In this document: one piece after another, positions 1 to 64,000 of the stretch | Layout: each line of letters begins with the position of its first letter | Numbering within the stretch: position 1 is the stretch's first letter | Source of the DNA: Pelagibacteraceae bacterium | GTDB taxonomy: Bacteria; Pseudomonadota; Alphaproteobacteria; Pelagibacterales; Pelagibacteraceae | Direction of reading: 5' to 3' | Assembly: GCA_022763425.1 (NCBI GenBank) | Contig: JALEGD010000001.1 | Location: 882,572-946,571 of the forward strand | Length of the DNA: 64,000 bases | Notes under the pieces: model-generated | The model's input: the letters and a program-made list of their open reading frames with translations, nothing else | What the model was told of the DNA's origin: nothing | The model's database searches: none | Position numbers and translations under genes: made by a program

Positions 1-362
1 TTTCTATAAGTGACTGAAAAAACATTTGATTTTAAATCATTATCAGTGCTTTCGGTGTGAAAAATATTTGCGATAAGATTGCTGTCATTTTTTTTATCAA
101 TAAAATTATAACCTAAACCAACTGAGACGTATTCTTCATGATCTTTTGGAGCATTCATATTAAATGCTGTACTGTCAGAAGTGTATTTGGCAGATGAGGT
201 TGTTCCATCAATATAATGATCTTGGCTTGCAAAAATAGAAAAATTAAATTGATCAACAACGTCTATATTATCCGAAAAATTTCTATCTAGTGAAAATCCA
301 AGCTCGGGTTTTAATGTAATAAGATTTTCATTTTTAACATTTAACGCTAAATCACCACCTGA
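1..362 (-). pseudogene. Continuation of the autotransporter beta-barrel beyond the in-frame stop
   Basis: Reading on in frame from the TAG gives 120 codons without a stop, starting SGGDLALNV and passing LKPELGFSL, EEYVSVGLGYNF and FSVTYR. These are alternating amphipathic strands typical of the C-terminal half of an autotransporter barrel, and they join directly to the strands before the stop. The gene runs off the window at base 1, so its true end is not seen. This is either a decayed gene, a strain polymorphism, a sequencing error, or suppressed. Confidence 0.75.
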
Positions 363-365
363 CTA
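363..365 (-). other. In-frame amber codon splitting the autotransporter
   Basis: The codon order is ATT AAC TAG TCA GGT GGT. TAG is a normal stop here (accC, purN and pilB also end in TAG), so recoding of TAG is not supported. A single CAG to TAG change would explain it. Confidence 0.8.
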
Positions 366-3300
366 GTTAATATCATCTTTAAATTCATAAGAACCTTGTA
401 AAGACATTGATGGAGATAGTTGCCATCCACCAAGTTTTATTTTTTTTGTATACTGAGCAGAAGCATTAACGCCAAAATCATTGGTGCTAGATTTGTATGT
501 ATCATTTACAATACCGCCACCAACGCTAACATTTCTTTTTGAAGATGTGTGAGACAGGTATCCACCTGCAATTAAATTCACAGCATGATCTTTTTCATCT
601 ATTTGTTTAAAAATACTTGAATGAGCTGAATATGTTCTGCTTTCACCATAACTATCATTATAATCTGTATCAGATCCAGATAATCCATACGAATAGCCAT
701 TAAAATTACCTTCCGACATTTTATATTGCTCTCCAAATAAAATACCGTACGTATCATTTTGATATCCGGTATAATCAGATCCAATATTATCTCTTTTTGT
801 CTTAGCGCCATAAGTTCTAATAAATGCTGCGCTATCATTTGATGTAAAGGCACTTACTAATGTTTTGTTTTTATTATTCTTTAAAAAACCTAAAACAGAT
901 GTATCTGAATAATCATAATGCTCAGACCAGTTATTGCGATCACCGTATAGTCCAGATTCTTGAAGCTCAGCTAAGGATAAATTCGAGCTTCCTGACCTTG
1001 TAAAATTACCAACCGGTGATGAGGCTCCCATGCTCGTCACATTGCTCACTGCCTTTTGAAAAGCATTATGTGTTTTTTGAGCTTGTACTAGGCTTGTGGC
1101 AAGCACAGTTCCTTTTGCCTCTTTTAATTCGGAGTCGACAACACCAGAATTGGATACCCAGTAAGTTTTTAAAGAAGATAGTGTTGATGCTGTTGAGTTG
1201 TCAAAAATATCTGCCAATGTTTTTAAACTATTTGTTGATGTATTTGACCTTACACTTCCAGAACTTGAGCTTGCAGTTATTACTAATTTAACAAGGTTAT
1301 TGTCATAATCATAACTTAGGCTAGCTGAACCTCCATTAAAATTAGAACTATCTCCTCCTACTAAGCTTGCAAACGTATCTCCATCTGAAAGTGTTCCGCC
1401 TTGAATAATTGTATATGTAGTGTCTGAATAGGTTGCGTTTGTTACAGTTAAAGATAACGCTCCATCTAAATCAATTGTGCCATTTACGATAATTTTATCT
1501 GCTGAACTTGCATCAAGTTCGATATTTGTAGTTGATGATGAATCTAGCGTTAAATCTCCATCAATAGTTAATGTTCCAATACTATTTCCTGGAGCTAATG
1601 AACCACCACTTGCGTTGACATTTCCACCAATTGTACCACCCCCTCCAAGAGTACCTCCGTTAACTCTTACATCACCTGCAACAATTGTTTTACCGTTATC
1701 AGCTGCTGTACCTGCATAAAGTAATCCACCAGAAACTGTAACTAATCCAGTTTGAGTATTAACACCTCTTAATGTTAAAGTTCCCGAACCATCTTTTTTC
1801 AAGGTACCTGTGCCCGAGATAACACCTGTCATAATTTGATCGTCTGATGAATTAATTTCAAATTCACCAGAGTTAGCAACAGTTCCGGTATAAGTACCTG
1901 ATGAACCAATTCTGCCAGTAATTCGAAGCTTACCATTAGAAATTGTTGTGGCTCCTGTATAGGCGCTATCACCAGTTATAGTTAATGTGCCTGATCCTGA
2001 TTTGGATAAATCTGATGAACCACTTAATGCAGCAATATTTACAGCACTATCATTTGTTAATGTTGTATTGCCAGTTAATCGATTGGTTCCACCTAAAGTT
2101 AAAGCGCCAGTGTTGGATGAGTCCCCTAGCTCAATTGTTCCTTGAATATCTACATCTTCATCAAGTGATCTTGCTGTCGTATTATTACTTGATAACTTTC
2201 CACCTGTTAAAGTAATTTTTCCACTTCCAACTGCCGTATCATCCTCTATCATAACAACACCGCCAGAAATATCTGTTCCGCCAGAATGAGAATTGGATGC
2301 CTTTAAAGTAGTAGTTCCACCACTAAAAGCTAATTTTCCTGAACCTGTAAACTCACCAGTAAAACCAGACGAGGAAGCAACAGTTAATGTCTTTCCTGAA
2401 GCAATGTCAGTAGAGCCTGCTCCATTTAATTTTAAGATAGTATTATTTTCATTAACATCAAATGTACCTGTTACAGTTATAGTCGCTCCAGAGGATAAAC
2501 TGTCAGCAACATTAACTTGTAATATAGCGCCTGAATCAATTTCTATTGTGTTTGAATCAATAGATCCAGAACCGTTAATAACAAGTGTTCCTGCACTAAT
2601 CGTAGTAGATCCCGAATAAGTGTTGGTGCCCGATAAAGTTAAAGTTCCAGTACCTGATTTAGTTAATGCTCCTGTGCCAGAAATAATACCTGAAACTTCA
2701 GTTGATGTATTATCCCCACCTGCGGTTAGTGTATTGGAGCCTAGAGAAATTGCTCCAGCACCAGCTAAAGATCCAACAGTATCACTTGATCCAAGTGTGT
2801 ACGTTGCGCCACTTTCAACAGTAACTGCAGTTGAGTCATTTAAACTCCCTGAGACTTTCAAGGTACCGGCGCTTATTGTTGTGGTTCCAGAATAAGTATT
2901 TGTTGCCGATAAAGTTAAAGTCCCTGCACCATCTTTGGTTAAAGTTCCAGTACTGGTAGCAATTGGATCTGAAACTGTAATATTTCCTGATCCACCAAAA
3001 AATAAATTGTAAGTTCCTGTGACTGCGTTCCCGCTAGTAACATTTAAATTTAAAGTTCCAGAGTCTGAATTAATCCTAGAGTTTGCTCCTAGAGAGATTG
3101 CGCCTTCGAAAGTATTATTACCTGAAATATTTCTTAGGGCACCACCTGATTTATTTCCTGTTCCATTTAAAGTTAAAGGATCGCTTACTTTGATTGCTCC
3201 AGATAATTCTAAACTACCGCTATTTGACACCGTGGTTCCAACTGCAGTACTACCCAGTGCATCGTTGCTCGTAACTCTTAATGTTCCTTCAACTGTTATA

Positions 3301-3587
3301 AGTCCAGTAAGAGTATTGCTTCCACCCAAGGTCACAGTATCACTTTTTGAAATAAGCAAATTACCCTGTCCGCTAATCACATTACTATGTGTTGAGTCAC
3401 CAGCAGTTGATAATGTAAAACCTTTATTGATTATATAAGAAAGATCTTTGTCTAATACTAAAGATGTATCTTTATCTATAGTCTGAGTGCTGTCATCTTT
3501 TGCAAATACCCAATTTGAAAAAGATAATATAAAAAAAATCAATAAAACATACGTTTTAAATAAAAAAGTTTTTTTTAAAAATATCAC
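363..3587 (-). CDS. Autotransporter (type Va) with beta-strand repeat passenger, barrel cut by TAG
   Basis: Reads as a 1074-residue secreted protein. Residues 1-29 form a signal peptide ending NWVFA. Residues about 75-760 are Gly/Ser/Thr/Asn-rich autotransporter-associated beta-strand repeats of the type GTLTLSGTNTYSGSTTI. From about residue 930 a beta-barrel translocator domain begins (AAFIRTYGAKTKRD onward). The frame stops at TAG 363-365 in mid-barrel, but barrel-like sequence continues in the same frame to the window edge, so this product lacks the last strands and should not insert in the outer membrane. The start is GTG at 3587; no ATG precedes the signal peptide. It is divergent from the IalB-like gene with a 47 nt gap. 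Role in adhesion or biofilm is inferred from the family and from the neighbouring pilus genes. Confidence 0.85.
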   Translation of the reverse strand: MIFLKKTFLFKTYVLLIFFILSFSNWVFAKDDSTQTIDKDTSLVLDKDLSYIINKGFTLSTAGDSTHSNVISGQGNLLISKSDTVTLGGSNTLTGLITVEGTLRVTSNDALGSTAVGTTVSNSGSLELSGAIKVSDPLTLNGTGNKSGGALRNISGNNTFEGAISLGANSRINSDSGTLNLNVTSGNAVTGTYNLFFGGSGNITVSDPIATSTGTLTKDGAGTLTLSATNTYSGTTTISAGTLKVSGSLNDSTAVTVESGATYTLGSSDTVGSLAGAGAISLGSNTLTAGGDNTSTEVSGIISGTGALTKSGTGTLTLSGTNTYSGSTTISAGTLVINGSGSIDSNTIEIDSGAILQVNVADSLSSGATITVTGTFDVNENNTILKLNGAGSTDIASGKTLTVASSSGFTGEFTGSGKLAFSGGTTTLKASNSHSGGTDISGGVVMIEDDTAVGSGKITLTGGKLSSNNTTARSLDEDVDIQGTIELGDSSNTGALTLGGTNRLTGNTTLTNDSAVNIAALSGSSDLSKSGSGTLTITGDSAYTGATTISNGKLRITGRIGSSGTYTGTVANSGEFEINSSDDQIMTGVISGTGTLKKDGSGTLTLRGVNTQTGLVTVSGGLLYAGTAADNGKTIVAGDVRVNGGTLGGGGTIGGNVNASGGSLAPGNSIGTLTIDGDLTLDSSSTTNIELDASSADKIIVNGTIDLDGALSLTVTNATYSDTTYTIIQGGTLSDGDTFASLVGGDSSNFNGGSASLSYDYDNNLVKLVITASSSSGSVRSNTSTNSLKTLADIFDNSTASTLSSLKTYWVSNSGVVDSELKEAKGTVLATSLVQAQKTHNAFQKAVSNVTSMGASSPVGNFTRSGSSNLSLAELQESGLYGDRNNWSEHYDYSDTSVLGFLKNNKNKTLVSAFTSNDSAAFIRTYGAKTKRDNIGSDYTGYQNDTYGILFGEQYKMSEGNFNGYSYGLSGSDTDYNDSYGESRTYSAHSSIFKQIDEKDHAVNLIAGGYLSHTSSKRNVSVGGGIVNDTYKSSTNDFGVNASAQYTKKIKLGGWQLSPSMSLQGSYEFKDDIN
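1500..3360 (-). repeat. Degenerate passenger repeats of the autotransporter
   Basis: Imperfect repeats encode units with a G-TLTKSGTGTLTLSGTNTYSG core followed by a TTISAGTLKVSG-like strand. They are clearest at about 2560-2700 and 2830-2980, where the DNA also repeats. They would form one long right-handed beta-helix. Confidence 0.7.
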
Positions 3588-3634
3588 CTAATTTTAACTT
3601 TGAATTATTAATTTAATTTTATATAGATTATTTA

Positions 3635-4213
3635 ATGTATAATCATCATATTTCAAAATTTATTATAAATTTAATCTTTGCTTATTTTTTTATTATTTTA
3701 TTTCTAGGAATTACTTCAACAATATCATTTGCAAAAGAACCGCCAAAAATCAAAACCCAACAGTTTCAATCATGGACTGTTAGATGTGTAGAAGCTGAAA
3801 AGAAAGAACAATGTGAAATGCTGCAAACATTAAAAGTGAACCAGACTAATCTTCAATATACTCTTGCTTATAATGCTTTTAAAAACAAATCAGGTAAAAT
3901 TAAAGAAAGCCTTTTAGTTGTAGTTCCGCTTGGTGTGAATTTGCAAAAAAGAATTGCACTTCGTTTTGATGGAAAAAATCAATTGAACATTCCATATTCA
4001 AAATGTGAAACTTTCGGATGTATTACAACATTAAATAATAATACAAAAGATAAAATAACGTTAGCTGTTTTTGATAAAATTAAAAAAGGATTTGAAGAAT
4101 CAAGTTTTTTAGAAATAGCGGTACAGGGTTTTTCTGAAAAACCCGTTGTCATCAAAACTTCTGTTTTGGGATTTAAAAACGCTTACAATAATTTAAAAAG
4201 TAAAATTAATTAA
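3635..4213 (+). CDS. Invasion-associated locus B (IalB) family exported protein
   Basis: A 192-residue protein with an N-terminal signal peptide (hydrophobic stretch about residues 11-32, ending SFAKE). The mature part matches the IalB family: W-T-V-R-C near the start, a second Cys in EQCEML, the VPLGVNL segment, then Y-S-K-C and F-G-C, giving four cysteines that could pair as two disulfides. IalB proteins are alphaproteobacterial periplasmic or surface proteins first linked to host-cell invasion by Bartonella; in free-living relatives the role is unknown. It is divergent from the autotransporter. Its stop interlocks with that of the convergent pilin gene in TTAA at 4210-4213. Confidence 0.8.
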   Translation: MYNHHISKFIINLIFAYFFIILFLGITSTISFAKEPPKIKTQQFQSWTVRCVEAEKKEQCEMLQTLKVNQTNLQYTLAYNAFKNKSGKIKESLLVVVPLGVNLQKRIALRFDGKNQLNIPYSKCETFGCITTLNNNTKDKITLAVFDKIKKGFEESSFLEIAVQGFSEKPVVIKTSVLGFKNAYNNLKSKIN

Positions 4214-4929
4214 TAACTTGCATCAGTTGAGATGCTTATTGCGGGATTAGTCCATCCATCAGATCCACATAAAGCTTGTCCGGCTGCTACAGTCATAAAT
4301 GGCATTGATGCATTAAAACGATCTGCGACAGGAACATTAACGTAACCTCTATTAAACCATTCTGAATGCATTACACCGGTTGCGTTTGAAACTGCATTTC
4401 CTCCAGTTAAAGCATTAGTATCAGTTCTATCAGATCCAGCCAAACCATCTTCATAATATGCAATTGAATGAAACATGGAGTCTTGTATTTTACAGTTCCA
4501 TCCTAATTGAAATCCACCACCACGGTGACAAACAATTTGAAACATACCTTTTTTGTGTAAATTTTGAGCTTGAGTATCAATAGTAATCATTTTTTTTGAT
4601 GGTATCCATGGATTCACCATATCCTTAAAATGTTCTTTAACTGAATAAACGAATTGACCACAGGTACTTTCGGATGAAATTTTATTTCCTGTAGCGGTTC
4701 CATCAGTATCAATTTCATTCATAGCTGATGATAATTCGTTTGCTACTACTGTGTATTCAAAGTCTATCGCTTTTAAAACTGTAAGCACATTCTGATCAAA
4801 AACTTTTCGCTTAGCATTTTCAACGTATCGATCGTAACCAACAATACCAACTCCAGCTAATACACCAATGATTGCTACAACAACAAGAAGTTCAACTAAA
4901 GAAAATCCTTTTTGAAATGATTTGTACAT
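4210..4929 (-). CDS. Type IV pilin-like protein 1 (group A)
   Basis: A 239-residue prepilin. The leader is 8 residues, with prepilin peptidase cleavage expected between Gly8 and Phe9 of KGFSLVELL; Glu at mature position 5 is present. A hydrophobic helix runs to about residue 30. The globular part has Cys90, Cys134, Cys146 and Cys221, the four-cysteine pattern shared by all five pilins of the window. It also has the shared blocks VNPWIP, ITIDT and HKKG. The C-terminus ends DASY. It is closest to pilin 4 (12886-13662): both read FEYTVV-NELSSAMNEI after the helix. Last gene of the pilin 3-2-1 run, 24 nt after pilin 2. A purine-rich AGGAAG lies immediately before the ATG. Confidence 0.88.
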   Translation of the reverse strand: MYKSFQKGFSLVELLVVVAIIGVLAGVGIVGYDRYVENAKRKVFDQNVLTVLKAIDFEYTVVANELSSAMNEIDTDGTATGNKISSESTCGQFVYSVKEHFKDMVNPWIPSKKMITIDTQAQNLHKKGMFQIVCHRGGGFQLGWNCKIQDSMFHSIAYYEDGLAGSDRTDTNALTGGNAVSNATGVMHSEWFNRGYVNVPVADRFNASMPFMTVAAGQALCGSDGWTNPAISISTDASY

Positions 4930-4953
4930 TCTTCCTAAACATCAAATATTTTT

Positions 4954-5679
4954 TTAAGAACAAGGTTGTCCGCTTGATCCGCCACAAGAACCTCCGGCGT
5001 CTGCTGCTATTGTATTATTCTGAATATACCACGGTGTGGGGTTTCCGCAGTCTGCTTGGGCCTCGGCTTGTGTTGCCCTTTTATTTCCACCAAAAAATTT
5101 TATCCAGACACAATCTGATTGTGTTTCAGTTAAATCAGTTGTTCCAGGCATCATTGTTCCCCCGCATAATCCATCTGTCGTATTCCACCTACCTCTATCT
5201 TTAAGATAATTTATAACTAAAACTCTACAAGCGTCCATACCGATTGGACAGCCTCCGCCATTACCAAAATTTCCAAACATTGAATAACAAACGAGTTGTA
5301 TCTGTCCTTGGCGATGAGCTGATTGCCCTACTGTATCAACGGTTATAGCTTCTAAACTTGGATTCCAAGGATTTTTAAATTCTGCAAAATGTTCCTTAAC
5401 ACTAAATAAGAAGTCATTACAAGTTGTTGAAGAACTAATTTTATTTCCAGTTGCTGTACCACTTGAATTTACCTCATTCACTGCACTTGATAATTCGTTA
5501 TTAGCGACAGTTAACTCGAAACCAACTGCTCTTGAGACTGTTTCATAGTTTTGTATTGCAACTTTAATTCTAGCATTATTAACGTATCGATCGTAACCAA
5601 CAATTCCAACTCCAGCTAATACACCAATAATTGCTACAACAACTAATAATTCTACTAATGAAAAACCTTTTTGACTCAT
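4954..5679 (-). CDS. Type IV pilin-like protein 2, cysteine-rich (group B)
   Basis: A 241-residue prepilin with leader MSQKG and cleavage before FSLVELL; mature Glu5 is present. The N-terminal helix and the GYDRYVNNAR segment are nearly the same as in the other four pilins. The globular domain has nine cysteines (87, 131, 144, 151, 172, 190, 211, 232, 240), against four in the others, and ends in a Gly/Ser/Cys-rich tail. The shared blocks NPWNPS and ITVDT are present. The GGGCPI motif links it to pilin 5 (13703-14365). It lies between pilins 3 and 1 on the same strand with short gaps (35 and 24 nt), so the three are probably co-transcribed. Confidence 0.87.
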   Translation of the reverse strand: MSQKGFSLVELLVVVAIIGVLAGVGIVGYDRYVNNARIKVAIQNYETVSRAVGFELTVANNELSSAVNEVNSSGTATGNKISSSTTCNDFLFSVKEHFAEFKNPWNPSLEAITVDTVGQSAHRQGQIQLVCYSMFGNFGNGGGCPIGMDACRVLVINYLKDRGRWNTTDGLCGGTMMPGTTDLTETQSDCVWIKFFGGNKRATQAEAQADCGNPTPWYIQNNTIAADAGGSCGGSSGQPCS

Positions 5680-5714
5680 TTGTTTTAAATAATATAATTT
5701 TATAAAATTAACAA

Positions 5715-6446
5715 TTAATAATCTGCTTCAGACAAAATAGCATTTGTAACTTTCCAAGCCCCATAAGTAGGATCGGTATTGGCTGAGGTATCAGCCCAAC
5801 CACAGTCGGCTTTTTTCTGTGGCCAATTTGTAGAAAAATTTCCACCTCCTATGTACGCAACTATTTCTTTTGGATTTGGACCAGTTCCCTGTGAACCTCT
5901 GTCTGTAAAATAAGTATGAACTCGAGCAGCTGCAGCTCCTGAACTAATGGCGCAACCTGATCCTGAACCAAAACCACCGTTTGTTAGATAACAATACATC
6001 TGAATATGACCTTTTTTATGATTTGCTCTTCCCTCAGTATCAATGGTTATTGCTTTTTTTCCTTTGACCCATGGATTTTCAAAACCTTTTTCACTCGTCT
6101 CAAAATGTTTTTTTAATGACCAAACAAAATTGTAACAGGTTGTAAATTCTCCAACCTTTGAAGCTGTAGCTTCAGTAACACCAGAAGTCGTTGGTGTACC
6201 ATCGGCATCTCTTTGGATCCAATTACCCATGTTATCTCTCTCTTTCATCGCAGATCCAAGTTGGTTTGATAATATTGTAAATTCAGTTTCAACTGCACGA
6301 ACAATGTTATTATGCATTTGTTCTAAAACTTTTCGTTTGGTGTTTTCTACGTACCTGTCGTATCCAACAACACCAACACCAGCTAATACACCAATGATTG
6401 CAACAACAACTAATAATTCTACTAGTGAAAAACCTTTATTACCCAT
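5715..6446 (-). CDS. Type IV pilin-like protein 3 (group B)
   Basis: A 243-residue prepilin with leader MGNKG before FSLVELL and Glu5. Cysteines are at 104, 152, 165 and 215, which keep the family order but shift because of a 15-17 residue insertion (about residues 76-95) where pilins 1, 2, 4 and 5 have the short GTATGNKI segment. The motifs ADCGW and a terminal EADY relate it to pilin 5 and to the other C-termini. First of the pilin 3-2-1 run. Its start lies 25 nt after the end of the REC-PP2C phosphatase gene, so the phosphatase and these pilins could share a transcript. Confidence 0.87.
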   Translation of the reverse strand: MGNKGFSLVELLVVVAIIGVLAGVGVVGYDRYVENTKRKVLEQMHNNIVRAVETEFTILSNQLGSAMKERDNMGNWIQRDADGTPTTSGVTEATASKVGEFTTCYNFVWSLKKHFETSEKGFENPWVKGKKAITIDTEGRANHKKGHIQMYCYLTNGGFGSGSGCAISSGAAAARVHTYFTDRGSQGTGPNPKEIVAYIGGGNFSTNWPQKKADCGWADTSANTDPTYGAWKVTNAILSEADY

Positions 6447-6471
6447 GCTTCAATTTTTATTAATTTTAGTT

Positions 6472-8082
6472 TTAGATTTCAATACCTAAAATAGTAATAT
6501 CATCATGCAACTTTTGATTTTCAATAATTAATGACTGATTGATTGATTTGATGACAGACTTAATAGAGTCATGCTTTAAATGATTTATAGTATTTTTTAC
6601 TCCATCTCTTCCAAACTCTTCTCCTGATAAAGTTTTTCCTTCTGTTACTCCATCTGTAAACGTTAAAAAAAGAGCATTTTCATTTTTTGGATGATAAGTT
6701 TGTAAAACAAAGTCATTAAGTTCAATTTCCATCATTCCCATTGGAGGAGATTTACTCTCGAGATCAACAAATGAACCGTTATCTTTTGCAATCATGACTG
6801 GCTCGTGTCCAGCATTTATAAATTCGATAGCTTTGATTTTTTTGTAATAAATTCCCATGACAAGGGTTACAAACATTCCTTGGGATGAGGTTTCGCATAA
6901 TTCCTTGTTTACTCTCCATGCAATTTTTTGAATATTTTTTTCTATTTTAGTTAAACTTCTAAAAAGTGCAGAAGTTTTTGCCATTAAAATTCCAGCATGC
7001 ATTCCTTTGCCTGATACATCAGCTAAAATAAATGCATATCGATCGCTATCAATATCAATGCAATCATAAAAATCTCCGGAAACACCTTTTGCAGCAATAT
7101 TACTTGCATAAAAATTATCTGGAAAATAAGCTTCAGATGGAATTAAACTTTTTTGAACATCTGCAGCAACTTGTAAATCATGTTTTTCACGGTCTCTAAA
7201 TTTTTTTCTCTCTAAAGAAGAATAAATTTTTGCTTTTAACAATGTACTATTAATTGGTTTAGTTAAATATTCATCAACGCCAGCTTCTATACATCTTACA
7301 ATTGTATCTTCTTCTTTAAAACCACTGATCATTATGACAGGAATATCTTTAAGTTTAAAACTTTGTTTCATTTCCATTAAAACTTCATAACCATTTTTTC
7401 TAGGCATCAATACATCAAGCAAAACAGTATCGTAATCAGATTTATTAAGTTCATTCATTGCCTCTACCCCATCAAAGCAAGTCATTGTTTTGTGTCCTTC
7501 TCTTTTCAATTGTCTCTCGATCATTTCGCAATTACTTTTATTATCATCAACAATTAAAATTTTACCTGTAATCAAATTATTTTTATCTTGCTTAGCCAAA
7601 GGCTTAATCATCGATGCAAGTTTGTTTAAAATTTCACTTTCTTCAGAATTTGTTTTTTGTTCTTGCGTTGATAGGTTTAATTGAACAAGTTGCTCTAAAT
7701 TCGAATTAAATTTTTTTGTCTCTTCTAATAAATTTTTTATATCAGGATAGTTTTGATGTGATGGATCAAGATCCTCTAAAATCATTTCACTGTAACCAAG
7801 TATAATATTAATAACATTCCTTAAATCATGCCTCGTTTTTTTTTGGTATTCTAAAACTTCATTAGACTCTAAATTTAAAACATCATCTGAAACTGCATGA
7901 TTAATTTCATCGATCAGTTTTTTAGATGCATCAATAATTTTATTTAACTCATCATCAAACTCTTCAAGTGATTGGGAGACGCTTTTTTCATTTAAAATAT
8001 TAGCATATGATAAAATAATATTTGATGGCTCTAATAAACGCTGTTTAAGCGCTTCTATATTATTTCTATCAATTGAAGACAT
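6472..8082 (-). CDS. Receiver plus PP2C (RsbU/SpoIIE-type) phosphatase with N-terminal H-box helix
   Basis: About 536 residues from the ATG at 8082; an in-frame TTG at 8088 is less likely. There are three parts. Residues about 75-135 look like a histidine kinase dimerisation helix pair (RHDLRNVIN, His86) but no ATPase domain follows. A receiver domain spans about 174-290 (phosphoacceptor Asp223, Lys in TKP). A PP2C/SpoIIE-type serine phosphatase spans about 305-536, with metal-binding motifs SGDFYD, ADVSGKG, FTDGVTEG and HDDITIL. Such proteins dephosphorylate an anti-sigma antagonist when the receiver is phosphorylated. No antagonist (STAS) gene was seen here, but an RsbW-like kinase lies at 28129-28518. 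Its position upstream of pilin 3 suggests, by inference, control of the pili. Confidence 0.85.
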   Translation of the reverse strand: MSSIDRNNIEALKQRLLEPSNIILSYANILNEKSVSQSLEEFDDELNKIIDASKKLIDEINHAVSDDVLNLESNEVLEYQKKTRHDLRNVINIILGYSEMILEDLDPSHQNYPDIKNLLEETKKFNSNLEQLVQLNLSTQEQKTNSEESEILNKLASMIKPLAKQDKNNLITGKILIVDDNKSNCEMIERQLKREGHKTMTCFDGVEAMNELNKSDYDTVLLDVLMPRKNGYEVLMEMKQSFKLKDIPVIMISGFKEEDTIVRCIEAGVDEYLTKPINSTLLKAKIYSSLERKKFRDREKHDLQVAADVQKSLIPSEAYFPDNFYASNIAAKGVSGDFYDCIDIDSDRYAFILADVSGKGMHAGILMAKTSALFRSLTKIEKNIQKIAWRVNKELCETSSQGMFVTLVMGIYYKKIKAIEFINAGHEPVMIAKDNGSFVDLESKSPPMGMMEIELNDFVLQTYHPKNENALFLTFTDGVTEGKTLSGEEFGRDGVKNTINHLKHDSIKSVIKSINQSLIIENQKLHDDITILGIEI

Positions 8083-8174
8083 ATGCAATGATACTTAACA
8101 TAATTGATTAATAATCTAAAAAAAATTTAGATTATAATGTTAAAAAAATAGGTAAATTAATATAAAGAATAACA

Positions 8175-8828
8175 ATGTTAAGAGCGCTTAAAGTACTCAC
8201 TATTTCTATCTTTTTTTTATCTAGTACCATTGCTTTTGCATCAAACCTCATCTTGTTTGATAAACCCATCAAGGAATACAGAATAAAAAACTATGACGGT
8301 GAAAATAAAATTAGCAGAATTAAAAGCTTAGATGATGAGGTTATCATTACCCATAAATCTAGTAGTTCGGCATCTGGGTTATTTTACGATATTAATATTA
8401 ATTTACGAAAACAAGGTTATCGTTATTTAAATTTTGAATGGAAAGTTGAAAAATTCAAAAATACAGATGAGACAAAGAAAAAATTTCATGATTTTCCAGC
8501 TCGAGTTTATCTCACTTATAAAGATGGGGTGATGCCATGGAACAAGTATTTTATAAACTACGTGTTTTCTAATACCAATTTAAAAAATACTCATTGGAAA
8601 AGTCCATATAACAACCTGTTTACCAAATCATATGATGTTGCCTTAAACGGTTACCATGATCCAGGTTTTTATTGGATAAAACACAAAATAGATTTAAGAA
8701 ATGATATTCAAAAATTTTGGAACATCGATATTGATTACTTAGAATCAATTGCCTTAATGGTTGATACCGATAATACAAAAACAAAAACTGAAACTTCTTT
8801 TAAAAATATTTATTTAAGTAAAAACTGA
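8175..8828 (+). CDS. DUF3047 family periplasmic protein
   Basis: A 217-residue protein with a signal peptide (hydrophobic about 7-22, ending AFAS). The mature part carries the DUF3047 hallmarks: the hydrophobic strand LNFEWKVEKF, KFHDFPARVYLTY, a short HWKSPY motif, and ALMVDTDNTKTKTE near the end. The function of the family is not known; the fold is likely a beta-sandwich resembling carbohydrate-binding modules, which is inference. Its TGA overlaps the ATG of the hybrid kinase gene by one base (TGATG at 8826-8830), so the two are translationally coupled and probably work together. An 86-92 nt gap separates it from the divergent phosphatase gene. Confidence 0.75.
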   Translation: MLRALKVLTISIFFLSSTIAFASNLILFDKPIKEYRIKNYDGENKISRIKSLDDEVIITHKSSSSASGLFYDININLRKQGYRYLNFEWKVEKFKNTDETKKKFHDFPARVYLTYKDGVMPWNKYFINYVFSNTNLKNTHWKSPYNNLFTKSYDVALNGYHDPGFYWIKHKIDLRNDIQKFWNIDIDYLESIALMVDTDNTKTKTETSFKNIYLSKN

Positions 8829-11800
8829 TGCAATTTTTAAATAAAATAAAAATCAACTTATATCAAAAGCTATCCATATTGGTGTTTTTGATATCAATGA
8901 TGGCGATACTTGTTTTTGGAACTTTTACTTTCGTACAATATTCTAATGATGTCAAAAATGAAAAATCTTCTTTACTAAATAACCTAAGAGATAGACAGCT
9001 AGAAACGCTTAATGAATACTATAAAAGTTTAGAAAATTTAATTTTATCAAAAAGCCAATCGCTTGATACAAAAATGGCTTTGAGTGATTTTGAAAAATCT
9101 TACAAAGAAATTAAAATTACAGAATTTCAAAAAGAAGATTTAAAAAAAAATGTAAGAATTTTTTACGAAGATCAGTACAAATTTAGAATCCAAAATGAAT
9201 TTAAAGATGTAGATCAAACCCAGTTAGATCTTTTCTTAAAAGTAGCTTACGCATTTGGAGAACAGCAAGATCAAACACTTTATTTACAAAACGCCTATCT
9301 AAATAACCCTGATCACCCGATGGGTTTTAAAGATAAAATTTATTATTTAAACGATGGTACAAAGTATAACTTGGTAACTCATCCAAAATATCATGATAGA
9401 TTTAAAAAATTTAAAGATTCAAATAATTTTTATGATGTTTTTTTAATCTCTAAAGAAAATTTACAAATTGTGTATTCGGTATTTAAAGAAACTGACTATG
9501 CTACAAGTTTAAAAGACGGCCCTCATAAAGATACAAATTTTGCTAAAATGGCAAAAAAAATTGTAAATGAATACGAAAGCAACGCGTTTAAAGAGCCTGA
9601 AGTTTATTTTACAGATTTTGAAAGATACGGCCCCTCATACTTTGCGCCTGCTGCATTTGTAATGGCGCCCATTTTTACTGCAGATGGTGATTTTAGTGGA
9701 GTATTTGCTGCACAAATTAAAGCTGACAATTTAAATCGAGTGATGGCTAACAATTATCAATGGAAAAAGATTGGCCTAGGTCTTACTGGAAATTCTTATC
9801 TTGTTGGTGAAGATTTGTTACTAAGATCAGACCTAAGATTATACATCCAAGATAAAGAAACATTTTTTAAATCTATTACCGATCAAGATAATAAAAAAAA
9901 TATAAATAGAATTAGAAATTTAACCACCTCAAACCTTCTTTTAAAAGTTGAAAACGAGTCTGTTGATATGGCTTTTGATCGTGAAACTGGAATAAGAGTT
10001 TCATCTAACATTCAAAATAAAGAAGTCTTGTCATCTTATACTTTATTTGAATTTAAAAATATTAAGTATGCTCTTGTTACTGAAATGCAGACCAGTGAAC
10101 TATTTGGTCCAATTCGAAGCTTATTCATTAATATGTCATCTGCAGTTTTGGTCGCGCTGTTACTAGCTTTTGCTTTAACAACCTATTTGATTTTAGGCCT
10201 ATTAAAACCATTAAGAAAACTCATTGAAGTCTCAGAGAGAATTAAGCTTGGATATTATAGTGAAAGAGCTCGAGTTCAGACAAGAGATGAAATAGGTGAA
10301 TTATCTAAATCATTTAATGAAATGGTAAACGCCGTTGAGTCAGATGTCATTCGAAGAGAAAAAGATAAACAAATTGTAAGTGGATTAAAAGAAGAGGCTG
10401 AACAAGCAAACAAGGCAAAGAGTGCTTTTTTGGCTAATATGAGTCATGAGCTTAGAACTCCGATGAATGCGATTATTGGTTACAGTGAAATTTTAACTGA
10501 AGATGCAACAGATAATCAACACCAAGAATATATTCCTGATCTTAAAAAAATTAATTCTGCTGGAAAACATTTGCTTCAATTAATTAATGATATTTTAGAT
10601 ATTTCTAAAATTGAAGCTGGAAAAATGGAGCTTGATATTCATGAAATTAATTTTGCTTCATTGGCTCAAGAAGTAGCAGATACAAGTGAAGCACTTGTAA
10701 CTAAAAATGGAAACACTTTAAAAATTATAAAAGATGAAAGCATTCAAGGTATAACGGGTGATAGTGTTAAGATTAAACAAATTCTATTTAACTTAATTTC
10801 TAATGCTGCAAAATTTACAGAAAATGGAACAATTACACTGGGCTACAAAACTCATAAAGACGACAACAATTATTTAAGTATTTATGTTCAAGATACTGGA
10901 ATTGGAATTGAAAAAGATAAAGCTGCAAAAGTATTTGAAGAATTTGGACAAGCGGATAGCTCTACAACAAGAAAATATGGTGGAACGGGATTAGGATTAT
11001 CTCTTGTTAAAAAATTTAGTGAGTTGATGGGTGGATCTATTAAGCTTGAAAGTGAAATTGGAAAAGGATCAACGTTTACTGTCACTATTCCAAAAAATAT
11101 ATCAACATCTGAGAGTGTTGCAGAGGATGTAAAAAATAATGAAGAAATTGAAACTGGAAAAAAAGTAATTCTAGTTGTTGATGATGATAAATCAGCAAGA
11201 GATTTAATTAAAAGAAACTTAGAAAAAGAAGGGTATATTGTCTTAACAGCTTCAAATGGAGATGAAGCAATAGAAATTGCAAATCAAAAAAATCCTCATT
11301 TAATTACTCTTGATATTATGATGCCTAAAAAAAGCGGTTGGGAAACACTTAAATCACTAAGAGAATATATAAAATTTAAAGATACCCCTGTGATTATGAT
11401 CTCTATGTTAGATGATGATAATACTGCAAAAGGATTAGGCGCAGATGATTATTTAAAAAAACCGGTCGACCGAAATAAATTAATTGATGCAATTACAAAG
11501 CAAAAAGAAAAAATGAAAAATAACAACATTATGATTATTGATGATCTAAAAGATAACCGAGATATCGTAAAAAGACATTTAAAAGATTATAACTTTAATT
11601 TTTCAGAAGCAGATAATGGTAAAGATGCGATTGAAAAGCTTCACGCTAAACCGGTTGATGGAATTATCTTAGATCTGATGATGCCAGTAATGGATGGATT
11701 TGAATTTTTAACAAGGATTAAAGAGTATAATCAATTAAAAGATATTCCAATTATTGTGCTTACTGCGAAAGATTTAAATTCTGATGAAGTAATAAATATC

Positions 11801-11893
11801 GAAAAAGATGTATCTTTAATTATTCAAAAAACTGATCTTGGAGAAAAAGCAATTAAAGAACTGGTAAATAATTTAGTTATCGAAAAAAATTAA
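8828..11893 (+). CDS. Hybrid sensor histidine kinase: Cache-type sensor, HAMP, HisKA, HATPase, two receivers
   Basis: A 1021-residue inner-membrane kinase. TM1 is about 15-35 and TM2 about 434-458; the roughly 400-residue extracytoplasmic part between them resembles a double-Cache sensor (for example FAPAAFVMAPIFTADG-FSGVFAAQI). HAMP follows to about 510. The HisKA H-box SHELRTP has His540. HATPase motifs include NLISNAAKFT, DTGIGI and GGTGLGLS. Receiver 1 has Asp829 and receiver 2 Asp949. Receiver 2 ends IIQKTD rather than with the usual K-P, so it may be degenerate. It is coupled to the DUF3047 gene upstream. The convergent 61-residue gene interlocks with its stop in TTAA at 11890-11893. 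Confidence 0.9.
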   Translation: MQFLNKIKINLYQKLSILVFLISMMAILVFGTFTFVQYSNDVKNEKSSLLNNLRDRQLETLNEYYKSLENLILSKSQSLDTKMALSDFEKSYKEIKITEFQKEDLKKNVRIFYEDQYKFRIQNEFKDVDQTQLDLFLKVAYAFGEQQDQTLYLQNAYLNNPDHPMGFKDKIYYLNDGTKYNLVTHPKYHDRFKKFKDSNNFYDVFLISKENLQIVYSVFKETDYATSLKDGPHKDTNFAKMAKKIVNEYESNAFKEPEVYFTDFERYGPSYFAPAAFVMAPIFTADGDFSGVFAAQIKADNLNRVMANNYQWKKIGLGLTGNSYLVGEDLLLRSDLRLYIQDKETFFKSITDQDNKKNINRIRNLTTSNLLLKVENESVDMAFDRETGIRVSSNIQNKEVLSSYTLFEFKNIKYALVTEMQTSELFGPIRSLFINMSSAVLVALLLAFALTTYLILGLLKPLRKLIEVSERIKLGYYSERARVQTRDEIGELSKSFNEMVNAVESDVIRREKDKQIVSGLKEEAEQANKAKSAFLANMSHELRTPMNAIIGYSEILTEDATDNQHQEYIPDLKKINSAGKHLLQLINDILDISKIEAGKMELDIHEINFASLAQEVADTSEALVTKNGNTLKIIKDESIQGITGDSVKIKQILFNLISNAAKFTENGTITLGYKTHKDDNNYLSIYVQDTGIGIEKDKAAKVFEEFGQADSSTTRKYGGTGLGLSLVKKFSELMGGSIKLESEIGKGSTFTVTIPKNISTSESVAEDVKNNEEIETGKKVILVVDDDKSARDLIKRNLEKEGYIVLTASNGDEAIEIANQKNPHLITLDIMMPKKSGWETLKSLREYIKFKDTPVIMISMLDDDNTAKGLGADDYLKKPVDRNKLIDAITKQKEKMKNNNIMIIDDLKDNRDIVKRHLKDYNFNFSEADNGKDAIEKLHAKPVDGIILDLMMPVMDGFEFLTRIKEYNQLKDIPIIVLTAKDLNSDEVINIEKDVSLIIQKTDLGEKAIKELVNNLVIEKN

Positions 11894-12075
11894 ATATCAG
11901 AATCTATATCTGTTCCAATATTACCTTCTTTGCGCTGTTGTTTTTTTAAAATGTCTTGAATATTTCTTCCATTTCTTTCAACAACATAAAGAATTTTTCT
12001 AAGACCAATTTCAATTCTATAAACTAAAAAAATTAGAATAATAACAATTAAAGATATGAAAATTAGCTCTGCCAT
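11890..12075 (-). CDS. Small single-pass membrane protein coupled to a response regulator
   Basis: A 61-residue protein with one N-terminal membrane helix (about residues 3-20, LIFISLIVIILIFLVY) and a basic then acidic cytoplasmic tail rich in Lys, Arg and Gln. Its ATG overlaps the stop of the upstream receiver gene (TAATG at 12073-12077), which supports real translation. No family was recognised. It could anchor or modulate the receiver or the kinase, but that is only a guess from position. Confidence 0.6.
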   Translation of the reverse strand: MAELIFISLIVIILIFLVYRIEIGLRKILYVVERNGRNIQDILKKQQRKEGNIGTDIDSDI

Positions 12076-12431
12076 TAAGATATAAATTTATTAATTTTTT
12101 CTAATAATCTTGGAAGTTCAACTGGCTTAGTATCAAACTCATCACAACCAGCGTCTAAACATTTTTTCTTATCAGATTCTAATGCATGAGCAGTTAAAGC
12201 TATAATTGGTGTTTTTATTCCTTCTGCTCTCAATTTTTGCGTAATCTCCCATCCATCCATTTTTGGTAAACTCATATCCATTAAAATCACATTATAATCT
12301 GGAGACTTTCCTTTGTTATAACCTTCTTCACCATCTACCGCCATATCAACTTCAAAACCTTTTTTAATAAGTCTTCTAGATAACATGTCTCGGTTCATTT
12401 CATTATCTTCAACTAAAAGAATTTTTGTCAT
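12075..12431 (-). CDS. Single-domain response regulator (CheY/DivK type)
   Basis: A 118-residue stand-alone receiver. It has the acidic pair in LLVEDNEMNRD, the phosphoacceptor Asp in VILMDMSLPKMDGWE (about residue 52), the Thr of ALTAHA and the Lys of TKPVE. No output domain follows, so it acts by protein contact or as a phosphorelay carrier. The pattern MSLPKMDGWE and AHALESDKKKCLDAGCDEF is that of receivers that pair with hybrid kinases. The likely partner is the hybrid kinase next door or the receiver-phosphatase at 6472-8082. It is the first gene of a coupled pair with the 61-residue membrane protein. Confidence 0.9.
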   Translation of the reverse strand: MTKILLVEDNEMNRDMLSRRLIKKGFEVDMAVDGEEGYNKGKSPDYNVILMDMSLPKMDGWEITQKLRAEGIKTPIIALTAHALESDKKKCLDAGCDEFDTKPVELPRLLEKINKFIS

Positions 12432-12472
12432 ACTTTTTTATACAGGAATTTGTAAAAATCTAAAAGATAAGA

Positions 12473-12877
12473 TTAAATTTTAAATAGCTCGATTTTAAAT
12501 ACGCCCTCTTTAATCATGTTTACAAAACCTCCTTCAATAACTGAAATGTTATCTATTCCCATTTCATCTTGGAGATATTTAACAGCAATTACACTTCGCC
12601 AATTTGATTTACAGAAAAATATTTTTGGTGTCTCTAATGGATAGCCTTTATAATAAGGACTTTCAGGATCTAACCAAAACTCAATAACTCCTCTTGGCAT
12701 ATTAATTGCGTCTTTTACTGTACCAGTCTTCTCTAGCTCTCTTGGATCTCTAATATCAAAAAGTAGAGGTTTGGGATTATTTTTTTCTAATAGGTCTTTA
12801 GCTTCTTGAGGAGTTAAAATTTTTACTTCTTTTTGTGCTTCTTCAACTAACTGCGTTGATGTTTTTTTTAATTTCAC
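12473..12877 (-). CDS. Rhodanese-domain protein
   Basis: A 134-residue single rhodanese domain. The sequence LLFDIRDPRELEKTG-TVKDAINMPRG is the family entry motif. The catalytic loop is CKSNWRS with Cys89, and SVIEGGF follows. Such proteins move sulfane sulfur or act as thiol carriers. There is no signal peptide, so it is cytoplasmic. The start appears to be GTG at 12877, since no ATG lies before the domain. It begins 8 nt after the end of pilin 4, so it is probably read from the same transcript. Why a sulfurtransferase should follow pilins is not clear. Confidence 0.85.
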   Translation of the reverse strand: MKLKKTSTQLVEEAQKEVKILTPQEAKDLLEKNNPKPLLFDIRDPRELEKTGTVKDAINMPRGVIEFWLDPESPYYKGYPLETPKIFFCKSNWRSVIAVKYLQDEMGIDNISVIEGGFVNMIKEGVFKIELFKI

Positions 12878-12885
12878 AAAATTAA

Positions 12886-13662
12886 TTAATAATCAGCATC
12901 TGTGGAGATCATATAATTTGTACCTATCTCCCAAGCAATTCCACCATTTGTTGTTCCGCATAGTGTCTGTCCTGCTGCTGGTTGCATGAATGGGCCGTTA
13001 GCAAAACCTGTGGCTCCATTGTTATCCCAAATTTGTGATGAGGTGTAACCTGCTCTAGTCAAATTTGTCAAACCTCTGTTATATGAAATTCCAATAATCG
13101 ATTGGTCCGCATTTGACCTTGCTATAAATTCTGATGCATCCCCACTTTCAGTATATCCTTCTGATGCATAAGTTGTTCCATCTCTATAATGTGCATAAAC
13201 TTGAAAATTAGAACTTTCAACTGGACAGTTCCACCCTTTTCTAAAACCATTTCCACTTGGTGTTGAACGATTACACATAATTTGAACCATACCTTTTTTG
13301 TGCTGGCCACGGTACTCTGAATCGACAGTAATCATTTTTTTATTTGGAAACCATGGATTCACCATATCTTTAAAATGTTCTTTCACTGAAAAAACAAAAT
13401 GTGCACAAGTTGAGTTGGATGAAATTTTATTACCCGTCGCTGTGCCATCAGGTGCAATTTCATTCATAGCAGAGGATAATTCGTTTGAAACAACTGTATA
13501 TTCAAAATCAACTGCTTTTAAAATAGTTTGTATATTCTGCTCAAAAACTTTTAGTTTAGCATTTTCAACGTAACGATCATAACCAACAATTCCAACTCCA
13601 GCTAAGACACCTATAATTGCAACAACAACTAAAAGTTCAACTAAAGAGAAACCTTTTTGCAT
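12886..13662 (-). CDS. Type IV pilin-like protein 4 (group A)
   Basis: A 258-residue prepilin starting MQKGFSLVELL. The open frame runs further upstream (to 13809), but that extension overlaps the end of pilin 5 and would bury the prepilin cleavage site, so the ATG at 13662 is chosen. Cleavage is expected after Gly4; mature Glu5 is present. Cysteines are at 86, 130, 146 and 235, in the four-cysteine family pattern. Blocks VNPWFP, ITVDS, HKKG and the C-terminal DADY are shared. It is the closest relative of pilin 1 across the signalling cassette (same KVF-QN, FEYTVV and NELSSAMNEI segments, and a similar AAGQ-LCG near the end). It follows pilin 5 by 40 nt. Confidence 0.88.
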   Translation of the reverse strand: MQKGFSLVELLVVVAIIGVLAGVGIVGYDRYVENAKLKVFEQNIQTILKAVDFEYTVVSNELSSAMNEIAPDGTATGNKISSNSTCAHFVFSVKEHFKDMVNPWFPNKKMITVDSEYRGQHKKGMVQIMCNRSTPSGNGFRKGWNCPVESSNFQVYAHYRDGTTYASEGYTESGDASEFIARSNADQSIIGISYNRGLTNLTRAGYTSSQIWDNNGATGFANGPFMQPAAGQTLCGTTNGGIAWEIGTNYMISTDADY

Positions 13663-13702
13663 ATCTTGTAAATATAGTATTTTTTTTTTTTGTAAATTTA
13701 TT

Positions 13703-14365
13703 TTAACTTCCTGGAGTATACGCCGCATCAGTATCAATCGCATCAGCTCCAGTGTGCCAATTACCATGATCAGTTTGGTTCCAGCCGCAATCTGCTTGGG
13801 CAGATGCAACGTTATTTATAAACCTGCCAATTGATTTATGTGAATACTTAGGGTTTACATTATCGTTTTTACTTTTTGGGTCGTAATAAACAATCACTCT
13901 AAATCTTGCTTGTATCATTGGACACCCTCCACCAGCACCATATCCTCCACTCGACTTATAACAAAAAAAAGAAATCATTCCTGGTTGATGAGTTGTCCAT
14001 CCACCATTATCAACTGTTATACTTGTTTTATCTGGTCTATATGGATTTTTAAATGCTTCATTATCTTTGTTTAAAAACTTTTTCATCGAAACTAAAAATT
14101 GATGACAAGTTGTATCACCTGTAATTTTATTCCCAGTTGCAGTACCGTCAACATTATATTCATCTACAGCGCTACCTAATTCATTTCTTACAATAGTAGC
14201 TTCCGTTTCCATCATTCTCAAAATCTTTTCATAGTTTTGATCTAAAACTTTGCGTTTTGTACTTTCTACATATCGGTCATAACCCACAGTTCCAACCCCA
14301 GCTAAAACACCGATTATTGCAACAACAACGAGAAGTTCGACAAGTGAAAAACCTTTTTGATTCAT
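13703..14365 (-). CDS. Type IV pilin-like protein 5 (group B)
   Basis: A 220-residue prepilin, the shortest of the five, with leader MNQKG and FSLVELL with Glu5. Cysteines are at 87, 135, 148 and 193. The segments GYGAGGGCPM and ADCGW place it with pilins 2 and 3. The end is DTDAAYTPGS, that is, the family's D-A-Y end with a four-residue tail. It lies 20 nt after the LamG minor pilin, so the minor pilin operon appears to run on into pilins 5 and 4 and the rhodanese gene. Confidence 0.87.
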   Translation of the reverse strand: MNQKGFSLVELLVVVAIIGVLAGVGTVGYDRYVESTKRKVLDQNYEKILRMMETEATIVRNELGSAVDEYNVDGTATGNKITGDTTCHQFLVSMKKFLNKDNEAFKNPYRPDKTSITVDNGGWTTHQPGMISFFCYKSSGGYGAGGGCPMIQARFRVIVYYDPKSKNDNVNPKYSHKSIGRFINNVASAQADCGWNQTDHGNWHTGADAIDTDAAYTPGS

Positions 14366-14385
14366 TGTTATTAGTTTAACAAAAT

Positions 14386-16251
14386 TTATCTAATTCTCCA
14401 AGATACCGGGGTTAAAATTACCTTTTCTCTAGCAGAAAGATTTTTTGTAAATCCGTGAGTTTCATTTAAAGCTGGATTTGTATAATTAAGCTGAACTCTA
14501 ACTCTTCTTACTCCTGGAGTATAAGTTTCTGGATTGTTACTACAGTCATGCTCTTTACCGCAACTGTCATAAAAAACATTAGTCAAACCCTGTTTAAATT
14601 GATCCATAGTAATTCCAGCTTGTGGCGTAATTCGAAGCGGTGTCGCATTACCATCAAAAGCTTGATTTACCGTCCATCCAGTTGGAACATTAGTTATATG
14701 AATACGATCCTCATTATTCATATAAATTGAATTTGAAGAACCATCAGTGAAAAAATTAAATTCTACAGTATTGGGAACTTGAGTTTGTGTAAAACCATAA
14801 TCTGCAAGTGTAGTTCCAACCTCTCCTTCGGTTCCAATATCCCCTTTGACTACAGGGGCTGAAACAATAGATTCTAATGGTATGAGTTGTCCTTCTGGTC
14901 CTCGACCACACGATAATATTCTATAATATGCAACATCCTCACCTGGCGGAACGTTAATGGATGGGGCAACATCATGATCAGTTACCAAAGGGTATTTTGC
15001 AAATGTTGATTGCCATTTAGTTTGATTATCACCTGTTAAACTTAAACCCATGACAGTTAAATGATTTTTATCAGCATCGGCTTTTGTTGCGTTGTCATTC
15101 ACAGTGCTTCCGCTGCCTTCGTTAAATTTATAATAACTCACTAAATTAGGTTCTGATCCTGTTAACCTTGTTCTATAATTATCAGCTATGTTTGATTGTG
15201 TTCTTGAATTGCTCCAAATTCTAACTTCTGTAATATTACCTAGCCAAGGCACACCTTGAAACTCTACACCATTGTTTTTTGCTGTAGTAACCGTATCTCC
15301 TGTCGTCCCTTCATCAAAACCATTAAGCCCATTACCAATAACTAATGGTAAATAATCTACACTCGTATCACCATCATCATTTTGATTTGGCAACAAATTG
15401 GATCCACTTGCGTCTGTTCCATAACTTGTGTCATTATTTGTAAAACTTGCGTTCCAAGTACCAGTTAATGATCCGTTTTGATATATTCTAGTATTACCTG
15501 TTCCAGATCCTCCGTCCCAAACCCAGGCAAGATGTGTCCATTGTTTTCTCACTACATTTAAATTATTTGCTGGATCCGTTGACGATAATTCATATGCTCC
15601 AATTCTTGGAGAATATTTATGATCGTAAGAACTATTATTAATCACTTTTAAAACAACATCCCAGTATCTTCCATACTCCCAAGCATGCATGTTATAATTC
15701 ACATCATCCTTGTCGTTATAAACCCACATTTCAACTGTAAACTGATCATCAGGAAAACCTTTAAACTTTCTTACATAAGCACCTGATCGTGACTCTCCAA
15801 GTCCATTAGTTGCGCCTCCTGGACCAAATCCTCCAAAATACAATGATCTAATGTTATCGGCATACCTTTGAACAAAAACCTCATACTGAATGCCTGCAAA
15901 CTTTGAATCGGTTCCTAAATTTCCTTTTATCCATTTTGTAAAATGAACATCTTTTGTACTATCTGTATAGCCATGTCGGTTTAGGCATTGGTTATTAGAG
16001 TTATCAATGTGTGAAGTATTTTGAATATCAAGTAAAGAAAACTGATCTTTATTCATTTCAGTGAGCAACCAGTTCTTAGCAGCTTGTACTCCTGACTCTG
16101 AGGCTAATTTAATTTGCTGGTAAACACTGTTACGTGTTGTCGATTTTAATGCATTATCATAATAAAAATTCATCGATGCTGTCATTAAAGAAAGTGCAGC
16201 AACGACAGCTATAACAAAAACAAGAACAAATCCTTTTTCATTTTTTTTCAT
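14386..16251 (-). CDS. PilX-like minor pilin carrying a LamG (concanavalin-like) domain
   Basis: A 621-residue protein in the slot where PilX normally lies. The N-terminus KKNEKG^FVLVFVIAVVAAL is a prepilin signal without Glu5, as in GspK/PilX-type subunits, followed by SESGVQAAKNWL, the PilX-like segment. About residues 135-400 form a LamG/concanavalin-A-like domain: FTVEMWVYNDKD, QWTHLAWVWDGG, TRIYQNGSLTG, ITEVRIWSNSRTQSNI and LVSYYKFNEGSG. A further 220 residues follow with a Cys pair (Cys564, Cys570). Typical PilX is 150-200 residues. GspK/PilX subunits cap the pilus tip, so this is a likely tip adhesin for sugars or glycans (inference). It overlaps PilW by one base. Confidence 0.85.
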   Translation of the reverse strand: MKKNEKGFVLVFVIAVVAALSLMTASMNFYYDNALKSTTRNSVYQQIKLASESGVQAAKNWLLTEMNKDQFSLLDIQNTSHIDNSNNQCLNRHGYTDSTKDVHFTKWIKGNLGTDSKFAGIQYEVFVQRYADNIRSLYFGGFGPGGATNGLGESRSGAYVRKFKGFPDDQFTVEMWVYNDKDDVNYNMHAWEYGRYWDVVLKVINNSSYDHKYSPRIGAYELSSTDPANNLNVVRKQWTHLAWVWDGGSGTGNTRIYQNGSLTGTWNASFTNNDTSYGTDASGSNLLPNQNDDGDTSVDYLPLVIGNGLNGFDEGTTGDTVTTAKNNGVEFQGVPWLGNITEVRIWSNSRTQSNIADNYRTRLTGSEPNLVSYYKFNEGSGSTVNDNATKADADKNHLTVMGLSLTGDNQTKWQSTFAKYPLVTDHDVAPSINVPPGEDVAYYRILSCGRGPEGQLIPLESIVSAPVVKGDIGTEGEVGTTLADYGFTQTQVPNTVEFNFFTDGSSNSIYMNNEDRIHITNVPTGWTVNQAFDGNATPLRITPQAGITMDQFKQGLTNVFYDSCGKEHDCSNNPETYTPGVRRVRVQLNYTNPALNETHGFTKNLSAREKVILTPVSWRIR

Positions 16252-16883
16252 TAATAACTCACGTTCCTCATAAATGCAGCAGCACTGTATTTTTCAATAA
16301 TTTTTTCACCTGGATCTTCGAGCTCAATATCAAAATTTAAAATATTATTTTTCTTTTGAATTTTGAATTTCTTGAAATGTTTTGCAACAGGCTCCCAACT
16401 AATTGGCATTGTATCATCATTGTTTAAAGTGCAATTATCTGAGTCATAGATCCTTTTTTTTAGTATTGTTTTGTCCGTATCTCCAGTTTGTTCTATTCCA
16501 ATTTCATATTCAACAATTTTTCTTTGAACCGTCCCATCATTATTTTCATGATCAAAACAAGCTGAAACACGATCTGCATCATTTCCATCTGTAACTGCAT
16601 TGTTTGAGGCATCAAATAAACGAATTGCATTTGCATCTGAGATATTATCACTTGAATCAATATGTTTATAACCTGCCATTCTTAAATCTAATTGCAGTGA
16701 ATGAACCGCAAATCTAACTTCTTGTTTAATAACGCTATGATTGAGTTGTCTGACAAATGTTTGTTGGAAATTATTGTAAATGAAATAAGCGGTTCCCATG
16801 ACGATCGTTGAAATGACCACTGCCATTAATGCTTCAGCTAGTGACATACCACTTTGATTTTTAAAATTTTGATTAAGAACCAT
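16251..16883 (-). CDS. pilW: PilW-like minor pilin
   Basis: A 210-residue prepilin. The signal is KNQSG^MSLAEALMAVVIST with Glu at mature position 5. The segment RFAVHSLQLDLRMAGYKHID is the PilW hallmark (family reads R-A---L-RDLRMAGY). PilW belongs to the minor pilin priming complex with FimT, PilV and PilX at the tip of the pilus. It overlaps PilV by 11 nt and the LamG PilX by 1 nt, so the four are one tightly coupled operon. Length is below that of pseudomonad PilW (about 270), so the globular part is reduced. Confidence 0.8.
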   Translation of the reverse strand: MVLNQNFKNQSGMSLAEALMAVVISTIVMGTAYFIYNNFQQTFVRQLNHSVIKQEVRFAVHSLQLDLRMAGYKHIDSSDNISDANAIRLFDASNNAVTDGNDADRVSACFDHENNDGTVQRKIVEYEIGIEQTGDTDKTILKKRIYDSDNCTLNNDDTMPISWEPVAKHFKKFKIQKKNNILNFDIELEDPGEKIIEKYSAAAFMRNVSY

Positions 16884-17697
16884 TGGTATAATGCCTCCTA
16901 AACACTTCTGTAATATTATCTTGTTTAATAGTTATGGTAACTTGTGTTTTGGTAACTGATGTAAATTGATCTACTCCGCTTACTTGATCAGTTACTCCAT
17001 CGTTATTATCATCAACTGGAACATTGACTGTAACCTCGCCAACCTCAATTAATCTTTTATCATTTGTTAATGCACGGCCTAAATGCGTATTTAACAATGC
17101 GCCCCATTTTTCTAAACTGGTTACTACATTAGAGGATAAAGAAGATTTGTAAGTTCCATCTTGGTATTTTAATAAATCTAAATCATCATATGGATCTAAC
17201 GATCCATTTGCGTTTAAAGTAAAAGTTAATTTTGCATTAGCCACTGCATTTGTAGCTAGACTTAAATTTGGTGATGTATCTGGAATATCTGATCGTTTTA
17301 CAGTTAAAGTTGATCTTGTATTTGTTAAACTTGTAGCAGCTGTAATTTCATAAGTACCAGGTACTCCAGCTATCACAAAACGGTCTCCTATATCTGGAAG
17401 TGATGTTAAAGCACTAATCACAATTGATTGTGTGGCTCCTCCAGAAGGATTGGTATTTTGAAAAACAACCGGATCACCATATTGATTTGGTTTTGGAGCA
17501 TAAACAGCATTTAATTCTTCGAAAACTAAATCAACCGCATAAGCTGCTTTGTCAAATTTTCTGAGAAGAGTAAAACGCTTTTCTTGTTCAGACTGCAATG
17601 TCATGAAAACAACAACCGAAATTGCAAGAATTGTCGAAGCGGTAATGGCTTCAACAATGGATAAACCTTTTTGTTTTTTAAATTTATTTTTAATCAA
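16873..17697 (-). CDS. pilV: PilV-like minor pilin
   Basis: About 274 residues. The prepilin signal is KKQKG^LSIVEAITASTIL with Glu at mature position 5. The best start is TTG at 17697, with GGGAG five bases upstream; an in-frame TTG at 17709 is an alternative, and no ATG is available. The rest is beta-rich with no recognised domain except conserved hydrophobic spacing. Order (FimT, this gene, PilW, PilX) is the reason for calling it PilV. It overlaps FimT and PilW. Larger than usual PilV (about 150-190). Confidence 0.7.
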   Translation of the reverse strand: MIKNKFKKQKGLSIVEAITASTILAISVVVFMTLQSEQEKRFTLLRKFDKAAYAVDLVFEELNAVYAPKPNQYGDPVVFQNTNPSGGATQSIVISALTSLPDIGDRFVIAGVPGTYEITAATSLTNTRSTLTVKRSDIPDTSPNLSLATNAVANAKLTFTLNANGSLDPYDDLDLLKYQDGTYKSSLSSNVVTSLEKWGALLNTHLGRALTNDKRLIEVGEVTVNVPVDDNNDGVTDQVSGVDQFTSVTKTQVTITIKQDNITEVFRRHYTNGS

Positions 17698-18262
17698 TTC
17701 TACTCCCAATATTAAAAAAACCAGATGAATAAACGTTTAAAAAATCTGATTTGCCCCCTGCTCGGTTAGATGCTGTTATTGATCCTCTTGCATTTTCTGG
17801 CATTGTTGCATTAGGCAATATACAAAAATAATTATTTGCATCAGATACAGCGGTACAGTTACCTGTAAGTGAAGTACATTTTTTTATCGTAAAATGTTCG
17901 AGTTCTTTCGTAAGATCATCAACTTTGGCTCCGTTGCTTCCTACACCAGAAAAACTTGAACAAGGTGGAGACGAATCTTTATGAAATTCTGAATTAAAAC
18001 GATTTAAGCTTTCATCTTTATATACTTCTAACTCAGATGTATTGTCTGTATCATTGTTCACAATCTTAATACGGTAAGCATTGCCATCCTCCATTGCCAT
18101 TTGACGAACTAGATTAAATTGTGATCTGACAACCGCAATATCGCCTTGATAGTTTTCACTTACACCAAAATTATTAATTGCTGGAAGACCTATTCCAACC
18201 ACAATGGATGCCACTGCAATAACAACTAAAAGTTCAAGAATACTAAAACCATTGCGATTCAT
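17690..18262 (-). CDS. fimT: FimT/GspH-type minor pilin
   Basis: A 190-residue prepilin with leader MNRNG and cleavage before FSILELLVVIAVASI; Glu5 is present. The segment VVRSQFNLVRQMAMEDGNAYRIKIV is typical of GspH/FimT proteins, as is a globular part with a Cys pair (SPPCSSF, then Cys in KKCTSLTGNC). It is the first gene of the minor pilin operon. The divergent gene starts only 12 to 24 nt away, so promoters of the two overlap. FimT-type minor pilins take part in assembly initiation and in some bacteria bind DNA; DNA binding here cannot be judged. Confidence 0.82.
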   Translation of the reverse strand: MNRNGFSILELLVVIAVASIVVGIGLPAINNFGVSENYQGDIAVVRSQFNLVRQMAMEDGNAYRIKIVNNDTDNTSELEVYKDESLNRFNSEFHKDSSPPCSSFSGVGSNGAKVDDLTKELEHFTIKKCTSLTGNCTAVSDANNYFCILPNATMPENARGSITASNRAGGKSDFLNVYSSGFFNIGSRID

Positions 18263-18274
18263 ATTTAATATAGT

Positions 18275-18658
18275 ATGGTTTTTATAATGAATTGGTCAAT
18301 TTTAAAAACTAAGTTTTTTTTACGTGTTTACCTCATGGTAACTTTTTCTTGTATGGTCAATATGGTTTCAGGCAAAATTTTATTAATCTCAATGAAACAT
18401 TTCATAATCGCTTCAAAGGTAGGTTTAGTTTGCGCAGGAGGCTTTGCATTAGTTACATTACTGACCTCTAAACTTATGCAGAATAAATATTTTTTAGCTG
18501 GCTATGTATTTATTGCTACAGGTATAATTGATTATTTCACTCATCCAACGCACTTTGGAAATCACTATACAGAAGCCGTTACAACTGGACTTGGAGCTGC
18601 TTTAATTTCAATCATTGTATCTTTTATTTTGGATAAAAAAAATCAACCAACTGCTTGA
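18275..18658 (+). CDS. Small multi-pass membrane protein, function unknown
   Basis: Up to 127 residues, with about three membrane segments after residue 40 (about 45-66, 71-88, 98-118) and a hydrophobic, Met-rich start. Candidate starts are ATG 18275, ATG 18287, or a shorter form from Met40 (18392). The last 16 nt overlap the end of pilC. It breaks the pilus gene strand between pilC and fimT. No family was recognised. The hydropathy pattern and codon use look like a real gene, but it might also be an antisense-free spacer reading; moderate confidence only. Confidence 0.5.
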   Translation: MVFIMNWSILKTKFFLRVYLMVTFSCMVNMVSGKILLISMKHFIIASKVGLVCAGGFALVTLLTSKLMQNKYFLAGYVFIATGIIDYFTHPTHFGNHYTEAVTTGLGAALISIIVSFILDKKNQPTA

Positions 18659-19926
18659 CCAACACTGAATATCGGAAGGTATAAAGCGACCATTAACAAA
18701 CCAATAATAGCACCAATCACAACAATCATTAAAGGCTCAATAATTGATGATAAAGCGGCAACAACACCATCAAATTCTTCTTCATAATATACAGCAATAG
18801 ATTTAAACATCTCTTCCATATTTCCTGTTTTTTCACCAACCGCAGTAAGTTGAGACAAAGCTAATGGAAATACATGTGTTTCATTTTTTAAAAGTTCAGA
18901 CAACGTTTGACCAGTAACAATTTTTTTTGAAATTCTCTCAATAGCATAAGCAAAAACTAAATTAGTTGTCACCGTTTGGGCAATTCTTAGAGTTTCAATA
19001 ATACTTACCCCAGCTCGTGTTAGATTTTCCATAATCATACACATTCTGGAAACTGTAGATTTGATAATTAAATCTCCAAATAAAGGAAATTTCAAAAACC
19101 TTTTGTGCATCATGTGCCGAAAGCCTTCAATATTATTGTATAAAAATTTATAAATAAATCTGACAACAAATATTGTAATTGCAATTCTCATAATGTTTCC
19201 ACCATCTGCAATAAATCTGCTGGCATCGACGATAATTAGAGTTGGGCCAGGTAATTTAACACCCATATTCGCATACATTTTTTCAAAGACGGGAACAACT
19301 TTCCATAACATGAATATGGTAATTGTAGTTGCAACGGTAAGAAGCATGATTGGATAAAAAAGTGCACTTTTAATCCCTGCTTTAATTTTCTGGTTCTTCT
19401 CTAAAAGCTCAACTAACTTAATTAAAAACTCATCTAGCTTACCACTGGCTTCACCCGCTGAGATCATATTAATATAAATGTTATCAAATATTTTAGGGTG
19501 TTTCTTAAAAGAGTCGGTCAAATTCATTCCTGAATTTAAATCTTTAACAATATTATGAGCTGTCATTTTCATTTTCATATGAACTGTTTGGTCTCTAATC
19601 ATCATAATTGACTCTAAAATTGGAAGACCTGCTTTAATCATCGTTGATACTTTTTTTGTAAATTGCAAAAGTTCTTTTGGTGGAACGGTTGCCCATGGTC
19701 CAAAATTTAAATAGATCTGACCACCTTTGAAAATAATTGGAGCGTTACTAACTGGAATATCTTGAATTTGATTAACTTCTTTTTTTTGAGCAGAAGCCTT
19801 TTTTATACCTGTAACAATAATTTTTTTTTGTCTAAGCGCTAAAGATGCTGCTTTTGGATCTGAAGCATTAATTTCTCCATTAATTCTTTTACCAGCTTGA
19901 ACACCTGAATATGCAAATGTTGCCAT
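18643..19926 (-). CDS. pilC: Type IV pilus inner-membrane platform protein PilC (GspF family)
   Basis: A 427-residue GspF-family protein. The N-terminal domain starts ATFAYSGVQAGKRINGEI with A-R-KKIIVTGI. Two T2SF repeats follow: LLQFTKKVSTMIKAGLPILES and, in the second half, RMCMIMENLTRAGVSIIETL. Membrane helices lie near residues 190-215, 240-260 and 390-420 (IVVIGAIIGLLMVALYLPIF). PilC is turned by the PilB ATPase to insert or extract pilins. The gene follows pilB by 3 nt and is last in the core operon. Confidence 0.92.
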   Translation of the reverse strand: MATFAYSGVQAGKRINGEINASDPKAASLALRQKKIIVTGIKKASAQKKEVNQIQDIPVSNAPIIFKGGQIYLNFGPWATVPPKELLQFTKKVSTMIKAGLPILESIMMIRDQTVHMKMKMTAHNIVKDLNSGMNLTDSFKKHPKIFDNIYINMISAGEASGKLDEFLIKLVELLEKNQKIKAGIKSALFYPIMLLTVATTITIFMLWKVVPVFEKMYANMGVKLPGPTLIIVDASRFIADGGNIMRIAITIFVVRFIYKFLYNNIEGFRHMMHKRFLKFPLFGDLIIKSTVSRMCMIMENLTRAGVSIIETLRIAQTVTTNLVFAYAIERISKKIVTGQTLSELLKNETHVFPLALSQLTAVGEKTGNMEEMFKSIAVYYEEEFDGVVAALSSIIEPLMIVVIGAIIGLLMVALYLPIFSVGQAVG

Positions 19927-19929
19927 AGA

Positions 19930-21675
19930 CTATGTAACTAATATCCTTGAATATTCATGGATATCAATCACTCCGCTTTTAATAAAGCCACGACCTATAT
20001 CTTGCATAGTTTTAAATCCACCTTTTTTTGCAACCTCTAATAATTCATCTCCTCTTGCGTCTCTTAAAATTGCAGACTCTAATTCAGGTGTTTTTTTCAA
20101 TACTTCGTAAATACCTTGTCTACCTTTGTAACCAGTATTGTTACATTGATCACAACCTTGTCCTTTTTTTGCTTTAAACGTTGAAAGCTCTTCTTGTTTA
20201 AAACCAAGTTTTAATAAACTAGGTTCAGAAGCTTGATCATCTTCCGCTAAACAATTTTGACATGACTTTCTAGCAAGACGTTGTGCTACGATTAATGTAA
20301 GAGCAGAAGCAACCATGAAATTTGGAACGCCCATGTTGGTTAATCTTACAACTGTTGATACTGCATCATTAGTATGAAGTGTACTTAATAATAAGTGACC
20401 AGTAAGCGCAGCTTTAATTGCAATATTAACTGTATTTTTATCTCTGATCTCTCCAACCAGTATCACTTCTGGATCTTGTCTTAAAAAAGATTTTAAAATA
20501 TTTTCAAATGTTAAACCTATCTCTTCATTGGCTTGAACTTGACCTACTCCTTTTAAGTAAAATTCCACTGGATCTTCAGCGGTCATAATATTTTTACCTG
20601 GACTATTTATTTTTTTTATACAGCCATAAAGCGTTGTACTTTTACCGCTTCCTGTTGGCCCAGTCACCAATACCATGCCTTGAGGCGCAGAAATTGCACT
20701 CACTAAATTTTTATAATCTTCAGGATCCAAACCAATTTGCTCTAAACCAAGATCAGGTCCAGCTGCAAGCAAACGCATAACCACTCGTTCACCTTCTTTT
20801 GCTGGAAGACAAGAAAATCTCACATCAATATCTTCATCATCTTGACTTTTTGGTTTGGGGTTTTTGAACTGAAGTTTACCATCTTGCGGTAAACGCCTTT
20901 CAGAAATATCACAGCCAGCCATAATTTTTAAACGCGTAATAATAGCGTTATAGTTAGACATCAAAAAATCTTTGTATTGAACTTGTTCCTGCAAAACACC
21001 ATCTTTTCTAAAACGAATTCTAGCTTCACCTCGACGATATGGTTCAATATGAATATCTGAAGTGCCAGTATTAAAGGAGTCTAACAAAACTGCATCAACA
21101 AACGATACCACATCGCCCTCTGCTGGCTTAGCTCCTCTTGCTCCGGGAATTTTAATTCCTTGAGCCATGGGTTTTGGTTTTGCTGCAGGTTGATCTGTAC
21201 CGCTTGAAGATTTTAAAGCTTCAACAACAACTTTGAATTTTTTTGCATTTTCAATATTAGATGGTTTTGCTACATAGATTTCAATATTACATCCCGTCAT
21301 ACTTTTCATTTTACTAGCAAGCGTTGATTTTGTTGGATCAAAAATTGCAACTTTTAAAATTTTACCAACTAAATCAAATGGAATGATTTCGTTTTGTTGA
21401 ATAAATTCTTTTGGAAGTTTGGCTAACGCTTCTTTTTTTACAGTTTGTTCAGTAAGTTGAATTTTTCTTAATGCGTAGTTTCTTGAAATCGCCGCAATAA
21501 TATCATCTTCGGTAACTTTTTTATCTTCTATTAAATAATGCAGGATACCTAATGGGGCTTTTCCGTTCCCATCATATTTTTTTTTAGCTTCTGCTATCAT
21601 GGGGTCGGACAACTTCCCCATGGTTTTTAACAGGTTGGTTACTTTCAAACTAATTTCTGGTGAAATTGAAGGCAT
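19930..21675 (-). CDS. pilB: Type IV pilus extension ATPase PilB (GspE/MshE family)
   Basis: A 581-residue secretion ATPase. The N-terminal MshEN-like region is about 20-150 and the catalytic core about 185-560. Walker A is GPTGSGKST (339-347). The Asp box reads MTAEDPVEF, Walker B ILVGEIRD, and the His box LSTLHTNDA. Four cysteines, C472-x2-C475 and C508-x2-C511, form the zinc site typical of PilB/GspE. It hydrolyses ATP to drive pilus growth. It lies between the secretin and PilC. A retraction partner, PilT, is present at 26495. Confidence 0.94.
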   Translation of the reverse strand: MPSISPEISLKVTNLLKTMGKLSDPMIAEAKKKYDGNGKAPLGILHYLIEDKKVTEDDIIAAISRNYALRKIQLTEQTVKKEALAKLPKEFIQQNEIIPFDLVGKILKVAIFDPTKSTLASKMKSMTGCNIEIYVAKPSNIENAKKFKVVVEALKSSSGTDQPAAKPKPMAQGIKIPGARGAKPAEGDVVSFVDAVLLDSFNTGTSDIHIEPYRRGEARIRFRKDGVLQEQVQYKDFLMSNYNAIITRLKIMAGCDISERRLPQDGKLQFKNPKPKSQDDEDIDVRFSCLPAKEGERVVMRLLAAGPDLGLEQIGLDPEDYKNLVSAISAPQGMVLVTGPTGSGKSTTLYGCIKKINSPGKNIMTAEDPVEFYLKGVGQVQANEEIGLTFENILKSFLRQDPEVILVGEIRDKNTVNIAIKAALTGHLLLSTLHTNDAVSTVVRLTNMGVPNFMVASALTLIVAQRLARKSCQNCLAEDDQASEPSLLKLGFKQEELSTFKAKKGQGCDQCNNTGYKGRQGIYEVLKKTPELESAILRDARGDELLEVAKKGGFKTMQDIGRGFIKSGVIDIHEYSRILVT

Positions 21676-21701
21676 AAAGAAAATATAAAGATTTAGCTAA
21701 T

Positions 21702-23330
21702 TTATACAATATTAGCGGTCACAAATATTAACAGCTGGGACTTGGTATCATTTTTAGTTTTAGTTTTAAAAAACTCTCCTAAAATTGGTATTCTATGTAA
21801 CAAAGGGACAAAAATAATATCATCTTGTTTGGTATTTTTATAAACACCACCCAATACAGCAACATCTCCGGCATTTAACACTACAGTAGAAGTTACGTTT
21901 TCAGTATTTTTAGGTGTATTAGAATCTGTTCCTCCTGATCCAAGAGAATCGTTTGCTAAAGTGATTTGTAATCTAACTTTGTCACCAATGATAGTTGGGG
22001 TCACTCCAAAGTTTAAAGTAAAATCTAACGTTTCAAAACCACCGGCATCTCCTCCAGATGCAGGAACAGATCTTACTTGCTGAGTTCCTTGACTAATTGT
22101 TGCTCTTTCACCATCAATTGCAAATATTTTAGGATTTGAAATCGTTTCTGAATTTGTGTCTGATACTGATGCAGCAATTGTTGCACCAAGTCTAGCTCTA
22201 CCAAGTCTGGCCAAAATAAAAACTCCACCTTGTAACGTTGGAGCAGTAAGATCAGTGTCTGCAGAAGCGTCCGGAGTACCAACTGCTAACTTATTTCCTT
22301 GAGGATTAGATGCACCAACCATAGTTCCAATACCATCTTGCCCTCCTGCTCTCCAGTTTCCTCCAGCTGCACTTACAGCTTCTAAATTGGCATCAAACTT
22401 TTTTGTAAAACCATCTTCAGCATTTACAATAAATGCTTCAATCATCACTGATTTTCTCTCAATATCAATTTTATCTAATAACATTTCTGTTTGATCTAAC
22501 TGTTGTTTTGTACCAGTGACAATAAGCTGATTGTTAATCGCATCATTTGTCACTGTTAATCCGTTAACTACAGCATTCAAACTTGTTACTAAATCTTGTG
22601 ATGTTTGGTTAAAGACTTTAAATATTTCTGTTCTTGTTTCTTCTTCTGCTTGAGCTTGATCTCCAGTTGCATCTGTTGCTGTATTTGCAGGAGTTGTAGA
22701 GGCACTATCGCTTCCAAGAGAATCTAAGTTTTTATTAATAGTATTTGTATTATCGATTTTCTGTTTTTCTAATTCTATAAATTTCTTTTTTGTATGAACT
22801 CTCAGCATTCCAGAAGACTGGTCATGCAACATAACAAGATTATTCATTTCTAAAATTGCATACACTGCTGATCCCCATTTAATGTCTTGAAAATCAACTG
22901 TAATCGTGCCTGTTACCTCATCACCAATAATTAAATTTCTTTTAACAATGCTAGAAAATAATTTTAATGCGGATCTAATATTAATGGAGTCAAATTTTAA
23001 TGTAACTGGAACTGTCTCTAATGTTTTTACAGGTAAATTTAAATCAATAATATCTTTTGGTCCAAGTGATGCTTCTTGAACTACGGGTTGATCTAGAGGA
23101 ATTCTTCTTTTGGATGTTGGTTTAGATTTTGATCTAAAAGATTTTGCATCTTTAGCAAATTGATCTGAATTTTTTTTTAATTCTGTAATTGATTTTTTAA
23201 CATTAAAATTTTCAATATCTTGTTTGGTAATTTTCTCTTTATCTTTGTAAGCCATGTCTGGTCTTTTCTTTCCACAAGAAGCGGTAAAGACTAAAAGTAG
23301 CGACAAAGTTAATACAAGTATCTTTCTCAT
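21702..23330 (-). CDS. pilQ: Outer-membrane secretin PilQ/MshL
   Basis: A 542-residue secretin. The N-terminus is a lipoprotein-like signal with a possible lipidated Cys19 (TASC; the -3 position is not Leu). An STN/AMIN-like segment, VPVTLKFDSINIRSALKLFSSIVKRNLIIGDEVTG, is followed by an N-domain (IFKVFNQTSQDLVTSL) and the C-terminal secretin domain, with the signature VNAEDGF, LNFGVTPTIIGDKVRLQI and GDVAVLGGVYKNTKQDDIIFVPLLHRIPILGEFFK. It forms the gated pore for the pilus. It is closer in length and layout to MshL/GspD-like secretins than to the long PilQ of pseudomonads. It overlaps the LysM/PilP gene by one base. Confidence 0.92.
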   Translation of the reverse strand: MRKILVLTLSLLLVFTASCGKKRPDMAYKDKEKITKQDIENFNVKKSITELKKNSDQFAKDAKSFRSKSKPTSKRRIPLDQPVVQEASLGPKDIIDLNLPVKTLETVPVTLKFDSINIRSALKLFSSIVKRNLIIGDEVTGTITVDFQDIKWGSAVYAILEMNNLVMLHDQSSGMLRVHTKKKFIELEKQKIDNTNTINKNLDSLGSDSASTTPANTATDATGDQAQAEEETRTEIFKVFNQTSQDLVTSLNAVVNGLTVTNDAINNQLIVTGTKQQLDQTEMLLDKIDIERKSVMIEAFIVNAEDGFTKKFDANLEAVSAAGGNWRAGGQDGIGTMVGASNPQGNKLAVGTPDASADTDLTAPTLQGGVFILARLGRARLGATIAASVSDTNSETISNPKIFAIDGERATISQGTQQVRSVPASGGDAGGFETLDFTLNFGVTPTIIGDKVRLQITLANDSLGSGGTDSNTPKNTENVTSTVVLNAGDVAVLGGVYKNTKQDDIIFVPLLHRIPILGEFFKTKTKNDTKSQLLIFVTANIV

Positions 23331-24598
23331 TATCTAAATAGATCCTCTACATTTGTAATTGAGTTTTCTTCATTCGATGCTTGCTCTTGAGGCGCAGGTG
23401 ACTCTGCAGATGGTGCACCCTCTGCTCCTGCTTGAGCTGGAGTTGCAGCTCCTGGTCCAGGTGTTGCTCCAGGTGTTGCTCCAGTTGGTGACGGTGCCAT
23501 TGGAGCTTGTGGAATTGATGCGACTTGTCTGACAATAGGAGCGTTGATTTGGAATGAAAACTCCTCATAGTTTTCTAAAACTTTCATTTCATGATTTGTA
23601 ATTTTAACAATTTTACCACCCTGCTTTCCAAGCTTGTCACCTTCTCTAACCATAAATTGCTTTCCACGAATTTCTATAATCGCTAAATTTTTTGGATTGA
23701 TTGTGTAGTTTAACAAACCTCTTTTTGTTTTCATCACTTCAACATTTAAAACTGGATTTACAAAAATAGGTATTTTAACGTATTGATCTTTGTTTAACTT
23801 ATCATTCCTTGATAAGTTATTAATTTTTAAAACTTCATCTTTAGTTCTTCTGAACTTTTGTGCAATTTGCTCAATTGTTTCTTCAGTGCTAGTTCTGTAA
23901 ACATAAAAAGGTAACAGCAATCTCTCACCAAGTTTAAGCTCATCTCCTGGCATTAAGTTATTAAAACCAATCAAATCTTTTAAATCTAAATTATAAATTT
24001 CAGCAATCATTTCTAGTGATTGACCTTTTTGAACTTTGTGGATTCTTGCAGGTAGAGTAATTCTTGTTCCCATGATTAATTTTGATCCTGGAACAATCGA
24101 GTTTGCAATTTTTAACTCTTCAGGCGCATAACCGTACTGTCTAGCGATGCTATCTATAGTATCATTCTGATTAACAATATGGGTGGTTTTAATATTACCA
24201 TAATCGATTTTTTGCGCTGAACCTTCACGGTTAAAAGCAACCATATCTAAGTTATCTGTCGTGTTAAGCGCGGTACCTTTGAGTGTATATTCAACAAGAT
24301 CATAAGCAATTAAAGGATCGGGTGCTAAAATATTTCCAATTGGATCAATTTTATCTGAAGTAGATTGCACTACAGGCTGTTGCATTTGTGGTTGTGGAGC
24401 TTGAGCTTGAGACATGGTGTCTTGTGGTTCAGGATTTCCGTTGTTTTCTACAGTTTGCTCGGATGAGGTTGCGCTTTCGTCTTTAGCAACTTCGGTACCA
24501 TCCCCTAAGCTTCTAGTAAAAGGGTCTTCAGTATTTGCATACAAAGATTTACCTGTAATAAAAAAAGATAAAATAAATATGATTATAAACTTGCTCAT
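23330..24598 (-). CDS. LysM protein with PilP-like segments, pilus alignment complex
   Basis: A 422-residue exported protein. A signal peptide ends near residue 21. Residues 85-125 (DPIGNILAPDPLIAYDLVEYTLKGTA) and 305-345 (AIIEIRGKQFMVREGDKLGKQGGKIVKI) look like the two halves of the PilP fold. Between them are three LysM-like repeats (about 138-183, 186-230, 235-278) that should bind peptidoglycan. The tail after 360 is Pro/Ala/Gln-rich, with 15-bp tandem repeats in the DNA near 23455-23490. PilP joins PilN/PilO to the secretin. The LysM part would fix this link to the wall, a task done by separate proteins (FimV, TsaP) elsewhere. It lies between PilMN and PilQ, the usual PilP place. Confidence 0.72.
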   Translation of the reverse strand: MSKFIIIFILSFFITGKSLYANTEDPFTRSLGDGTEVAKDESATSSEQTVENNGNPEPQDTMSQAQAPQPQMQQPVVQSTSDKIDPIGNILAPDPLIAYDLVEYTLKGTALNTTDNLDMVAFNREGSAQKIDYGNIKTTHIVNQNDTIDSIARQYGYAPEELKIANSIVPGSKLIMGTRITLPARIHKVQKGQSLEMIAEIYNLDLKDLIGFNNLMPGDELKLGERLLLPFYVYRTSTEETIEQIAQKFRRTKDEVLKINNLSRNDKLNKDQYVKIPIFVNPVLNVEVMKTKRGLLNYTINPKNLAIIEIRGKQFMVREGDKLGKQGGKIVKITNHEMKVLENYEEFSFQINAPIVRQVASIPQAPMAPSPTGATPGATPGPGAATPAQAGAEGAPSAESPAPQEQASNEENSITNVEDLFR

Positions 24599-24600
24599 TT

Positions 24601-26358
24601 CTACCGTTTCTTTTTAATAATTTTGTCTAAAACTTTAAAGTTATCAAACGTTTCACCTTCAATCGGCGCCATTGCTATTGTTGCTGAAAATTTTTTCGTA
24701 ATATCTTCATTTGGAAAAGTCTTTGGTGCAGGTTTTCCTCTCTCACTATAAAGCTGTTTCCTGTCCTCTTCAGTAAAATTAACAACGTTATTTAGTTTAG
24801 CTTCTTTAACAATCTCTGCTTCAGAAAATTTGTCTATCATTTGAATGATAGATTGATCATCTTTTGCTATTCCATCAATTTCAACTTGTCTTTTATCGCT
24901 AATCTCAAACTTGGTCAGTCTAACATTTTTAGGAACATTAGATGATAGAGATGCAATTAGTTCGGCTGTTGTTTTTTTATTTTCTCCAAAGTATTTTGAA
25001 GTTGTAACTTGACCAGTAATTTTTCCAACTTTACCTTGGTATGCCTGAATTAATTGCTCCTTTGACTGAACATCTTTTGTAATACCAGCAAGCTTAGCTA
25101 TTTCAGAAGAGTTATCTAAAATTTTAAAAAGGCTACCTGCTACTAAGTGGACCCCACCAAAAAAGAATATTAAAAAGCTCATGATAAAACAATATTTTGA
25201 AAATGAATTTGCTTTTCTATTCACTTTTAATTGTTCAGCGCGTGGTAACAAATTAAAATCATACATCTGACTTTCGTTTGCTACATTGTACGCATTTAAT
25301 TTTCTTAAACCTGCTCCAATGCAATTAATTGTTTTTGATTTATTTGGAAGTGCATCAAGATATTTTTTTTCATCATCTCCAAATGTAATACTTTCTTCAG
25401 GATCATAAGTTTTGATCACAACTTCACCAAGTTGTTTCTCTAGTCCTGTAAATAAATTTTTTGTTTTAGATTTATCGGTTACAACATTGATTAAAGATAT
25501 CGGCTCACACTCATGCTGAGTTTCAAACTCAACTAAACCTTGTTTGATTTGTGATGCGAGACGATCAAAAATCTCATCCCAAAATTCAGTGGTAACATCA
25601 TCAACTTCTTCAATTGTATCTAAAAGAACCTGATCTGCTTCAACGATATTAATATCTGAAATATTTAAACCTTTATTTGATGCAACCGTTAAATAACTAT
25701 TGTCTTTACTGTAATTAAAAATTGCAACCGGGCTATCAAACCCTTCTTTTCCAAGTGAAGCATATAAAGCATTTATTTGTGAAGCTGGATTAATATCAAT
25801 TATAATTGGATTTAATCCTGCTAATCTAAAAATATTGACATAAGCTTCAACTAATTTTTTTTCAATTGTAACTAAAGTGACATTCATCACACCTAACTCT
25901 TCATTAGATGAAATGATTTGATAACTAGTTTCAAATTCTTCTAAACTTTCAGGTGTTTCATCAAACTGTTCCCAAAATCCACCAAGACTAACAGTTTCTG
26001 CTAAATCTTTTGGATCCATAAGTGGAATTTGAAGATTATAAATTGTTGAACTTAACCTGCCTAAAGTAATTGCAACATCTTTTGTCTTTGTATCAATAGA
26101 ATCTAAACAGTTTTTTATTTGATCACTTAAATAAGTTGATGCTGAATAAATATCTTGGTCTTTTCCAATTCCTGCAATTTGTTGATAGGTATAGTCTTTA
26201 ACCTGCCAAATCTTTTTCTTGTAAATGAGTTCGATTAATTGAATCTCGTTATCTTTAAACGCAACACCTAAAATTTTTTCTCCATTTAATGAGATTTTTC
26301 CTAATTTTTGAAAAATAGGTTCTAAATTTTTATTTAATAGTTCAGTTATGTTAGCCAT
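24601..26358 (-). CDS. PilM-PilN fusion protein
   Basis: A 585-residue protein. Residues about 25-360 are PilM-like (actin-fold ATP-binding): ILGVAFKDNEIQLIEL at the start, LETVSL-type and GLNPIIIDINPASQINALYA motifs, then IGAGLRKLN. At about 369 the PilN hallmark FNLLPRAEQLK appears, followed by one membrane helix (389-410) and a periplasmic coiled coil plus ferredoxin-like domain (VPKNVRLTKFEISDKRQVEIDG). In most T4P systems PilM and PilN are separate, and PilM binds the NLLP tail of PilN. Here they are fused, as in GspL. No pilO gene follows; the next gene is the LysM/PilP protein. First gene of the core operon. Confidence 0.85.
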   Translation of the reverse strand: MANITELLNKNLEPIFQKLGKISLNGEKILGVAFKDNEIQLIELIYKKKIWQVKDYTYQQIAGIGKDQDIYSASTYLSDQIKNCLDSIDTKTKDVAITLGRLSSTIYNLQIPLMDPKDLAETVSLGGFWEQFDETPESLEEFETSYQIISSNEELGVMNVTLVTIEKKLVEAYVNIFRLAGLNPIIIDINPASQINALYASLGKEGFDSPVAIFNYSKDNSYLTVASNKGLNISDINIVEADQVLLDTIEEVDDVTTEFWDEIFDRLASQIKQGLVEFETQHECEPISLINVVTDKSKTKNLFTGLEKQLGEVVIKTYDPEESITFGDDEKKYLDALPNKSKTINCIGAGLRKLNAYNVANESQMYDFNLLPRAEQLKVNRKANSFSKYCFIMSFLIFFFGGVHLVAGSLFKILDNSSEIAKLAGITKDVQSKEQLIQAYQGKVGKITGQVTTSKYFGENKKTTAELIASLSSNVPKNVRLTKFEISDKRQVEIDGIAKDDQSIIQMIDKFSEAEIVKEAKLNNVVNFTEEDRKQLYSERGKPAPKTFPNEDITKKFSATIAMAPIEGETFDNFKVLDKIIKKKR

Positions 26359-26494
26359 CTCTATTTAAAAACAAATCAACTATGCGTTGTAAATGTAACC
26401 TTAGTTAATTAGTGTTTATTTTCAATGCTTTTATTGGTAATGCTAGATTCTTGAGACTCAAATTAATGTTGTTAATCAAAGGTTTTAGACTGTC
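26359..26494. promoter_or_regulatory. Divergent promoter region between pilMN and pilT
   Basis: A 136 nt AT-rich spacer, the longest divergent gap in the pilus region, must hold promoters for both the core operon and pilT. An inverted repeat TTGAGACTCAA is at 26451-26461 and could be an operator, but with only 5-base arms it may be chance. No clear -10/-35 pair was found. Confidence 0.4.
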
Positions 26495-27484
26495 ATGTTA
26501 GAAGACTTACTTCGGGACTTACCTAAGCAATACGACTTATCCGATATTCATATCAGATCGAATCAACCTATTGCCATAAGAGAAAACGGTGAAATAAAAG
26601 TTTTTAATGAAAACGTTATTAGAAGAGAAGATTTAGAAAGTTATTGGAAAAAAGCATTAGATAAATCTCAATTTGATTACTTAATCAATAATGGAGATTT
26701 AGATTTTGCAATTGTTGTTGATGGACAGAGGTTTCGTGCCAACGGCTATTATTGTTCTTATGGACCAAGTATGGTGCTTAGAAAAATTGTAACTGAAATT
26801 CCTGATATTAATAAACTTGGATTACCTGAAGCAGCACATGTTGCCATCACTCATAAAACAGGTTTGGTTTTGGTTACAGGTCAAACTGGATCTGGTAAAT
26901 CGACATCGCTTGCTGCAATGATTGATCAAATCAATTCAAACCGAGCAGAAAATATTATTACCATTGAAGATCCGATAGAATTTGTTCACCCTGCAAAGAA
27001 AAGTATTATTTCGCAAAGGGAAGTTGGAAAAGACACAGGTAGCTTTGCACGAGCACTAAAGTCTGCACTAAGACAGGATCCTGATGTTATTCTTGTAGGT
27101 GAGATGAGAGATTTAGAAACTATTTCCTTAGCCTTAACTGCTGCTGAAACAGGCCACTTAGTTTTTGGAACGCTTCACGCGAGTAATGCAGCTTCAACTA
27201 TTACAAGGATATTAGATGTGTTTCCTGCCGCACAAAAAACACAAGCTCAAACAATGCTTGCAGGATCAATTAGACTAGTCATGTCTCAACAATTATTAAA
27301 AAGAAAAGGCGGTGGAAGGATAGGTTGTCATGAAATTATGACTGGAACTGCTGCAATAAGAAATTTAATTCGAGAAGGAAAAGTTGAACAAATTCCATCA
27401 ACACTTCAAACATCTGCTAAAGATGGAATGTTTACGATGGAAAAATGTTTAGAAGGCCTTAAACAAAAAGGCTTAGTTGAATAA
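26495..27484 (+). CDS. pilT: Type IV pilus retraction ATPase PilT
   Basis: A 329-residue ATPase. Walker A is GQTGSGKST (129-137), the Asp box IEDPIEFVH, Walker B VILVGEMRD, and the His box FGTLHASNA. The C-terminal AIRNLIRE (287-294), needed for retraction in PilT, is present. There are no zinc cysteines, as expected for PilT. The N-terminus DLSDIHIRSNQPIAIRENGEI is standard. It is divergent from the core operon across 136 nt. It implies that these pili can be retracted, so twitching or pulling on bound surfaces or DNA is possible. Confidence 0.93.
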   Translation: MLEDLLRDLPKQYDLSDIHIRSNQPIAIRENGEIKVFNENVIRREDLESYWKKALDKSQFDYLINNGDLDFAIVVDGQRFRANGYYCSYGPSMVLRKIVTEIPDINKLGLPEAAHVAITHKTGLVLVTGQTGSGKSTSLAAMIDQINSNRAENIITIEDPIEFVHPAKKSIISQREVGKDTGSFARALKSALRQDPDVILVGEMRDLETISLALTAAETGHLVFGTLHASNAASTITRILDVFPAAQKTQAQTMLAGSIRLVMSQQLLKRKGGGRIGCHEIMTGTAAIRNLIREGKVEQIPSTLQTSAKDGMFTMEKCLEGLKQKGLVE

Positions 27485-27787
27485 TTATTTTTTTATATCG
27501 GGTTTTTCAACAAAACGTTGTTGAGGAAATTCAGCTGTAAAAGTACCTTTTCCCTTACATTGATTTTTAGTATTTTCTCCTCTACCCCGATTATCCGTAG
27601 TTGCTTTAGGTAATGTAGAACCACTACAATCTAAATCTAGTTGGACATTGCCAACAACTTTTACTGTAATTTCTTTAAATGTTATTCCTTTAGCAACTGT
27701 TTCTGTGCTAAAGTTATTGTAAATAAAACTTGCAAATAAAAACGCAAAAAAAGCTAATGCAAAAACTTTTAAATCTCTTTTATTCAT
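27485..27787 (-). CDS. Small membrane-anchored protein, unknown
   Basis: A 100-residue protein with one N-terminal membrane helix (about 8-24, VFALAFFAFLFASFIYN) and a periplasmic part with two Cys (DLDCSG and NQCKGKG). The N-in orientation fits KR before the helix. No family was recognised. Its stop abuts that of pilT (27484/27485). Its 5' end overlaps the 5' end of the divergent exported gene (from 27757) by 31 nt, which is unusual; the start is fixed by the single Met before the helix. Confidence 0.55.
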   Translation of the reverse strand: MNKRDLKVFALAFFAFLFASFIYNNFSTETVAKGITFKEITVKVVGNVQLDLDCSGSTLPKATTDNRGRGENTKNQCKGKGTFTAEFPQQRFVEKPDIKK

Positions 27788-28128
27788 TAACTCTTATCTT
27801 AATAACAATGCTTTTATTTAGCAATCAATCTTTTGCTAATATTTATGGAATAGATTGTTCAAATAAAAAAGGATCAACAAAATGGGTATATTCAAGCAAA
27901 CGAAAAGCTATTGTTTTATATGAACAGGATAGCAAAAAAACTAAAGTTAAATTTGAAATTAAAAAAGAAACTCCAAGCTTTATAGAGGCCAAAGGTGAAC
28001 TTAATAAATTCAAAACTACTGTAACCTTTGATATTGGTAAAAAAGAAATCACAGTTCTTCAATCTGCAATTCAAGGTAAAAACTATTTCATGCAGTGTTC
28101 TGAGCCAAAAGTTTTAAAGCAAGAATAA
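27757..28128 (+). CDS. Small exported protein, unknown
   Basis: About 123 residues from ATG 27757 (an in-frame TTG at 27730 is an alternative). Signal peptide: MQKLLNLFYSLTLILI, ending SNQSFA. The mature part of about 94 residues starts with NIYGIDCSN and ends with a second Cys (MQCSEP), which may form a disulfide. The Lys-rich beta-strand pattern is unrecognised. It faces the divergent 100-residue membrane protein, with overlapping 5' ends, and abuts the RsbW-like gene (28128/28129). Confidence 0.55.
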   Translation: MQKLLNLFYSLTLILITMLLFSNQSFANIYGIDCSNKKGSTKWVYSSKRKAIVLYEQDSKKTKVKFEIKKETPSFIEAKGELNKFKTTVTFDIGKKEITVLQSAIQGKNYFMQCSEPKVLKQE

Positions 28129-28518
28129 TTAAAATGTTAAAGTAAGCTTGGTTCCGCCGCCATCATCCATGTGCTGGTAATCAACTTTTTCACAAATATT
28201 TCTAATAAAATGAACGCCAAGTCCTCCTGGTTTTACATCGACTAGTTCTCTTGGTTTAATTTGTTCAATTGGAACCTGTTTACCATAATCTCTAATTTGA
28301 ATAATTAAATTTGGATCTTTAATTTCAAAAGTTATGTCAATTTTTTTATCTTTTTCTAAATTATATGCATACCTTATAACATTTTGAACCGCTTCATCCG
28401 TTGCAAGAATAACGCTGTCTTGATCTACTTTTTGAAATCCTTTTTCTTTAATAAAAGATTTAAGGTAATCTCTAACTATTTTTAAATTTGATGGATCTGA
28501 TAAAATACTAAAATTCAT
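28129..28518 (-). CDS. RsbW/SpoIIAB-type serine kinase-like ATPase
   Basis: A 129-residue GHKL ATPase domain. The N-box is ATDEAVQNVIRYAY (Glu42, Asn46), the G1 box IRDYGK (Asp77) and the G2 box GGLGVHFI. Size and order match anti-sigma factor kinases of partner-switch systems, which phosphorylate an antagonist and bind sigma or another target. It could form a module with the RsbU-like phosphatase at 6472-8082, since each enzyme does the opposite reaction; this is inference. No STAS antagonist gene or sigma factor was seen near it. Confidence 0.82.
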   Translation of the reverse strand: MNFSILSDPSNLKIVRDYLKSFIKEKGFQKVDQDSVILATDEAVQNVIRYAYNLEKDKKIDITFEIKDPNLIIQIRDYGKQVPIEQIKPRELVDVKPGGLGVHFIRNICEKVDYQHMDDGGGTKLTLTF

Positions 28519-28568
28519 ATATTTTAATTAATAATACTTTAATCTATAACAATTCATAAAGAATAACC

Positions 28569-28961
28569 ATGAATGAAAAAAAAATTATTCAAATTGCAGC
28601 AAACACAGAAAGTTTTGGTTTAGAAAATAAATTTCCTTTAAAAGCAAAGTCAAAAAATAAAGTTTGTGGTGATGAAATTTCAGTTGAAGTGAATAAAAAC
28701 ATCAGTGAAATGAGATTTGAGACTCAATCTTGTATCTTCACTCAAGCCTCAGCAGCTATTCTTGCTAATCATTTAGCTAAAATGCATAAACTTGGGTTAG
28801 AAAATGTTCTTGATGCAATCAAAAAAAAACTTAATGGTGAGACAGTAGGTTTGCCAATACAAATTAAAGATTTAGATTTTTTAACTCATAAAGATCACAA
28901 AACTAGAAAAGAGTGTATTGCACTACCCTTCAATGCTGTCATAAAAGCTATTCATGATTAA
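28569..28961 (+). CDS. NifU-like iron-sulfur scaffold (SufU-type fold)
   Basis: A 130-residue protein with the NifU N-terminal pattern: KVCGDEI (Cys33, Asp35), SCIFTQASAAI (Cys55) and RKECIALPFNAV (Cys116). Three Cys and one Asp would bind a cluster or zinc. It differs from the second NifU-like protein in the suf operon (33004-33462). It overlaps the SufE gene by 8 nt, so it probably takes part in SufE-dependent assembly. Whether it is a scaffold or a zinc-type sulfur acceptor cannot be told from the sequence. Confidence 0.75.
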   Translation: MNEKKIIQIAANTESFGLENKFPLKAKSKNKVCGDEISVEVNKNISEMRFETQSCIFTQASAAILANHLAKMHKLGLENVLDAIKKKLNGETVGLPIQIKDLDFLTHKDHKTRKECIALPFNAVIKAIHD

Positions 28962-29349
28962 AGATTTAATTAAAGCAAAAGGTGATGAAATTTCTGTATT
29001 AGAAGGGACAGATCGACTTCAGTATTTAATTGATCTTGCTAAAGAAGCTGGTGCTTTAGAGGATAAATATAAAGTTGATCAAAATAAAATATTTGGATGC
29101 GCATCTAATCTTTGGGTAGTTGGAGAAAAAGATAATGGAAATATGAAATATCAATTTGATGCAGATGCTTTTATTACAAAAGGGACAACTAAATTTGTAA
29201 TTGATATTTTAAACAATCAGTCCGCTGAGGAAATTTCAAAATTGTCTATAGAAGACTTTAAACCCCTTGGTATTATGGAGCTTCTCACTGCTCAACGCCA
29301 AAGTGGATTGAGTAATTTATTAGATTTCTTGATTAAACTGGCTAAATAA
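28954..29349 (+). CDS. sufE: SufE sulfur acceptor
   Basis: A 131-residue SufE. The acceptor cysteine is in IFGCASNLWVV (Cys49), the family motif GC-S. The start RLQYLIDLAKEAGAL and the end GIMELLTAQRQSGLSNLLDFL are also typical. SufE takes persulfide from SufS and passes it to SufB. It overlaps the NifU-like gene (28569-28961) and is away from the suf operon at 32.4-38.1 kb. Confidence 0.88.
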   Translation: MIKDLIKAKGDEISVLEGTDRLQYLIDLAKEAGALEDKYKVDQNKIFGCASNLWVVGEKDNGNMKYQFDADAFITKGTTKFVIDILNNQSAEEISKLSIEDFKPLGIMELLTAQRQSGLSNLLDFLIKLAK

Positions 29350-29391
29350 TCAACATAATGTTGCCAGAAACAATATTCAAAAAAGATTGAT

Positions 29392-30504
29392 ATGAAAAAA
29401 ATTATTCTTTGTACAGGTGGTACGGGTGGTCATATCTTTCCAATGATTGCACTCTATGAAGAGTTAAAAAAAAACCACAAAGTTAAAATTATTACAGATA
29501 GTAGAGCCATAAAATATTTAGATCAGGTTGATGATTTAACAATTATTCCAGCAGAGAGTCCTTACCGAAAAAAAGGGTTTATACATTTTATAAAATCAGC
29601 ATTTATTATTTTAATTTCAATAATTAAAAGTTTTTTTATCATTCTTTTTTATAAACCAAATGTCGTGGTTGGATCGGGTGGTTATGTTTCGTTTCCAGTA
29701 TTAATGATCGCAAGGTTTTTAAAGATTAAGTTTTTTCTTTATGAAACCAATTCTGTTTTAGGTAGAGTGAACCAATTTTTTTTACCTTACTGTTATAAAT
29801 TATTGACTGGATATGAGCTTATTTCCTCATTTCCAGAAAAGTTTAAGGATAAAATGGTTTATGTGGGTCAGCTTGTTAGATCTCAATTTAATAAAATTAA
29901 TGAAGAAGGAAAATTATATGGAACTACAGTTAAAGATGGTGGGTCTTTAAATGTTTTAATTTTAGGTGGTAGCCAGGGTGCAAAGATATTTGGTGAAAAG
30001 CTTCCTGAAAAATTTCTGTCTTTATCCAGAAAAAAAGTCAATTTATCGATTAGTCAGCAAGTTCAAGAAGATCAACTTTCAACAGTTGGAAAGTTTTATG
30101 AGAGAAATATCAAATCATCACAGATTAACGATAAAGAACTTTTATTCAGTTTTATGTTATTTACCTTTTCTAATCAGATTGAAGATTTTGTTAAAAAAGC
30201 AGATATTGTTATTTGTAGATCAGGTTCATCAACTTTGTCTGAACTTGCAAGTGCAAACAAGCCTTTTATTGCTGTACCATTAAAAAACTCTTTAGATAAT
30301 CATCAATATCACAATGCAAAGTATTATGCCGATCAGGATTGTTGTTGGTTAGTTGAGGATGATCAAGAGATGGGTTTTAAAATTGAAAGAATAATTGAAA
30401 ATGTATTTCGAACAAGAGTTTTGCTTAATCATAAAATTGAAAATTTAATTAAATTAAAAAGAGGAAACCCAATAGTTAATTTTATAAACCAAATTACAAA
30501 ATAA
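29392..30504 (+). CDS. murG: MurG-type UDP-GlcNAc transferase
   Basis: A 370-residue GT28-family glycosyltransferase. GGTGGHIFP is at 9-17, GSGGYVSFP in the acceptor domain, LILGGSQGAKIF at the second domain, and the donor site SGSSTLSELASANKPFIAVPL-x-HQYHNAKYY. MurG adds GlcNAc to lipid I to give lipid II at the inner membrane face. It is outside the usual cell-division cluster, next to SufE and ZapE. A genuine MurG is likely since the HQ--NA motif is kept, but a paralogue with another acceptor cannot be excluded. Confidence 0.82.
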   Translation: MKKIILCTGGTGGHIFPMIALYEELKKNHKVKIITDSRAIKYLDQVDDLTIIPAESPYRKKGFIHFIKSAFIILISIIKSFFIILFYKPNVVVGSGGYVSFPVLMIARFLKIKFFLYETNSVLGRVNQFFLPYCYKLLTGYELISSFPEKFKDKMVYVGQLVRSQFNKINEEGKLYGTTVKDGGSLNVLILGGSQGAKIFGEKLPEKFLSLSRKKVNLSISQQVQEDQLSTVGKFYERNIKSSQINDKELLFSFMLFTFSNQIEDFVKKADIVICRSGSSTLSELASANKPFIAVPLKNSLDNHQYHNAKYYADQDCCWLVEDDQEMGFKIERIIENVFRTRVLLNHKIENLIKLKRGNPIVNFINQITK

Positions 30505-30505
30505 A

Positions 30506-31567
30506 TTAAGTCACCATTGGTGATGTAAGCTCATATAATCTACTTTTAGTTCTTTTAAAGACAAACTCTAATGCACTAGCAGAACTAATATCTTCTAATG
30601 AAGTTTTTGAACTTACCATTAATTTTATTCTGTTTTCATAAAAGACGTCGATCAAAGTAATGAAACGTTGCTGTTGATTTGCAATTCCTTCGTGAAAATT
30701 TGGAATGTTTTCAATGATGATAAATTTACAAAATTTTGCAATCTCAATGTAGTCTTCTGCACCAAGGTTTTGATCACATAGTTCTTTAAAATCAAACCTT
30801 GCTACACCATCATAAAATTGTTCAAGTGGAAACTTTCTTCCTCTAATAATAATTTCTTTTTGTAGTTTCTTTCTATCCTTTGTAAGTTTTCTAAATAATT
30901 GATTAATACTTGATAAAGCTTTTTTATCATTTGGGTAAAAGAAACGGTTAATTTTTGTGACATCTTGTTTTCTAAAATCAACGTCGCCTTTAAGTTCGTG
31001 CTCATGAATTTTTTCTTTAATCACTTTTAAAAAGGGTAAAAATTGTTCTCTTTGCAACCCATCTTTATAAAGATCATTAATTTTTATATTTGAAGTAATT
31101 AAGATAAATATTTTTTCATCAAATAAACTTTCAAATAACTTTCCTAAAATCATGGCATCAACGATATTGGTGACTTGGAACTCGTCAAAATATAGAAAAT
31201 CTATTTTTTCTTTTAATGCTCTTGCATATTGAGTAAGTAAATTTTCTGCTTTGTCATTTTTTTGGTTTTGTTGAAGATAATCATGCACTTCAATCATAAA
31301 TTTATTAAAATGAGTTTTTTTCTTTTTAATATCTAAGTACTGATAAAACTCATTACAGATCATGGTCTTACCTACTCCAACATCGCCATGGATATAATAA
31401 CCAAGCTGAGCAGGTGCTTTTGAAAACAATTTTTTTAACAGTGTTTTATCTTGCTTAATAATGGCATCGAATTCTTCAAATTTTTCAACTAAATCAAGCT
31501 GTTCGTTGTTTTTTTTAATGCTGTTTTTTTTGCAAAAGCTTTCAAATGCCTGTTTAAATGATTTCAT
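30506..31567 (-). CDS. zapE: ZapE/AFG1-family ATPase
   Basis: A 353-residue AAA-type ATPase. Walker A is GDVGVGKT (61-68); Walker B is FLYFDEFQVTNIVDAMILG, the AFG1/ZapE signature. ILITSNIKINDLYKDGLQREQFLPF follows. ZapE-type proteins are linked to Z-ring stability in E. coli and to protein quality control at the membrane for AFG1. The reading is clean and at the usual length. The murG gene ends one base before this one ends. Confidence 0.88.
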   Translation of the reverse strand: MKSFKQAFESFCKKNSIKKNNEQLDLVEKFEEFDAIIKQDKTLLKKLFSKAPAQLGYYIHGDVGVGKTMICNEFYQYLDIKKKKTHFNKFMIEVHDYLQQNQKNDKAENLLTQYARALKEKIDFLYFDEFQVTNIVDAMILGKLFESLFDEKIFILITSNIKINDLYKDGLQREQFLPFLKVIKEKIHEHELKGDVDFRKQDVTKINRFFYPNDKKALSSINQLFRKLTKDRKKLQKEIIIRGRKFPLEQFYDGVARFDFKELCDQNLGAEDYIEIAKFCKFIIIENIPNFHEGIANQQQRFITLIDVFYENRIKLMVSSKTSLEDISSASALEFVFKRTKSRLYELTSPMVT

Positions 31568-31609
31568 ATTTTTAATTCGAATATGTTATAACAAATTTTG
31601 ATACCAATA

Positions 31610-32374
31610 ATGAAGTCTATAAATTTACATATAATTGCTGATAAAACTAAAAAAGCTGAAAAAGTCAGACAATCATTAATAAAATCTCATTCAAATTCTA
31701 CTCCTGCTGCCTGTGACTATATTGTCGTCATTGGTGGAGATGGTTTTATGCTCCATAGCTTAAAGAAACTTCAAAAATACAATAAACCCTTTTATGGAGT
31801 GAATACGGGTAACAGAGGTTTTCTTTTAAATAAACATGGCGCTGGAAATATTATTTCAAAAATAAAAAAATCATCACCAATAAGTTTGTATCCACTAGAA
31901 GCAAAAATCAAAACTGCAAACGCAACAAAAAAAATAATAGCCATAAATGAAGTATCCATTTTTAGACACAGTAGACAAACAACTAAATTAGAAATTCAAC
32001 TTGATAAGAAAAAAAGAATTAAAGAGCTTGTTGGTGATGGAGTATTAGTGGCAACACCTGCGGGCAGTACGGCTTATAACCTATCTGCCAAAGGGCCTAT
32101 TTTAAATTTAGATAGTCAGTATTTAGCGGTCACACCTATTAGTCCTTTTAATCCAAGAGGTTGGAGGGGTGCAATTGTATCTAACCAGTCAAAAATTATT
32201 ATTAAAAATCTAGATTCAAAAAAAAGACCGGTCAATGCAGTTGCTGATAATATTGAGGTTAAATATATAAAAACTGTGGAGATTAAATTAAATAAAAATA
32301 AAAAATTTATTTTACTTTATAACAAGAAGTTTGGCTTAAAAGAAAGAAACTTAGCTGAACAGTTTAAATTTTAA
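31610..32374 (+). CDS. nadK: NAD kinase
   Basis: About 254 residues from ATG 31610; an in-frame TTG at 31598 is an alternative. It has the GGDG motif (VIGGDGFML), NTGNRGFL, and the ATP/NAD-binding VGDGVLVATPAGSTAYNLSAKGPI. It phosphorylates NAD to NADP. The end overlaps the end of sufA by 11 nt. Small size fits the alphaproteobacterial NadK (about 255-260 residues). Confidence 0.92.
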   Translation: MKSINLHIIADKTKKAEKVRQSLIKSHSNSTPAACDYIVVIGGDGFMLHSLKKLQKYNKPFYGVNTGNRGFLLNKHGAGNIISKIKKSSPISLYPLEAKIKTANATKKIIAINEVSIFRHSRQTTKLEIQLDKKKRIKELVGDGVLVATPAGSTAYNLSAKGPILNLDSQYLAVTPISPFNPRGWRGAIVSNQSKIIIKNLDSKKRPVNAVADNIEVKYIKTVEIKLNKNKKFILLYNKKFGLKERNLAEQFKF

Positions 32375-32699
32375 AAGACTCACCGCATCCACATCGTTCA
32401 GTTTCATTTGGATTATTAAACACAAATGATGATGTAAATTTATCGACTTTATAATCCATCTCAGTACCAAGGAGATACATAATTGCTTTAGGATCAATAA
32501 AAACATTTACGCCTTCAACTTCAATTTTTTCATCTCCATCAACAAGTTGTTCAACATAATTCATGTCATAAGTCATTCCAGCACAACCTCCTGATTTAAC
32601 TGATATACGCAAACCTAAAGCATTTTTATATTCCTCAGAACTCATGATTTCTTTAAGTCTTGTTTTTGCTTGATCTGAAAATGTTAATATTGAACTCAT
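32364..32699 (-). CDS. sufA: A-type iron-sulfur carrier (SufA/ErpA/HesB)
   Basis: A 111-residue A-type carrier. The three ligand cysteines are in SGGCAGMTY (Cys39) and ERCGCGESF (Cys103, Cys105). These proteins carry a [2Fe-2S] or [4Fe-4S] cluster to targets. It is the last gene of the suf operon and overlaps sufT by 4 nt. Confidence 0.9.
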   Translation of the reverse strand: MSSILTFSDQAKTRLKEIMSSEEYKNALGLRISVKSGGCAGMTYDMNYVEQLVDGDEKIEVEGVNVFIDPKAIMYLLGTEMDYKVDKFTSSFVFNNPNETERCGCGESFKI

Positions 32700-33007
32700 A
32701 ATCCTAATTCCAATCTTGCCGCCTCTGACATTTTAGTTTTATCCCAAGGTGGTTCCCAAACAATTTTAACTTCTACTTCTTCAAGTTCATCAATTTCTTC
32801 AACAGTTCGTCTTACTTGCATTGGTAAAGTTTCAGCAACTGGGCAATGCGGACTGGTTAATGTCATATCAAGTGAAGCTTTTTTTCCATCGATTTTAACA
32901 TCATAAATTAAACCGAGTTCATAAATATCAACTGGAATTTCTGGATCATAAACTGTTTTTAATTTCTCAACAATTTTATCCATTAATTTTGTATCTTGCT
33001 CATTCAT
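32696..33007 (-). CDS. sufT: SufT-type protein (MIP18/DUF59)
   Basis: A 103-residue DUF59 protein with YDPEIPVDIYELGLIYDV and TSPHCPVAETLP (Cys55). SufT-like proteins help put clusters into target proteins when demand is high. It overlaps sufU and sufA by 4 nt each. No N-terminal extension beyond the domain. Confidence 0.88.
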   Translation of the reverse strand: MNEQDTKLMDKIVEKLKTVYDPEIPVDIYELGLIYDVKIDGKKASLDMTLTSPHCPVAETLPMQVRRTVEEIDELEEVEVKIVWEPPWDKTKMSEAARLELGL

Positions 33008-33462
33008 AATTTGGCCTCTGTATTATAATTATCACGATTCAAAGCAGCATTAAAGGTAGACCAACTCATCGTTGCACATTTTGAGCGCATTGGAAATTTT
33101 TGTAATTCAGAAAAAGTCATTAATAATGTTTTTTCCTCATTATTTAATAAATCAAAATTAAACTCTTTATTTTCAACCATTTTAATAAAATTTTCTAAGA
33201 TATTTTTTGAGTCTTGTACTGACTTTTTATTTAAAACTTTTGTTAGAATAGAAGCTGATGCAATTGAAATTGCACACCCTGCCCCTTGAAAACAAATTTC
33301 ATCATTAATATCATTCTTAATATTTGTAAATATTTCAACCTTGTCTCCACACAGAGGATTGTTACCGTTAGCTTGGTGGGTACAAGTTTTTAGTGATTTA
33401 AAATTAAGCGGATTTTTACTGTGTTCTAAAATGGTCTGCTGATAAATTCCAATCTCACTCAT
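33004..33462 (-). CDS. sufU: SufU-type scaffold/sulfur acceptor
   Basis: A 152-residue NifU-N family protein with NGNNPLCGDKVE (Cys38, Asp40), GAGCAISIASASI (Cys63) and RSKCATMSWSTF (Cys129). These three Cys and Asp form the SufU zinc site that accepts persulfide from SufS. It lies directly after sufS with no gap. Together with SufE at 28954 this gives two possible sulfur acceptors in one genome. Confidence 0.88.
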   Translation of the reverse strand: MSEIGIYQQTILEHSKNPLNFKSLKTCTHQANGNNPLCGDKVEIFTNIKNDINDEICFQGAGCAISIASASILTKVLNKKSVQDSKNILENFIKMVENKEFNFDLLNNEEKTLLMTFSELQKFPMRSKCATMSWSTFNAALNRDNYNTEAKL

Positions 33463-34671
33463 TTAACCAAAAATCTTCTGACATTTTTTAATAGCCTCAT
33501 CTAAAACTAAAATGTCATCTTTATTATTATAAACCCCAAATGATACTCGAACTGATGAATTCACATTTAACCTGTCATGTAAAATTTGACAGCAATGATG
33601 TCCTCCCCTAACTGCTACACCCTCTTGATCAAATATAGTGGACACATCATGAGAATGAATATTCTTAATATTAAATGAAAATACACTTCCTTGCTCTTTA
33701 GGTGAACCAACAAACTCTACTGCATTATTTTTTCTAAGTGTCTCAGTAGCAAAATCTTTTAATTCATCTTCATATTTACAAATCTTTTCTTTTCCAATCT
33801 GATTAATAAAATTAATCGACTCCTTTAAAGCCACGACTTCCGCAGTTGGCATGGTTCCAGCTTCAAATTTCCAAACTCCTTTTGCATAAGCAACATCATC
33901 TTTTGATACAAAATCAATCATACCACCGCCTCCGATAAAAGGATCAAAAGCTTCTAACCACTTGTACTTTACATAAAGTAAACCTAGTCCTGTTGGACCA
34001 TACATTTTGTGAGCTGAAAAAGCGTAAAAATCACACCCCAGTTCTTGCATATCTGTTTTTAAATGAGCAGCACCTTGTGTTCCGTCAACACAAACTGGAA
34101 TATTATGTTTATCTGCAATTTCTTTAATTTTTTTTATGTCAACAATTGTACCTGTTACATTTGACATATGTGTTACAGCTATAATTTTTGTTTTATCAGT
34201 AATTAATTCTGGAAGTTTATCGATCAGTAAATTTCCATCATCATCAACTGGGATAAATTTAATGACTGCGTTTTTCTTTTTTCTAATAAAGTGCCACGGA
34301 ACATAATTTGCATGATGTTCAAGTTCAGTTGATATAATTTCATCTCCTTCATTGATGAATTTTTCTCCAAAACAATGAGCGATTAAATTTAATGATTCTG
34401 TTGAGTTCTTTGTAAAAACGATTTCTCCATCATCTTTACAGTTAATAAATTTTTTTAATTCTTGTCTTGTCTCTTCATATTTCTCAGAAGCATTAGATGC
34501 TAACTGATAAATACCTCTTCCAACGTTTGCAAATTCATATGAATAAAACTCATTCATTTTATCAATAACTGATTTTGGTTTTTGTGATGAGTTTGCGCTA
34601 TCAAGGTAAGTTAAATTTTTACCTTTAATTTTTTTTTCAAAAATTGGGAACTGGTCTTTAACGTCTATCAT
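33463..34671 (-). CDS. sufS: Cysteine desulfurase SufS
   Basis: A 402-residue group II cysteine desulfurase. The PLP lysine is in FSAHKMYGPTGLG (Lys222) and the active Cys in RGGHHCCQI (Cys360, with a second Cys beside it). It strips sulfur from cysteine as a persulfide and passes it to SufU or SufE. It follows sufD by 2 nt. Length is normal. Confidence 0.95.
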   Translation of the reverse strand: MIDVKDQFPIFEKKIKGKNLTYLDSANSSQKPKSVIDKMNEFYSYEFANVGRGIYQLASNASEKYEETRQELKKFINCKDDGEIVFTKNSTESLNLIAHCFGEKFINEGDEIISTELEHHANYVPWHFIRKKKNAVIKFIPVDDDGNLLIDKLPELITDKTKIIAVTHMSNVTGTIVDIKKIKEIADKHNIPVCVDGTQGAAHLKTDMQELGCDFYAFSAHKMYGPTGLGLLYVKYKWLEAFDPFIGGGGMIDFVSKDDVAYAKGVWKFEAGTMPTAEVVALKESINFINQIGKEKICKYEDELKDFATETLRKNNAVEFVGSPKEQGSVFSFNIKNIHSHDVSTIFDQEGVAVRGGHHCCQILHDRLNVNSSVRVSFGVYNNKDDILVLDEAIKKCQKIFG

Positions 34672-34673
34672 TT

Positions 34674-35915
34674 CTAGGCGTTATTAATTTCATTTAATTT
34701 ATTGTAAAAAATATTTCTTACATCTTCATTTTTTACTTTATTAATGACCTCAGCTAAAAAACCTTCAATCATCATACGTTTTGCTTGTAGTTCATCAATC
34801 CCTCTAGATCTTAAGTAAAAAATAGACTCTTGATCAATGCTTCCAGAAGATGAACCATGAGAACATTTTACATCATCAGCATATATTTCTAATTCAGGTT
34901 TAGATAAAAATTTTGACCTGTCTGATAATAATAATGCTCTTGATAATTGATACCCGTCAGTCTTTTGAGCTTTTGAATCGACAAAAATTTTTCCTTGAAA
35001 TGCTGCAACAGAGTCATCATGAAGTGCAGATTTTACAAACTGAGAACTTCTTGTGTTTTCTTCATTATGATTAATTTCCCATTTAATTTCATGAAAACAT
35101 TTTTGACTTAAATGCTGAATGTTATTTAGTGATACGAATGCATTTGTTCCATTCAAATCTGCAATGATTTCATCGCGGCAAGAACTCACATTGTGAGAAA
35201 AGTTAAATTTTTCAAATTCAGAGTTTTGTTTCAACTTTGATCTTATAAAATTATAAATTGTTTTGTTATTATTTGTACTATTCAAATAATATTTTACTAA
35301 ATTAGCATCTTGTTCTAATTCAATGTCTAAATTTTTAGTAAAGAATAAATCTTTTTCATCTTCAAAAATATTTTTCTCATAAATTTCAGCTTTTGAATTT
35401 TTATCCAGATAAATAAAATTTTTGTTATTGATATTGTTTCCATCAAAGTCTTTTGAAAAATAATTATAAATGACTATGGGTTTTTTAATATTTGCATTGC
35501 TATCTACTTTAATTTCAAATCCAGGTGTAAAGAATGCATTATTAAAATCTAAGATCTGATTTTTTTTAATCTCATAAAATTGATCTTGTTTATATTTAGT
35601 AATTTCTAAACCTTCTTCATTAATATCATCACTAATCAGCACTCCATCTTTTAACAAAACTTTATAATGATCAAATTTTTCAAAGTGAGTGTCGTTAAAA
35701 GATTTATCCTGATTTAAAGAAAACTTTAAATTTTTAAACTGAATAAGGTCTTTGGATAAAGGTGAATATTTCCAATGCTCTTGCTTTAAACTTGGAACCC
35801 CTTTTTGACAAAATCTTTCAAATGCATCAACACGTGATTGTACACTTTCAGAATTAATGAATTCTAAGTTTTTAAATCCTTCAAAATGATTTTTGAGTTT
35901 TTCTAAATCGTTCAT
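34674..35915 (-). CDS. sufD: Fe-S assembly protein SufD
   Basis: A 413-residue SufB/SufD family protein with the C-terminal beta-helix pattern, AFQGKIFVDSKAQKTDGYQLSRALLLSD and ADDVKCSHGSSSGSIDQESIFYLRSRGI. The first part is more diverged. SufD pairs with SufB and SufC in the scaffold. The gene begins directly after sufC. Confidence 0.93.
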   Translation of the reverse strand: MNDLEKLKNHFEGFKNLEFINSESVQSRVDAFERFCQKGVPSLKQEHWKYSPLSKDLIQFKNLKFSLNQDKSFNDTHFEKFDHYKVLLKDGVLISDDINEEGLEITKYKQDQFYEIKKNQILDFNNAFFTPGFEIKVDSNANIKKPIVIYNYFSKDFDGNNINNKNFIYLDKNSKAEIYEKNIFEDEKDLFFTKNLDIELEQDANLVKYYLNSTNNNKTIYNFIRSKLKQNSEFEKFNFSHNVSSCRDEIIADLNGTNAFVSLNNIQHLSQKCFHEIKWEINHNEENTRSSQFVKSALHDDSVAAFQGKIFVDSKAQKTDGYQLSRALLLSDRSKFLSKPELEIYADDVKCSHGSSSGSIDQESIFYLRSRGIDELQAKRMMIEGFLAEVINKVKNEDVRNIFYNKLNEINNA

Positions 35916-36653
35916 TTAACTTACAAATTTAGCGTAACCATCATTTTCTAACTCTAACGCTAATTTCCAATCACCACTTTCAACTATTTTTCCATCAGAG
36001 AACACATGGACAAAATCAGGCTTGATATAATTTAATAATCTTTGGTAATGTGTAATAATTAAAAATGAACGTTCAGGTGATCTCATTGCATTAACACCAT
36101 TTGATACGATTTTTAATGCATCAATATCAAGGCCAGAGTCAGTTTCATCCATAATAATAAAGTTCGGCTCAAGTAATGACATTTGTAAAATTTCATTTCT
36201 CTTTTTTTCACCACCAGAAAATCCAACGTTAAGTGGTCGAGATAACATTTCTTTATCAATCTTTAGTTTTTGAGATTTTTCTTTAACCAAGTTTAAAAAT
36301 TCAACTGCATTTAATTCTTTTTCACCTTTTGCTTTTCTCACAGCGTTAAGTGAAGTTCTTAAAAAATTATTTGTAAAAACTCCTGGAATTTCAATTGGGT
36401 ATTGAAATGCTAAAAATATTCCTTTTTGGGCTCTTTCTTCGGTATTAAGTTCTAATATATTTTCGTCATTATAATTAATCTCTCCTTCTGCCTCATAACC
36501 CTCTTTTCCTGATAAAGCGTAAGATAATGTGCTTTTTCCAGATCCATTTGGACCCATGATGGCATGAACTTCACCTTTGTTAATTTTAAGATTTAGTCCT
36601 TTAATAATGTCTTTATCTTCAACACTTACTTTTAAATTTTTAATATCAATCAT
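35916..36653 (-). CDS. sufC: Fe-S assembly ATPase SufC
   Basis: A 245-residue ABC ATPase. Walker A is GPNGSGKST (34-42), the signature is FSGGEKKRNEIL, Walker B is FIIMDETDSGLDID, and the H-loop is IITHYQRL. It drives conformational change of SufB-SufD. It overlaps sufB by one base and abuts sufD. Confidence 0.96.
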   Translation of the reverse strand: MIDIKNLKVSVEDKDIIKGLNLKINKGEVHAIMGPNGSGKSTLSYALSGKEGYEAEGEINYNDENILELNTEERAQKGIFLAFQYPIEIPGVFTNNFLRTSLNAVRKAKGEKELNAVEFLNLVKEKSQKLKIDKEMLSRPLNVGFSGGEKKRNEILQMSLLEPNFIIMDETDSGLDIDALKIVSNGVNAMRSPERSFLIITHYQRLLNYIKPDFVHVFSDGKIVESGDWKLALELENDGYAKFVS

Positions 36654-38104
36654 TAACCAACACTTCCTTCTAAACTAATTCCAACTAACTTTTGAGCTTC
36701 AACTGCAAATTCCATTGGTAATTGCTGTAATACTTCTTTACAAAAACCATTTACAATTAAACTCACTGCTTCTTCTTGGTTTAAGCCTCTTTGTCTGCAA
36801 TAAAACAATTGATCATCACTAATTTTTGAAGTTGTTGCTTCATGTTCAACTTCTGATGAGGAATTTTTATTTTCAATATAAGGTACGGTATGAGCTCCAC
36901 ATTTGTTTCCAACTAAAAGAGAGTCACACTGGGTAAAGTTTTTTGATCCCGTTGCTTTTGGATGAACTGAAACTAAACCTCTATAAGTGTTATCAGCTTG
37001 TCCAGCAGAAATTCCTTTTGAGATAATTTTACTTTTGGTATTTTTTCCAAGGTGTATCATTTTTGTACCCGTGTCTGCTTTTTGAAAATTGTTTGTTATT
37101 GCAACAGAATAAAATTCGCCTTGGGAGTTATCACCTCTTAATATACAACTTGGATACTTCCAAGTAATTGCAGATCCTGTTTCAACTTGTGTCCATGAGA
37201 TTTTAGAATTTTTTCCTCTACAATCTCCTCTTTTCGTTACAAAATTATAAATTCCCCCTTTTCCTTCTTTGTCTCCTGGATACCAATTTTGAACAGTCGA
37301 ATATTTTATTTCTGCGCCATCTAATGCAATAAGTTCTACATTTGCAGCATGAAGTTGATTTTCATCTCTCATCGGTGCCGTGCAACCTTCAAGGTAAGAT
37401 ACATAACTATCTTTATCTGCAATGATAAGTGTTCTTTCAAATTGACCTGTATTTTGAGCGTTAATTCTAAAATATGTTGAAAGCTCCATTGGGCATCTCA
37501 CACCTGGTGGGATGTAAACAAATGATCCATCGGTAAAGACTGCGGAGTTTAATGTTGCAAAAAAATGATCCGTAACTGGGATAACTGAACCTAAATATTT
37601 TTTAACAAGTTCAGGGTGTTCTCTTGTTGCTTCTGAGATTGAACAAAAAATAACACCAATTTCTTTTAACTTATCTTTAAAAGTTGTTGCGACAGAAACA
37701 GAGTCAAATACGGCATCAACAGCAACACCTGATAATCTTTTTTGTTCTTCTAACGGAATACCTAGTTTGTCATAAGTTTTTTTAATTTCAGGATCAATTT
37801 CATCTAAAGATTTTGGTCCATCTTTAAAACTCTTTGGAGCAGAATAGTAATATAAATCTTGGTAGTTAATTTTTGGATACTTTGGTTTTTGCCAATCAGG
37901 CTCTTCCATTTTTTGTAGTCTGTTGTAGGCATTCAATCTCCAGTCTAACATCCACTGGGGTTCTTTTTTTTGTTTGGAAATAAATCTTATCGTCTCTTCA
38001 GATAAACCCTTAGGAACTTCAATAGTATCAATATCAGTTACGAAGCCATGATCATATTCTGACCTGTCTTGATACTGTTGTATTATTTCATCGCTTGCGC
38101 TCAT
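36653..38104 (-). CDS. sufB: Fe-S scaffold SufB
   Basis: A 483-residue SufB. Motifs include [41 protein letters not shown], and [27 protein letters not shown]. It is the first gene of sufB-C-D-S-U-T-A, all within 0 to 4 nt of each other. No IscR or other regulator gene is attached; the spacer upstream carries a 10-bp palindrome (see below). Confidence 0.96.
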
Positions 38105-38200
38105 TTTAATCCCTAAATTTAGTTAATTCCCCTTCGAAAAAACTTTATTTTTAAAGGTTACTTATGATATAAGCCACCTTCTTTAATTTACAACTATAGT
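38105..38200. promoter_or_regulatory. Divergent promoter region, suf operon and alpha/beta hydrolase
   Basis: A 96 nt spacer. CTAAATTTAG at 38113-38122 is a perfect palindrome 9 nt before the sufB start and could be a regulator site or chance in AT-rich DNA. A short AGGG sits just upstream of the sufB ATG as a likely ribosome-binding site. No firm -10/-35 was assigned. Confidence 0.4.
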
Positions 38201-38857
38201 ATGAAACTTAACAATTCTGAAATATTTATCAACGGCCCTGACGGAAAATTAGAAGCAAAATACGTTCAAAGTAAGAGAGAGAACGCACCTTTAGCAGTCA
38301 TTTTACATCCTCACCCAGAGTATGGCGGCACGATGAATAACAAAGTGGTATATCATGCATATCACACATTTTTAAAAAATGGTTTTTCAGTTTGTAGGTT
38401 TAATTTTAGAGGTGTTGGAAAAAGTGAGGGAAAATTTGATAATGGTCTTGGCGAGTTATCAGATGCTGCAGCGGCACTAGATTTTATTCAAAGAAATAAT
38501 GCAAACTCAAATGAAAGTTGGGTTGTTGGATTTTCATTTGGTGCACTGATTTCAATGCAACTATTAATGAGAAGACCAGAAATTTTTAGATTTATTTCAA
38601 TCTCACCTCAACCCAATATTTTTGATTTTAATTTTTTAGCACCATGTCCTACATCAGGTCTTGTCATTCATGGTGACCAAGATCAGCTTGTACCAAAAGA
38701 TACAATGATTGTTCTAAAAGAAAAATTAGTTAGTCAAAAAAATATTACTGTTGATTTTAATGAAATCAAAGGTGCTAATCACTTTTTTACAGGTAAAGAA
38801 AAAGACTTAGTTGATTGTATTGACGGTTATATCAAAAAAGAGTCTAGACTGTTTTAA
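38201..38857 (+). CDS. Alpha/beta hydrolase
   Basis: A 218-residue alpha/beta hydrolase. LHPHPEYGGTMNNKVV starts the fold, FRGVGKSEG is the usual oxyanion region, and the nucleophile is GFSFGA (Ser112). Asp161 (HGDQDQLVP) and His194 (GANHFF) complete a triad. There is no signal peptide. The family of small cytoplasmic hydrolases of this type is widespread in proteobacteria, with substrate unknown. The end overlaps the end of anmK by 14 nt. Confidence 0.85.
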   Translation: MKLNNSEIFINGPDGKLEAKYVQSKRENAPLAVILHPHPEYGGTMNNKVVYHAYHTFLKNGFSVCRFNFRGVGKSEGKFDNGLGELSDAAAALDFIQRNNANSNESWVVGFSFGALISMQLLMRRPEIFRFISISPQPNIFDFNFLAPCPTSGLVIHGDQDQLVPKDTMIVLKEKLVSQKNITVDFNEIKGANHFFTGKEKDLVDCIDGYIKKESRLF

Positions 38858-39920
38858 TCTCACCACCGCTTATAGGATTTGTAACTCCAGTTGTCTCTGG
38901 GAAAGTTATTGGTAATTTATTTGCTGATCTTGCAGCTAAATATGCAAAAGCTTGAGACTCTATAAAATCTCCATCATAATTAAATTCATCAATATCAAAT
39001 GCTCTATCCTTTAAATAATTCATAATAGCTTTATTTTTTCTTCCACCACCTGAAGTTAAAACATTATTAATTTTTTTTTCATTTACAAAAGTCAAAATTA
39101 AATTTGCGGTAATATAAGACAAGGTTGCAAGTCCAACATCTTTTTCTAGGCTTCTAAATTCTGAAGTAGAAAAATCATTAAAATCATAAGATGTATTCTT
39201 ATTAAAACTAAAGCGATCAATATAATTATTAGCAACAATTAAATCTGGTTTAGACGTTAATGACTTCTCGCCATCTTTGTCATAATCAATATTAAAAAAC
39301 AGCTTACTCCATTCATCTAAAAGACAATTTCCAGGACCTATATCAGTTGCAAATAATTTATCATTTTGAATGTAACTAATATTTGATATCCCCCCAATAT
39401 TTACTATTGCATCAAAGTTTTTATTTTTTAATTGCTGTAAAATAAATTCATGAAAAACGGGTGCTAAGGGTGCGCCCTGACCTCCATGTTTAAGATCATT
39501 TTGTCTAAAATTGTAAACAACAGGTACTTTAAGTTCTTTTGATAATTTTTCAGTATTTCCTAACTGATAAGTAAATTGTTTTTTTGCATCATGAAATAAT
39601 GTAATCCCATGAAACCCAATTAGATTAACTTCATTTTTGCTCTTTAAAATTAATTCTTTTATTAGTTTAATATGAAGATTGGTAATTTTGTCTTCTGTTT
39701 GTGTAAATAATTTTGTTTTTTTAATTTCAATTAAATCTTCAGGATTTTTAATGCTATTTTTTAATTTTTTAAGATTATTCTTTAATTCATTATTAAACTT
39801 TTCATATAAATTATAATGATTATGAAAAACGTCTTTTCCATCAGTTGTGGCCAAAGAGACATCAATACCATCAAATGATGTTCCTGACATAGTACCTATA
39901 GAATTGAAGGTTTTGCTCAT
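38844..39920 (-). CDS. anmK: Anhydro-N-acetylmuramic acid kinase
   Basis: About 358 residues from ATG 39920 (MSKTFNSIGTMSGTSFDGID). The extension to 39959 relies on a TTG and adds 13 residues without similarity. The motifs GTMSGTSFDGID, GFHGITLFHD, VVNIGGISNI and ATDIGPGNCLLDEW are AnmK. It converts anhydroMurNAc from cell-wall turnover to MurNAc-6-P. Divergent from tyrS across 45 nt. Confidence 0.92.
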   Translation of the reverse strand: MSKTFNSIGTMSGTSFDGIDVSLATTDGKDVFHNHYNLYEKFNNELKNNLKKLKNSIKNPEDLIEIKKTKLFTQTEDKITNLHIKLIKELILKSKNEVNLIGFHGITLFHDAKKQFTYQLGNTEKLSKELKVPVVYNFRQNDLKHGGQGAPLAPVFHEFILQQLKNKNFDAIVNIGGISNISYIQNDKLFATDIGPGNCLLDEWSKLFFNIDYDKDGEKSLTSKPDLIVANNYIDRFSFNKNTSYDFNDFSTSEFRSLEKDVGLATLSYITANLILTFVNEKKINNVLTSGGGRKNKAIMNYLKDRAFDIDEFNYDGDFIESQAFAYLAARSANKLPITFPETTGVTNPISGGEIKTV

Positions 39921-39965
39921 ATTTATAACTTTAAAATAGTCATTAAATACTGTATTCAAAAAAAA

Positions 39966-41204
39966 ATGACAGTGAATGCGCTAAATATATTTAAAAATCG
40001 TGGTTATTTTTTTCAATGTACGAATGAAGAAGCATTAAATAAATTACTGGGTAATAAGAAAATTCATTTTTATATTGGGTTTGACTGTACAGCAAAGTCT
40101 CTGCATGTTGGTAGTCTTCTCCAAATTATGTGCTTAAGACAATTGCAAAAGCTTGGGCATACCCCTGTAGTTTTATTAGGGGGTGGCACTACACTTATTG
40201 GCGATCCATCTGGGAAAGAAGAAAGTCGAAAAATTTTAACTGAGGATGTGATTAAGCAAAATGTAACTAGCATAAAAAAAGTGTTTTCAAGTTTTTTATC
40301 AAATGAAGGTGATAACAAAGTAGTTTATGTAAATAATAAAGATTGGTTAAAAAATTTAAATTATATCGAATTTTTAAGAGATTATGGAAAGCATTTTACA
40401 ATTAATAAAATGCTTACTTTTGATAGCGTAAAACTTAGACTTGATCGTGAGCAATCTTTAAGCTTCTTGGAATTTAACTACATGATTTTTCAAGCTTATG
40501 ATTTTATGAAGCTTTATGAAACACATGATTGTTTATTGCAAATAGGTGGTTCTGATCAATGGGGTAATATTGTAAATGGAGTTGAGCTTATTAGAAGAAC
40601 AAAATCAAAAGAAGCTTATGGTCTTACCACACCTCTAATCACAACTTCTTCAGGAGCTAAAATGGGCAAAACTGAAAAAGGTGCAGTTTGGCTAGATAAA
40701 GAACTTTTATCTTCCTTTGATTATTGGCAGTTTTGGAGAAATACAGATGATAGAGATGTCATTAATTATTTAAAATTATTTACTGAACTTTCTGAAGAAG
40801 AAATAGAAAAATTGTCCAAATTAGATGGTGCAAATATCAATGAGGCTAAGATCATTTTAGCTAATGAGGCTACAAAAATGTTGCATGGTAAAGAAGAGGC
40901 TGAAAAAGCATTGGAGACATCAAAGAAAACTTTTGATGATAAAAGTTTTGATGAAAATCTTCCAACTTTAGAGATTAAAAAGAGTGAACTAGAAAAAGGA
41001 ATTTCTCTCAAAGAAATATTAATTAAAATTGGTTTTGCAACATCAAATAGTGATTTTAAAAGAAACTTTCAAAATGCTGCTTATAAAATTAACAATGAAA
41101 ATATAAATGATGAAAACCAAACATTGACTATTGATAACCTGGGTGGAGATACGATTAAATTGTCATTTGGTAAAAAAAAGCATCACTTAATTAAAGCGAT
41201 ATAA
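39966..41204 (+). CDS. tyrS: Tyrosyl-tRNA synthetase
   Basis: A 412-residue class I synthetase. The HIGH motif is HVGS (47-50) in GFDCTAKSLHVGSLLQI, and the KMSKS-type motif is AKMGKTEKG (231-239). A C-terminal S4-like domain is present. The end abuts the stop of the AsmA-like gene. Confidence 0.95.
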   Translation: MTVNALNIFKNRGYFFQCTNEEALNKLLGNKKIHFYIGFDCTAKSLHVGSLLQIMCLRQLQKLGHTPVVLLGGGTTLIGDPSGKEESRKILTEDVIKQNVTSIKKVFSSFLSNEGDNKVVYVNNKDWLKNLNYIEFLRDYGKHFTINKMLTFDSVKLRLDREQSLSFLEFNYMIFQAYDFMKLYETHDCLLQIGGSDQWGNIVNGVELIRRTKSKEAYGLTTPLITTSSGAKMGKTEKGAVWLDKELLSSFDYWQFWRNTDDRDVINYLKLFTELSEEEIEKLSKLDGANINEAKIILANEATKMLHGKEEAEKALETSKKTFDDKSFDENLPTLEIKKSELEKGISLKEILIKIGFATSNSDFKRNFQNAAYKINNENINDENQTLTIDNLGGDTIKLSFGKKKHHLIKAI

Positions 41205-43448
41205 TTATTTTTTAAATACAGCTAAAAATCTCTGTACAAATCTTGGTGTAATAGTTCTTATTGGATTAACTTCAGTTTTAAGTTCTTTTGTACCTTTGAT
41301 TTTAAAACTTGCTCCAAAAATACCGTCTCCTTTTTTACCAGTTAAAACTTTTCCAATTATAGGTATGCCTCTTACAATATTATTAATTGTATTTGCTGGT
41401 GCAAGACTGCCTGATAAACTTGTAAAATTATCTGCGCCAACTCTTCCTTCAATAATAAATCCAAGAGAAGGACCAGTTCCATAACATTCTATAATTTTTA
41501 ACTCATTATTTCGTAATTCATACTTTAAGTATGCTTCTTTAAAGAAAATTCCTTTTCCTTCTAAAATATCTAAGGCACCAGTTAATGACGCAATGGATAA
41601 AATATTTGTAAGTATTGGCATTTCTTTTAAATAAAAATCATTTATCTTTATTTCAGTTACAGAAAAATCCTTACTTAAAGTCTCTCTTCTAATATCAAGC
41701 GTTCCTTTATCTAAACCTTTTAAAAATTCATAATTTGATAAAAACGGCTTTGCCTTGTCACTTCTGATAATTAATTCTTTGTTACCTGCTTTATTATTTT
41801 TAACCTCATGAGAAAAGGTGGTTAGATCATCAAAATTAGCAAATGAATTAAGTTTTGTAATAGTTCCCCTTTTAACCAAACTGGTATTTTTATAATTGAT
41901 TAAAGAAGCGCTAGGTAAAAAAATTTTTTTTAAATCTACTTTTAAAGATCCGTCAATCATTGAATTAAATTCAATATCTTTATTTCTTTCTCTTTGATTT
42001 AAAACTCTTCTTAAATCTAATTTTTCACCTTTAATTAAATAATTTCTTTTATTCTTAGTAACACGAAGTTTATTATTATCTCCTAAATTAATTTTAATAT
42101 TATCAAAATCTTTTAAGTTAAATTTTTCATCAAGATATATGGACTGAATATTTATTCGGTCATTTTTAGAAACAAAATTTAATTTTGAAATTTTGATATT
42201 TTTATTATTTTTATAAAAAACAAAATTTAATTTTGAATTAACACCTTTATTTTTAGTATAATTAAAAAGTGATAAATCAACCTCTGAATTACTTAAATCA
42301 AGTGAAGTTTCGATATTAAATTTTTTAAAATCTTTTAATTTTGTTTTGATATTATAATTTAGATCATCTTTAATTAAAAAATCATTTTTTTTAAAAAATG
42401 TTTCTTTTAAATTAATTTCACCATTTAATTTAATATCAAAAAAATCTTTTGAGCTCTTTCTGTTAACAGCAAAGTTATTTTTTTTATTATTTAGGACAAA
42501 ATCACCATTAGCAACAAGTTGTCCTTTACGATCAAATTTTATTAAAGAATTAATATTTTTAAAATCAAACTCATATGGATCGCTATATTTAAAATTAAGA
42601 TTAGTAGTATTTATATTAAATTGGGTTTTATCTTTTATAACTTTAAAATTATTATCCAATTGTATGTCTAAATTGGAGTTTAATGTTAATTGGCCACCAA
42701 TGTCTTTGATTTTTTCTAAGTTTAAATTTAGCAAACTAGTGGAAATTTTATTCAAATTTAAAGAAGATTTTAACTGACCGTCTATCTTAATATTACCGCG
42801 TAATTCTCTGTTATCAATTGAATAACTGACTTCATCAGATTTTATACCAAAAGTTCCAAAAACCCCAATTATATTAGATAATACTATTTTATTGTTTTCA
42901 AAATCAATATTACCGGTCAAATCTTTGACAAAAGGAATATCCTCGTAAATATCAATTGAAACATTTTTTAATTCACCTGTAAACGTGGTTGATACTTTTT
43001 GTTTTTGAAACTGATCAATAATTAGATTACCTTTTGCAATACCGTCTAAAAACTTTGTTTGATCTAGAACAGGTACTTTTTTAATTAATGATATTTTTTT
43101 TAAATTCAATATTTTATTATCATCAAAATCAACTTCTATTTTTTGTAACAAATATTTTTCTTCAAAAGATGATTTTAAATCTGAAAAAATTGTAAAAGAT
43201 TTTAAATTTATACTTTGCTTATTAACTAATATTTCAGGTTTATTAATTTTTATTTTTAAACCTAGTGTAAAAATATCTAATGAAATATTAGCTTCTTTAA
43301 AATTAGCTTTTAAATTTGGAATACGTTTTTCTATCTGGGTAATAATTTTATTATTAAATTTATCTGTTGATATTCCATAAGATAATACAACTAGTGTAAT
43401 AAATATTATAAAAATTAAAGCTGATAGTATTTTAAAAAATAGTTTCAT
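41205..43448 (-). CDS. AsmA/YhdP-like inner membrane protein (lipid transport type)
   Basis: A 747-residue protein with an N-terminal membrane helix (about 6-25) and a long Lys/Asn/Ile-rich beta-strand region. The C-terminal portion (LNILSIASLTGALDILEGKGIFFKEAYLKYELRN and SLAPANTINNIVRGIPIIGKVLTG) resembles the AsmA-like C-terminal region of YhdP-type proteins. This family spans the periplasm as a beta-groove bridge for phospholipids; the job here is by family only. It follows prfB's stop with a one-base overlap. Confidence 0.75.
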   Translation of the reverse strand: MKLFFKILSALIFIIFITLVVLSYGISTDKFNNKIITQIEKRIPNLKANFKEANISLDIFTLGLKIKINKPEILVNKQSINLKSFTIFSDLKSSFEEKYLLQKIEVDFDDNKILNLKKISLIKKVPVLDQTKFLDGIAKGNLIIDQFQKQKVSTTFTGELKNVSIDIYEDIPFVKDLTGNIDFENNKIVLSNIIGVFGTFGIKSDEVSYSIDNRELRGNIKIDGQLKSSLNLNKISTSLLNLNLEKIKDIGGQLTLNSNLDIQLDNNFKVIKDKTQFNINTTNLNFKYSDPYEFDFKNINSLIKFDRKGQLVANGDFVLNNKKNNFAVNRKSSKDFFDIKLNGEINLKETFFKKNDFLIKDDLNYNIKTKLKDFKKFNIETSLDLSNSEVDLSLFNYTKNKGVNSKLNFVFYKNNKNIKISKLNFVSKNDRINIQSIYLDEKFNLKDFDNIKINLGDNNKLRVTKNKRNYLIKGEKLDLRRVLNQRERNKDIEFNSMIDGSLKVDLKKIFLPSASLINYKNTSLVKRGTITKLNSFANFDDLTTFSHEVKNNKAGNKELIIRSDKAKPFLSNYEFLKGLDKGTLDIRRETLSKDFSVTEIKINDFYLKEMPILTNILSIASLTGALDILEGKGIFFKEAYLKYELRNNELKIIECYGTGPSLGFIIEGRVGADNFTSLSGSLAPANTINNIVRGIPIIGKVLTGKKGDGIFGASFKIKGTKELKTEVNPIRTITPRFVQRFLAVFKK

Positions 43449-44540
43449 TAATTTATTTTAATTAAAGCTGATTCTAAAAATTCTCCAATTTCACCGTTTA
43501 GCACATCGTCTGGGCTTGTGCTTTCAACATTTGTTCTATTGTCTTTAACAAGTTGATAAGGTTGCAAAACGTAAGATCTAATTTGATGCCCCCAACCTAT
43601 ATCAGTTTTACTATCCTCTGCAGATTGAGCTGACTCTTCTCTTTTTTTTAATTCAAGTTCATACAATCTTGATTTTAACATTTTCATTGCAGTATCTTTG
43701 TTTTTATGTTGCGATCTTTCATTTTGACATTGAACAACAATCTTAGTTGGTAAATGTGTTATTCTAACGGCACTATCAGTTGTATTCACGTGTTGTCCAC
43801 CTGCGCCACTTGAGCGATATGTATCAACTCTCAAATCTTTTTCTTTTATTTCAACTTCAATTTTATCATCAATTACTGGATAAACCCAAACACTTGCAAA
43901 ACTTGTATGTCTCCTTTGATTAGAGTCAAACGGAGATATTCGAACTAATCGATGAACTCCACTTTCGTTTTTTAAATAACCAAAAGAATTTAATCCGCAA
44001 ATTTTGATTGTAGAAGATTTAATGCCCGCTTCCTCACCTTTACTTTCACTAATTAACTCACATGATCGGTCAGTTTTTTCTGACCACTTTAAATACATTT
44101 TTCTGATCATATCAGCCCAATCTTGACTTTCTGTACCTCCTGCTCCTGCGTGAACCTCTAAATAACAATCAAATTTATCAGCATCACCTGATAAATAACA
44201 ATTTGCCTCTAGAGATTTAATTTTTTTAGTTAATTCTTTTAAAGATTTTTTTAACTCAGAATAAAGTTCTTCATCAAATTCTTTTTCTAAGGATACGATA
44301 AATTCTTTTAAGTCGTTGTAAATTTGATTTTGATTTTTAAATTCAGTTACAATTTTTTCAATTGTGTTTTTTTCTTTTAATATCTCTTGTGCTTTTTGGT
44401 TGTCATCCCAAAAATTTTCTTCAATAGACTTTGCTTCTAATACTTTTAATTTTTCTTCAAGTGAATTTTGGTCAAAGATACCCCCGGATATTTTTTAATG
44501 AATTATCCAACTTTGACAGCGTGTTTTTTTCTTCCAACAT
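43448..44540 (-). CDS. prfB: Peptide chain release factor 2, with programmed +1 frameshift
   Basis: The first 22 codons run from ATG 44540 (MLEEKNTLSKLDNSLKNIRGYL) to an in-frame TGA at 44474-44472. A +1 shift on CTT TGA C continues as D-Q-N-S-L-E-E-K and joins the long frame, for about 363 residues in all (E. coli: 365). The long frame holds HAGAGGTESQDWAD, the GGQ loop SGAGGQHVN, and SPFDSNQRRHTSFASVW. The 220-residue part from 44110 alone would lack the N-terminal domain. RF2 decodes UGA and UAA stops, so the shift autoregulates the gene. The start overlaps the mrcA stop (TAATG). Confidence 0.93.
44471..44483 (-). promoter_or_regulatory. prfB programmed +1 frameshift site
   Basis: The minus strand reads GGG TAT CTT TGA C, preceded by CG, so CGGGGG is the Shine-Dalgarno-like stimulator three bases before the CTT slippery codon. 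E. coli has AGG GGG TAT CTT TGA C. Slow reading of UGA when RF2 is low allows the tRNA on CTT to slip to TTT in the +1 frame. Confidence 0.93.
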
Positions 44541-46882
44541 TAATATTCTCTTAAAATTTGATTAGAATTATAGCTATTGATATTTGTATCTAATTTAAAG
44601 CTTTCGTTAATAGAATTTCTTTGGTCTTTAGACAACTTTCTTCCAGTTTTTGAATTTATTTTTGCGAATTTAATCGTCTCTGGTGGTTTAAAAAAAGGAA
44701 TAAAATTATTTGGTTTTAGCTCTTTCATAATATCATAAAAAATAGGGAGCGCTGCCTTTGATCCTGTTTCTTTTTTTCCAAGAGTTGAAGGTTCATCAAA
44801 ACCTACATAAACTCCAACTAATAACTCGGGTGTAAATCCAATAAACCAAGCATCTAAATTATCATTTGTTGTACCTGTTTTACCTGCAAGCTCTAGTTTG
44901 AGTTTTTTTAATTTTTTTCCAGTTCCTCTTTCAACAACTCCTTTTAGAATATTAACCATTTGATAAGAAACATCTTCATTAAATACCCGTTCATACCTAT
45001 CTTCTACTGAAGGAGGTTTTTCATTTTCAAAACTATCGTTGCACCCTAAACAAAATAATTTTTCATTTTTATAAATAGTTTTTCCTTCTCGGTCCTGAAT
45101 TAAATCAATTAATGTTGGCTCTAATCTTTTTCCCCCATTAACAAAAGAGCCATACGCTGAAGTAATTTGTAAAAGTGTTGTTTCTCCAGATCCTAAAGAC
45201 GAAGATAAAATATTTGCCGTATTTTTATAAATACCAAGCTGCTTTGCTTTATTGTTTATTTTATTTAATCCAATGTCATTTGCTATTCTAACAGTCATTA
45301 GATTATTTGATTTTTCTATTCCATATCTAAAAAGTTGCTTTCCGTTGAAACGTCCAGAATAATTTTTAGGTTTCCATTTGTATTCATCTTTATTTTGATA
45401 AATAACAAAGGGAGCATCAAGAACTACAGAGTTTGGTTTATAATTGTTTTCTAGAGCTGCTGCGTAAACAAAAGGTTTAAATGCCGAACCAGGTTGTCTC
45501 TCGGCTTGCGTAACTCGATTAAATTGATTTAAGTTAAAATCAAAACCGCCAGATAATGCAAGAACTCTACCACTCCATGGGTTCATTACAACTACAGCTC
45601 CATTTGCTTTTGGAATTTGTTCTAACGACCATAAATTGGTTTTTTTTAATTTTTTAACATAAATAACATCACCAACATTAAAAACATCTTCCATATTTTT
45701 TGGAAAACCTTCGTGTAAATCTTGGGTTATTCTTTTTTTTGCCCATTTAGTATTTTCAAATAAAATAATTCCTTCTTTATCTGTATCAGTAAAAATTTTA
45801 GCTTTATTTTGATCGATATTTTCTACTAAGGCTAATTTAAAATCTCTTGATTTAAGTTTTTCATTTTTTTTTAGTTGGTTAAATTTTTCTCTAGTGTAGT
45901 TTTTATACAAAGGTCCAGTCCAACCGTGTCTTTTGGAATATAAAATAATATTTTTTTTTAATGCTGAGCTTGTAACTTCTTGAATTTTTTTATTTAATGA
46001 AGTTTTTACAAACAAGCCTTGTCTATAAAGTTTTTTATCTCCATACTGATCTATTAAATTTTTTCTCACTTCTTCAACAAAAAATGCAGGTGAAGTATCT
46101 ATATTTAGATCTCTCTTTTTTAATTTGATTTTATAATTTAAAGATTTTTGCAACTCTTCCTTGGATATAAAACCATTATCTTGCATACGTTTTAAAACCC
46201 AATCTTTTCTGCCCTTAACCGCATTAAAATTTCTGTATGGATTATATTTACTTGGGGCTTTAGGAAGTGATGCCAATAAACCAGCTTCAGCATTATTAAT
46301 ATCTTTAATTGATTTATCAAAGTATGTCATGCTAGCAGATGCTATTCCATAGGATCTCTCTCCTAGGTAAATCTCATTTAAGTATAATTCTAATATTCTT
46401 TTTTTTGATAATACCTTTTCAATTCTAAAAGCTAAAATTGCCTCTTTTACTTTTCTTGCAAGTGATACATCAGAGGTTAGTAAAAAATTTTTTGCAACTT
46501 GCTGAGTAATAGTAGAAGCGCCTTCTAACCTATTTCCTGAAATTATGTTTTGAACATTCTTTATTACCGCTCTTGTAATACCTATTGCATCTATACCAGG
46601 GTGTTCATAAAAATTTTTATCTTCTGCTGATAAAAATGCATTGATTACTCTCTTGGGAACTTGATCAATTTTTACAAAAGATCTTCGCTCTCTAGAAAAG
46701 TCTGCGATCACATCTCCATGAATATCATAAACTTTCGTAGATACTGGTGGCTTATAAGTTTTTAAAAAACCAAAATCTGGTAGATCATTTGAAAAATACC
46801 AAAACAGGGAAAAAATTAAAAAAAGACCTAAAAATGAAAAGATCAGAAATAAAGCAATAATCTTATTTAAGTAATTTCCCAT
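44540..46882 (-). CDS. mrcA: Penicillin-binding protein 1A
   Basis: A 780-residue bifunctional PBP. Cytoplasmic start and TM at 10-30. The GT51 glycosyltransferase has AEDKNFYEHPGID (Glu87), EGASTITQQVAKN and LYLNEIYLG. The transpeptidase has Ser466 in GSAFKPFVYAA, SNN in the EKSNNLM motif, and KTGTTND. It builds and cross-links peptidoglycan. It is upstream of prfB with a start-stop overlap. Confidence 0.95.
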   Translation of the reverse strand: MGNYLNKIIALFLIFSFLGLFLIFSLFWYFSNDLPDFGFLKTYKPPVSTKVYDIHGDVIADFSRERRSFVKIDQVPKRVINAFLSAEDKNFYEHPGIDAIGITRAVIKNVQNIISGNRLEGASTITQQVAKNFLLTSDVSLARKVKEAILAFRIEKVLSKKRILELYLNEIYLGERSYGIASASMTYFDKSIKDINNAEAGLLASLPKAPSKYNPYRNFNAVKGRKDWVLKRMQDNGFISKEELQKSLNYKIKLKKRDLNIDTSPAFFVEEVRKNLIDQYGDKKLYRQGLFVKTSLNKKIQEVTSSALKKNIILYSKRHGWTGPLYKNYTREKFNQLKKNEKLKSRDFKLALVENIDQNKAKIFTDTDKEGIILFENTKWAKKRITQDLHEGFPKNMEDVFNVGDVIYVKKLKKTNLWSLEQIPKANGAVVVMNPWSGRVLALSGGFDFNLNQFNRVTQAERQPGSAFKPFVYAAALENNYKPNSVVLDAPFVIYQNKDEYKWKPKNYSGRFNGKQLFRYGIEKSNNLMTVRIANDIGLNKINNKAKQLGIYKNTANILSSSLGSGETTLLQITSAYGSFVNGGKRLEPTLIDLIQDREGKTIYKNEKLFCLGCNDSFENEKPPSVEDRYERVFNEDVSYQMVNILKGVVERGTGKKLKKLKLELAGKTGTTNDNLDAWFIGFTPELLVGVYVGFDEPSTLGKKETGSKAALPIFYDIMKELKPNNFIPFFKPPETIKFAKINSKTGRKLSKDQRNSINESFKLDTNINSYNSNQILREY

Positions 46883-46994
46883 AAATTTTCTTTAAATAAT
46901 ATTTAAATGATATAAATATGGCAATTATTACTATGTTCAAAAATTTTATCAAAAAAACAATGCAAACAAATTTAAAATTTAAGAGAGATTTATT
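46883..46994. promoter_or_regulatory. Divergent promoter region mrcA / RNase E/G
   Basis: A 112 nt AT-rich spacer. On the plus strand AAGAGAGA at 46981-46988 is a likely ribosome-binding site for the RNase gene. Small open frames cross it on both strands but look like chance. Confidence 0.4.
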
Positions 46995-48827
46995 ATGGAT
47001 AAAAAGATTCTTATTGATGCTTCGCAAGAGAAGCAAACAAGGGTTGCGATCACAAATAACGGTAATGTTGATGGCTATGAATTTGAAAACATCAATAAAA
47101 AGCAACTAAAAGGAAATATTTACTTAGGAAAAGTAAGTCGAATAGAACCATCTTTGCAAGCAGCTTTTGTTGACTTTGGCAATGAGCGTCATGGGTTCCT
47201 AGCTTTTAACGATATTCAATCTGAATATTATCAACTACCACAGTCTGACAAGGATGCTTTGAAGCAAGAAGAGGAGGAAATTAGAGAAGAATTAAACAAA
47301 GCAACAGAAAATATTGAAGAAAACCAGATTGAAGATCAAGAAGCTTTAGATGAAAGTGCACAATCAGATGTCCAATCCAACACTAACGAAGAAAACCAAA
47401 TAGGTAATGAAATTTCGGAGGTAGAAAATAACGAAAACAACAATGCTCTAAATGAGAACCAGCTCGATAAAAAAATCGAAAAAATCAAAAGTAAAAGGAA
47501 AAAAAGATATAGAATTCAAGAAGTCATTAAACCTGGGCAAGTAATTTTAATTCAAATTGTAAAAGAAGAGAGAGGAAAAAAAGGAGCGGCCCTTACAACT
47601 TACATTTCGCTTGCGGGAAAATATATTGTTTTGATGCCAAATACTGCAAAAGGTGGCGGTATATCTAGAAAGATTTTTAACTCACAAGATAGAAGACATA
47701 TAAGAGAAATCATTAACTCACTAGAAATTCCAAAATCTATGGGTTTAATTGTAAGAACTGCTGGAGCTAAAAAAACTCAAAACGATATAAAAAATGACCT
47801 AGAAGTTTTGATAGGCATTTGGGATAAAATTAAAGATAAAACTTTAAAATCAAATGCACCAAATTTAATTCACGAAGAAGGAGATTTGATCTATAGATCT
47901 ATAAGAGATTTTTTAACCTACGACACTGAAGAAATAATTATTGATGGTGATGATGCTTATGAAAAAGCAAAAAATTATGCGGATATAATCGCAAAAGATT
48001 CTTTGCAAAAAATAAAAAAGCATAAAAATAAAATTCCACTTTTTCATTCAACAGGGATAGAAAAATATTTAAATAAAATTTATGACTCTAGAGTAACTCT
48101 TAAATCTGGGGGTTATTTAATTATCAGTCCAACAGAGGCTTTAGTTTCAGTTGATGTTAACTCAGGCAAAGCAACAAAAGAGAGGAATATTGAAAAAACT
48201 GCACTTGCTACAAACATTGAAGCTGCTGAAGAAGTAGCTAGACAAGCAAAACTAAGGGATCTTGCCGGTTTAATAGTTATCGATTTTATTGATATGGAAA
48301 ATTACTCCAACAGAAGATTAGTGGAAAGAAAAATGAAAGAATCTTTAAGATCAGATAAAGCTAGGACACAAGTTGGAAGGATAAGTAATTTTGGATTACT
48401 TGAAATGACAAGACAAAGATTGAGAGAAAGCTATATTAAATGGGAGACTGTACTATCAAAAGAGTCTTTTTGTGAAAAGATACTTAGAAAAGTAGAAGAA
48501 AAAATATTTGATATTCCAAAAGTCAAAAAAGTAGAAGTTGAATTATCACCAAAAACCATTCTTTACATGAAAGAAAATATGAATGATGAGATTGATTTTT
48601 TTGCAAAAAAATTCAAATTCAAAACCACTTTTACAAAAAACGAAAATCTTCTCTCAAGAGAATTTAAGGTAAATTTCTTAAATAATAAAAATCAAATATT
48701 GGATACATATTCAGAGATTTCAATTAAATTAGAAGAGCCTGAAGATCTAAAAGATACTAAAAAAAACAAGAAATTTAGAGGCAATAAAAAATATAAGAAT
48801 ACAAAAAAGAAAAAAACAAAAAAATAA
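46995..48827 (+). CDS. rne: RNase E/G family endoribonuclease, short form
   Basis: A 610-residue RNase E/G. An S1 domain at the start (GNIYLGKVSRIEPSLQAAFVDFGNERHGFL) carries an acidic insertion (about residues 90-160). The catalytic DNase I-like region has VSVDVNSGKATKERNIEKTALATN and GLIVIDFIDM. After MTRQRLRESYIKW the zinc-link (CPxC) of RNase E and RNase G is absent. The C-terminal part ends in a Lys-rich tail with no long scaffold region. It cuts AU-rich mRNA and rRNA precursors. Divergent from mrcA. Confidence 0.9.
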   Translation: MDKKILIDASQEKQTRVAITNNGNVDGYEFENINKKQLKGNIYLGKVSRIEPSLQAAFVDFGNERHGFLAFNDIQSEYYQLPQSDKDALKQEEEEIREELNKATENIEENQIEDQEALDESAQSDVQSNTNEENQIGNEISEVENNENNNALNENQLDKKIEKIKSKRKKRYRIQEVIKPGQVILIQIVKEERGKKGAALTTYISLAGKYIVLMPNTAKGGGISRKIFNSQDRRHIREIINSLEIPKSMGLIVRTAGAKKTQNDIKNDLEVLIGIWDKIKDKTLKSNAPNLIHEEGDLIYRSIRDFLTYDTEEIIIDGDDAYEKAKNYADIIAKDSLQKIKKHKNKIPLFHSTGIEKYLNKIYDSRVTLKSGGYLIISPTEALVSVDVNSGKATKERNIEKTALATNIEAAEEVARQAKLRDLAGLIVIDFIDMENYSNRRLVERKMKESLRSDKARTQVGRISNFGLLEMTRQRLRESYIKWETVLSKESFCEKILRKVEEKIFDIPKVKKVEVELSPKTILYMKENMNDEIDFFAKKFKFKTTFTKNENLLSREFKVNFLNNKNQILDTYSEISIKLEEPEDLKDTKKNKKFRGNKKYKNTKKKKTKK

Positions 48828-48833
48828 TTTTTA

Positions 48834-49607
48834 TTACTTAATTTTTCTTTTATGTGTTGTTGAGTTTTTAGCTAAGAAAGACTTTTCCATAATTCCAGAT
48901 AAATAAGATAATCTCCCAGCTTCAACTGCTAATTTCATAGCCTCTGCCATTAAAATTGGTTTGCTTGCTTTAGCTATTGCAGAATTTACTAAAACCCCAT
49001 CACAACCTAGTTCCATTGCAATACTTGCATCAGATGCACAACCAATTCCTGCATCAACTATTACTGGAACTTTAGAGCGTTTTTTAATTAGTTTGATATT
49101 ATTTTTATTTGGAATACCGTGCCCAGATCCAATTAAAGATCCAAGAGGCATCACTGCTGCTACTCCTATTTCTTCAAGCTGTTTGCAAGCAATGGGATCA
49201 TCTGAACAATAAACCATCACATCAAATTTTTCTTTTACTAAAATTTTAGCGCACTTTAATGTTTCTTCCATATTAGGGTATAAAGTTTCTTGATCTCCCA
49301 AAACCTCAAGTTTAACTAAATTCCAACCCCCGCTATCTCTTGCTAACCTTAAAACTCTTAAAGCGTCTTCAGAATTAAAACACCCTGCTGTATTTGGAAG
49401 GTATCTAATTTTTTTTGGATTGATGTAATCCATTAATAGTGGTTCTTTTTTATTTGTAATGTTAACTCTTCTTACAGCAACTGTAACCATATCAGCTCCA
49501 GAAGCTTTAATAGCTTTTGCCGTTTCAGAAAAATTTTTGTATTTTCCCGTTCCAACAATTAATCTAGATTTAAATTTGTACTTACCTACTCTAAATAAAT
49601 CTTTCAT
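48834..49607 (-). CDS. thiG: Thiazole synthase ThiG
   Basis: A 257-residue Thi[55 protein letters not shown], and a phosphate-binding [28 protein letters not shown]. It makes the thiazole phosphate of thiamine from DXP, the ThiS thiocarboxylate and dehydroglycine. It overlaps thiS (TAATG), so the two are coupled. Confidence 0.95.
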
Positions 49608-49807
49608 TAACCACCCCCTATAAAAGTAACAACTTCAACCTTATCATTTTTTTTAAACTTAAAATCTCTATATTTTTCCTTTGGAATAACAACTTTATTT
49701 ACTTCAATGGCTACTTTTGATGATTTAATATCAATTTTCTTTAAAAGGATATTGATTGTATCTTTTTCATTGATTGAAAATTTTTTGCCATTTAAAACAA
49801 TATGCAT
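49607..49807 (-). CDS. thiS: Sulfur carrier ThiS
   Basis: A 66-residue ubiquitin-fold sulfur carrier ending VVTFIGGG. The two last glycines carry the thiocarboxylate. The pattern of hydrophobic residues (VALEVN-like [12 protein letters not shown]) agrees with ThiS. Directly upstream of thiG. Confidence 0.9.
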
Positions 49808-49838
49808 TATTAAGGCTTAATATTTTTCAATTAATAAA

Positions 49839-50279
49839 ATGTCAAAAAAAATAGAAATTATTAACGGACCAAATATAAATCTTTTGGGCAAAAGAGAACC
49901 AGAGATTTACGGTAATCTTACATTGGAAGATATAAATAACCAAATTAAAGACTATGCAAAAAAACTTGAGCTAGATGTATCTTTTTTTCAGTCTAATGTA
50001 GAAGGTGAAATTGTGAACAAAATTCAAGAATGTGATAAATCAGATGGATTAATAATTAATGCTGCTGCTTTTACCCATACCTCAGTGGCAATTCATGATG
50101 CTTTAAAAAGTTTAAATATACCTAAAATAGAAGTTCACATTTCTAATATTTATAAACGAGAGGAATTTAGGCATAAATCATTAATAAGTAATGTAGTTGA
50201 TGGAATAATTTGCGGTCTTGGAATTAATAGTTATAAATTAGCGTTGCAAGGTGTGAAAAATATCATAGATGAAAATTAA
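49839..50279 (+). CDS. aroQ: 3-dehydroquinate dehydratase, type II
   Basis: A 146-residue type II dehydroquinase: INGPNINLLGKREPEIYGN (Tyr of the flap), QSNVEGEIVNKI, INAAAFTHTSVAI, and the EVHISNIYKREEFRHKS His. It makes dehydroshikimate in the aromatic pathway. The end overlaps accB by 11 nt, an arrangement often seen in proteobacteria. Confidence 0.95.
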   Translation: MSKKIEIINGPNINLLGKREPEIYGNLTLEDINNQIKDYAKKLELDVSFFQSNVEGEIVNKIQECDKSDGLIINAAAFTHTSVAIHDALKSLNIPKIEVHISNIYKREEFRHKSLISNVVDGIICGLGINSYKLALQGVKNIIDEN

Positions 50280-50682
50280 TAAAGATAAAATCAAAGAATT
50301 AGTTAAAATTTTAGATGAGCTTAATCTAACTGAATTAAGTTATTCTGATGGAAAAGAGAGTATCAAAGTAGGAAAAGGTACATTGTCAGTACCAAGTGTA
50401 GTTTCATCAAACAATTTAGCTTCTGCTCCAACAAAGTCTTCTGGAAAATTTAATGGAGTAAAAAGTCCAATGGTAGGTACAGCTTATCTTGCACCTGAGC
50501 CTGGGGCAAAACCTTTTGTTACTGTTGGATCAAAAGTAAAAAAAGGAGATACAATTCTAATTATTGAAGCAATGAAAACAATGAACCATATACCTTCAAC
50601 ACAAGATGGTATTGTGGAAGAGATTTGTGTTAATGACGGTGAGTCTGTTGAGTTTGATCAAGAATTAATCAAAATTAAATGA
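50269..50682 (+). CDS. accB: Acetyl-CoA carboxylase biotin carboxyl carrier protein
   Basis: A 137-residue BCCP. The biotinyl lysine is in EAMKTMNHI (Lys103). A flexible Ser/Ala/Pro linker (about 42-62) precedes the lipoyl-like domain. It is coupled to accC by an ATGA overlap. Confidence 0.95.
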   Translation: MKINKDKIKELVKILDELNLTELSYSDGKESIKVGKGTLSVPSVVSSNNLASAPTKSSGKFNGVKSPMVGTAYLAPEPGAKPFVTVGSKVKKGDTILIIEAMKTMNHIPSTQDGIVEEICVNDGESVEFDQELIKIK

Positions 50683-52025
50683 TAAAAAAAATACTCATCG
50701 CAAATCGCGGTGAAATTGCTGTAAGAGTAATAAGAGCTTGCAAAGAACTTGGTATTAAAAGTGTAGCTGTACATTCATCAGCAGATAAAGATGCAATGCA
50801 TGTTCAACTGGCTGATGAGAGTGTTTGTATTGGGCCACCAAGAGCAAGTGATAGTTACCTTAGTATTCCAAATTTATTATCCGCTTATGAATTAACAGGA
50901 TCTGACTCAATTCATCCTGGGTACGGTTTTTTATCTGAAAACTATGAGTTTGCTAAAATCCTAGAAGATCACAAAATTAATTTTATCGGTCCATCTTCAA
51001 GTTTAATAAAAAAAATGGGTGATAAAATTGAAGCAAAAAAAATTGCCAAAGAATTAGGTCTGCCAACAATTAAAGGTTCGGATATAGGTATTACGGACAT
51101 TAACGAAGCTAAAAAAATGGCAGAAGAAATTGGTTACCCAGTGCTAATTAAAGCCGCCGGTGGTGGCGGTGGAAAGGGTATGAAAATTGTTTATGAAAGT
51201 AAAGATTTAGAAAAAAATGTAATTGATGCAAAAAGTGAGGCTAAAAAATTTTTTAACAATGATGAAGTTTTTATTGAAAAATTCTTCCAAAATCCAAGGC
51301 ATATTGAAGTTCAAATTTTATCCGATGGAAAAAAAGTTGTTCATCTAGGTGAGAGAGATTGTACAGTTCAAAGAAGATATCAAAAACTAGTTGAGGAAAG
51401 TCCAAGTCCTGTTTTAACAACTGAGGAGAGGAACAAACTTTTAGAAAATTCTGTAAATAGTATTTCAAAACTTGGCTATAAAGGCGCAGGTACTTTAGAG
51501 TTTATTTATGAAAATGGTGAATTCTTCTTTTTAGAAATGAATACAAGACTTCAAGTTGAGCACCCAGTTTCTGAAGCTGTAACTGGTGTTGATTTAGTAA
51601 AAAGACAAATTGAAATAGCTTCAACTGGTAATTTAGATCTAGATCAATCACAAATAAGTTTTAATGGTCATGCAATTGAGTGCAGAATTAATGCAGAAAA
51701 TTATAAAAAAGATTTCCAACCTAGTGCTGGTAAAATAACATCCTGTCATATCCCTTCGGGGCCAGGAACTCGAGTAGACTCTGCAATTTATCAAGGGTAT
51801 GTTGTGCAACCATTTTATGACAGTATGATTGCAAAGTTAATTTCTCATGGAAGAGACAGGGAGTCAGCGTTGGCAAGATCTCTTCGCGCTTTAGATGAAT
51901 TTGTCATATCAGGTATTGATACTACAATTGATTTGCATCAAGAAATATTAAAACATAAAGATTTTTTAAGCTTCAATTATGACGTTAATTGGTTAGCGAA
52001 ATCAGACATCTTAAATAAAAATTAG
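50679..52025 (+). CDS. accC: Acetyl-CoA carboxylase biotin carboxylase
   Basis: A 448-residue ATP-grasp enzyme: KILIANRGEIAVRVIRACKEL, the Gly-rich loop KAAGGGGGKGMKIV, the HLGERDCTVQRRYQKLVEESP region, and EMNTRLQVEHPVSE. It carboxylates biotin on AccB. It ends in TAG, with the stop interlocked with the convergent gene in TTAG (52022-52025). Confidence 0.96.
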   Translation: MIKKILIANRGEIAVRVIRACKELGIKSVAVHSSADKDAMHVQLADESVCIGPPRASDSYLSIPNLLSAYELTGSDSIHPGYGFLSENYEFAKILEDHKINFIGPSSSLIKKMGDKIEAKKIAKELGLPTIKGSDIGITDINEAKKMAEEIGYPVLIKAAGGGGGKGMKIVYESKDLEKNVIDAKSEAKKFFNNDEVFIEKFFQNPRHIEVQILSDGKKVVHLGERDCTVQRRYQKLVEESPSPVLTTEERNKLLENSVNSISKLGYKGAGTLEFIYENGEFFFLEMNTRLQVEHPVSEAVTGVDLVKRQIEIASTGNLDLDQSQISFNGHAIECRINAENYKKDFQPSAGKITSCHIPSGPGTRVDSAIYQGYVVQPFYDSMIAKLISHGRDRESALARSLRALDEFVISGIDTTIDLHQEILKHKDFLSFNYDVNWLAKSDILNKN

Positions 52026-52405
52026 TTACAACTTTTTAATGAAATATCGTAATTTGGATGCTCTATTTCATTAATTGATGAATTTGAGGCAAACATCCAA
52101 TTATTAAATAAAAAAACCCTGTCTTTAGTTTGATTTTTAACATCTTTAATTTGCACTAAAGCAGAGGTTTCTAAAAACCCTTTCCTGGTATCAAGAACAC
52201 ACTTATTAATAAAAATTTCAAAATCTTTAATATTTTTTAAAGTTTTTAACTTAATTTTTTCAGTGGTTAATCTTGAGGTTATTTTATCAATAATTTTTAT
52301 CTCAGCATAATTATTATCATTGTTTAAAACCTTAACTAATTCATTTCCAAATGATGAAAAGCTAAAAAAAAATAAATAAATAAATATAATTATTTTGGTT
52401 GCCAT
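52022..52405 (-). CDS. DUF2155 family exported protein
   Basis: A 127-residue protein with a signal peptide (about 1-20, ending SSFGNE). The domain has AEIKIIDKITSRLTTEKI, INKCVLDTRKGFLETSALVQI, VFLFNNWMFASNSSINEIEHPNYDISLKSC, the DUF2155 pattern with a Cys pair. The function is not known. It lies just downstream of the complex I accessory subunit gene, as seen in many alphaproteobacteria, and overlaps it by 16 nt. Confidence 0.85.
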   Translation of the reverse strand: MATKIIIFIYLFFFSFSSFGNELVKVLNNDNNYAEIKIIDKITSRLTTEKIKLKTLKNIKDFEIFINKCVLDTRKGFLETSALVQIKDVKNQTKDRVFLFNNWMFASNSSINEIEHPNYDISLKSCN

Positions 52406-52743
52406 CTTTTATAGGGCAATTTTTTTTCATGCTGAGGAACATAAGCTTGATTAGTACCAGTGAGGTTTTTTTTATGTTCTTTCTGCCAATTAAAATTATT
52501 AAATTTGACCTGATCTGGTGTAGTTTTAATTATTTTATGTAGCCAAGAATGCCACTCAGGAGGTATTGATGAGGCATCAACTGTACCGTTATAAATAACC
52601 CATCTTTTTGTATCATTTTTATTTTGATAATATTTATTTCCATAATGATCTTTCCCGACCATGTTTCCATAAACCAGAGTTTGCAAGAATGTTCCAAATG
52701 TTTGTCCATTCCACCAAGAAAAAATAATTTTAAATAAATTCAT
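52390..52743 (-). CDS. NADH-quinone oxidoreductase accessory subunit (NDUFA12/B17.2 family)
   Basis: About 117 residues from ATG 52743; an in-frame GTG at 52749 is an alternative. MVGKDHYGNKYY, RWVIYNGTVDASSIPPEWHSWLH and the C-terminal Lys/Pro/Trp-rich tail match the NDUFA12 family. In Alphaproteobacteria (Paracoccus) this subunit is part of complex I; in mitochondria it is B17.2. This is good evidence for an alphaproteobacterial host. Confidence 0.9.
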   Translation of the reverse strand: MNLFKIIFSWWNGQTFGTFLQTLVYGNMVGKDHYGNKYYQNKNDTKRWVIYNGTVDASSIPPEWHSWLHKIIKTTPDQVKFNNFNWQKEHKKNLTGTNQAYVPQHEKKLPYKRWQPK

Positions 52744-52836
52744 TAACACAATTGAAAGTTGTTTTTTTTTAAATGGACTTATAACAAAGAGTCACTTAGA
52801 AAACTATTTTAATATTAACGATTCTTAAAGGAAAAT

Positions 52837-53655
52837 ATGAGTAAATTTGTAGCTGAAAGTTTTTATACGTGTCTTTTTAAAATAAGTCATAAACTGAATG
52901 AAATAAGTAACGAGTCTCTAAAAGAAATAGACAAAAGGGATGATGGAAAATTTGAAATTATTGATGTTAAATTTAATAAAAGAAAAACTAAAGCTATAGG
53001 GGATGTTAAAAATAATTCAAAACAGGCTCAAACTGAAGACCTTAAAGATTTAATTCAAAATAGTGTAAATGAAGCACCAAAAAGCTCAGGTATAGAAAAT
53101 AATTTAAACGACAAGAATTTTAATTTCAGAAGAAGAATGCCTGATAGAAGAAAGGCATATATTCAAAAAGCGACAATTGATGACAATAAAGTTTACTTGC
53201 ATATTGGAGAGTATGAAGACGGTAAGATTGGAGAAATTTTCATTGATACTAACAAAGAAGGTGAGCTTGTAAAATCAATGATGAATAATTTTGCTATAGC
53301 AATATCACTAGGGCTGCAATACGGAGTTCCTTTAGAAGAATATGTTGATGCGTTCATTGATACTAAGTTTGAACCATCTGGTAAAGTTCATGGTAATGAC
53401 CGAATACTAAGCGCAACCTCTATATTGGATTATATATTTAGGGAATTAGCAATCTCTTACTTGGGTAGAGAAGATTTGGCTCATACTCCATCAATTAAAA
53501 AAGCTGAATCCTCGGAAGCCTCAAGCCCAGAAGAAGCCAAATTTCTTGATGTACTTAAAAATGTAACAAGTAAGGGGTTTGTAAGAAATCAATATAAAGA
53601 AAAGTTAGTAGATCTTACAAATGTGAGATTAAATATTAAAAGTAAAAAAGCCTAA
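52837..53655 (+). CDS. Stand-alone TSCPD-domain protein, RNR-tail relative
   Basis: A 272-residue protein. About residues 89-215 match the C-terminal TSCPD domain of B12-dependent (class II) ribonucleotide reductases: [68 protein letters not shown] and [17 protein letters not shown]. Here there is no catalytic reductase domain. The first 88 residues are charged and linker-like. In NrdJ the domain is near the C-terminus. The likely role is as a separate regulatory or accessory piece for ribonucleotide reduction (inference). A purine-rich AAAGGAA lies before the ATG. The stop interlocks with aspS (CTAA 53652-53655). Confidence 0.78.
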
Positions 53656-55439
53656 TCTTTTTTTATTGTTTTAATATTTAGATCTTTGAGTTGACTTTCT
53701 TTAACTGATGATGGTGCGTTCATCATTAAATCTTGTGCATTTTGATTCATAGGAAACATGGTAACTTCTCTGATATTTTTCTCATCAGCAAGTAACATTA
53801 TAATTCTATCAATACCTGGAGCTATGCCTCCATGTGGTGGCGCTCCATAACTAAAAGCATTTATCATACCTGAAAATTCTCTATCTACTTCTTCTTTTGA
53901 GTAACCGGCAACTGAAAAAAGTTTATACATTAGATCTGGTTTATGATTTCTAATTGCACCAGAAGATAATTCTATTCCATTACAGACAATATCATATTGG
54001 TAAGCTTTAATATTAAGAGGATTGTCAAAGTCTAAATTTTCAATATCACCTTGCGGCATAGAAAATGGATTATGACTGAAAGTTATTTTTTTCGTTTTTT
54101 CATCGAATTCATACATTGGATAATCAATAATCCAACAAAAGGCAAATTCGTCATTATTAATCAAATTTAAATCTTCGGCAATTTTTGTTCTGGCAAGGGA
54201 TAAAATTCTTTCGACTTCGCTTTGAGAACCGCATGCAAAAAATATACTATCTCCAATTTCAGCATCAGTAATCTTCATGATTTCTTTTAACGAGTCCTCT
54301 GAAAACAATTTACCAATTGTGCCTTTACCAGAAATTTTGCCATCACTTTCCTCAAAAGAAAAATAAGCCAAACCAGATGCACCTTCACTTCTTGCCCATT
54401 TATCAATTCCATCAAAAAAACTTCTGGGTTTTTCTACTGTTTGTTTAGTTACAATTGATCTTACAATATTTCCTTTAGAGACTAGTTTTTTAAATATTTC
54501 AAATTTAACATCTTCACGCTTAAATATCTCACTTACATCTAAAATTACTAATGGGTTCCTCAAATCTGGTTTATCAGTTCCATACTTTAGCATTGATTGT
54601 TCATAAGGAATTCTTGGAAAAACTTTATTAATTATTTTTTTATTAGAAAATTTTTCAAAAACACTTGAAAGTAATTTTTCTAAAATATCAAAAACCTGAT
54701 TTTGATTAACGAAAGACATCTCGATATCCAATTGATAAAACTCCCCCGGGCTTCTGTCGGCTCTTGCATCTTCATCTCTAAAACATGGTGCAATTTGAAA
54801 ATACTTATCAAAACCAGCAACCATTATAAGTTGCTTAAATTGTTGTGGAGCCTGTGGTAGCGCATAAAATTTTCCAGGGTTTAATCTACTTGGAACTAAA
54901 AAATCTCTTGCCCCTTCTGGACTTGATGAGGTTAAAATTGGAGTTTGAAATTCTAAAAAACCAAATTTTTTCATTTCATCTCTTATGAATGAAATCACCT
55001 CTGATCTTAAGATAATGTTTTTATGAATTCTTTTTCTTCTTAGATCTAAATACCTATACTTTAACCTAATATCTTCGGAATAATCTTCATCTAAAAATAC
55101 CGGTAATGGTAATTCTTTTGCCAATCCAAGTATTTCAAAATTATTTATCGATATTTCAATTTCACCAGTTTTTAAATCTTTATTAATAGTTTCACTTGAT
55201 CTTTCTAAAACTAGGCCTTCAATCTTAACAACTGTCTCCAATGAAGTTTTTTCAATATTTGAAAAATTTTTATGACCCTTTTCAATTACACACTGACTGA
55301 TGCCATAATTATCTCTCAAATCTATAAAAAGTAAATTTCCATGATCTCTTTTTTTATGTATCCATCCAGATAAAATCACATTTTTATCTTTATGGGATTT
55401 ATTTAATTCTCCACAAGTATGTGTTCTATAAGTTATCAT
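53652..55439 (-). CDS. aspS: Aspartyl-tRNA synthetase
   Basis: A 595-residue bacterial-type class II synthetase with an OB anticodon domain at the start ([19 protein letters not shown]), motif 2 ([24 protein letters not shown]), the GAD insertion domain, and motif 3 ([13 protein letters not shown]). Length is normal for the bacterial type. Whether it also charges tRNA-Asn cannot be read from this. Confidence 0.95.
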
Positions 55440-55489
55440 TTAGGATAAATCCTAATATATACAAAAAATACAAAAAACAAGAAAATATA

Positions 55490-56548
55490 ATGATTGTAAA
55501 TAATCAAAAAAAATTAGAATTATTCAAAAAATATTTTAACAAAAAAAATTGTTTATGTGTTGATACTGAATTTGAAAGAAAAAAAACTTATTATTCAAAG
55601 CTATCAATAATTACAATTTCTGATGGACAAAAAATTTTCATTTTTGATTTATTAAAATTTCCAGATCAAATCAAGACCATTAGAGAAATCTTTAAATCAA
55701 AGAAAAAGATCAAAATAATACATGGGGGAATGCAAGATATAGAAATTTTTCTTAATCATAATGTGAATATTGAACCATTTTTCGATACTCAAATAGCAAG
55801 TGGATTCTTAGGATTGGATAAAAATATTTCATATGCAAACTTAGTAAAAAAGTATTTCAAAAAAGTTTTGGATAAAAAACATCAGAATGAAGATTGGTTG
55901 AAAAGACCACTGCTAAATTCTCAAATAAAATATTTAGAACGTGATGTGAAATATTTAAAAAAAATGTACTTAATACAAAGCAAATTGCTAAAAAAAGAAA
56001 AAAAACTTAATTTTGCTAGAGAAGAATTTTCTCTAATATTGAAAAAAATAAAAAATAATAATGGAATTAATTCAAAATTTAAAAAGAAATTAGGTATTCA
56101 ATTATATAATAATAAAAATTTTATAAACCTTATTAAAATAAGAGATGATTTAAGTAAGAAAAAAAACTTACCAAAAAACTGGATATTAAAAGATGAGGAA
56201 ATCATTACAATAATTAAAAATAAATCTTTTCATACAATTAAAAAAAATAAAATTTTTTCTCAAAATCAAATTAAAGATATTGCTAATTTACTAAAAAAAC
56301 TTTCAAAAATAAGGATTAAAAAAGAGAATAATGAAATTCAAATTAAGAGTTTAGAATTTTTTAGATTTTTAGTTTCAAAAAAATATTCAATTGATCAGAA
56401 TTTGATTGCATCTAAATTTGATATTGCTGAATATAAAAGTATTAAAAAAAATTCAAAATGGAGAAATAAAATTTTTTATGATTTATATGAAAAAATTATT
56501 ACAGGTAAAAAGAAATTCCTTATCAAAGATTTCAAGCCGTTTCATTAA
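55490..56548 (+). CDS. rnd: Ribonuclease D
   Basis: About 352 residues from ATG 55490; the frame extends to 55421 with a GTG, but that would overlap aspS. The DEDD exonuclease motifs are VDTEFER, IIHGGMQDIEIF and YLERDVKYLKKMY. The C-terminal part has HRDC-like helices but is very Lys/Asn-rich and diverged. RNase D trims tRNA and other small RNA 3' ends. The end overlaps the Hda-like gene end by 17 nt. Confidence 0.85.
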   Translation: MIVNNQKKLELFKKYFNKKNCLCVDTEFERKKTYYSKLSIITISDGQKIFIFDLLKFPDQIKTIREIFKSKKKIKIIHGGMQDIEIFLNHNVNIEPFFDTQIASGFLGLDKNISYANLVKKYFKKVLDKKHQNEDWLKRPLLNSQIKYLERDVKYLKKMYLIQSKLLKKEKKLNFAREEFSLILKKIKNNNGINSKFKKKLGIQLYNNKNFINLIKIRDDLSKKKNLPKNWILKDEEIITIIKNKSFHTIKKNKIFSQNQIKDIANLLKKLSKIRIKKENNEIQIKSLEFFRFLVSKKYSIDQNLIASKFDIAEYKSIKKNSKWRNKIFYDLYEKIITGKKKFLIKDFKPFH

Positions 56549-57188
56549 GAACTTCATTTATTAATTTATAATCTATTTTTTTTTTCTTAATTATACTCTG
56601 ATCATTTAGTTTAATTAAAAATTTTTCTATACTTGAATATGACCTATCTATTTTTTTTACAATATATTCTACTAAATCTTTTTTTATAACAATTTGATTA
56701 TCAGAAAAATATTTTAAGATTAAAGAATATATAAGATCATCGCTTGGATTTTGTATTTCAATTAATAAAAACTCTTTCAATCTTGATTTCAAATCTAGTA
56801 ATTTGATTTCTAACATAGTCAAAGGTTCTCTTGATGATATAATTAAATATTTCTTATGAAGTATAAAATGATTTATTAATGAAAAAAACTTATCTTCATT
56901 AATTTGAAAACCATCTAAAATAAGTTTATCAACAAGAAAAAGCTCATCATATTTCTTTTCAAAATCTTCTTTGTTACTTATATAATTAAATTGATTTTTT
57001 TTTCTAAATAATTGTAAGATAAATGATTTTCCAGATTTTTTTTCACCAACAATATTAATTAATTTGGTTTCCCAATTTGGAAATTTATCTAGGAAATTTA
57101 ATACATTGCTGTTTGATGCATCTCTAATTAAGTTCTCTTCAAAAAAATTTTTAGTATTATTAAAATTAAATATACGTTGCTCAGTCAT
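56532..57188 (-). CDS. DnaA-related protein, HdaA-like
   Basis: A 218-residue DnaA/Hda-type AAA protein. Walker A-like GEKKSGKS is at 48-55, after NVLNFLDKFPNWE (family F-----N--A---L--WP-W). The later segments LIISSREPLTMLEIKLLDLKSRLKEFLLIEIQNPSDDLIYSLILKYFSDN and RSYSSIEKFLIKLN match HdaA. HdaA turns off DnaA by promoting ATP hydrolysis with the sliding clamp. The usual clamp-binding segment near the start is weak here. It lies after DUF2066-like and before purM's mate, as in many alphaproteobacteria. Confidence 0.75.
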   Translation of the reverse strand: MTEQRIFNFNNTKNFFEENLIRDASNSNVLNFLDKFPNWETKLINIVGEKKSGKSFILQLFRKKNQFNYISNKEDFEKKYDELFLVDKLILDGFQINEDKFFSLINHFILHKKYLIISSREPLTMLEIKLLDLKSRLKEFLLIEIQNPSDDLIYSLILKYFSDNQIVIKKDLVEYIVKKIDRSYSSIEKFLIKLNDQSIIKKKKIDYKLINEVLNETA

Positions 57189-58218
57189 TTTTTTTTAAAT
57201 TTATATTTCCATTTTTATTTTCAACAATTAAATTAAATTCTGCCAAAGATTCTATGAAATTGACCTTGGAACCTGAAAAAACTAAATTTCCTGAGTATTT
57301 ACTATTTGTCACCTCGATATCATTCAACGAAATAGTATTTTTATTTTTTTCTAAAATTTTTTTAATTTCAACATAATCAGATAATTTTTTTAAAGTATAA
57401 TGAAATACAAAATTATTATTCTTTAATGGTGATAAGATTTGAATTTCTTTCCATGAATTATTTAATTCTATAATTAATTTATTAAACAATTCATCAATAT
57501 TTTTTTGGTTAAATTCTTTAAGTTTAAATTTATTGGAAAATTTTAATTCATTAAATTGGTATTTGACAAAAACATTCTCTTTATCTTTATCTAAATCATG
57601 ATCTAAAACTATAAATATAAAATCTCTAACACCATAGTTTACTGTTAATCGGTCAATTCTGGTAATTTGATAAGATTTTAAGTCTATCTCTTTTAAAAAA
57701 TTAATATCAGTCAAATCCCCATTTGGAGGAAACGCATTAATAAGATTATTTGATTTTTTACTCCAGTTTTTTTCAAAACTGTCATTTAACCAATAATTTA
57801 TTTCATTATTTTTCTTTTCAACAACTATGGTTAGAACAGGATCACTTTTAAAATTTATATATTTTATATTTTGTGATTTTAATAAATCATCAATTTTAAA
57901 TTTATCAAATTCAATTTTGCAAATAACTTCATAGTCTTTGTCTGTTTTCAATTCATCTTTGACAATAAAATATTTAAAATAATTTTGATAATTATTAATT
58001 TTTTTAATATTCTTATAATCTGACTGAACTGTAATTGATTTTAAAAAGTCATTTAATGATTTTTTCTTTATATCCTCAATAACTTTATTTCTATTATTTT
58101 TTATTTTTTTTAGTGATGTTTTAAAAGAATAATTATCAACAATATAAATACTAGAGTTTGCCTTAACAGAGAATAATATTACAAACATCAATGTTAAAAA
58201 TATTTTAAATAAATGCAT
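57181..58218 (-). CDS. DUF2066-like exported protein
   Basis: A 345-residue protein with a signal peptide (about 1-22). The Lys/Asn/Ile-rich body has no sharp motif. The call as DUF2066-like comes mainly from its place between an hdaA-like gene and purM, where DUF2066 genes are found in Alphaproteobacteria, and weakly from the sequence (DFLKSITVQSDYKNI, YFKYFIVKDELKTDKDYEVICKIEFD). It overlaps hdaA by 8 nt and its start shares ATGCAT (58213-58218) with purM. Confidence 0.55.
   Translation of the reverse strand: MHLFKIFLTLMFVILFSVKANSSIYIVDNYSFKTSLKKIKNNRNKVIEDIKKKSLNDFLKSITVQSDYKNIKKINNYQNYFKYFIVKDELKTDKDYEVICKIEFDKFKIDDLLKSQNIKYINFKSDPVLTIVVEKKNNEINYWLNDSFEKNWSKKSNNLINAFPPNGDLTDINFLKEIDLKSYQITRIDRLTVNYGVRDFIFIVLDHDLDKDKENVFVKYQFNELKFSNKFKLKEFNQKNIDELFNKLIIELNNSWKEIQILSPLKNNNFVFHYTLKKLSDYVEIKKILEKNKNTISLNDIEVTNSKYSGNLVFSGSKVNFIESLAEFNLIVENKNGNINLKKND
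58213..58218. other. Shared ATGCAT start palindrome of purM and DUF2066-like gene
   Basis: ATG (58213-58215) starts purM on the plus strand, and CAT (58216-58218) is the start codon of the other gene on the minus strand. Both proteins begin Met-His. Ribosome-binding and promoter signals of each gene must lie inside the coding part of the other. Confidence 0.85.
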
Positions 58219-59247
58219 AAAAAGACCTTAACATACAAGCAGAGTGGAGTTGATACATCAAATACTAATAAATTGGTAAAATATATATCAAACCTATCTA
58301 ATAAAACAAAAATTAAAGGGTCAAGAATATCTGGTTTTAAAAATATTGGAGGCTTTGGCTCCTTATTTGATTTAAAGCCTCACAAAATTAAAAATCCTGT
58401 TTTAGTTTCAGCTACTGACGGCGTAGGTACTAAATTAGAGTTGGCAAATAAATTAAATAAATTTGATACAATTGGAATAGATCTGGTAGCGATGTGCGTT
58501 AATGATCTAATCGTTCAAGGTGCAAAACCATTATTTTTTTTAGATTACATCGCAATAGGAAAGGTTGAAAAAAATAAATATAAAAAGTTATTAAAAGGAA
58601 TTGCTAAAGGCTGTGAAATTTCAAAGTGTTATTTAGCTGGAGGAGAAACAGCTGAAATGCCAGGTATATATTCGAATAATAAGTTTGATATGGCAGGTTT
58701 TTCAGTTGGGGTAGTAGATAAATCTAAAATTTTGGACGGAAAAAAAATACAAAAAGATAATTTAGTTCTAGCTATTCCATCTTCTGGGTTACATTCAAAT
58801 GGTTTTTCACTTGTTAGACATGTATTAAAATTAAAAAAAATTAAAAATAAAAATATTATTAAAAAATTATTAGAACCTACAAAAATTTACACAAATGAAG
58901 TTTTAAAACTCCACTCAAAAAATTTATTAAATGGATGCTGCAATATTACAGGTGGTGGTATCACTGAAAATTTACCAAGAGTATTACCAAAAGGAAAGAC
59001 TGCTGTGATAGACTTAGACAAAATAAAAACCTTAAAAGTTTTTAAATTTTTAAAACAAAGTAATATCTCTGATGATGAAATGCTAAAAACATTCAATTGT
59101 GGTGTGGGATTTTGTCTAATAATAAATAAGAATAATCTTAAAAAAGTACAAAGTTTCTTTAAAAAAAAATATAAACCTTATCCAGTTGGTAAAATTATAA
59201 ATTCAAATAATAAAAAAATTATTTTTAATGGTGACATTAAATTCTAA
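58213..59247 (+). CDS. purM: Phosphoribosylformylglycinamidine cyclo-ligase
   Basis: A 344-residue AIR synthetase: LTYKQSGVDTSNTNKLV, GFGSLFDL, SATDGVGTKLELA, GIDLVAMCVNDLIVQGAKPLFFLDYIA, and GGETAEMPGIY. It makes AIR in purine synthesis. The start is divergent from the DUF2066-like gene with no gap. It overlaps purN by 20 nt. Confidence 0.95.
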   Translation: MHKKTLTYKQSGVDTSNTNKLVKYISNLSNKTKIKGSRISGFKNIGGFGSLFDLKPHKIKNPVLVSATDGVGTKLELANKLNKFDTIGIDLVAMCVNDLIVQGAKPLFFLDYIAIGKVEKNKYKKLLKGIAKGCEISKCYLAGGETAEMPGIYSNNKFDMAGFSVGVVDKSKILDGKKIQKDNLVLAIPSSGLHSNGFSLVRHVLKLKKIKNKNIIKKLLEPTKIYTNEVLKLHSKNLLNGCCNITGGGITENLPRVLPKGKTAVIDLDKIKTLKVFKFLKQSNISDDEMLKTFNCGVGFCLIINKNNLKKVQSFFKKKYKPYPVGKIINSNNKKIIFNGDIKF

Positions 59248-59794
59248 ATCAAAAGTAGCTGTATTTATTTCTGGAAGAGGTTCAAATCTAAAAGCTTTAA
59301 TTCAAAATTCTAAGCTTAAAAGAAGTAAATACAAAGTTAGCCTTGTTTTATCTAATAAATCAAATGCAAAAGGATTGGATTTTGCAAAAAAAAATAAGGT
59401 TAAAAATTATTCTATTGAAAAAAAACTTTCCACTTTTGAAAATAGAGCTTTAAAGTTAATTAGAAAAAATAAGATAAAAATAATATGCTTAGCTGGGTTT
59501 ATGAGAATACTATCTCCAAATTTTATTAAAAAAGCAGGTGTAACAATAATAAATATTCACCCTTCTCTACTGCCAAAATTAAAAGGTCTTAATACTCACG
59601 AAAGAGCTATCAAGGCAAAACACAAGTTTTCTGGATGTACTGTCCATTATGTAAATGAAAAACTAGACTCTGGCAAAATAATTATTCAAAAAAAAGTTAA
59701 AATTTTAAAATCAGATAATCCAATATCTTTAGCAAAGAAAATTTTAAAATTAGAACACAAAGCTTATGCTGAGGCTATTGAAAAAATAATTTAG
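59228..59794 (+). CDS. purN: Phosphoribosylglycinamide formyltransferase
   Basis: A 188-residue GAR transformylase: FISGRGSNLKALI, AGFMRILSPNFI, the catalytic NIHPSLLPKLKGLNTHERAI, and VHYVNEKLDSGKII (Asn, His and Asp of the active site present). It is coupled to purM. It ends in TAG, interlocked with ndk in TTAG (59791-59794). Confidence 0.94.
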   Translation: MVTLNSKSKVAVFISGRGSNLKALIQNSKLKRSKYKVSLVLSNKSNAKGLDFAKKNKVKNYSIEKKLSTFENRALKLIRKNKIKIICLAGFMRILSPNFIKKAGVTIINIHPSLLPKLKGLNTHERAIKAKHKFSGCTVHYVNEKLDSGKIIIQKKVKILKSDNPISLAKKILKLEHKAYAEAIEKII

Positions 59795-60195
59795 TCTTTA
59801 AAAAATAAATCTATTTCAATTTTTGCATTTTCAACAGAATCTGATCCGTGAACTGAATTTTTATCAATTGAAACTGCATAAAGATTTCTAATTGTACCAG
59901 GTTTTGCATCTTTTGGATTAGTTGCGCCCATTAATTCTCTATTTTTTTGTACTGCATTATCCCCTTTTAAAACCATCGCCACTAATGGACCAGAACTTAT
60001 GTAACTACACAAGTCATTAAAAAAAGGTTTGTCAGAATGAACAGAGTAAAATTTTTTTGCAAAGTCCATATCAACATGAATTTTTTTCATCTTTTCAACA
60101 ACTAGTCCGTTTTCTTCAAAAACCTGTATTATTTTACCTATTAAATTTCTCTCAACTGCATCTGGTTTAATTAAAGACAATGTGTGTTCACTCAT
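59791..60195 (-). CDS. ndk: Nucleoside diphosphate kinase
   Basis: A 134-residue Ndk: LSLIKPDAVERNLIGKI, GATNPKDAKPGTIRNLYA, and the phosphorylated His116 in NSVHGSDS. It balances NTP pools. It overlaps pepA by 8 nt. Confidence 0.95.
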   Translation of the reverse strand: MSEHTLSLIKPDAVERNLIGKIIQVFEENGLVVEKMKKIHVDMDFAKKFYSVHSDKPFFNDLCSYISSGPLVAMVLKGDNAVQKNRELMGATNPKDAKPGTIRNLYAVSIDKNSVHGSDSVENAKIEIDLFFKD

Positions 60196-61648
60196 AATAT
60201 TCCTCCACTAATCTGTTTAAAAGTTTGACACCATAGCCAGTTGCACCAACTGGAATAGTTTTTGTATTTTTTTTTGTCCATGCCATACCAGCAATATCTA
60301 AATGAGCCCATGGAGTTTTTTTTAATATAAATCTTTGCAAAAATTGAGCTGCAGTTATTGAGCCTGCCCCGCCAGAATAATTAATGTTTTGAACATCTGC
60401 GATTTGTGAATCTATCAACTGATCAAATTGCTTATCTAAAGGTAACCTCCAGGCCTTTTCGTTATCTTTATAGCCCACTTTGTTTATTCTTTCAGCTAAC
60501 TGATCATTGTTTGAAAAAAGTCCAGCATATTCGTTTCCTAAAGAAATTATAATTGCCCCAGTCAATGTAGCTAGATTAATTATAAATCTTGGTTCAAATC
60601 TTTTTTCAGTATAAGTTAATAAATCAGCCAAAACTAATCTTCCCTCTGCATCAGTGTTGAATATTTCTATAGTCTTTCCACTATAAGATTTCACAACATC
60701 GCCAGGCCGTTGTGCATTTCCATCTGGCATATTTTCTACCAATCCCACAACTCCTATTGCGTTAACTTTAGCTTTTCTTAGTGCTAGTGTTTTCATTAAA
60801 CCTGTTACTGTACCAGCTCCAGCCATATCATACTTCATTTCTTCCATAAATCTTGCTGGTTTCAAAGAGATACCTCCAGTGTCAAAACAAACACCCTTTC
60901 CTACGAAGCATAATGGTTTTGAGTTTTTTGATTTCCCATTCCATTTCATAATCGCTACATAACTTTTATTTTGACTACCTTGACCTACACCAAGAAGCGC
61001 ATTCATACCTAAACTTTTTAATTTTTTTTCATCTAAAATTTCAATTTTTAAACCTGTACTTTTAAGTTTTGATATTTGATTAGCAAAGTTTTTTGGATTT
61101 AAAATATTTGGAGGCGTTGTAACTAAATTTCTTGTCTCTGAAACTCCTTCATTTATGCATTTTGCATATTTGATACACTTAGATATATAATTTTTATTTG
61201 AACAAATTAATTTAAAATTTAAAATATTTTTGCTTTTCTTTTCAATTTTATAATCGTTGAAAGAATAATTCTTTGAAAATGCCCCTATTAATATATTTTG
61301 TATTATTGATATGTCATTCTTGATTTTATCAGGTAATGTATCAATTAATATTTCAATAGAAACTTTTTTTAAATTAATAGCCTCGCTTACAATTTGACCA
61401 CCTAGACTTTGATAAATATACTCTGGTTTTTTCTCATCAACATTAAAAAAAAATATATTGTTAAATTTAGATTTTGATATTTGAGAAACAAAAGTAAATC
61501 CTTTTTTATTTTTAGCAGCCTTGTCTTTTAGTTCTCTAGCTGCATTCAAATCAATTATTGATTTAATAGAGCTCAAATTTGACTTTTTGTTAGTCAATAT
61601 TGCTCTAAAATCCTGATTTTTGCTATATTTTGTTGAAATAGAAATCAT
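60188..61648 (-). CDS. pepA: Leucyl aminopeptidase PepA
   Basis: A 486-residue M17 aminopeptidase. The metal and active-site region includes GKGVCFDTGGISLKP, MKYDMAGAGTV and NTDAEGRLVL (331-340). The C-terminal end is normal (PWAHLDIAGMAW). Some PepA proteins also bind DNA, but nothing here shows this. Divergent from lptF across 30 nt. Confidence 0.95.
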   Translation of the reverse strand: MISISTKYSKNQDFRAILTNKKSNLSSIKSIIDLNAARELKDKAAKNKKGFTFVSQISKSKFNNIFFFNVDEKKPEYIYQSLGGQIVSEAINLKKVSIEILIDTLPDKIKNDISIIQNILIGAFSKNYSFNDYKIEKKSKNILNFKLICSNKNYISKCIKYAKCINEGVSETRNLVTTPPNILNPKNFANQISKLKSTGLKIEILDEKKLKSLGMNALLGVGQGSQNKSYVAIMKWNGKSKNSKPLCFVGKGVCFDTGGISLKPARFMEEMKYDMAGAGTVTGLMKTLALRKAKVNAIGVVGLVENMPDGNAQRPGDVVKSYSGKTIEIFNTDAEGRLVLADLLTYTEKRFEPRFIINLATLTGAIIISLGNEYAGLFSNNDQLAERINKVGYKDNEKAWRLPLDKQFDQLIDSQIADVQNINYSGGAGSITAAQFLQRFILKKTPWAHLDIAGMAWTKKNTKTIPVGATGYGVKLLNRLVEEYYE

Positions 61649-61678
61649 TTTAAATATGAAAAGGTTAATACACTTTAA

Positions 61679-62746
61679 ATGGTTAAAAACAAGATATTCA
61701 CATATATTATTTTAGAATATTTTAAAATATTTTTAATTATCTCTTTATCGTTTTCATTATTAATATGGATGACGCAAGCTGCAAGGCTACTTGAGTTAAT
61801 TACTGAATTTGGTAATTCAATTTCAGTATATTCTCTATACCTTTTTTTTAATTATCCTAAAATACTAAATAACATTTATTTACTAAGTTTTGCTTTATCT
61901 TTTTTTTTCTTATACGCCAAACTTGAAAGCTCTAAAGAACTTAATATTTATTGGTTTTCTGGGATCAGTAAAAAGAAAATAATAAAAGTTTCATTTATAA
62001 TTGGCTTACTTGCAATAATATTTCAATTAATATTGTCAGTATATATTACACCTTTATTTTCGGCAAAAGGTAGGCAAATTCTTGGACAATCAAAATTTAG
62101 TTTGATTAACTCATTAGTAAAAGAAAAAAATTTCAATTCACCTCTCAAAGGCCTAACTATTTATGTTGATGCCAATGATCAAAAAGGAAATTTAAATGGT
62201 GTCTTTATTTATGAAAAAACAAGAACGATTATAGCCAAAAGAGGCGAGGTTATATCGAGTGACGGTAATAGTTATTTAAAATTATATGATGGTATAACAC
62301 ATGAAAAAGTTGATGAAAATATAAATACTATCAATTTTAAAAATACTATTTTTGATTTTTCTAAATATCAATTGCAAAATATTATAGATTTAAAATTCAG
62401 TGAAAGAAGTACATATTGGCTATTTCAAAATTTAAGATCTGCAAACAAAAAGGCAAACGAAATAAGGGAGGAATTTAATAAAAGAATAATCAGCCCTCTA
62501 TTTACTATATTAGTATGTGTTGCATGCGGTTTCTTACTGTACTCCAATAATGAAAAAATAAATTTAAAAAAATATAAATTATTAATATACACCTCTGTTA
62601 TTTTATCTTTAATTATAAATCAAATATTAATTGGATTAAGTGGGGAAAGTATAAAATTATCAATTTTATATTTTTTTTTAATTATATTTTCAATTATATT
62701 TTTGTATTTGAGCTTAGTTAAACTAATAAACAGTGAAGTAAAATGA
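61679..62746 (+). CDS. lptF: LPS export permease LptF
   Basis: A 355-residue permease of the YjgP/YjgQ family: LIWMTQAARLLELITEFGNS and FFLYAKLESSKELNIYWFSGISKKKI in the first half. Six TM segments, three before and three after a periplasmic beta-jellyroll part, are as expected. With LptG and LptB it extracts lipopolysaccharide from the inner membrane. It overlaps lptG by 4 nt (ATGA). Confidence 0.88.
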   Translation: MVKNKIFTYIILEYFKIFLIISLSFSLLIWMTQAARLLELITEFGNSISVYSLYLFFNYPKILNNIYLLSFALSFFFLYAKLESSKELNIYWFSGISKKKIIKVSFIIGLLAIIFQLILSVYITPLFSAKGRQILGQSKFSLINSLVKEKNFNSPLKGLTIYVDANDQKGNLNGVFIYEKTRTIIAKRGEVISSDGNSYLKLYDGITHEKVDENINTINFKNTIFDFSKYQLQNIIDLKFSERSTYWLFQNLRSANKKANEIREEFNKRIISPLFTILVCVACGFLLYSNNEKINLKKYKLLIYTSVILSLIINQILIGLSGESIKLSILYFFLIIFSIIFLYLSLVKLINSEVK

Positions 62747-63849
62747 AAAAAAGATATACCCCAAAAAAAATTATTCAATACTTAATCAAAGAGTTTTCAT
62801 TATCTTTAACAATTTTTTTTTTTATTTTTGTATCACTAATAATACTTTCAACTTATATAGAAGAAATTATTTTTTTTAGAGAAAAAGTAACATCAGGTAA
62901 TTTTTTTTTAAAAACTTTTATTTTAAGCCTAATTAAAACGCCAACTTTAATAATTAATATTTCACCATTTATTTTTTTATTTTCTGGAATCTTTTTCTTT
63001 GCAAAGTTGCTTAGATCAAATGAAATTACACCATTAAGTTTATCTGGTTTTTCAAAGAATTTTATTACTATTATTCCTGCATGCTTTTCTTTTTTTTGTG
63101 GCTTGATAATAATTTTAATATTAACTCCTGTTTCATCTGAATTATCTAAGTATTATGAGACCGTAAAACAAAAGTATACTAATAACGATAACTTAATAAT
63201 TATGAGCAATACAGGACTTTGGTTAAAAGAAAAAAATAATAATAAAATTTTTATAATTAGAAGCGATAAAATTTCAAATCAAATATTTAATGAACTTTCA
63301 AATGTCACAATTTACGAATTTGATGATAATTATAATTTTAAAATGCGAATAGACTCAAAAAAGGTAAAAATAACAGAAAAAAAATGGACTATTTTTAATT
63401 CACGAGAAATTACACAAAAAGGAAAATCAATAAACTCAATTAAAAACTTTAATACTTCGATTGAATTGAATAGCCTTAAAAATTTTTTTTCTAATGCTAA
63501 TACTTTTTCAATATGGAATATTCAGGATGAATTAGGTAAAATTAGAGAAAGGGGCTACTACGGCCAGGACATAATAATTACACTAAATAAATACTTGTCA
63601 TTACCATTTTTGCTTTTTTCGATGATTATTTTGGCAACATTTTTTACTATTAAAATCGGCTATCAGTTTAATAATTTCATTTACGCTTTTTTTGGAATTT
63701 TATCAGGAATTGTGGTGTATTTTTTATCAGATTTATCAATTGCAATTGGCAAAAGTGGTAAAATACCTTTAATATTGTCAGTATGGGTTCCTGTAATAAT
63801 AATTTTATTACTTTCAATTTATAATTTAATAAACCAAGAAAATGAATAA
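62743..63849 (+). CDS. lptG: LPS export permease LptG
   Basis: A 368-residue permease, with the same six-TM layout as LptF. The N-terminal half (FFFAKLLRSNEITPLSLSGFSKNFI) and the C-terminal TM end (FGILSGIVVYFLSDLSIAIGKSGKIPLILSVWVPVI) are of the LptG type. It overlaps the lptD start by 8 nt, so lptF-lptG-lptD form one operon. Confidence 0.88.
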   Translation: MKKRYTPKKIIQYLIKEFSLSLTIFFFIFVSLIILSTYIEEIIFFREKVTSGNFFLKTFILSLIKTPTLIINISPFIFLFSGIFFFAKLLRSNEITPLSLSGFSKNFITIIPACFSFFCGLIIILILTPVSSELSKYYETVKQKYTNNDNLIIMSNTGLWLKEKNNNKIFIIRSDKISNQIFNELSNVTIYEFDDNYNFKMRIDSKKVKITEKKWTIFNSREITQKGKSINSIKNFNTSIELNSLKNFFSNANTFSIWNIQDELGKIRERGYYGQDIIITLNKYLSLPFLLFSMIILATFFTIKIGYQFNNFIYAFFGILSGIVVYFLSDLSIAIGKSGKIPLILSVWVPVIIILLLSIYNLINQENE

Positions 63850-64000
63850 TTTTAAAAATTTTAGAAAACTAATCATAATTGGGTTAATTTTTTTTCAATG
63901 CGATTACGCTCACTCTGAAGATTTTTTTGAAATTGAAGCTGAAAAATTTCAATACTTAAATAATAATAAAACAATAGTAGCAACCGGTAATGCCATTGCA
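63842..64000 (+). CDS. lptD: LPS assembly protein LptD, N-terminal part (truncated by window)
   Basis: Only 53 codons are seen. They encode a signal peptide (ending CDYAHSE) and the start of the OstA-like domain (FFEIEAEKFQYLNNNKTIVATGNAIA). The E-A---Y-----I-A-GNA pattern is that of LptD and LptA/LptC-type OstA domains. The place directly after lptG favours LptD, though LptA-type proteins share the domain. The ATG lies inside the end of lptG (ATGAATAA). Confidence 0.75.
   Translation, partial: MNNFKNFRKLIIIGLIFFQCDYAHSEDFFEIEAEKFQYLNNNKTIVATGNAIA

Follow-up and report, generated by a model that had tools for sequence, protein, structure and literature searches.

A LamG domain inserted into a K-type minor pilin of a SAR11 type IV pilus: a candidate tip adhesin in a system without PilY1

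Background

In diderm type IV pili (T4P) of the T4aP class PilY1 is the tip effector (PMC10191384), and a K subunit caps the complex of minor pilins found there (PMC9934059, PMC10191384, PMC8179133). K subunits of the GspK/PilX type lack Glu5 and occupy the operon slot after PilW, and GspK possesses an extra inserted domain, which is alpha-helical. In S. sanguinis, which has no PilY1, minor pilins fitted with vWA or lectin modules serve in adhesion (PMC9934059, PMC8179133). The S. sanguinis minor pilin PilC (PMC9934059) is a Glu5 pilin of a monoderm bacterium, with Ig and concanavalin-like lectin modules placed after the pilin part. ComZ of Thermus thermophilus (PMC6561018) is a GspK-like pilin and proposed tip receptor, in which a large beta-solenoid domain, thought to bind DNA, is inserted between the penultimate and the last strand. 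A modular pilin in the sense of Pelicic has a functional non-pilin domain grafted onto the pilin, at its end and via a short linker; wider use of the term takes in GspK and ComZ, both of which have inserts (PMC8179133). Modular pilins with the LamG-type family PF13385 are already known and common (PMC8179133).

In this paper we describe PilX-LamG, a 621-aa minor pilin encoded in a window of 64,000 nucleotides from the complete 1.21-Mb chromosome of a SAR11 relative of HIMB114 (Pelagibacteraceae bacterium, GCA_022763425.1). Unlike in S. sanguinis PilC, its lectin-type domain is set within a K-type pilin that lacks Glu5, and the host is a diderm with a secretin; judged from the sequence, the domain lies before the last two strands, not between them as in ComZ. 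A functional non-pilin domain is thus grafted onto a pilin, but the LamG domain interrupts this pilin instead of following it, and a tail (residues 467-621) is C-terminal. The census of modular pilins (PMC8179133) required the IPR012902 prepilin motif; since PilX-LamG did not match the N_methyl motif in our Pfam scan, it may escape such a screen, and its relatives reach 1,900 aa. The PilY1/PilC tip adhesins (PF05567) have the same proposed role of a tip-displayed adhesin and are not homologous to PilX-LamG. In the literature searched we found no paper on these PilX-LamG and giant minor pilin proteins of SAR11. What is new here is new in degree: a LamG domain inserted within a K-type subunit, a diderm T4aP without PilY1, and giant multi-lectin minor pilins in SAR11.

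Results and discussion

The pilus locus and the pilX-LamG gene

The pilus genes of the window are as follows.

12886..13662, (-): second PilA-like pilin (start set by the HIMB114 orthologue, 258 aa)
13703..14365, (-): PilA-like pilin directly after pilX
14386..16251, (-): pilX-LamG, K-type minor pilin, 621 aa (ORF, Pfam, short-PilX profile, weak NCBIfam T2SS_GspK)
16251..16883, (-): pilW, minor pilin, 210 aa (orthologue 1224 aa in genome G023)
16873..17709, (-): pilV, minor pilin (orthologue 703 aa in genome G011)
17690..18262, (-): fimT, minor pilin
18643..19926, (-): PilC, inner-membrane platform protein (T2SSF)
19930..21675, (-): PilB, extension ATPase
21702..23330, (-): PilQ, secretin
23330..24598, (-): LysM protein with a weak PilP-like stretch
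24601..26358, (-): PilM-PilN fusion
26495..27484, (+): PilT, retraction ATPase, which marks a separate T4P type (72-100% identity in six genomes, 49-58% in all others)

The T4P gene set of this genome, PilT included, is complete; the view that PilT is missing from the locus was rejected when pilT was found at 26495-27484. The slot after pilW is held by PilX in all loci read, and here it contains an intact frame that starts with ATG, overlaps pilW (16251-16883) by one base and is directly followed by a PilA-like pilin, so that the 621-residue frame named in an earlier note on this DNA stands as described. The leader MKKNEKG, followed by FVLVFVIAVV, has the prepilin form, with F as mature residue 5; a type III prepilin signal with a hydrophobic helix and without Glu5 is thus present (KG before FVLVFVIAVVAALSLM), whereas Glu5 is found in FimT, PilV and PilW of the same operon. 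Together with the match to a profile of ordinary PilX proteins (see below), the leader bears out the assignment to the K/PilX type, and the protein would be processed as a prepilin.

The NCBIfam model T2SS_GspK matches residues 6-70 weakly (E=0.0036), and K subunits of type II secretion systems (T2SS) likewise have an inserted domain (PMC8179133, PMC6561018). One might therefore read the operon as a T2SS-like secretion pseudopilus in which PilX-LamG recruits or presents a secreted substrate. We regard this as highly improbable: PilT, the PilM-PilN fusion and the four PilA-like pilins are features of T4P, and the relatives of PilB and PilT are encoded in T4P loci.

PilX-LamG is 97% identical in HIMB114, the nearest named relative, and three genomes of another genus encode proteins of 49-54% identity over 480 residues. 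Between this genome and HIMB114 dN is 0.018 and dS 0.534 (dN/dS about 0.034), i.e. the gene is under strong purifying selection. A frame shift, a fusion of frames or an assembly artefact is ruled out by these three results. Synonymous divergence falls from ~1.6 in the N-terminal pilin part to ~0.4 in LamG and tail (window 14386-16251 against L007:8001-9866), which could point to recombination of the module between strains.

A LamG domain within the pilin head

Ordinary PilX proteins of other Pelagibacterales possess 189-257 aa (about 190-260 aa) and no added domain. A profile built from 14 of them (short-PilX HMM) matches PilX-LamG with a full-sequence E=2.3e-21 (ten-sequence set), in two separate places, and the following parts can be told apart.

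15853..16251, (-): residues 1-133, leader (1-7), N-terminal helix without Glu5 and first pilin strands (...YEVFVQR); short-PilX HMM 57.6 bits, residues 1-132
14956..15852, (-): residues about 134-432, inserted LamG/concanavalin-like domain; PF13385, profile match to 4dqa, structural neighbours of a model of low confidence
14854..14955, (-): residues about 433-466, final strands of the pilin (YYRILSCG...LIPLESIVSAP); second match of the short-PilX HMM at 441-464, alignment with four short PilX C-termini
14389..14853, (-): residues 467-621, C-terminal domain; shares 34% identity with residues 1773-1901 of the G023 PilX (1901 aa)

The second match (5.7 bits) is by itself short and weak, and takes its weight from its order and position and from the fact that BLAST finds it again in the G023 protein and in G011 (37-40% over 40-48 residues). 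The short-PilX score of the whole protein, 66.2 bits, rises to 68.1 when residues 134-432 are deleted in silico and reaches 71.3 if the tail is cut as well, whereas it falls upon deletion of other stretches of 299 residues. In addition, the alignment with four short PilX proteins stops at a shared proline, P466. From the two-part match, the deletion scores and this common end it follows that the pilin head encloses the LamG domain and that residues 467-621 are a separate domain, for which the Pfam search gave no significant family. On this evidence the LamG domain interrupts the pilin between its first strands and its last two strands. An appendage at the C-terminus is ruled out, as the short-PilX profile resumes behind LamG, and the earlier placement of the domain after a short PilX-like helix has to be revised, since the profile is found on both sides. 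Likewise, the 220 further residues noted before do exist, but not as one block: they comprise the last two pilin strands and the C-terminal domain of 155 residues.

The nature of the inserted domain

The Pfam family Laminin_G_3 (PF13385) is matched by residues 164-279 with E=8.7e-10 and 39.4 bits, above the cut-off of 27.6. A profile of five related LamG regions matches the carbohydrate-binding structure 4dqa (E=2.9e-5), here over the domain's other half. Modelling of the domain from an alignment of six rows gave a structure of modest to low confidence (pLDDT 44, pTM 0.53); its best structural matches are 4dqa, pentraxins, the LamG of PAPP-A, carbohydrate modules of sialidases and S. sanguinis PilC, the lectin module of which (7oa7/7oa8) is matched with VIA Z 7.5 over 124 residues at 3.3 A. 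The LamG/concanavalin-type domain of the earlier note was thereby recovered, and residues ~134-432 are, by profiles and model, predicted to form a LamG/concanavalin-like beta-sandwich. Viral LamG relatives were sought for a deeper alignment and few were found; phmmer searches of the PDB with the whole of PilX-LamG or with the 1901-aa PilX gave nothing significant, and a full-length AlphaFold model (from the window, HIMB114 and four short PilX proteins) was too poor for use (pLDDT 31).

The neighbours in fold are concanavalin-like carbohydrate binders and pentraxins, and by analogy the domain may bind glycans. LamG domains also bind proteins, lipids or calcium, or play a structural part. Alternatively, the inserted domain could be a receptor that binds DNA for uptake, or some other ligand that is not a glycan. 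Such a function would be analogous to that of ComZ, a GspK-like pilin built on the same plan, with a large inserted domain, for which DNA binding has been proposed (PMC6561018), and SAR11 T4P have been tied, if only speculatively, to competence (PMC12636525). The domain of ComZ, however, has another fold, a beta-solenoid, and LamG folds as well as the C-type-lectin folds present in relatives typically bind carbohydrate or protein, not DNA, so that we deem a DNA or other non-glycan receptor quite unlikely.

Absence of PilY1 and two types of SAR11 pili

In the complete host genome no match to PF05567 was found and a full-length PilY1 query was negative. The absence of PilY1, claimed before for the locus, is thereby confirmed genome-wide, and a PilY1 hidden elsewhere in the genome is ruled out. 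Among 397 Pelagibacterales genomes 124 bear T4P, and these are split by the identity of their PilT to that of the window: six at 72-100% (this genome, G006, i.e. HIMB114, G023, G064, G067 and G011) and 118 at 49-58%. All six systems of the separate type lack PilY1 and all six possess enlarged minor pilins. Conversely, a PilY1-type protein is present in each of the 114 assessable other systems (four further loci end at a contig end), in 109 by PF05567 and in five by reading of the usual slot, which contains a PilY1-like frame with vWA but without PF05567 (G063, G172, G179, G196, G215).

The PilY1-less Pelagibacterales T4P are thus exactly those with enlarged minor pilins, as expected if these replaced PilY1 (Fisher p=1.1e-6 for PilY1 against T4P type). 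In the PilB and PilT trees, however, the PilY1-less group lies on one side of a single branch each. Because both trees contain this one split, the p value is not evidence of repeated replacement, and the co-occurrence cannot alone prove replacement: as judged from the trees, the contrast between PilY1 and modular pilins is one event. A replacement of PilY1 by enlarged minor pilins is therefore suggested but not proven. Two other alphaproteobacteria have a PilT (58-59%) that resembles that of the window slightly more than most other SAR11 PilT do, so the separate type may have a separate origin.

The PilY1-bearing SAR11 loci (L018, L042-L051 and others) contain a small secreted protein of about 170-190 aa between pilX and pilY1; none of the modular-pilin loci read showed such a protein.

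Enlarged minor pilins in relatives

The 621-aa PilX with LamG is shared by this genome and HIMB114. The enlarged minor pilins of the other four genomes are listed below.

L014:6688-12393 (G023), L038:1005-6722 (G064), L039:919-6648 (G067): giant PilX, 1901-1909 aa
L014:12396-16070 (G023), L038:6729-10424 (G064), L039:6651-10316 (G067): giant PilW, 1221-1231 aa
L015:9841-11952 and L015:11945-13792 (G011): PilV of 703 aa and PilW of 615 aa, beside a plain PilX of 219 aa

To our knowledge, the giant PilX proteins are among the largest pilins. All three have the LamG and the C-terminal domain in common with PilX-LamG, and each possesses one or more C-type-lectin-like modules with the motifs EPN and WND, the profile of which matches conglutinin (E 5e-4), CEL-I (9e-4) and mannose-binding proteins. 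Two further candidate modules of this kind (by eye) and a weak CBM_5_12 match were observed in the giant PilX. PilW of G011 ends in a C-type-lectin-like module homologous to that of the giant PilX (blastp E about 1e-5). Pfam searches gave no significant family for the last ~1010 residues of the giant PilW proteins (the G023 extension among them) or the C-terminal extension of G011 PilV. A search for PilX with LamG in other genomes, as proposed in the earlier note, succeeded within the order (HIMB114, G023, G064, G067), while none was found outside Pelagibacterales among 385 class-level genomes, where the other matches were LamG-type domains in other frames.

Lectin-type modules are thus present in all six PilY1-less systems, carried on PilX or PilW. 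Since the C-type-lectin-like module is found on PilX in the G023 group and on PilW in G011, such modules appear, from their homology, to have passed from one minor pilin to another, and as the PilX of G011 is unadorned they are not tied to the K subunit.

These relatives also bear on the possibility that LamG and tail are purely structural, taking over the priming or capping role of PilY1 by stabilising FimT-PilV-PilW-PilX or by blocking premature retraction, with no external ligand. In M. xanthus T4aP assembly needs PilY1 together with the minor pilins (PMC7541494), and the absence of PilY1 here together with the strong conservation of LamG and tail between this genome and HIMB114 would fit a structural part as well. 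Yet in G011 it is PilV and PilW that bear the additions, beside a plain PilX, i.e. there is no fixed recurring structural element, and in three relatives C-type-lectin-like modules have been added whose EPN/WND motifs are intact, which hints at ligand binding. We therefore consider an exclusively structural role unlikely.

A possible working of the pilus tip

By analogy with the systems described above, we find it rather likely that PilX-LamG is a tip K subunit which displays its LamG domain as an adhesin and does the work of PilY1; the pilus itself would then probably carry a lectin-like "hand". In the course of evolution the LamG domain would have been inserted into the loop that joins the first strands of the pilin head to its last two, and a second domain gained at the C-terminus. 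PilX-LamG would assemble first with FimT, PilV and PilW via its N-terminal helix, and its lack of Glu5 and its bulk would place it at the end of the filament. Held outward, the LamG domain would act as a glycan- or surface-binding adhesin, doing the job of the PilY1 of other SAR11 pili, and retraction by PilT would pull the cell toward the ligand, or the ligand back to the cell surface. The earlier note proposed that polysaccharide particles or algae might be caught in this way.

More tentatively, and with somewhat more doubt than belief, we extend this to a distinct T4aP, independent of PilY1, that a few lineages of SAR11 would possess and whose tip complex would act as adhesin in its entirety. 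The minor pilins PilX, PilW and PilV would have acquired LamG and C-type-lectin modules by grafting, by insertion or by exchange among one another, replacing PilY1 as in S. sanguinis, and the cell would grip glycan-coated particles or cells. SAR11, regarded as free-living and with no adhesion observed in Pelagibacteraceae culture (PMC12636525), would thus gain a candidate glycan-binding device; if true, a streamlined open-ocean cell would be able to grip such particles or cells. As closely related SAR11 pili exist with and without PilY1, the idea of replacement is testable inside one order.

Other genes near the locus

The four PilA-like pilins of the window (220-258 aa) form two tandem pairs (4954-5679, 5715-6446, 12886-13662 and 13703-14365, all on the (-) strand), which flank a block of two-component/SpoIIE signalling genes (6472-12431). 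Adhesin autotransporters near the T4P locus have been reported for SAR11 (PMC12636525); at 363-3587 (-) the window encodes a protein of 1074 aa that contains PATR repeats of autotransporters (E=2e-31), and in G011 an autotransporter also adjoins pilT.

Follow-up and report, generated by a model that had tools for sequence, protein, structure and literature searches.

The analysed stretch of 64,000 nucleotides from a Pelagibacteraceae (SAR11) bacterium, here called the window, contains a type IV pilus gene cluster in which the PilM-like and PilN-like parts are encoded by one open reading frame at 24601–26358. This frame is open on the minus strand only, the plus strand at the same position being riddled with stops. 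The features on which the description rests are the following.

24601–26358, minus strand: pilMN, fused PilM-PilN, single ORF of 585 aa with Pfam PilM_2 and PilN
25672–26268, minus strand: PilM_2, cytoplasmic actin-like domain, residues 31–229, Pfam E 6.3e-8
25243–25257, minus strand: FNLLP motif, the cytoplasmic tail motif of PilN, here internal, residues 368–372
25135–25191, minus strand: single predicted transmembrane helix, residues ~390–408, hydropathy 2.11
24772–24960, minus strand: PilN ferredoxin-like periplasmic domain, PF05137, residues 467–529, E 6.2e-8
23330–24598, minus strand: pilP with three inserted LysM modules, 422 aa; LysM E 1.1e-19, PilP 0.0055, the latter under cut-off
21702–23330, minus strand: pilQ secretin, best NCBIfam match TIGR02515, 1.3e-59, under cut-off
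19930–21675, minus strand: pilB extension ATPase, best NCBIfam match TIGR02538, 1.5e-164, under cut-off
18643–19926, minus strand: pilC platform protein, T2SSF 5.1e-54
16251–16883, 16873–17709 and 17690–18262, minus strand: three prepilin-like minor pilin genes
26495–27484, plus strand, divergent from pilMN: pilT retraction ATPase, TIGR01420 at 406.4 bits, exceeding its cut-off of 319.1

Both Pfam domains of PilMN score above their curated cut-offs (PilM_2 32.4 bits versus 27, PilN 33 bits versus 22.8), and PF05137 matches nowhere else in the genome at E ≤ 1; the NCBIfam model TIGR01175 gives 46.9 bits, below its cut-off of 133. The helix is the only 19-residue hydropathy peak above 1.6 in the protein. 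PilMN accordingly has the domain, the single helix and the NLLP-type motif of a type IVa PilN, and departs from the type IVa definition in that PilM and PilN are one ORF and not two separate proteins. A profile built from 13 relatives and run against all solved structures found Myxococcus xanthus PilM (3jc8_Ma, 1.4e-27) in first place, followed by 5eou (2.2e-15, profile positions 37–394) and other PilM chains, and it also matched M. xanthus PilN (3jc8_Na, 4.6e-5). PilMN could be modelled only at low confidence (mean pLDDT 42.5), and the Foldseek search with this model, which placed PilM chains on top at low TM-scores, was counted as weak support. Pfam, motif and hydropathy thus agree with the original prediction of a PilM actin-like fold running directly into an FNLLP motif, a transmembrane helix and a PilN domain, and the next gene, which begins 2 nt downstream, is the LysM/PilP protein as had been proposed. 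In four related loci (L025, L026, L027 and L029) the PilM part is preceded by a further conserved domain of some 60 aa; in the two that were scanned, L025 and L026, it had no Pfam match.

PilQ, PilB, PilC, PilD and PilT, the set by which a type IVa system is recognised, are all encoded in this genome, only the PilT and PilD domains being over cut-off. The platform protein is ambiguous between GspF (295.3 bits) and PilC (280.7 bits), both below cut-off in NCBIfam. The minor pilin at 17690–18262 has a Pfam N_methyl domain, and relatives of each of the three minor pilins were found by phmmer in other pilMN clusters. Several further genes lie around the cluster. Five paralogous prepilins flank it on the minus strand (window 4210–6446 and 12886–14365) with nearly identical N-termini (FSLVELLVVVAIIGVLAGVG), and two more of the kind lie beyond the window (L017:9982–10632 and 11106–11648). 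An autotransporter-like protein with five PATR stretches is encoded nearby at 363–3587, minus strand; a SAR11 adhesin gene adjoining type IV pilus genes is mentioned in PMC12636525. Adjoining the minor pilin genes, the minus strand at 14386–16251 encodes a 621-aa protein with a Laminin_G_3 lectin-like domain and, in our reading, a hydrophobic pilin-like start, and the product is a possible tip adhesin.

The LysM modules of PilP split its beta domain, lying between the first strand (YTLKG in the window) and the remainder. In the clade of the window PilP has 402–422 aa, with three LysM stretches in the window and two in genome G023, while the nine SAR11 PilPs from loci where pilO is adjacent are shorter, at 136–168 aa (207 aa in G011), and are gapped at the LysM site. 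LysM was also found in PilP of two alphaproteobacteria outside SAR11, G241 and G478 (L077:8045–9508 and L079:3582–5033). The model of the LysM-PilP protein is poor (mean pLDDT 40.1), and its predicted secondary structure is compatible with an insertion. In PMC5285504, LysM belongs to FimV.

Spread of the fusion

Pfam PF11104 alone matched in 92 of 100 relatives, presumably through other actin-fold proteins such as FtsA, and since it was too unselective, the survey was run with a profile covering the entire fusion. A pilMN match was present in 13 of the 100 relatives (own genome counted), and in the 12 where the gene could be read it was one frame each time; in the remaining genome, G057, the contig ends inside the gene. 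In the order Pelagibacterales, 122 of 397 genomes matched the profile, and 115 of these had one match across both domains by our count of the listing, spanning being defined as a match from position 31 or earlier to position 547 or later of the 574 profile positions. The seven others are G1006, G057, G925, G1042, G1023, G098 and G858, and in the first three the match starts within six bases of the contig start. Many entries of this survey list an internal stop; in both comparable cases (G046 and G053) this is simply the stop codon that closes the gene, where the match ends. Genome G996 apparently has two pilMN copies, one with five stops and one without.

Among 386 genomes of the class Alphaproteobacteria six matched, three from SAR11 and three others (G241, G298 and G478), and all six matches span both domains. 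The phylum served as a control. There, 122 of 299 genomes matched, own genome included, and no stop-free match across both domains was seen among the matches listed in the 121 others: the listed matches cover the PilM part only (frames mostly of 340–430 aa) or the PilN part (mostly 190–340 aa), and the sole one that crosses the junction, in G522, has three stops. Seven listed matches lay in frames longer than 500 aa, of which five were fetched and two, G632 and G522, were left out; in G632 the PilM and PilN matches are separate. Four of the five fetched have PilM and PilN in separate ORFs. The fifth, in G488, is one ORF that has a PilN domain, matches T2SSL weakly (0.12) and adjoins genes that we read as gspJ-like and gspK-like, and for these reasons it is probably a GspL. 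Spanning matches in the order and the class and none listed in the phylum control make the fusion look characteristic of type IVa pili in Alphaproteobacteria, the class sample consisting of six matching genomes.

The pilO gene outside the operon

The absence of PilO that the original prediction proposed holds for the usual place in the window, where no pilO stands between pilMN and pilP, and fails for the genome, a single contig of 1,211,322 bases. The full-genome search located a pilO ORF at 875377–876069 (230 aa, one N-terminal helix), which lies outside the window, 6.5 kb before its start and some 31 kb away from pilMN. PF04350 (PilO) matches at this one place in the genome up to E 10 (875524–875940), over cut-off, and a profile of eight PilOs from loci adjacent to pilMN, with the window clade excluded, likewise has this locus as its sole match up to E 10. 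In a comparison of profile with profile the displaced PilO scores a probability of 97.1 (E 6e-11). The protein is divergent, with 16–25% identity to the pilMN-adjacent PilOs, and an 11-sequence PilO profile has M. xanthus PilO as its best, weak, match in the PDB (E 0.013). Pfam gives no match for the PilO of G023 or for the pilMN-adjacent candidate of G011. Around the displaced gene lie, among others, two pilin genes and the genes of a zinc-finger protein, of a STAS protein and of PilD, the prepilin peptidase. The PilO-like proteins of the three non-SAR11 alphaproteobacterial loci (L077, L078 and L079) are longer, at 395–407 aa, with about 220 residues ahead of the membrane helix.

Nine relatives (L024–L032) have the order pilMN-pilO-pilP-pilQ, with pilO directly after pilMN, and pilB and pilC follow pilQ in all of them except L028, where the contig ends after pilQ. 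Six of the nine adjacent PilOs were identified with the PilO of the window genome as query and that of G011 by a PilO profile excluding G011 (4e-12), while those of L027 and L028 were named from position, alignment and weak PF04350 matches. By contrast, pilO stands apart from pilMN in all five genomes of the window clade that were tested (G000, the genome of the window, with G006, G023, G742 and G745), G742 and G745 being placed in the clade because their PilO is 75–76% identical to that of G023. Of the 13 genomes with pilMN in the relatives search, pilO is present in 12 of 12 testable ones, a count that leaves aside G057 and L016, where the contig stops within the cluster or shortly past it. 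The simplest history suggested by these gene orders is that pilO moved out of the operon in the window clade and was not lost. The trees conflict on the history of the cluster: the PilB tree groups the window clade with G011, G298 and G478 (100/99), away from the seven other SAR11 entries, whereas the PilMN tree splits the three non-SAR11 alphaproteobacteria from all 13 SAR11 entries (100/99), though with long branches meeting.

Competing readings and the proposed machine

We consider it probable, at roughly 0.86, that PilMN serves as both PilM and PilN in a complete type IVa pilus machine of this SAR11 bacterium and pairs with the displaced PilO. The divergence of that PilO and the scores of several neighbouring genes below their NCBIfam cut-offs count against this reading. 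One competing explanation, that a frameshift or an assembly error has merged separate pilM and pilN genes, has nothing in its favour and practically no probability. In the independent SAR11 genome HIMB114, pilMN is likewise one frame (584 aa, 91% identity), many other genomes have the fusion in common, and the nucleotide differences between the two genes, counted at codon positions 1/2/3, are 18/5/79 for residues 1–350, 4/2/12 for the linker, 3/3/14 for the helix and 15/11/79 for the periplasmic part. The excess at third positions in every part, across the junction too, fits purifying selection acting on a single protein along its whole length, and together with the shared single frame it argues that pilMN is no sequencing artefact. 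Of the two outcomes that the original prediction named as its possible undoing, a pilO gene elsewhere in the genome has turned up; the frameshift was looked for in close relatives, and HIMB114 and the others have the single frame. That the gene is the GspL of a type II secretion system, where such a fusion is normal, is very unlikely, although PulL/GspL is the counterpart of PilM and PilN fused (PMC10191384), GspH matches a minor pilin and GspF is the best fit for the platform protein (both under cut-off in NCBIfam), and periplasmic domains from the PulL system and EpsL appear at Foldseek ranks 30–31. Against it stand PilM_2 and PilN over cut-off with no match of T2SSL (PF05134) to PilMN at E ≤ 0.1 in Pfam, and the NCBIfam evidence, in which the secretin and the ATPase fit the PilQ and PilB models best and PilT is over cut-off; on this evidence membership of the GspL family was rejected. 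Type II secretion systems are not known to have a retraction ATPase PilT, and GspC takes the place of PilP in them; here PilT is present, and a profile of 12 PilPs has PilP first in the PDB, with GspC only at E 0.24. The analogy with GspL drawn by the original prediction stands as regards the covalent PilM-PilN architecture.

A machine that does without PilO, its PilN acting as a homodimer, was suggested earlier from the gap in the operon, and PilN and GspL-type periplasmic domains can homodimerise in other species (PMC5805733, PMC3815138). The suggestion rested on the absence of pilO, and it has lost its premise with the finding of a PilO gene in the genome by PF04350 and PilO profiles and of pilO in every testable pilMN genome of the relatives search, nine times directly after pilMN; we give it hardly any probability, and nothing in this analysis points to a PilO-free machine. 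In Pseudomonas aeruginosa, PilN homodimers are reported beside PilN-PilO heterodimers (PMC5805733), and by analogy homodimers may form beside heterodimers here too.

With PilO present, the most parsimonious reading of PilMN is the usual complex plus a single covalent bond, between two proteins that elsewhere associate non-covalently by way of the NLLP tail of PilN. The PilM part would serve PilB and PilT as a stator socket on the cytoplasmic side, in keeping with the description of PilM as a stator socket contested by the extension and retraction ATPases (PMC11656802). The PilN tail is clamped by PilM in the system of PMC5285504, and in PilMN the NLLP segment would dock onto the PilM part of its own chain. 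The motif after the PilM part reads NLLP, NLIP or NVLP in a pattern search, with NLLS in G023 and NLHH in G011, and the pattern is unmatched in the three non-SAR11 alphaproteobacteria, where NFLP and SMLP were seen by eye; that it is still recognisable suggests that docking persists within one chain. The helix would cross the inner membrane, and the ferredoxin-like domain would pair in the periplasm with PilO, the gene of which is proposed to have left the operon in the window clade and now lies beside pilD. In P. aeruginosa, PilP binds only PilN-PilO heterodimers according to PMC5805733. The whole would then make an active pilus.

The first phosphate-loop segment is altered: it reads LGVAFKDNEIQ in the window and LGLDIGSTSIK in PilM of M. 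xanthus. PilMN may therefore no longer bind nucleotide. GspL, likewise, is not known to bind it.

PilMN has the same domains, NLLP-type motif and single helix as PilM and PilN of the type IVa pili of P. aeruginosa, M. xanthus and Thermus thermophilus, has like neighbours (pilP-pilQ-pilB-pilC-pilT) and matches their solved structures with its profile; those systems differ in having two proteins where here there is one chain, with pilO outside the operon. A PilM-PilN fusion in a pilus system has already been published for Clostridioides difficile (PMC6916266, with reference to Melville and Craig 2013), and in type II secretion the equivalent is GspL. The C. difficile likeness is one of description, in a monoderm, and a different PilN motif is proposed for monoderms in the same paper. 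GspL/PulL shares the covalent architecture and a GspM/PilO partner (PMC10191384, PMC4471445), but PilMN is encoded among pilus genes, together with pilT, a PilQ-type secretin and PilP. The P. aeruginosa structure 5eou (PilM-PilN1-12) also has PilM joined to a PilN tail, but it is engineered, comprises only a 12-residue tail and is termed a chimera in PMC5805733. Among the papers listed by full-text searches of the open-licence literature, none has a title or abstract that shows an alphaproteobacterial PilM-PilN fusion.

A more far-reaching interpretation is tentative, and we regard it as possible but doubtful: that a single ancestral fusion marks alphaproteobacterial type IVa pili, that it forms a GspL-like, nucleotide-independent stator, and that the window clade has rewired the complex, with LysM-PilP fixing it to peptidoglycan and PilO moved to pilD. 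As a caution, a pilO missing from one operon does not mean that PilO is missing. In the P. aeruginosa model, PilM-PilN interactions modulate the associations of PilB and PilT (PMC5424180). That a natural, permanently tethered PilMN occurs alongside pilT suggests that extension and retraction can cycle without PilN coming away from PilM, and with a fusion in a laboratory strain that question becomes testable.
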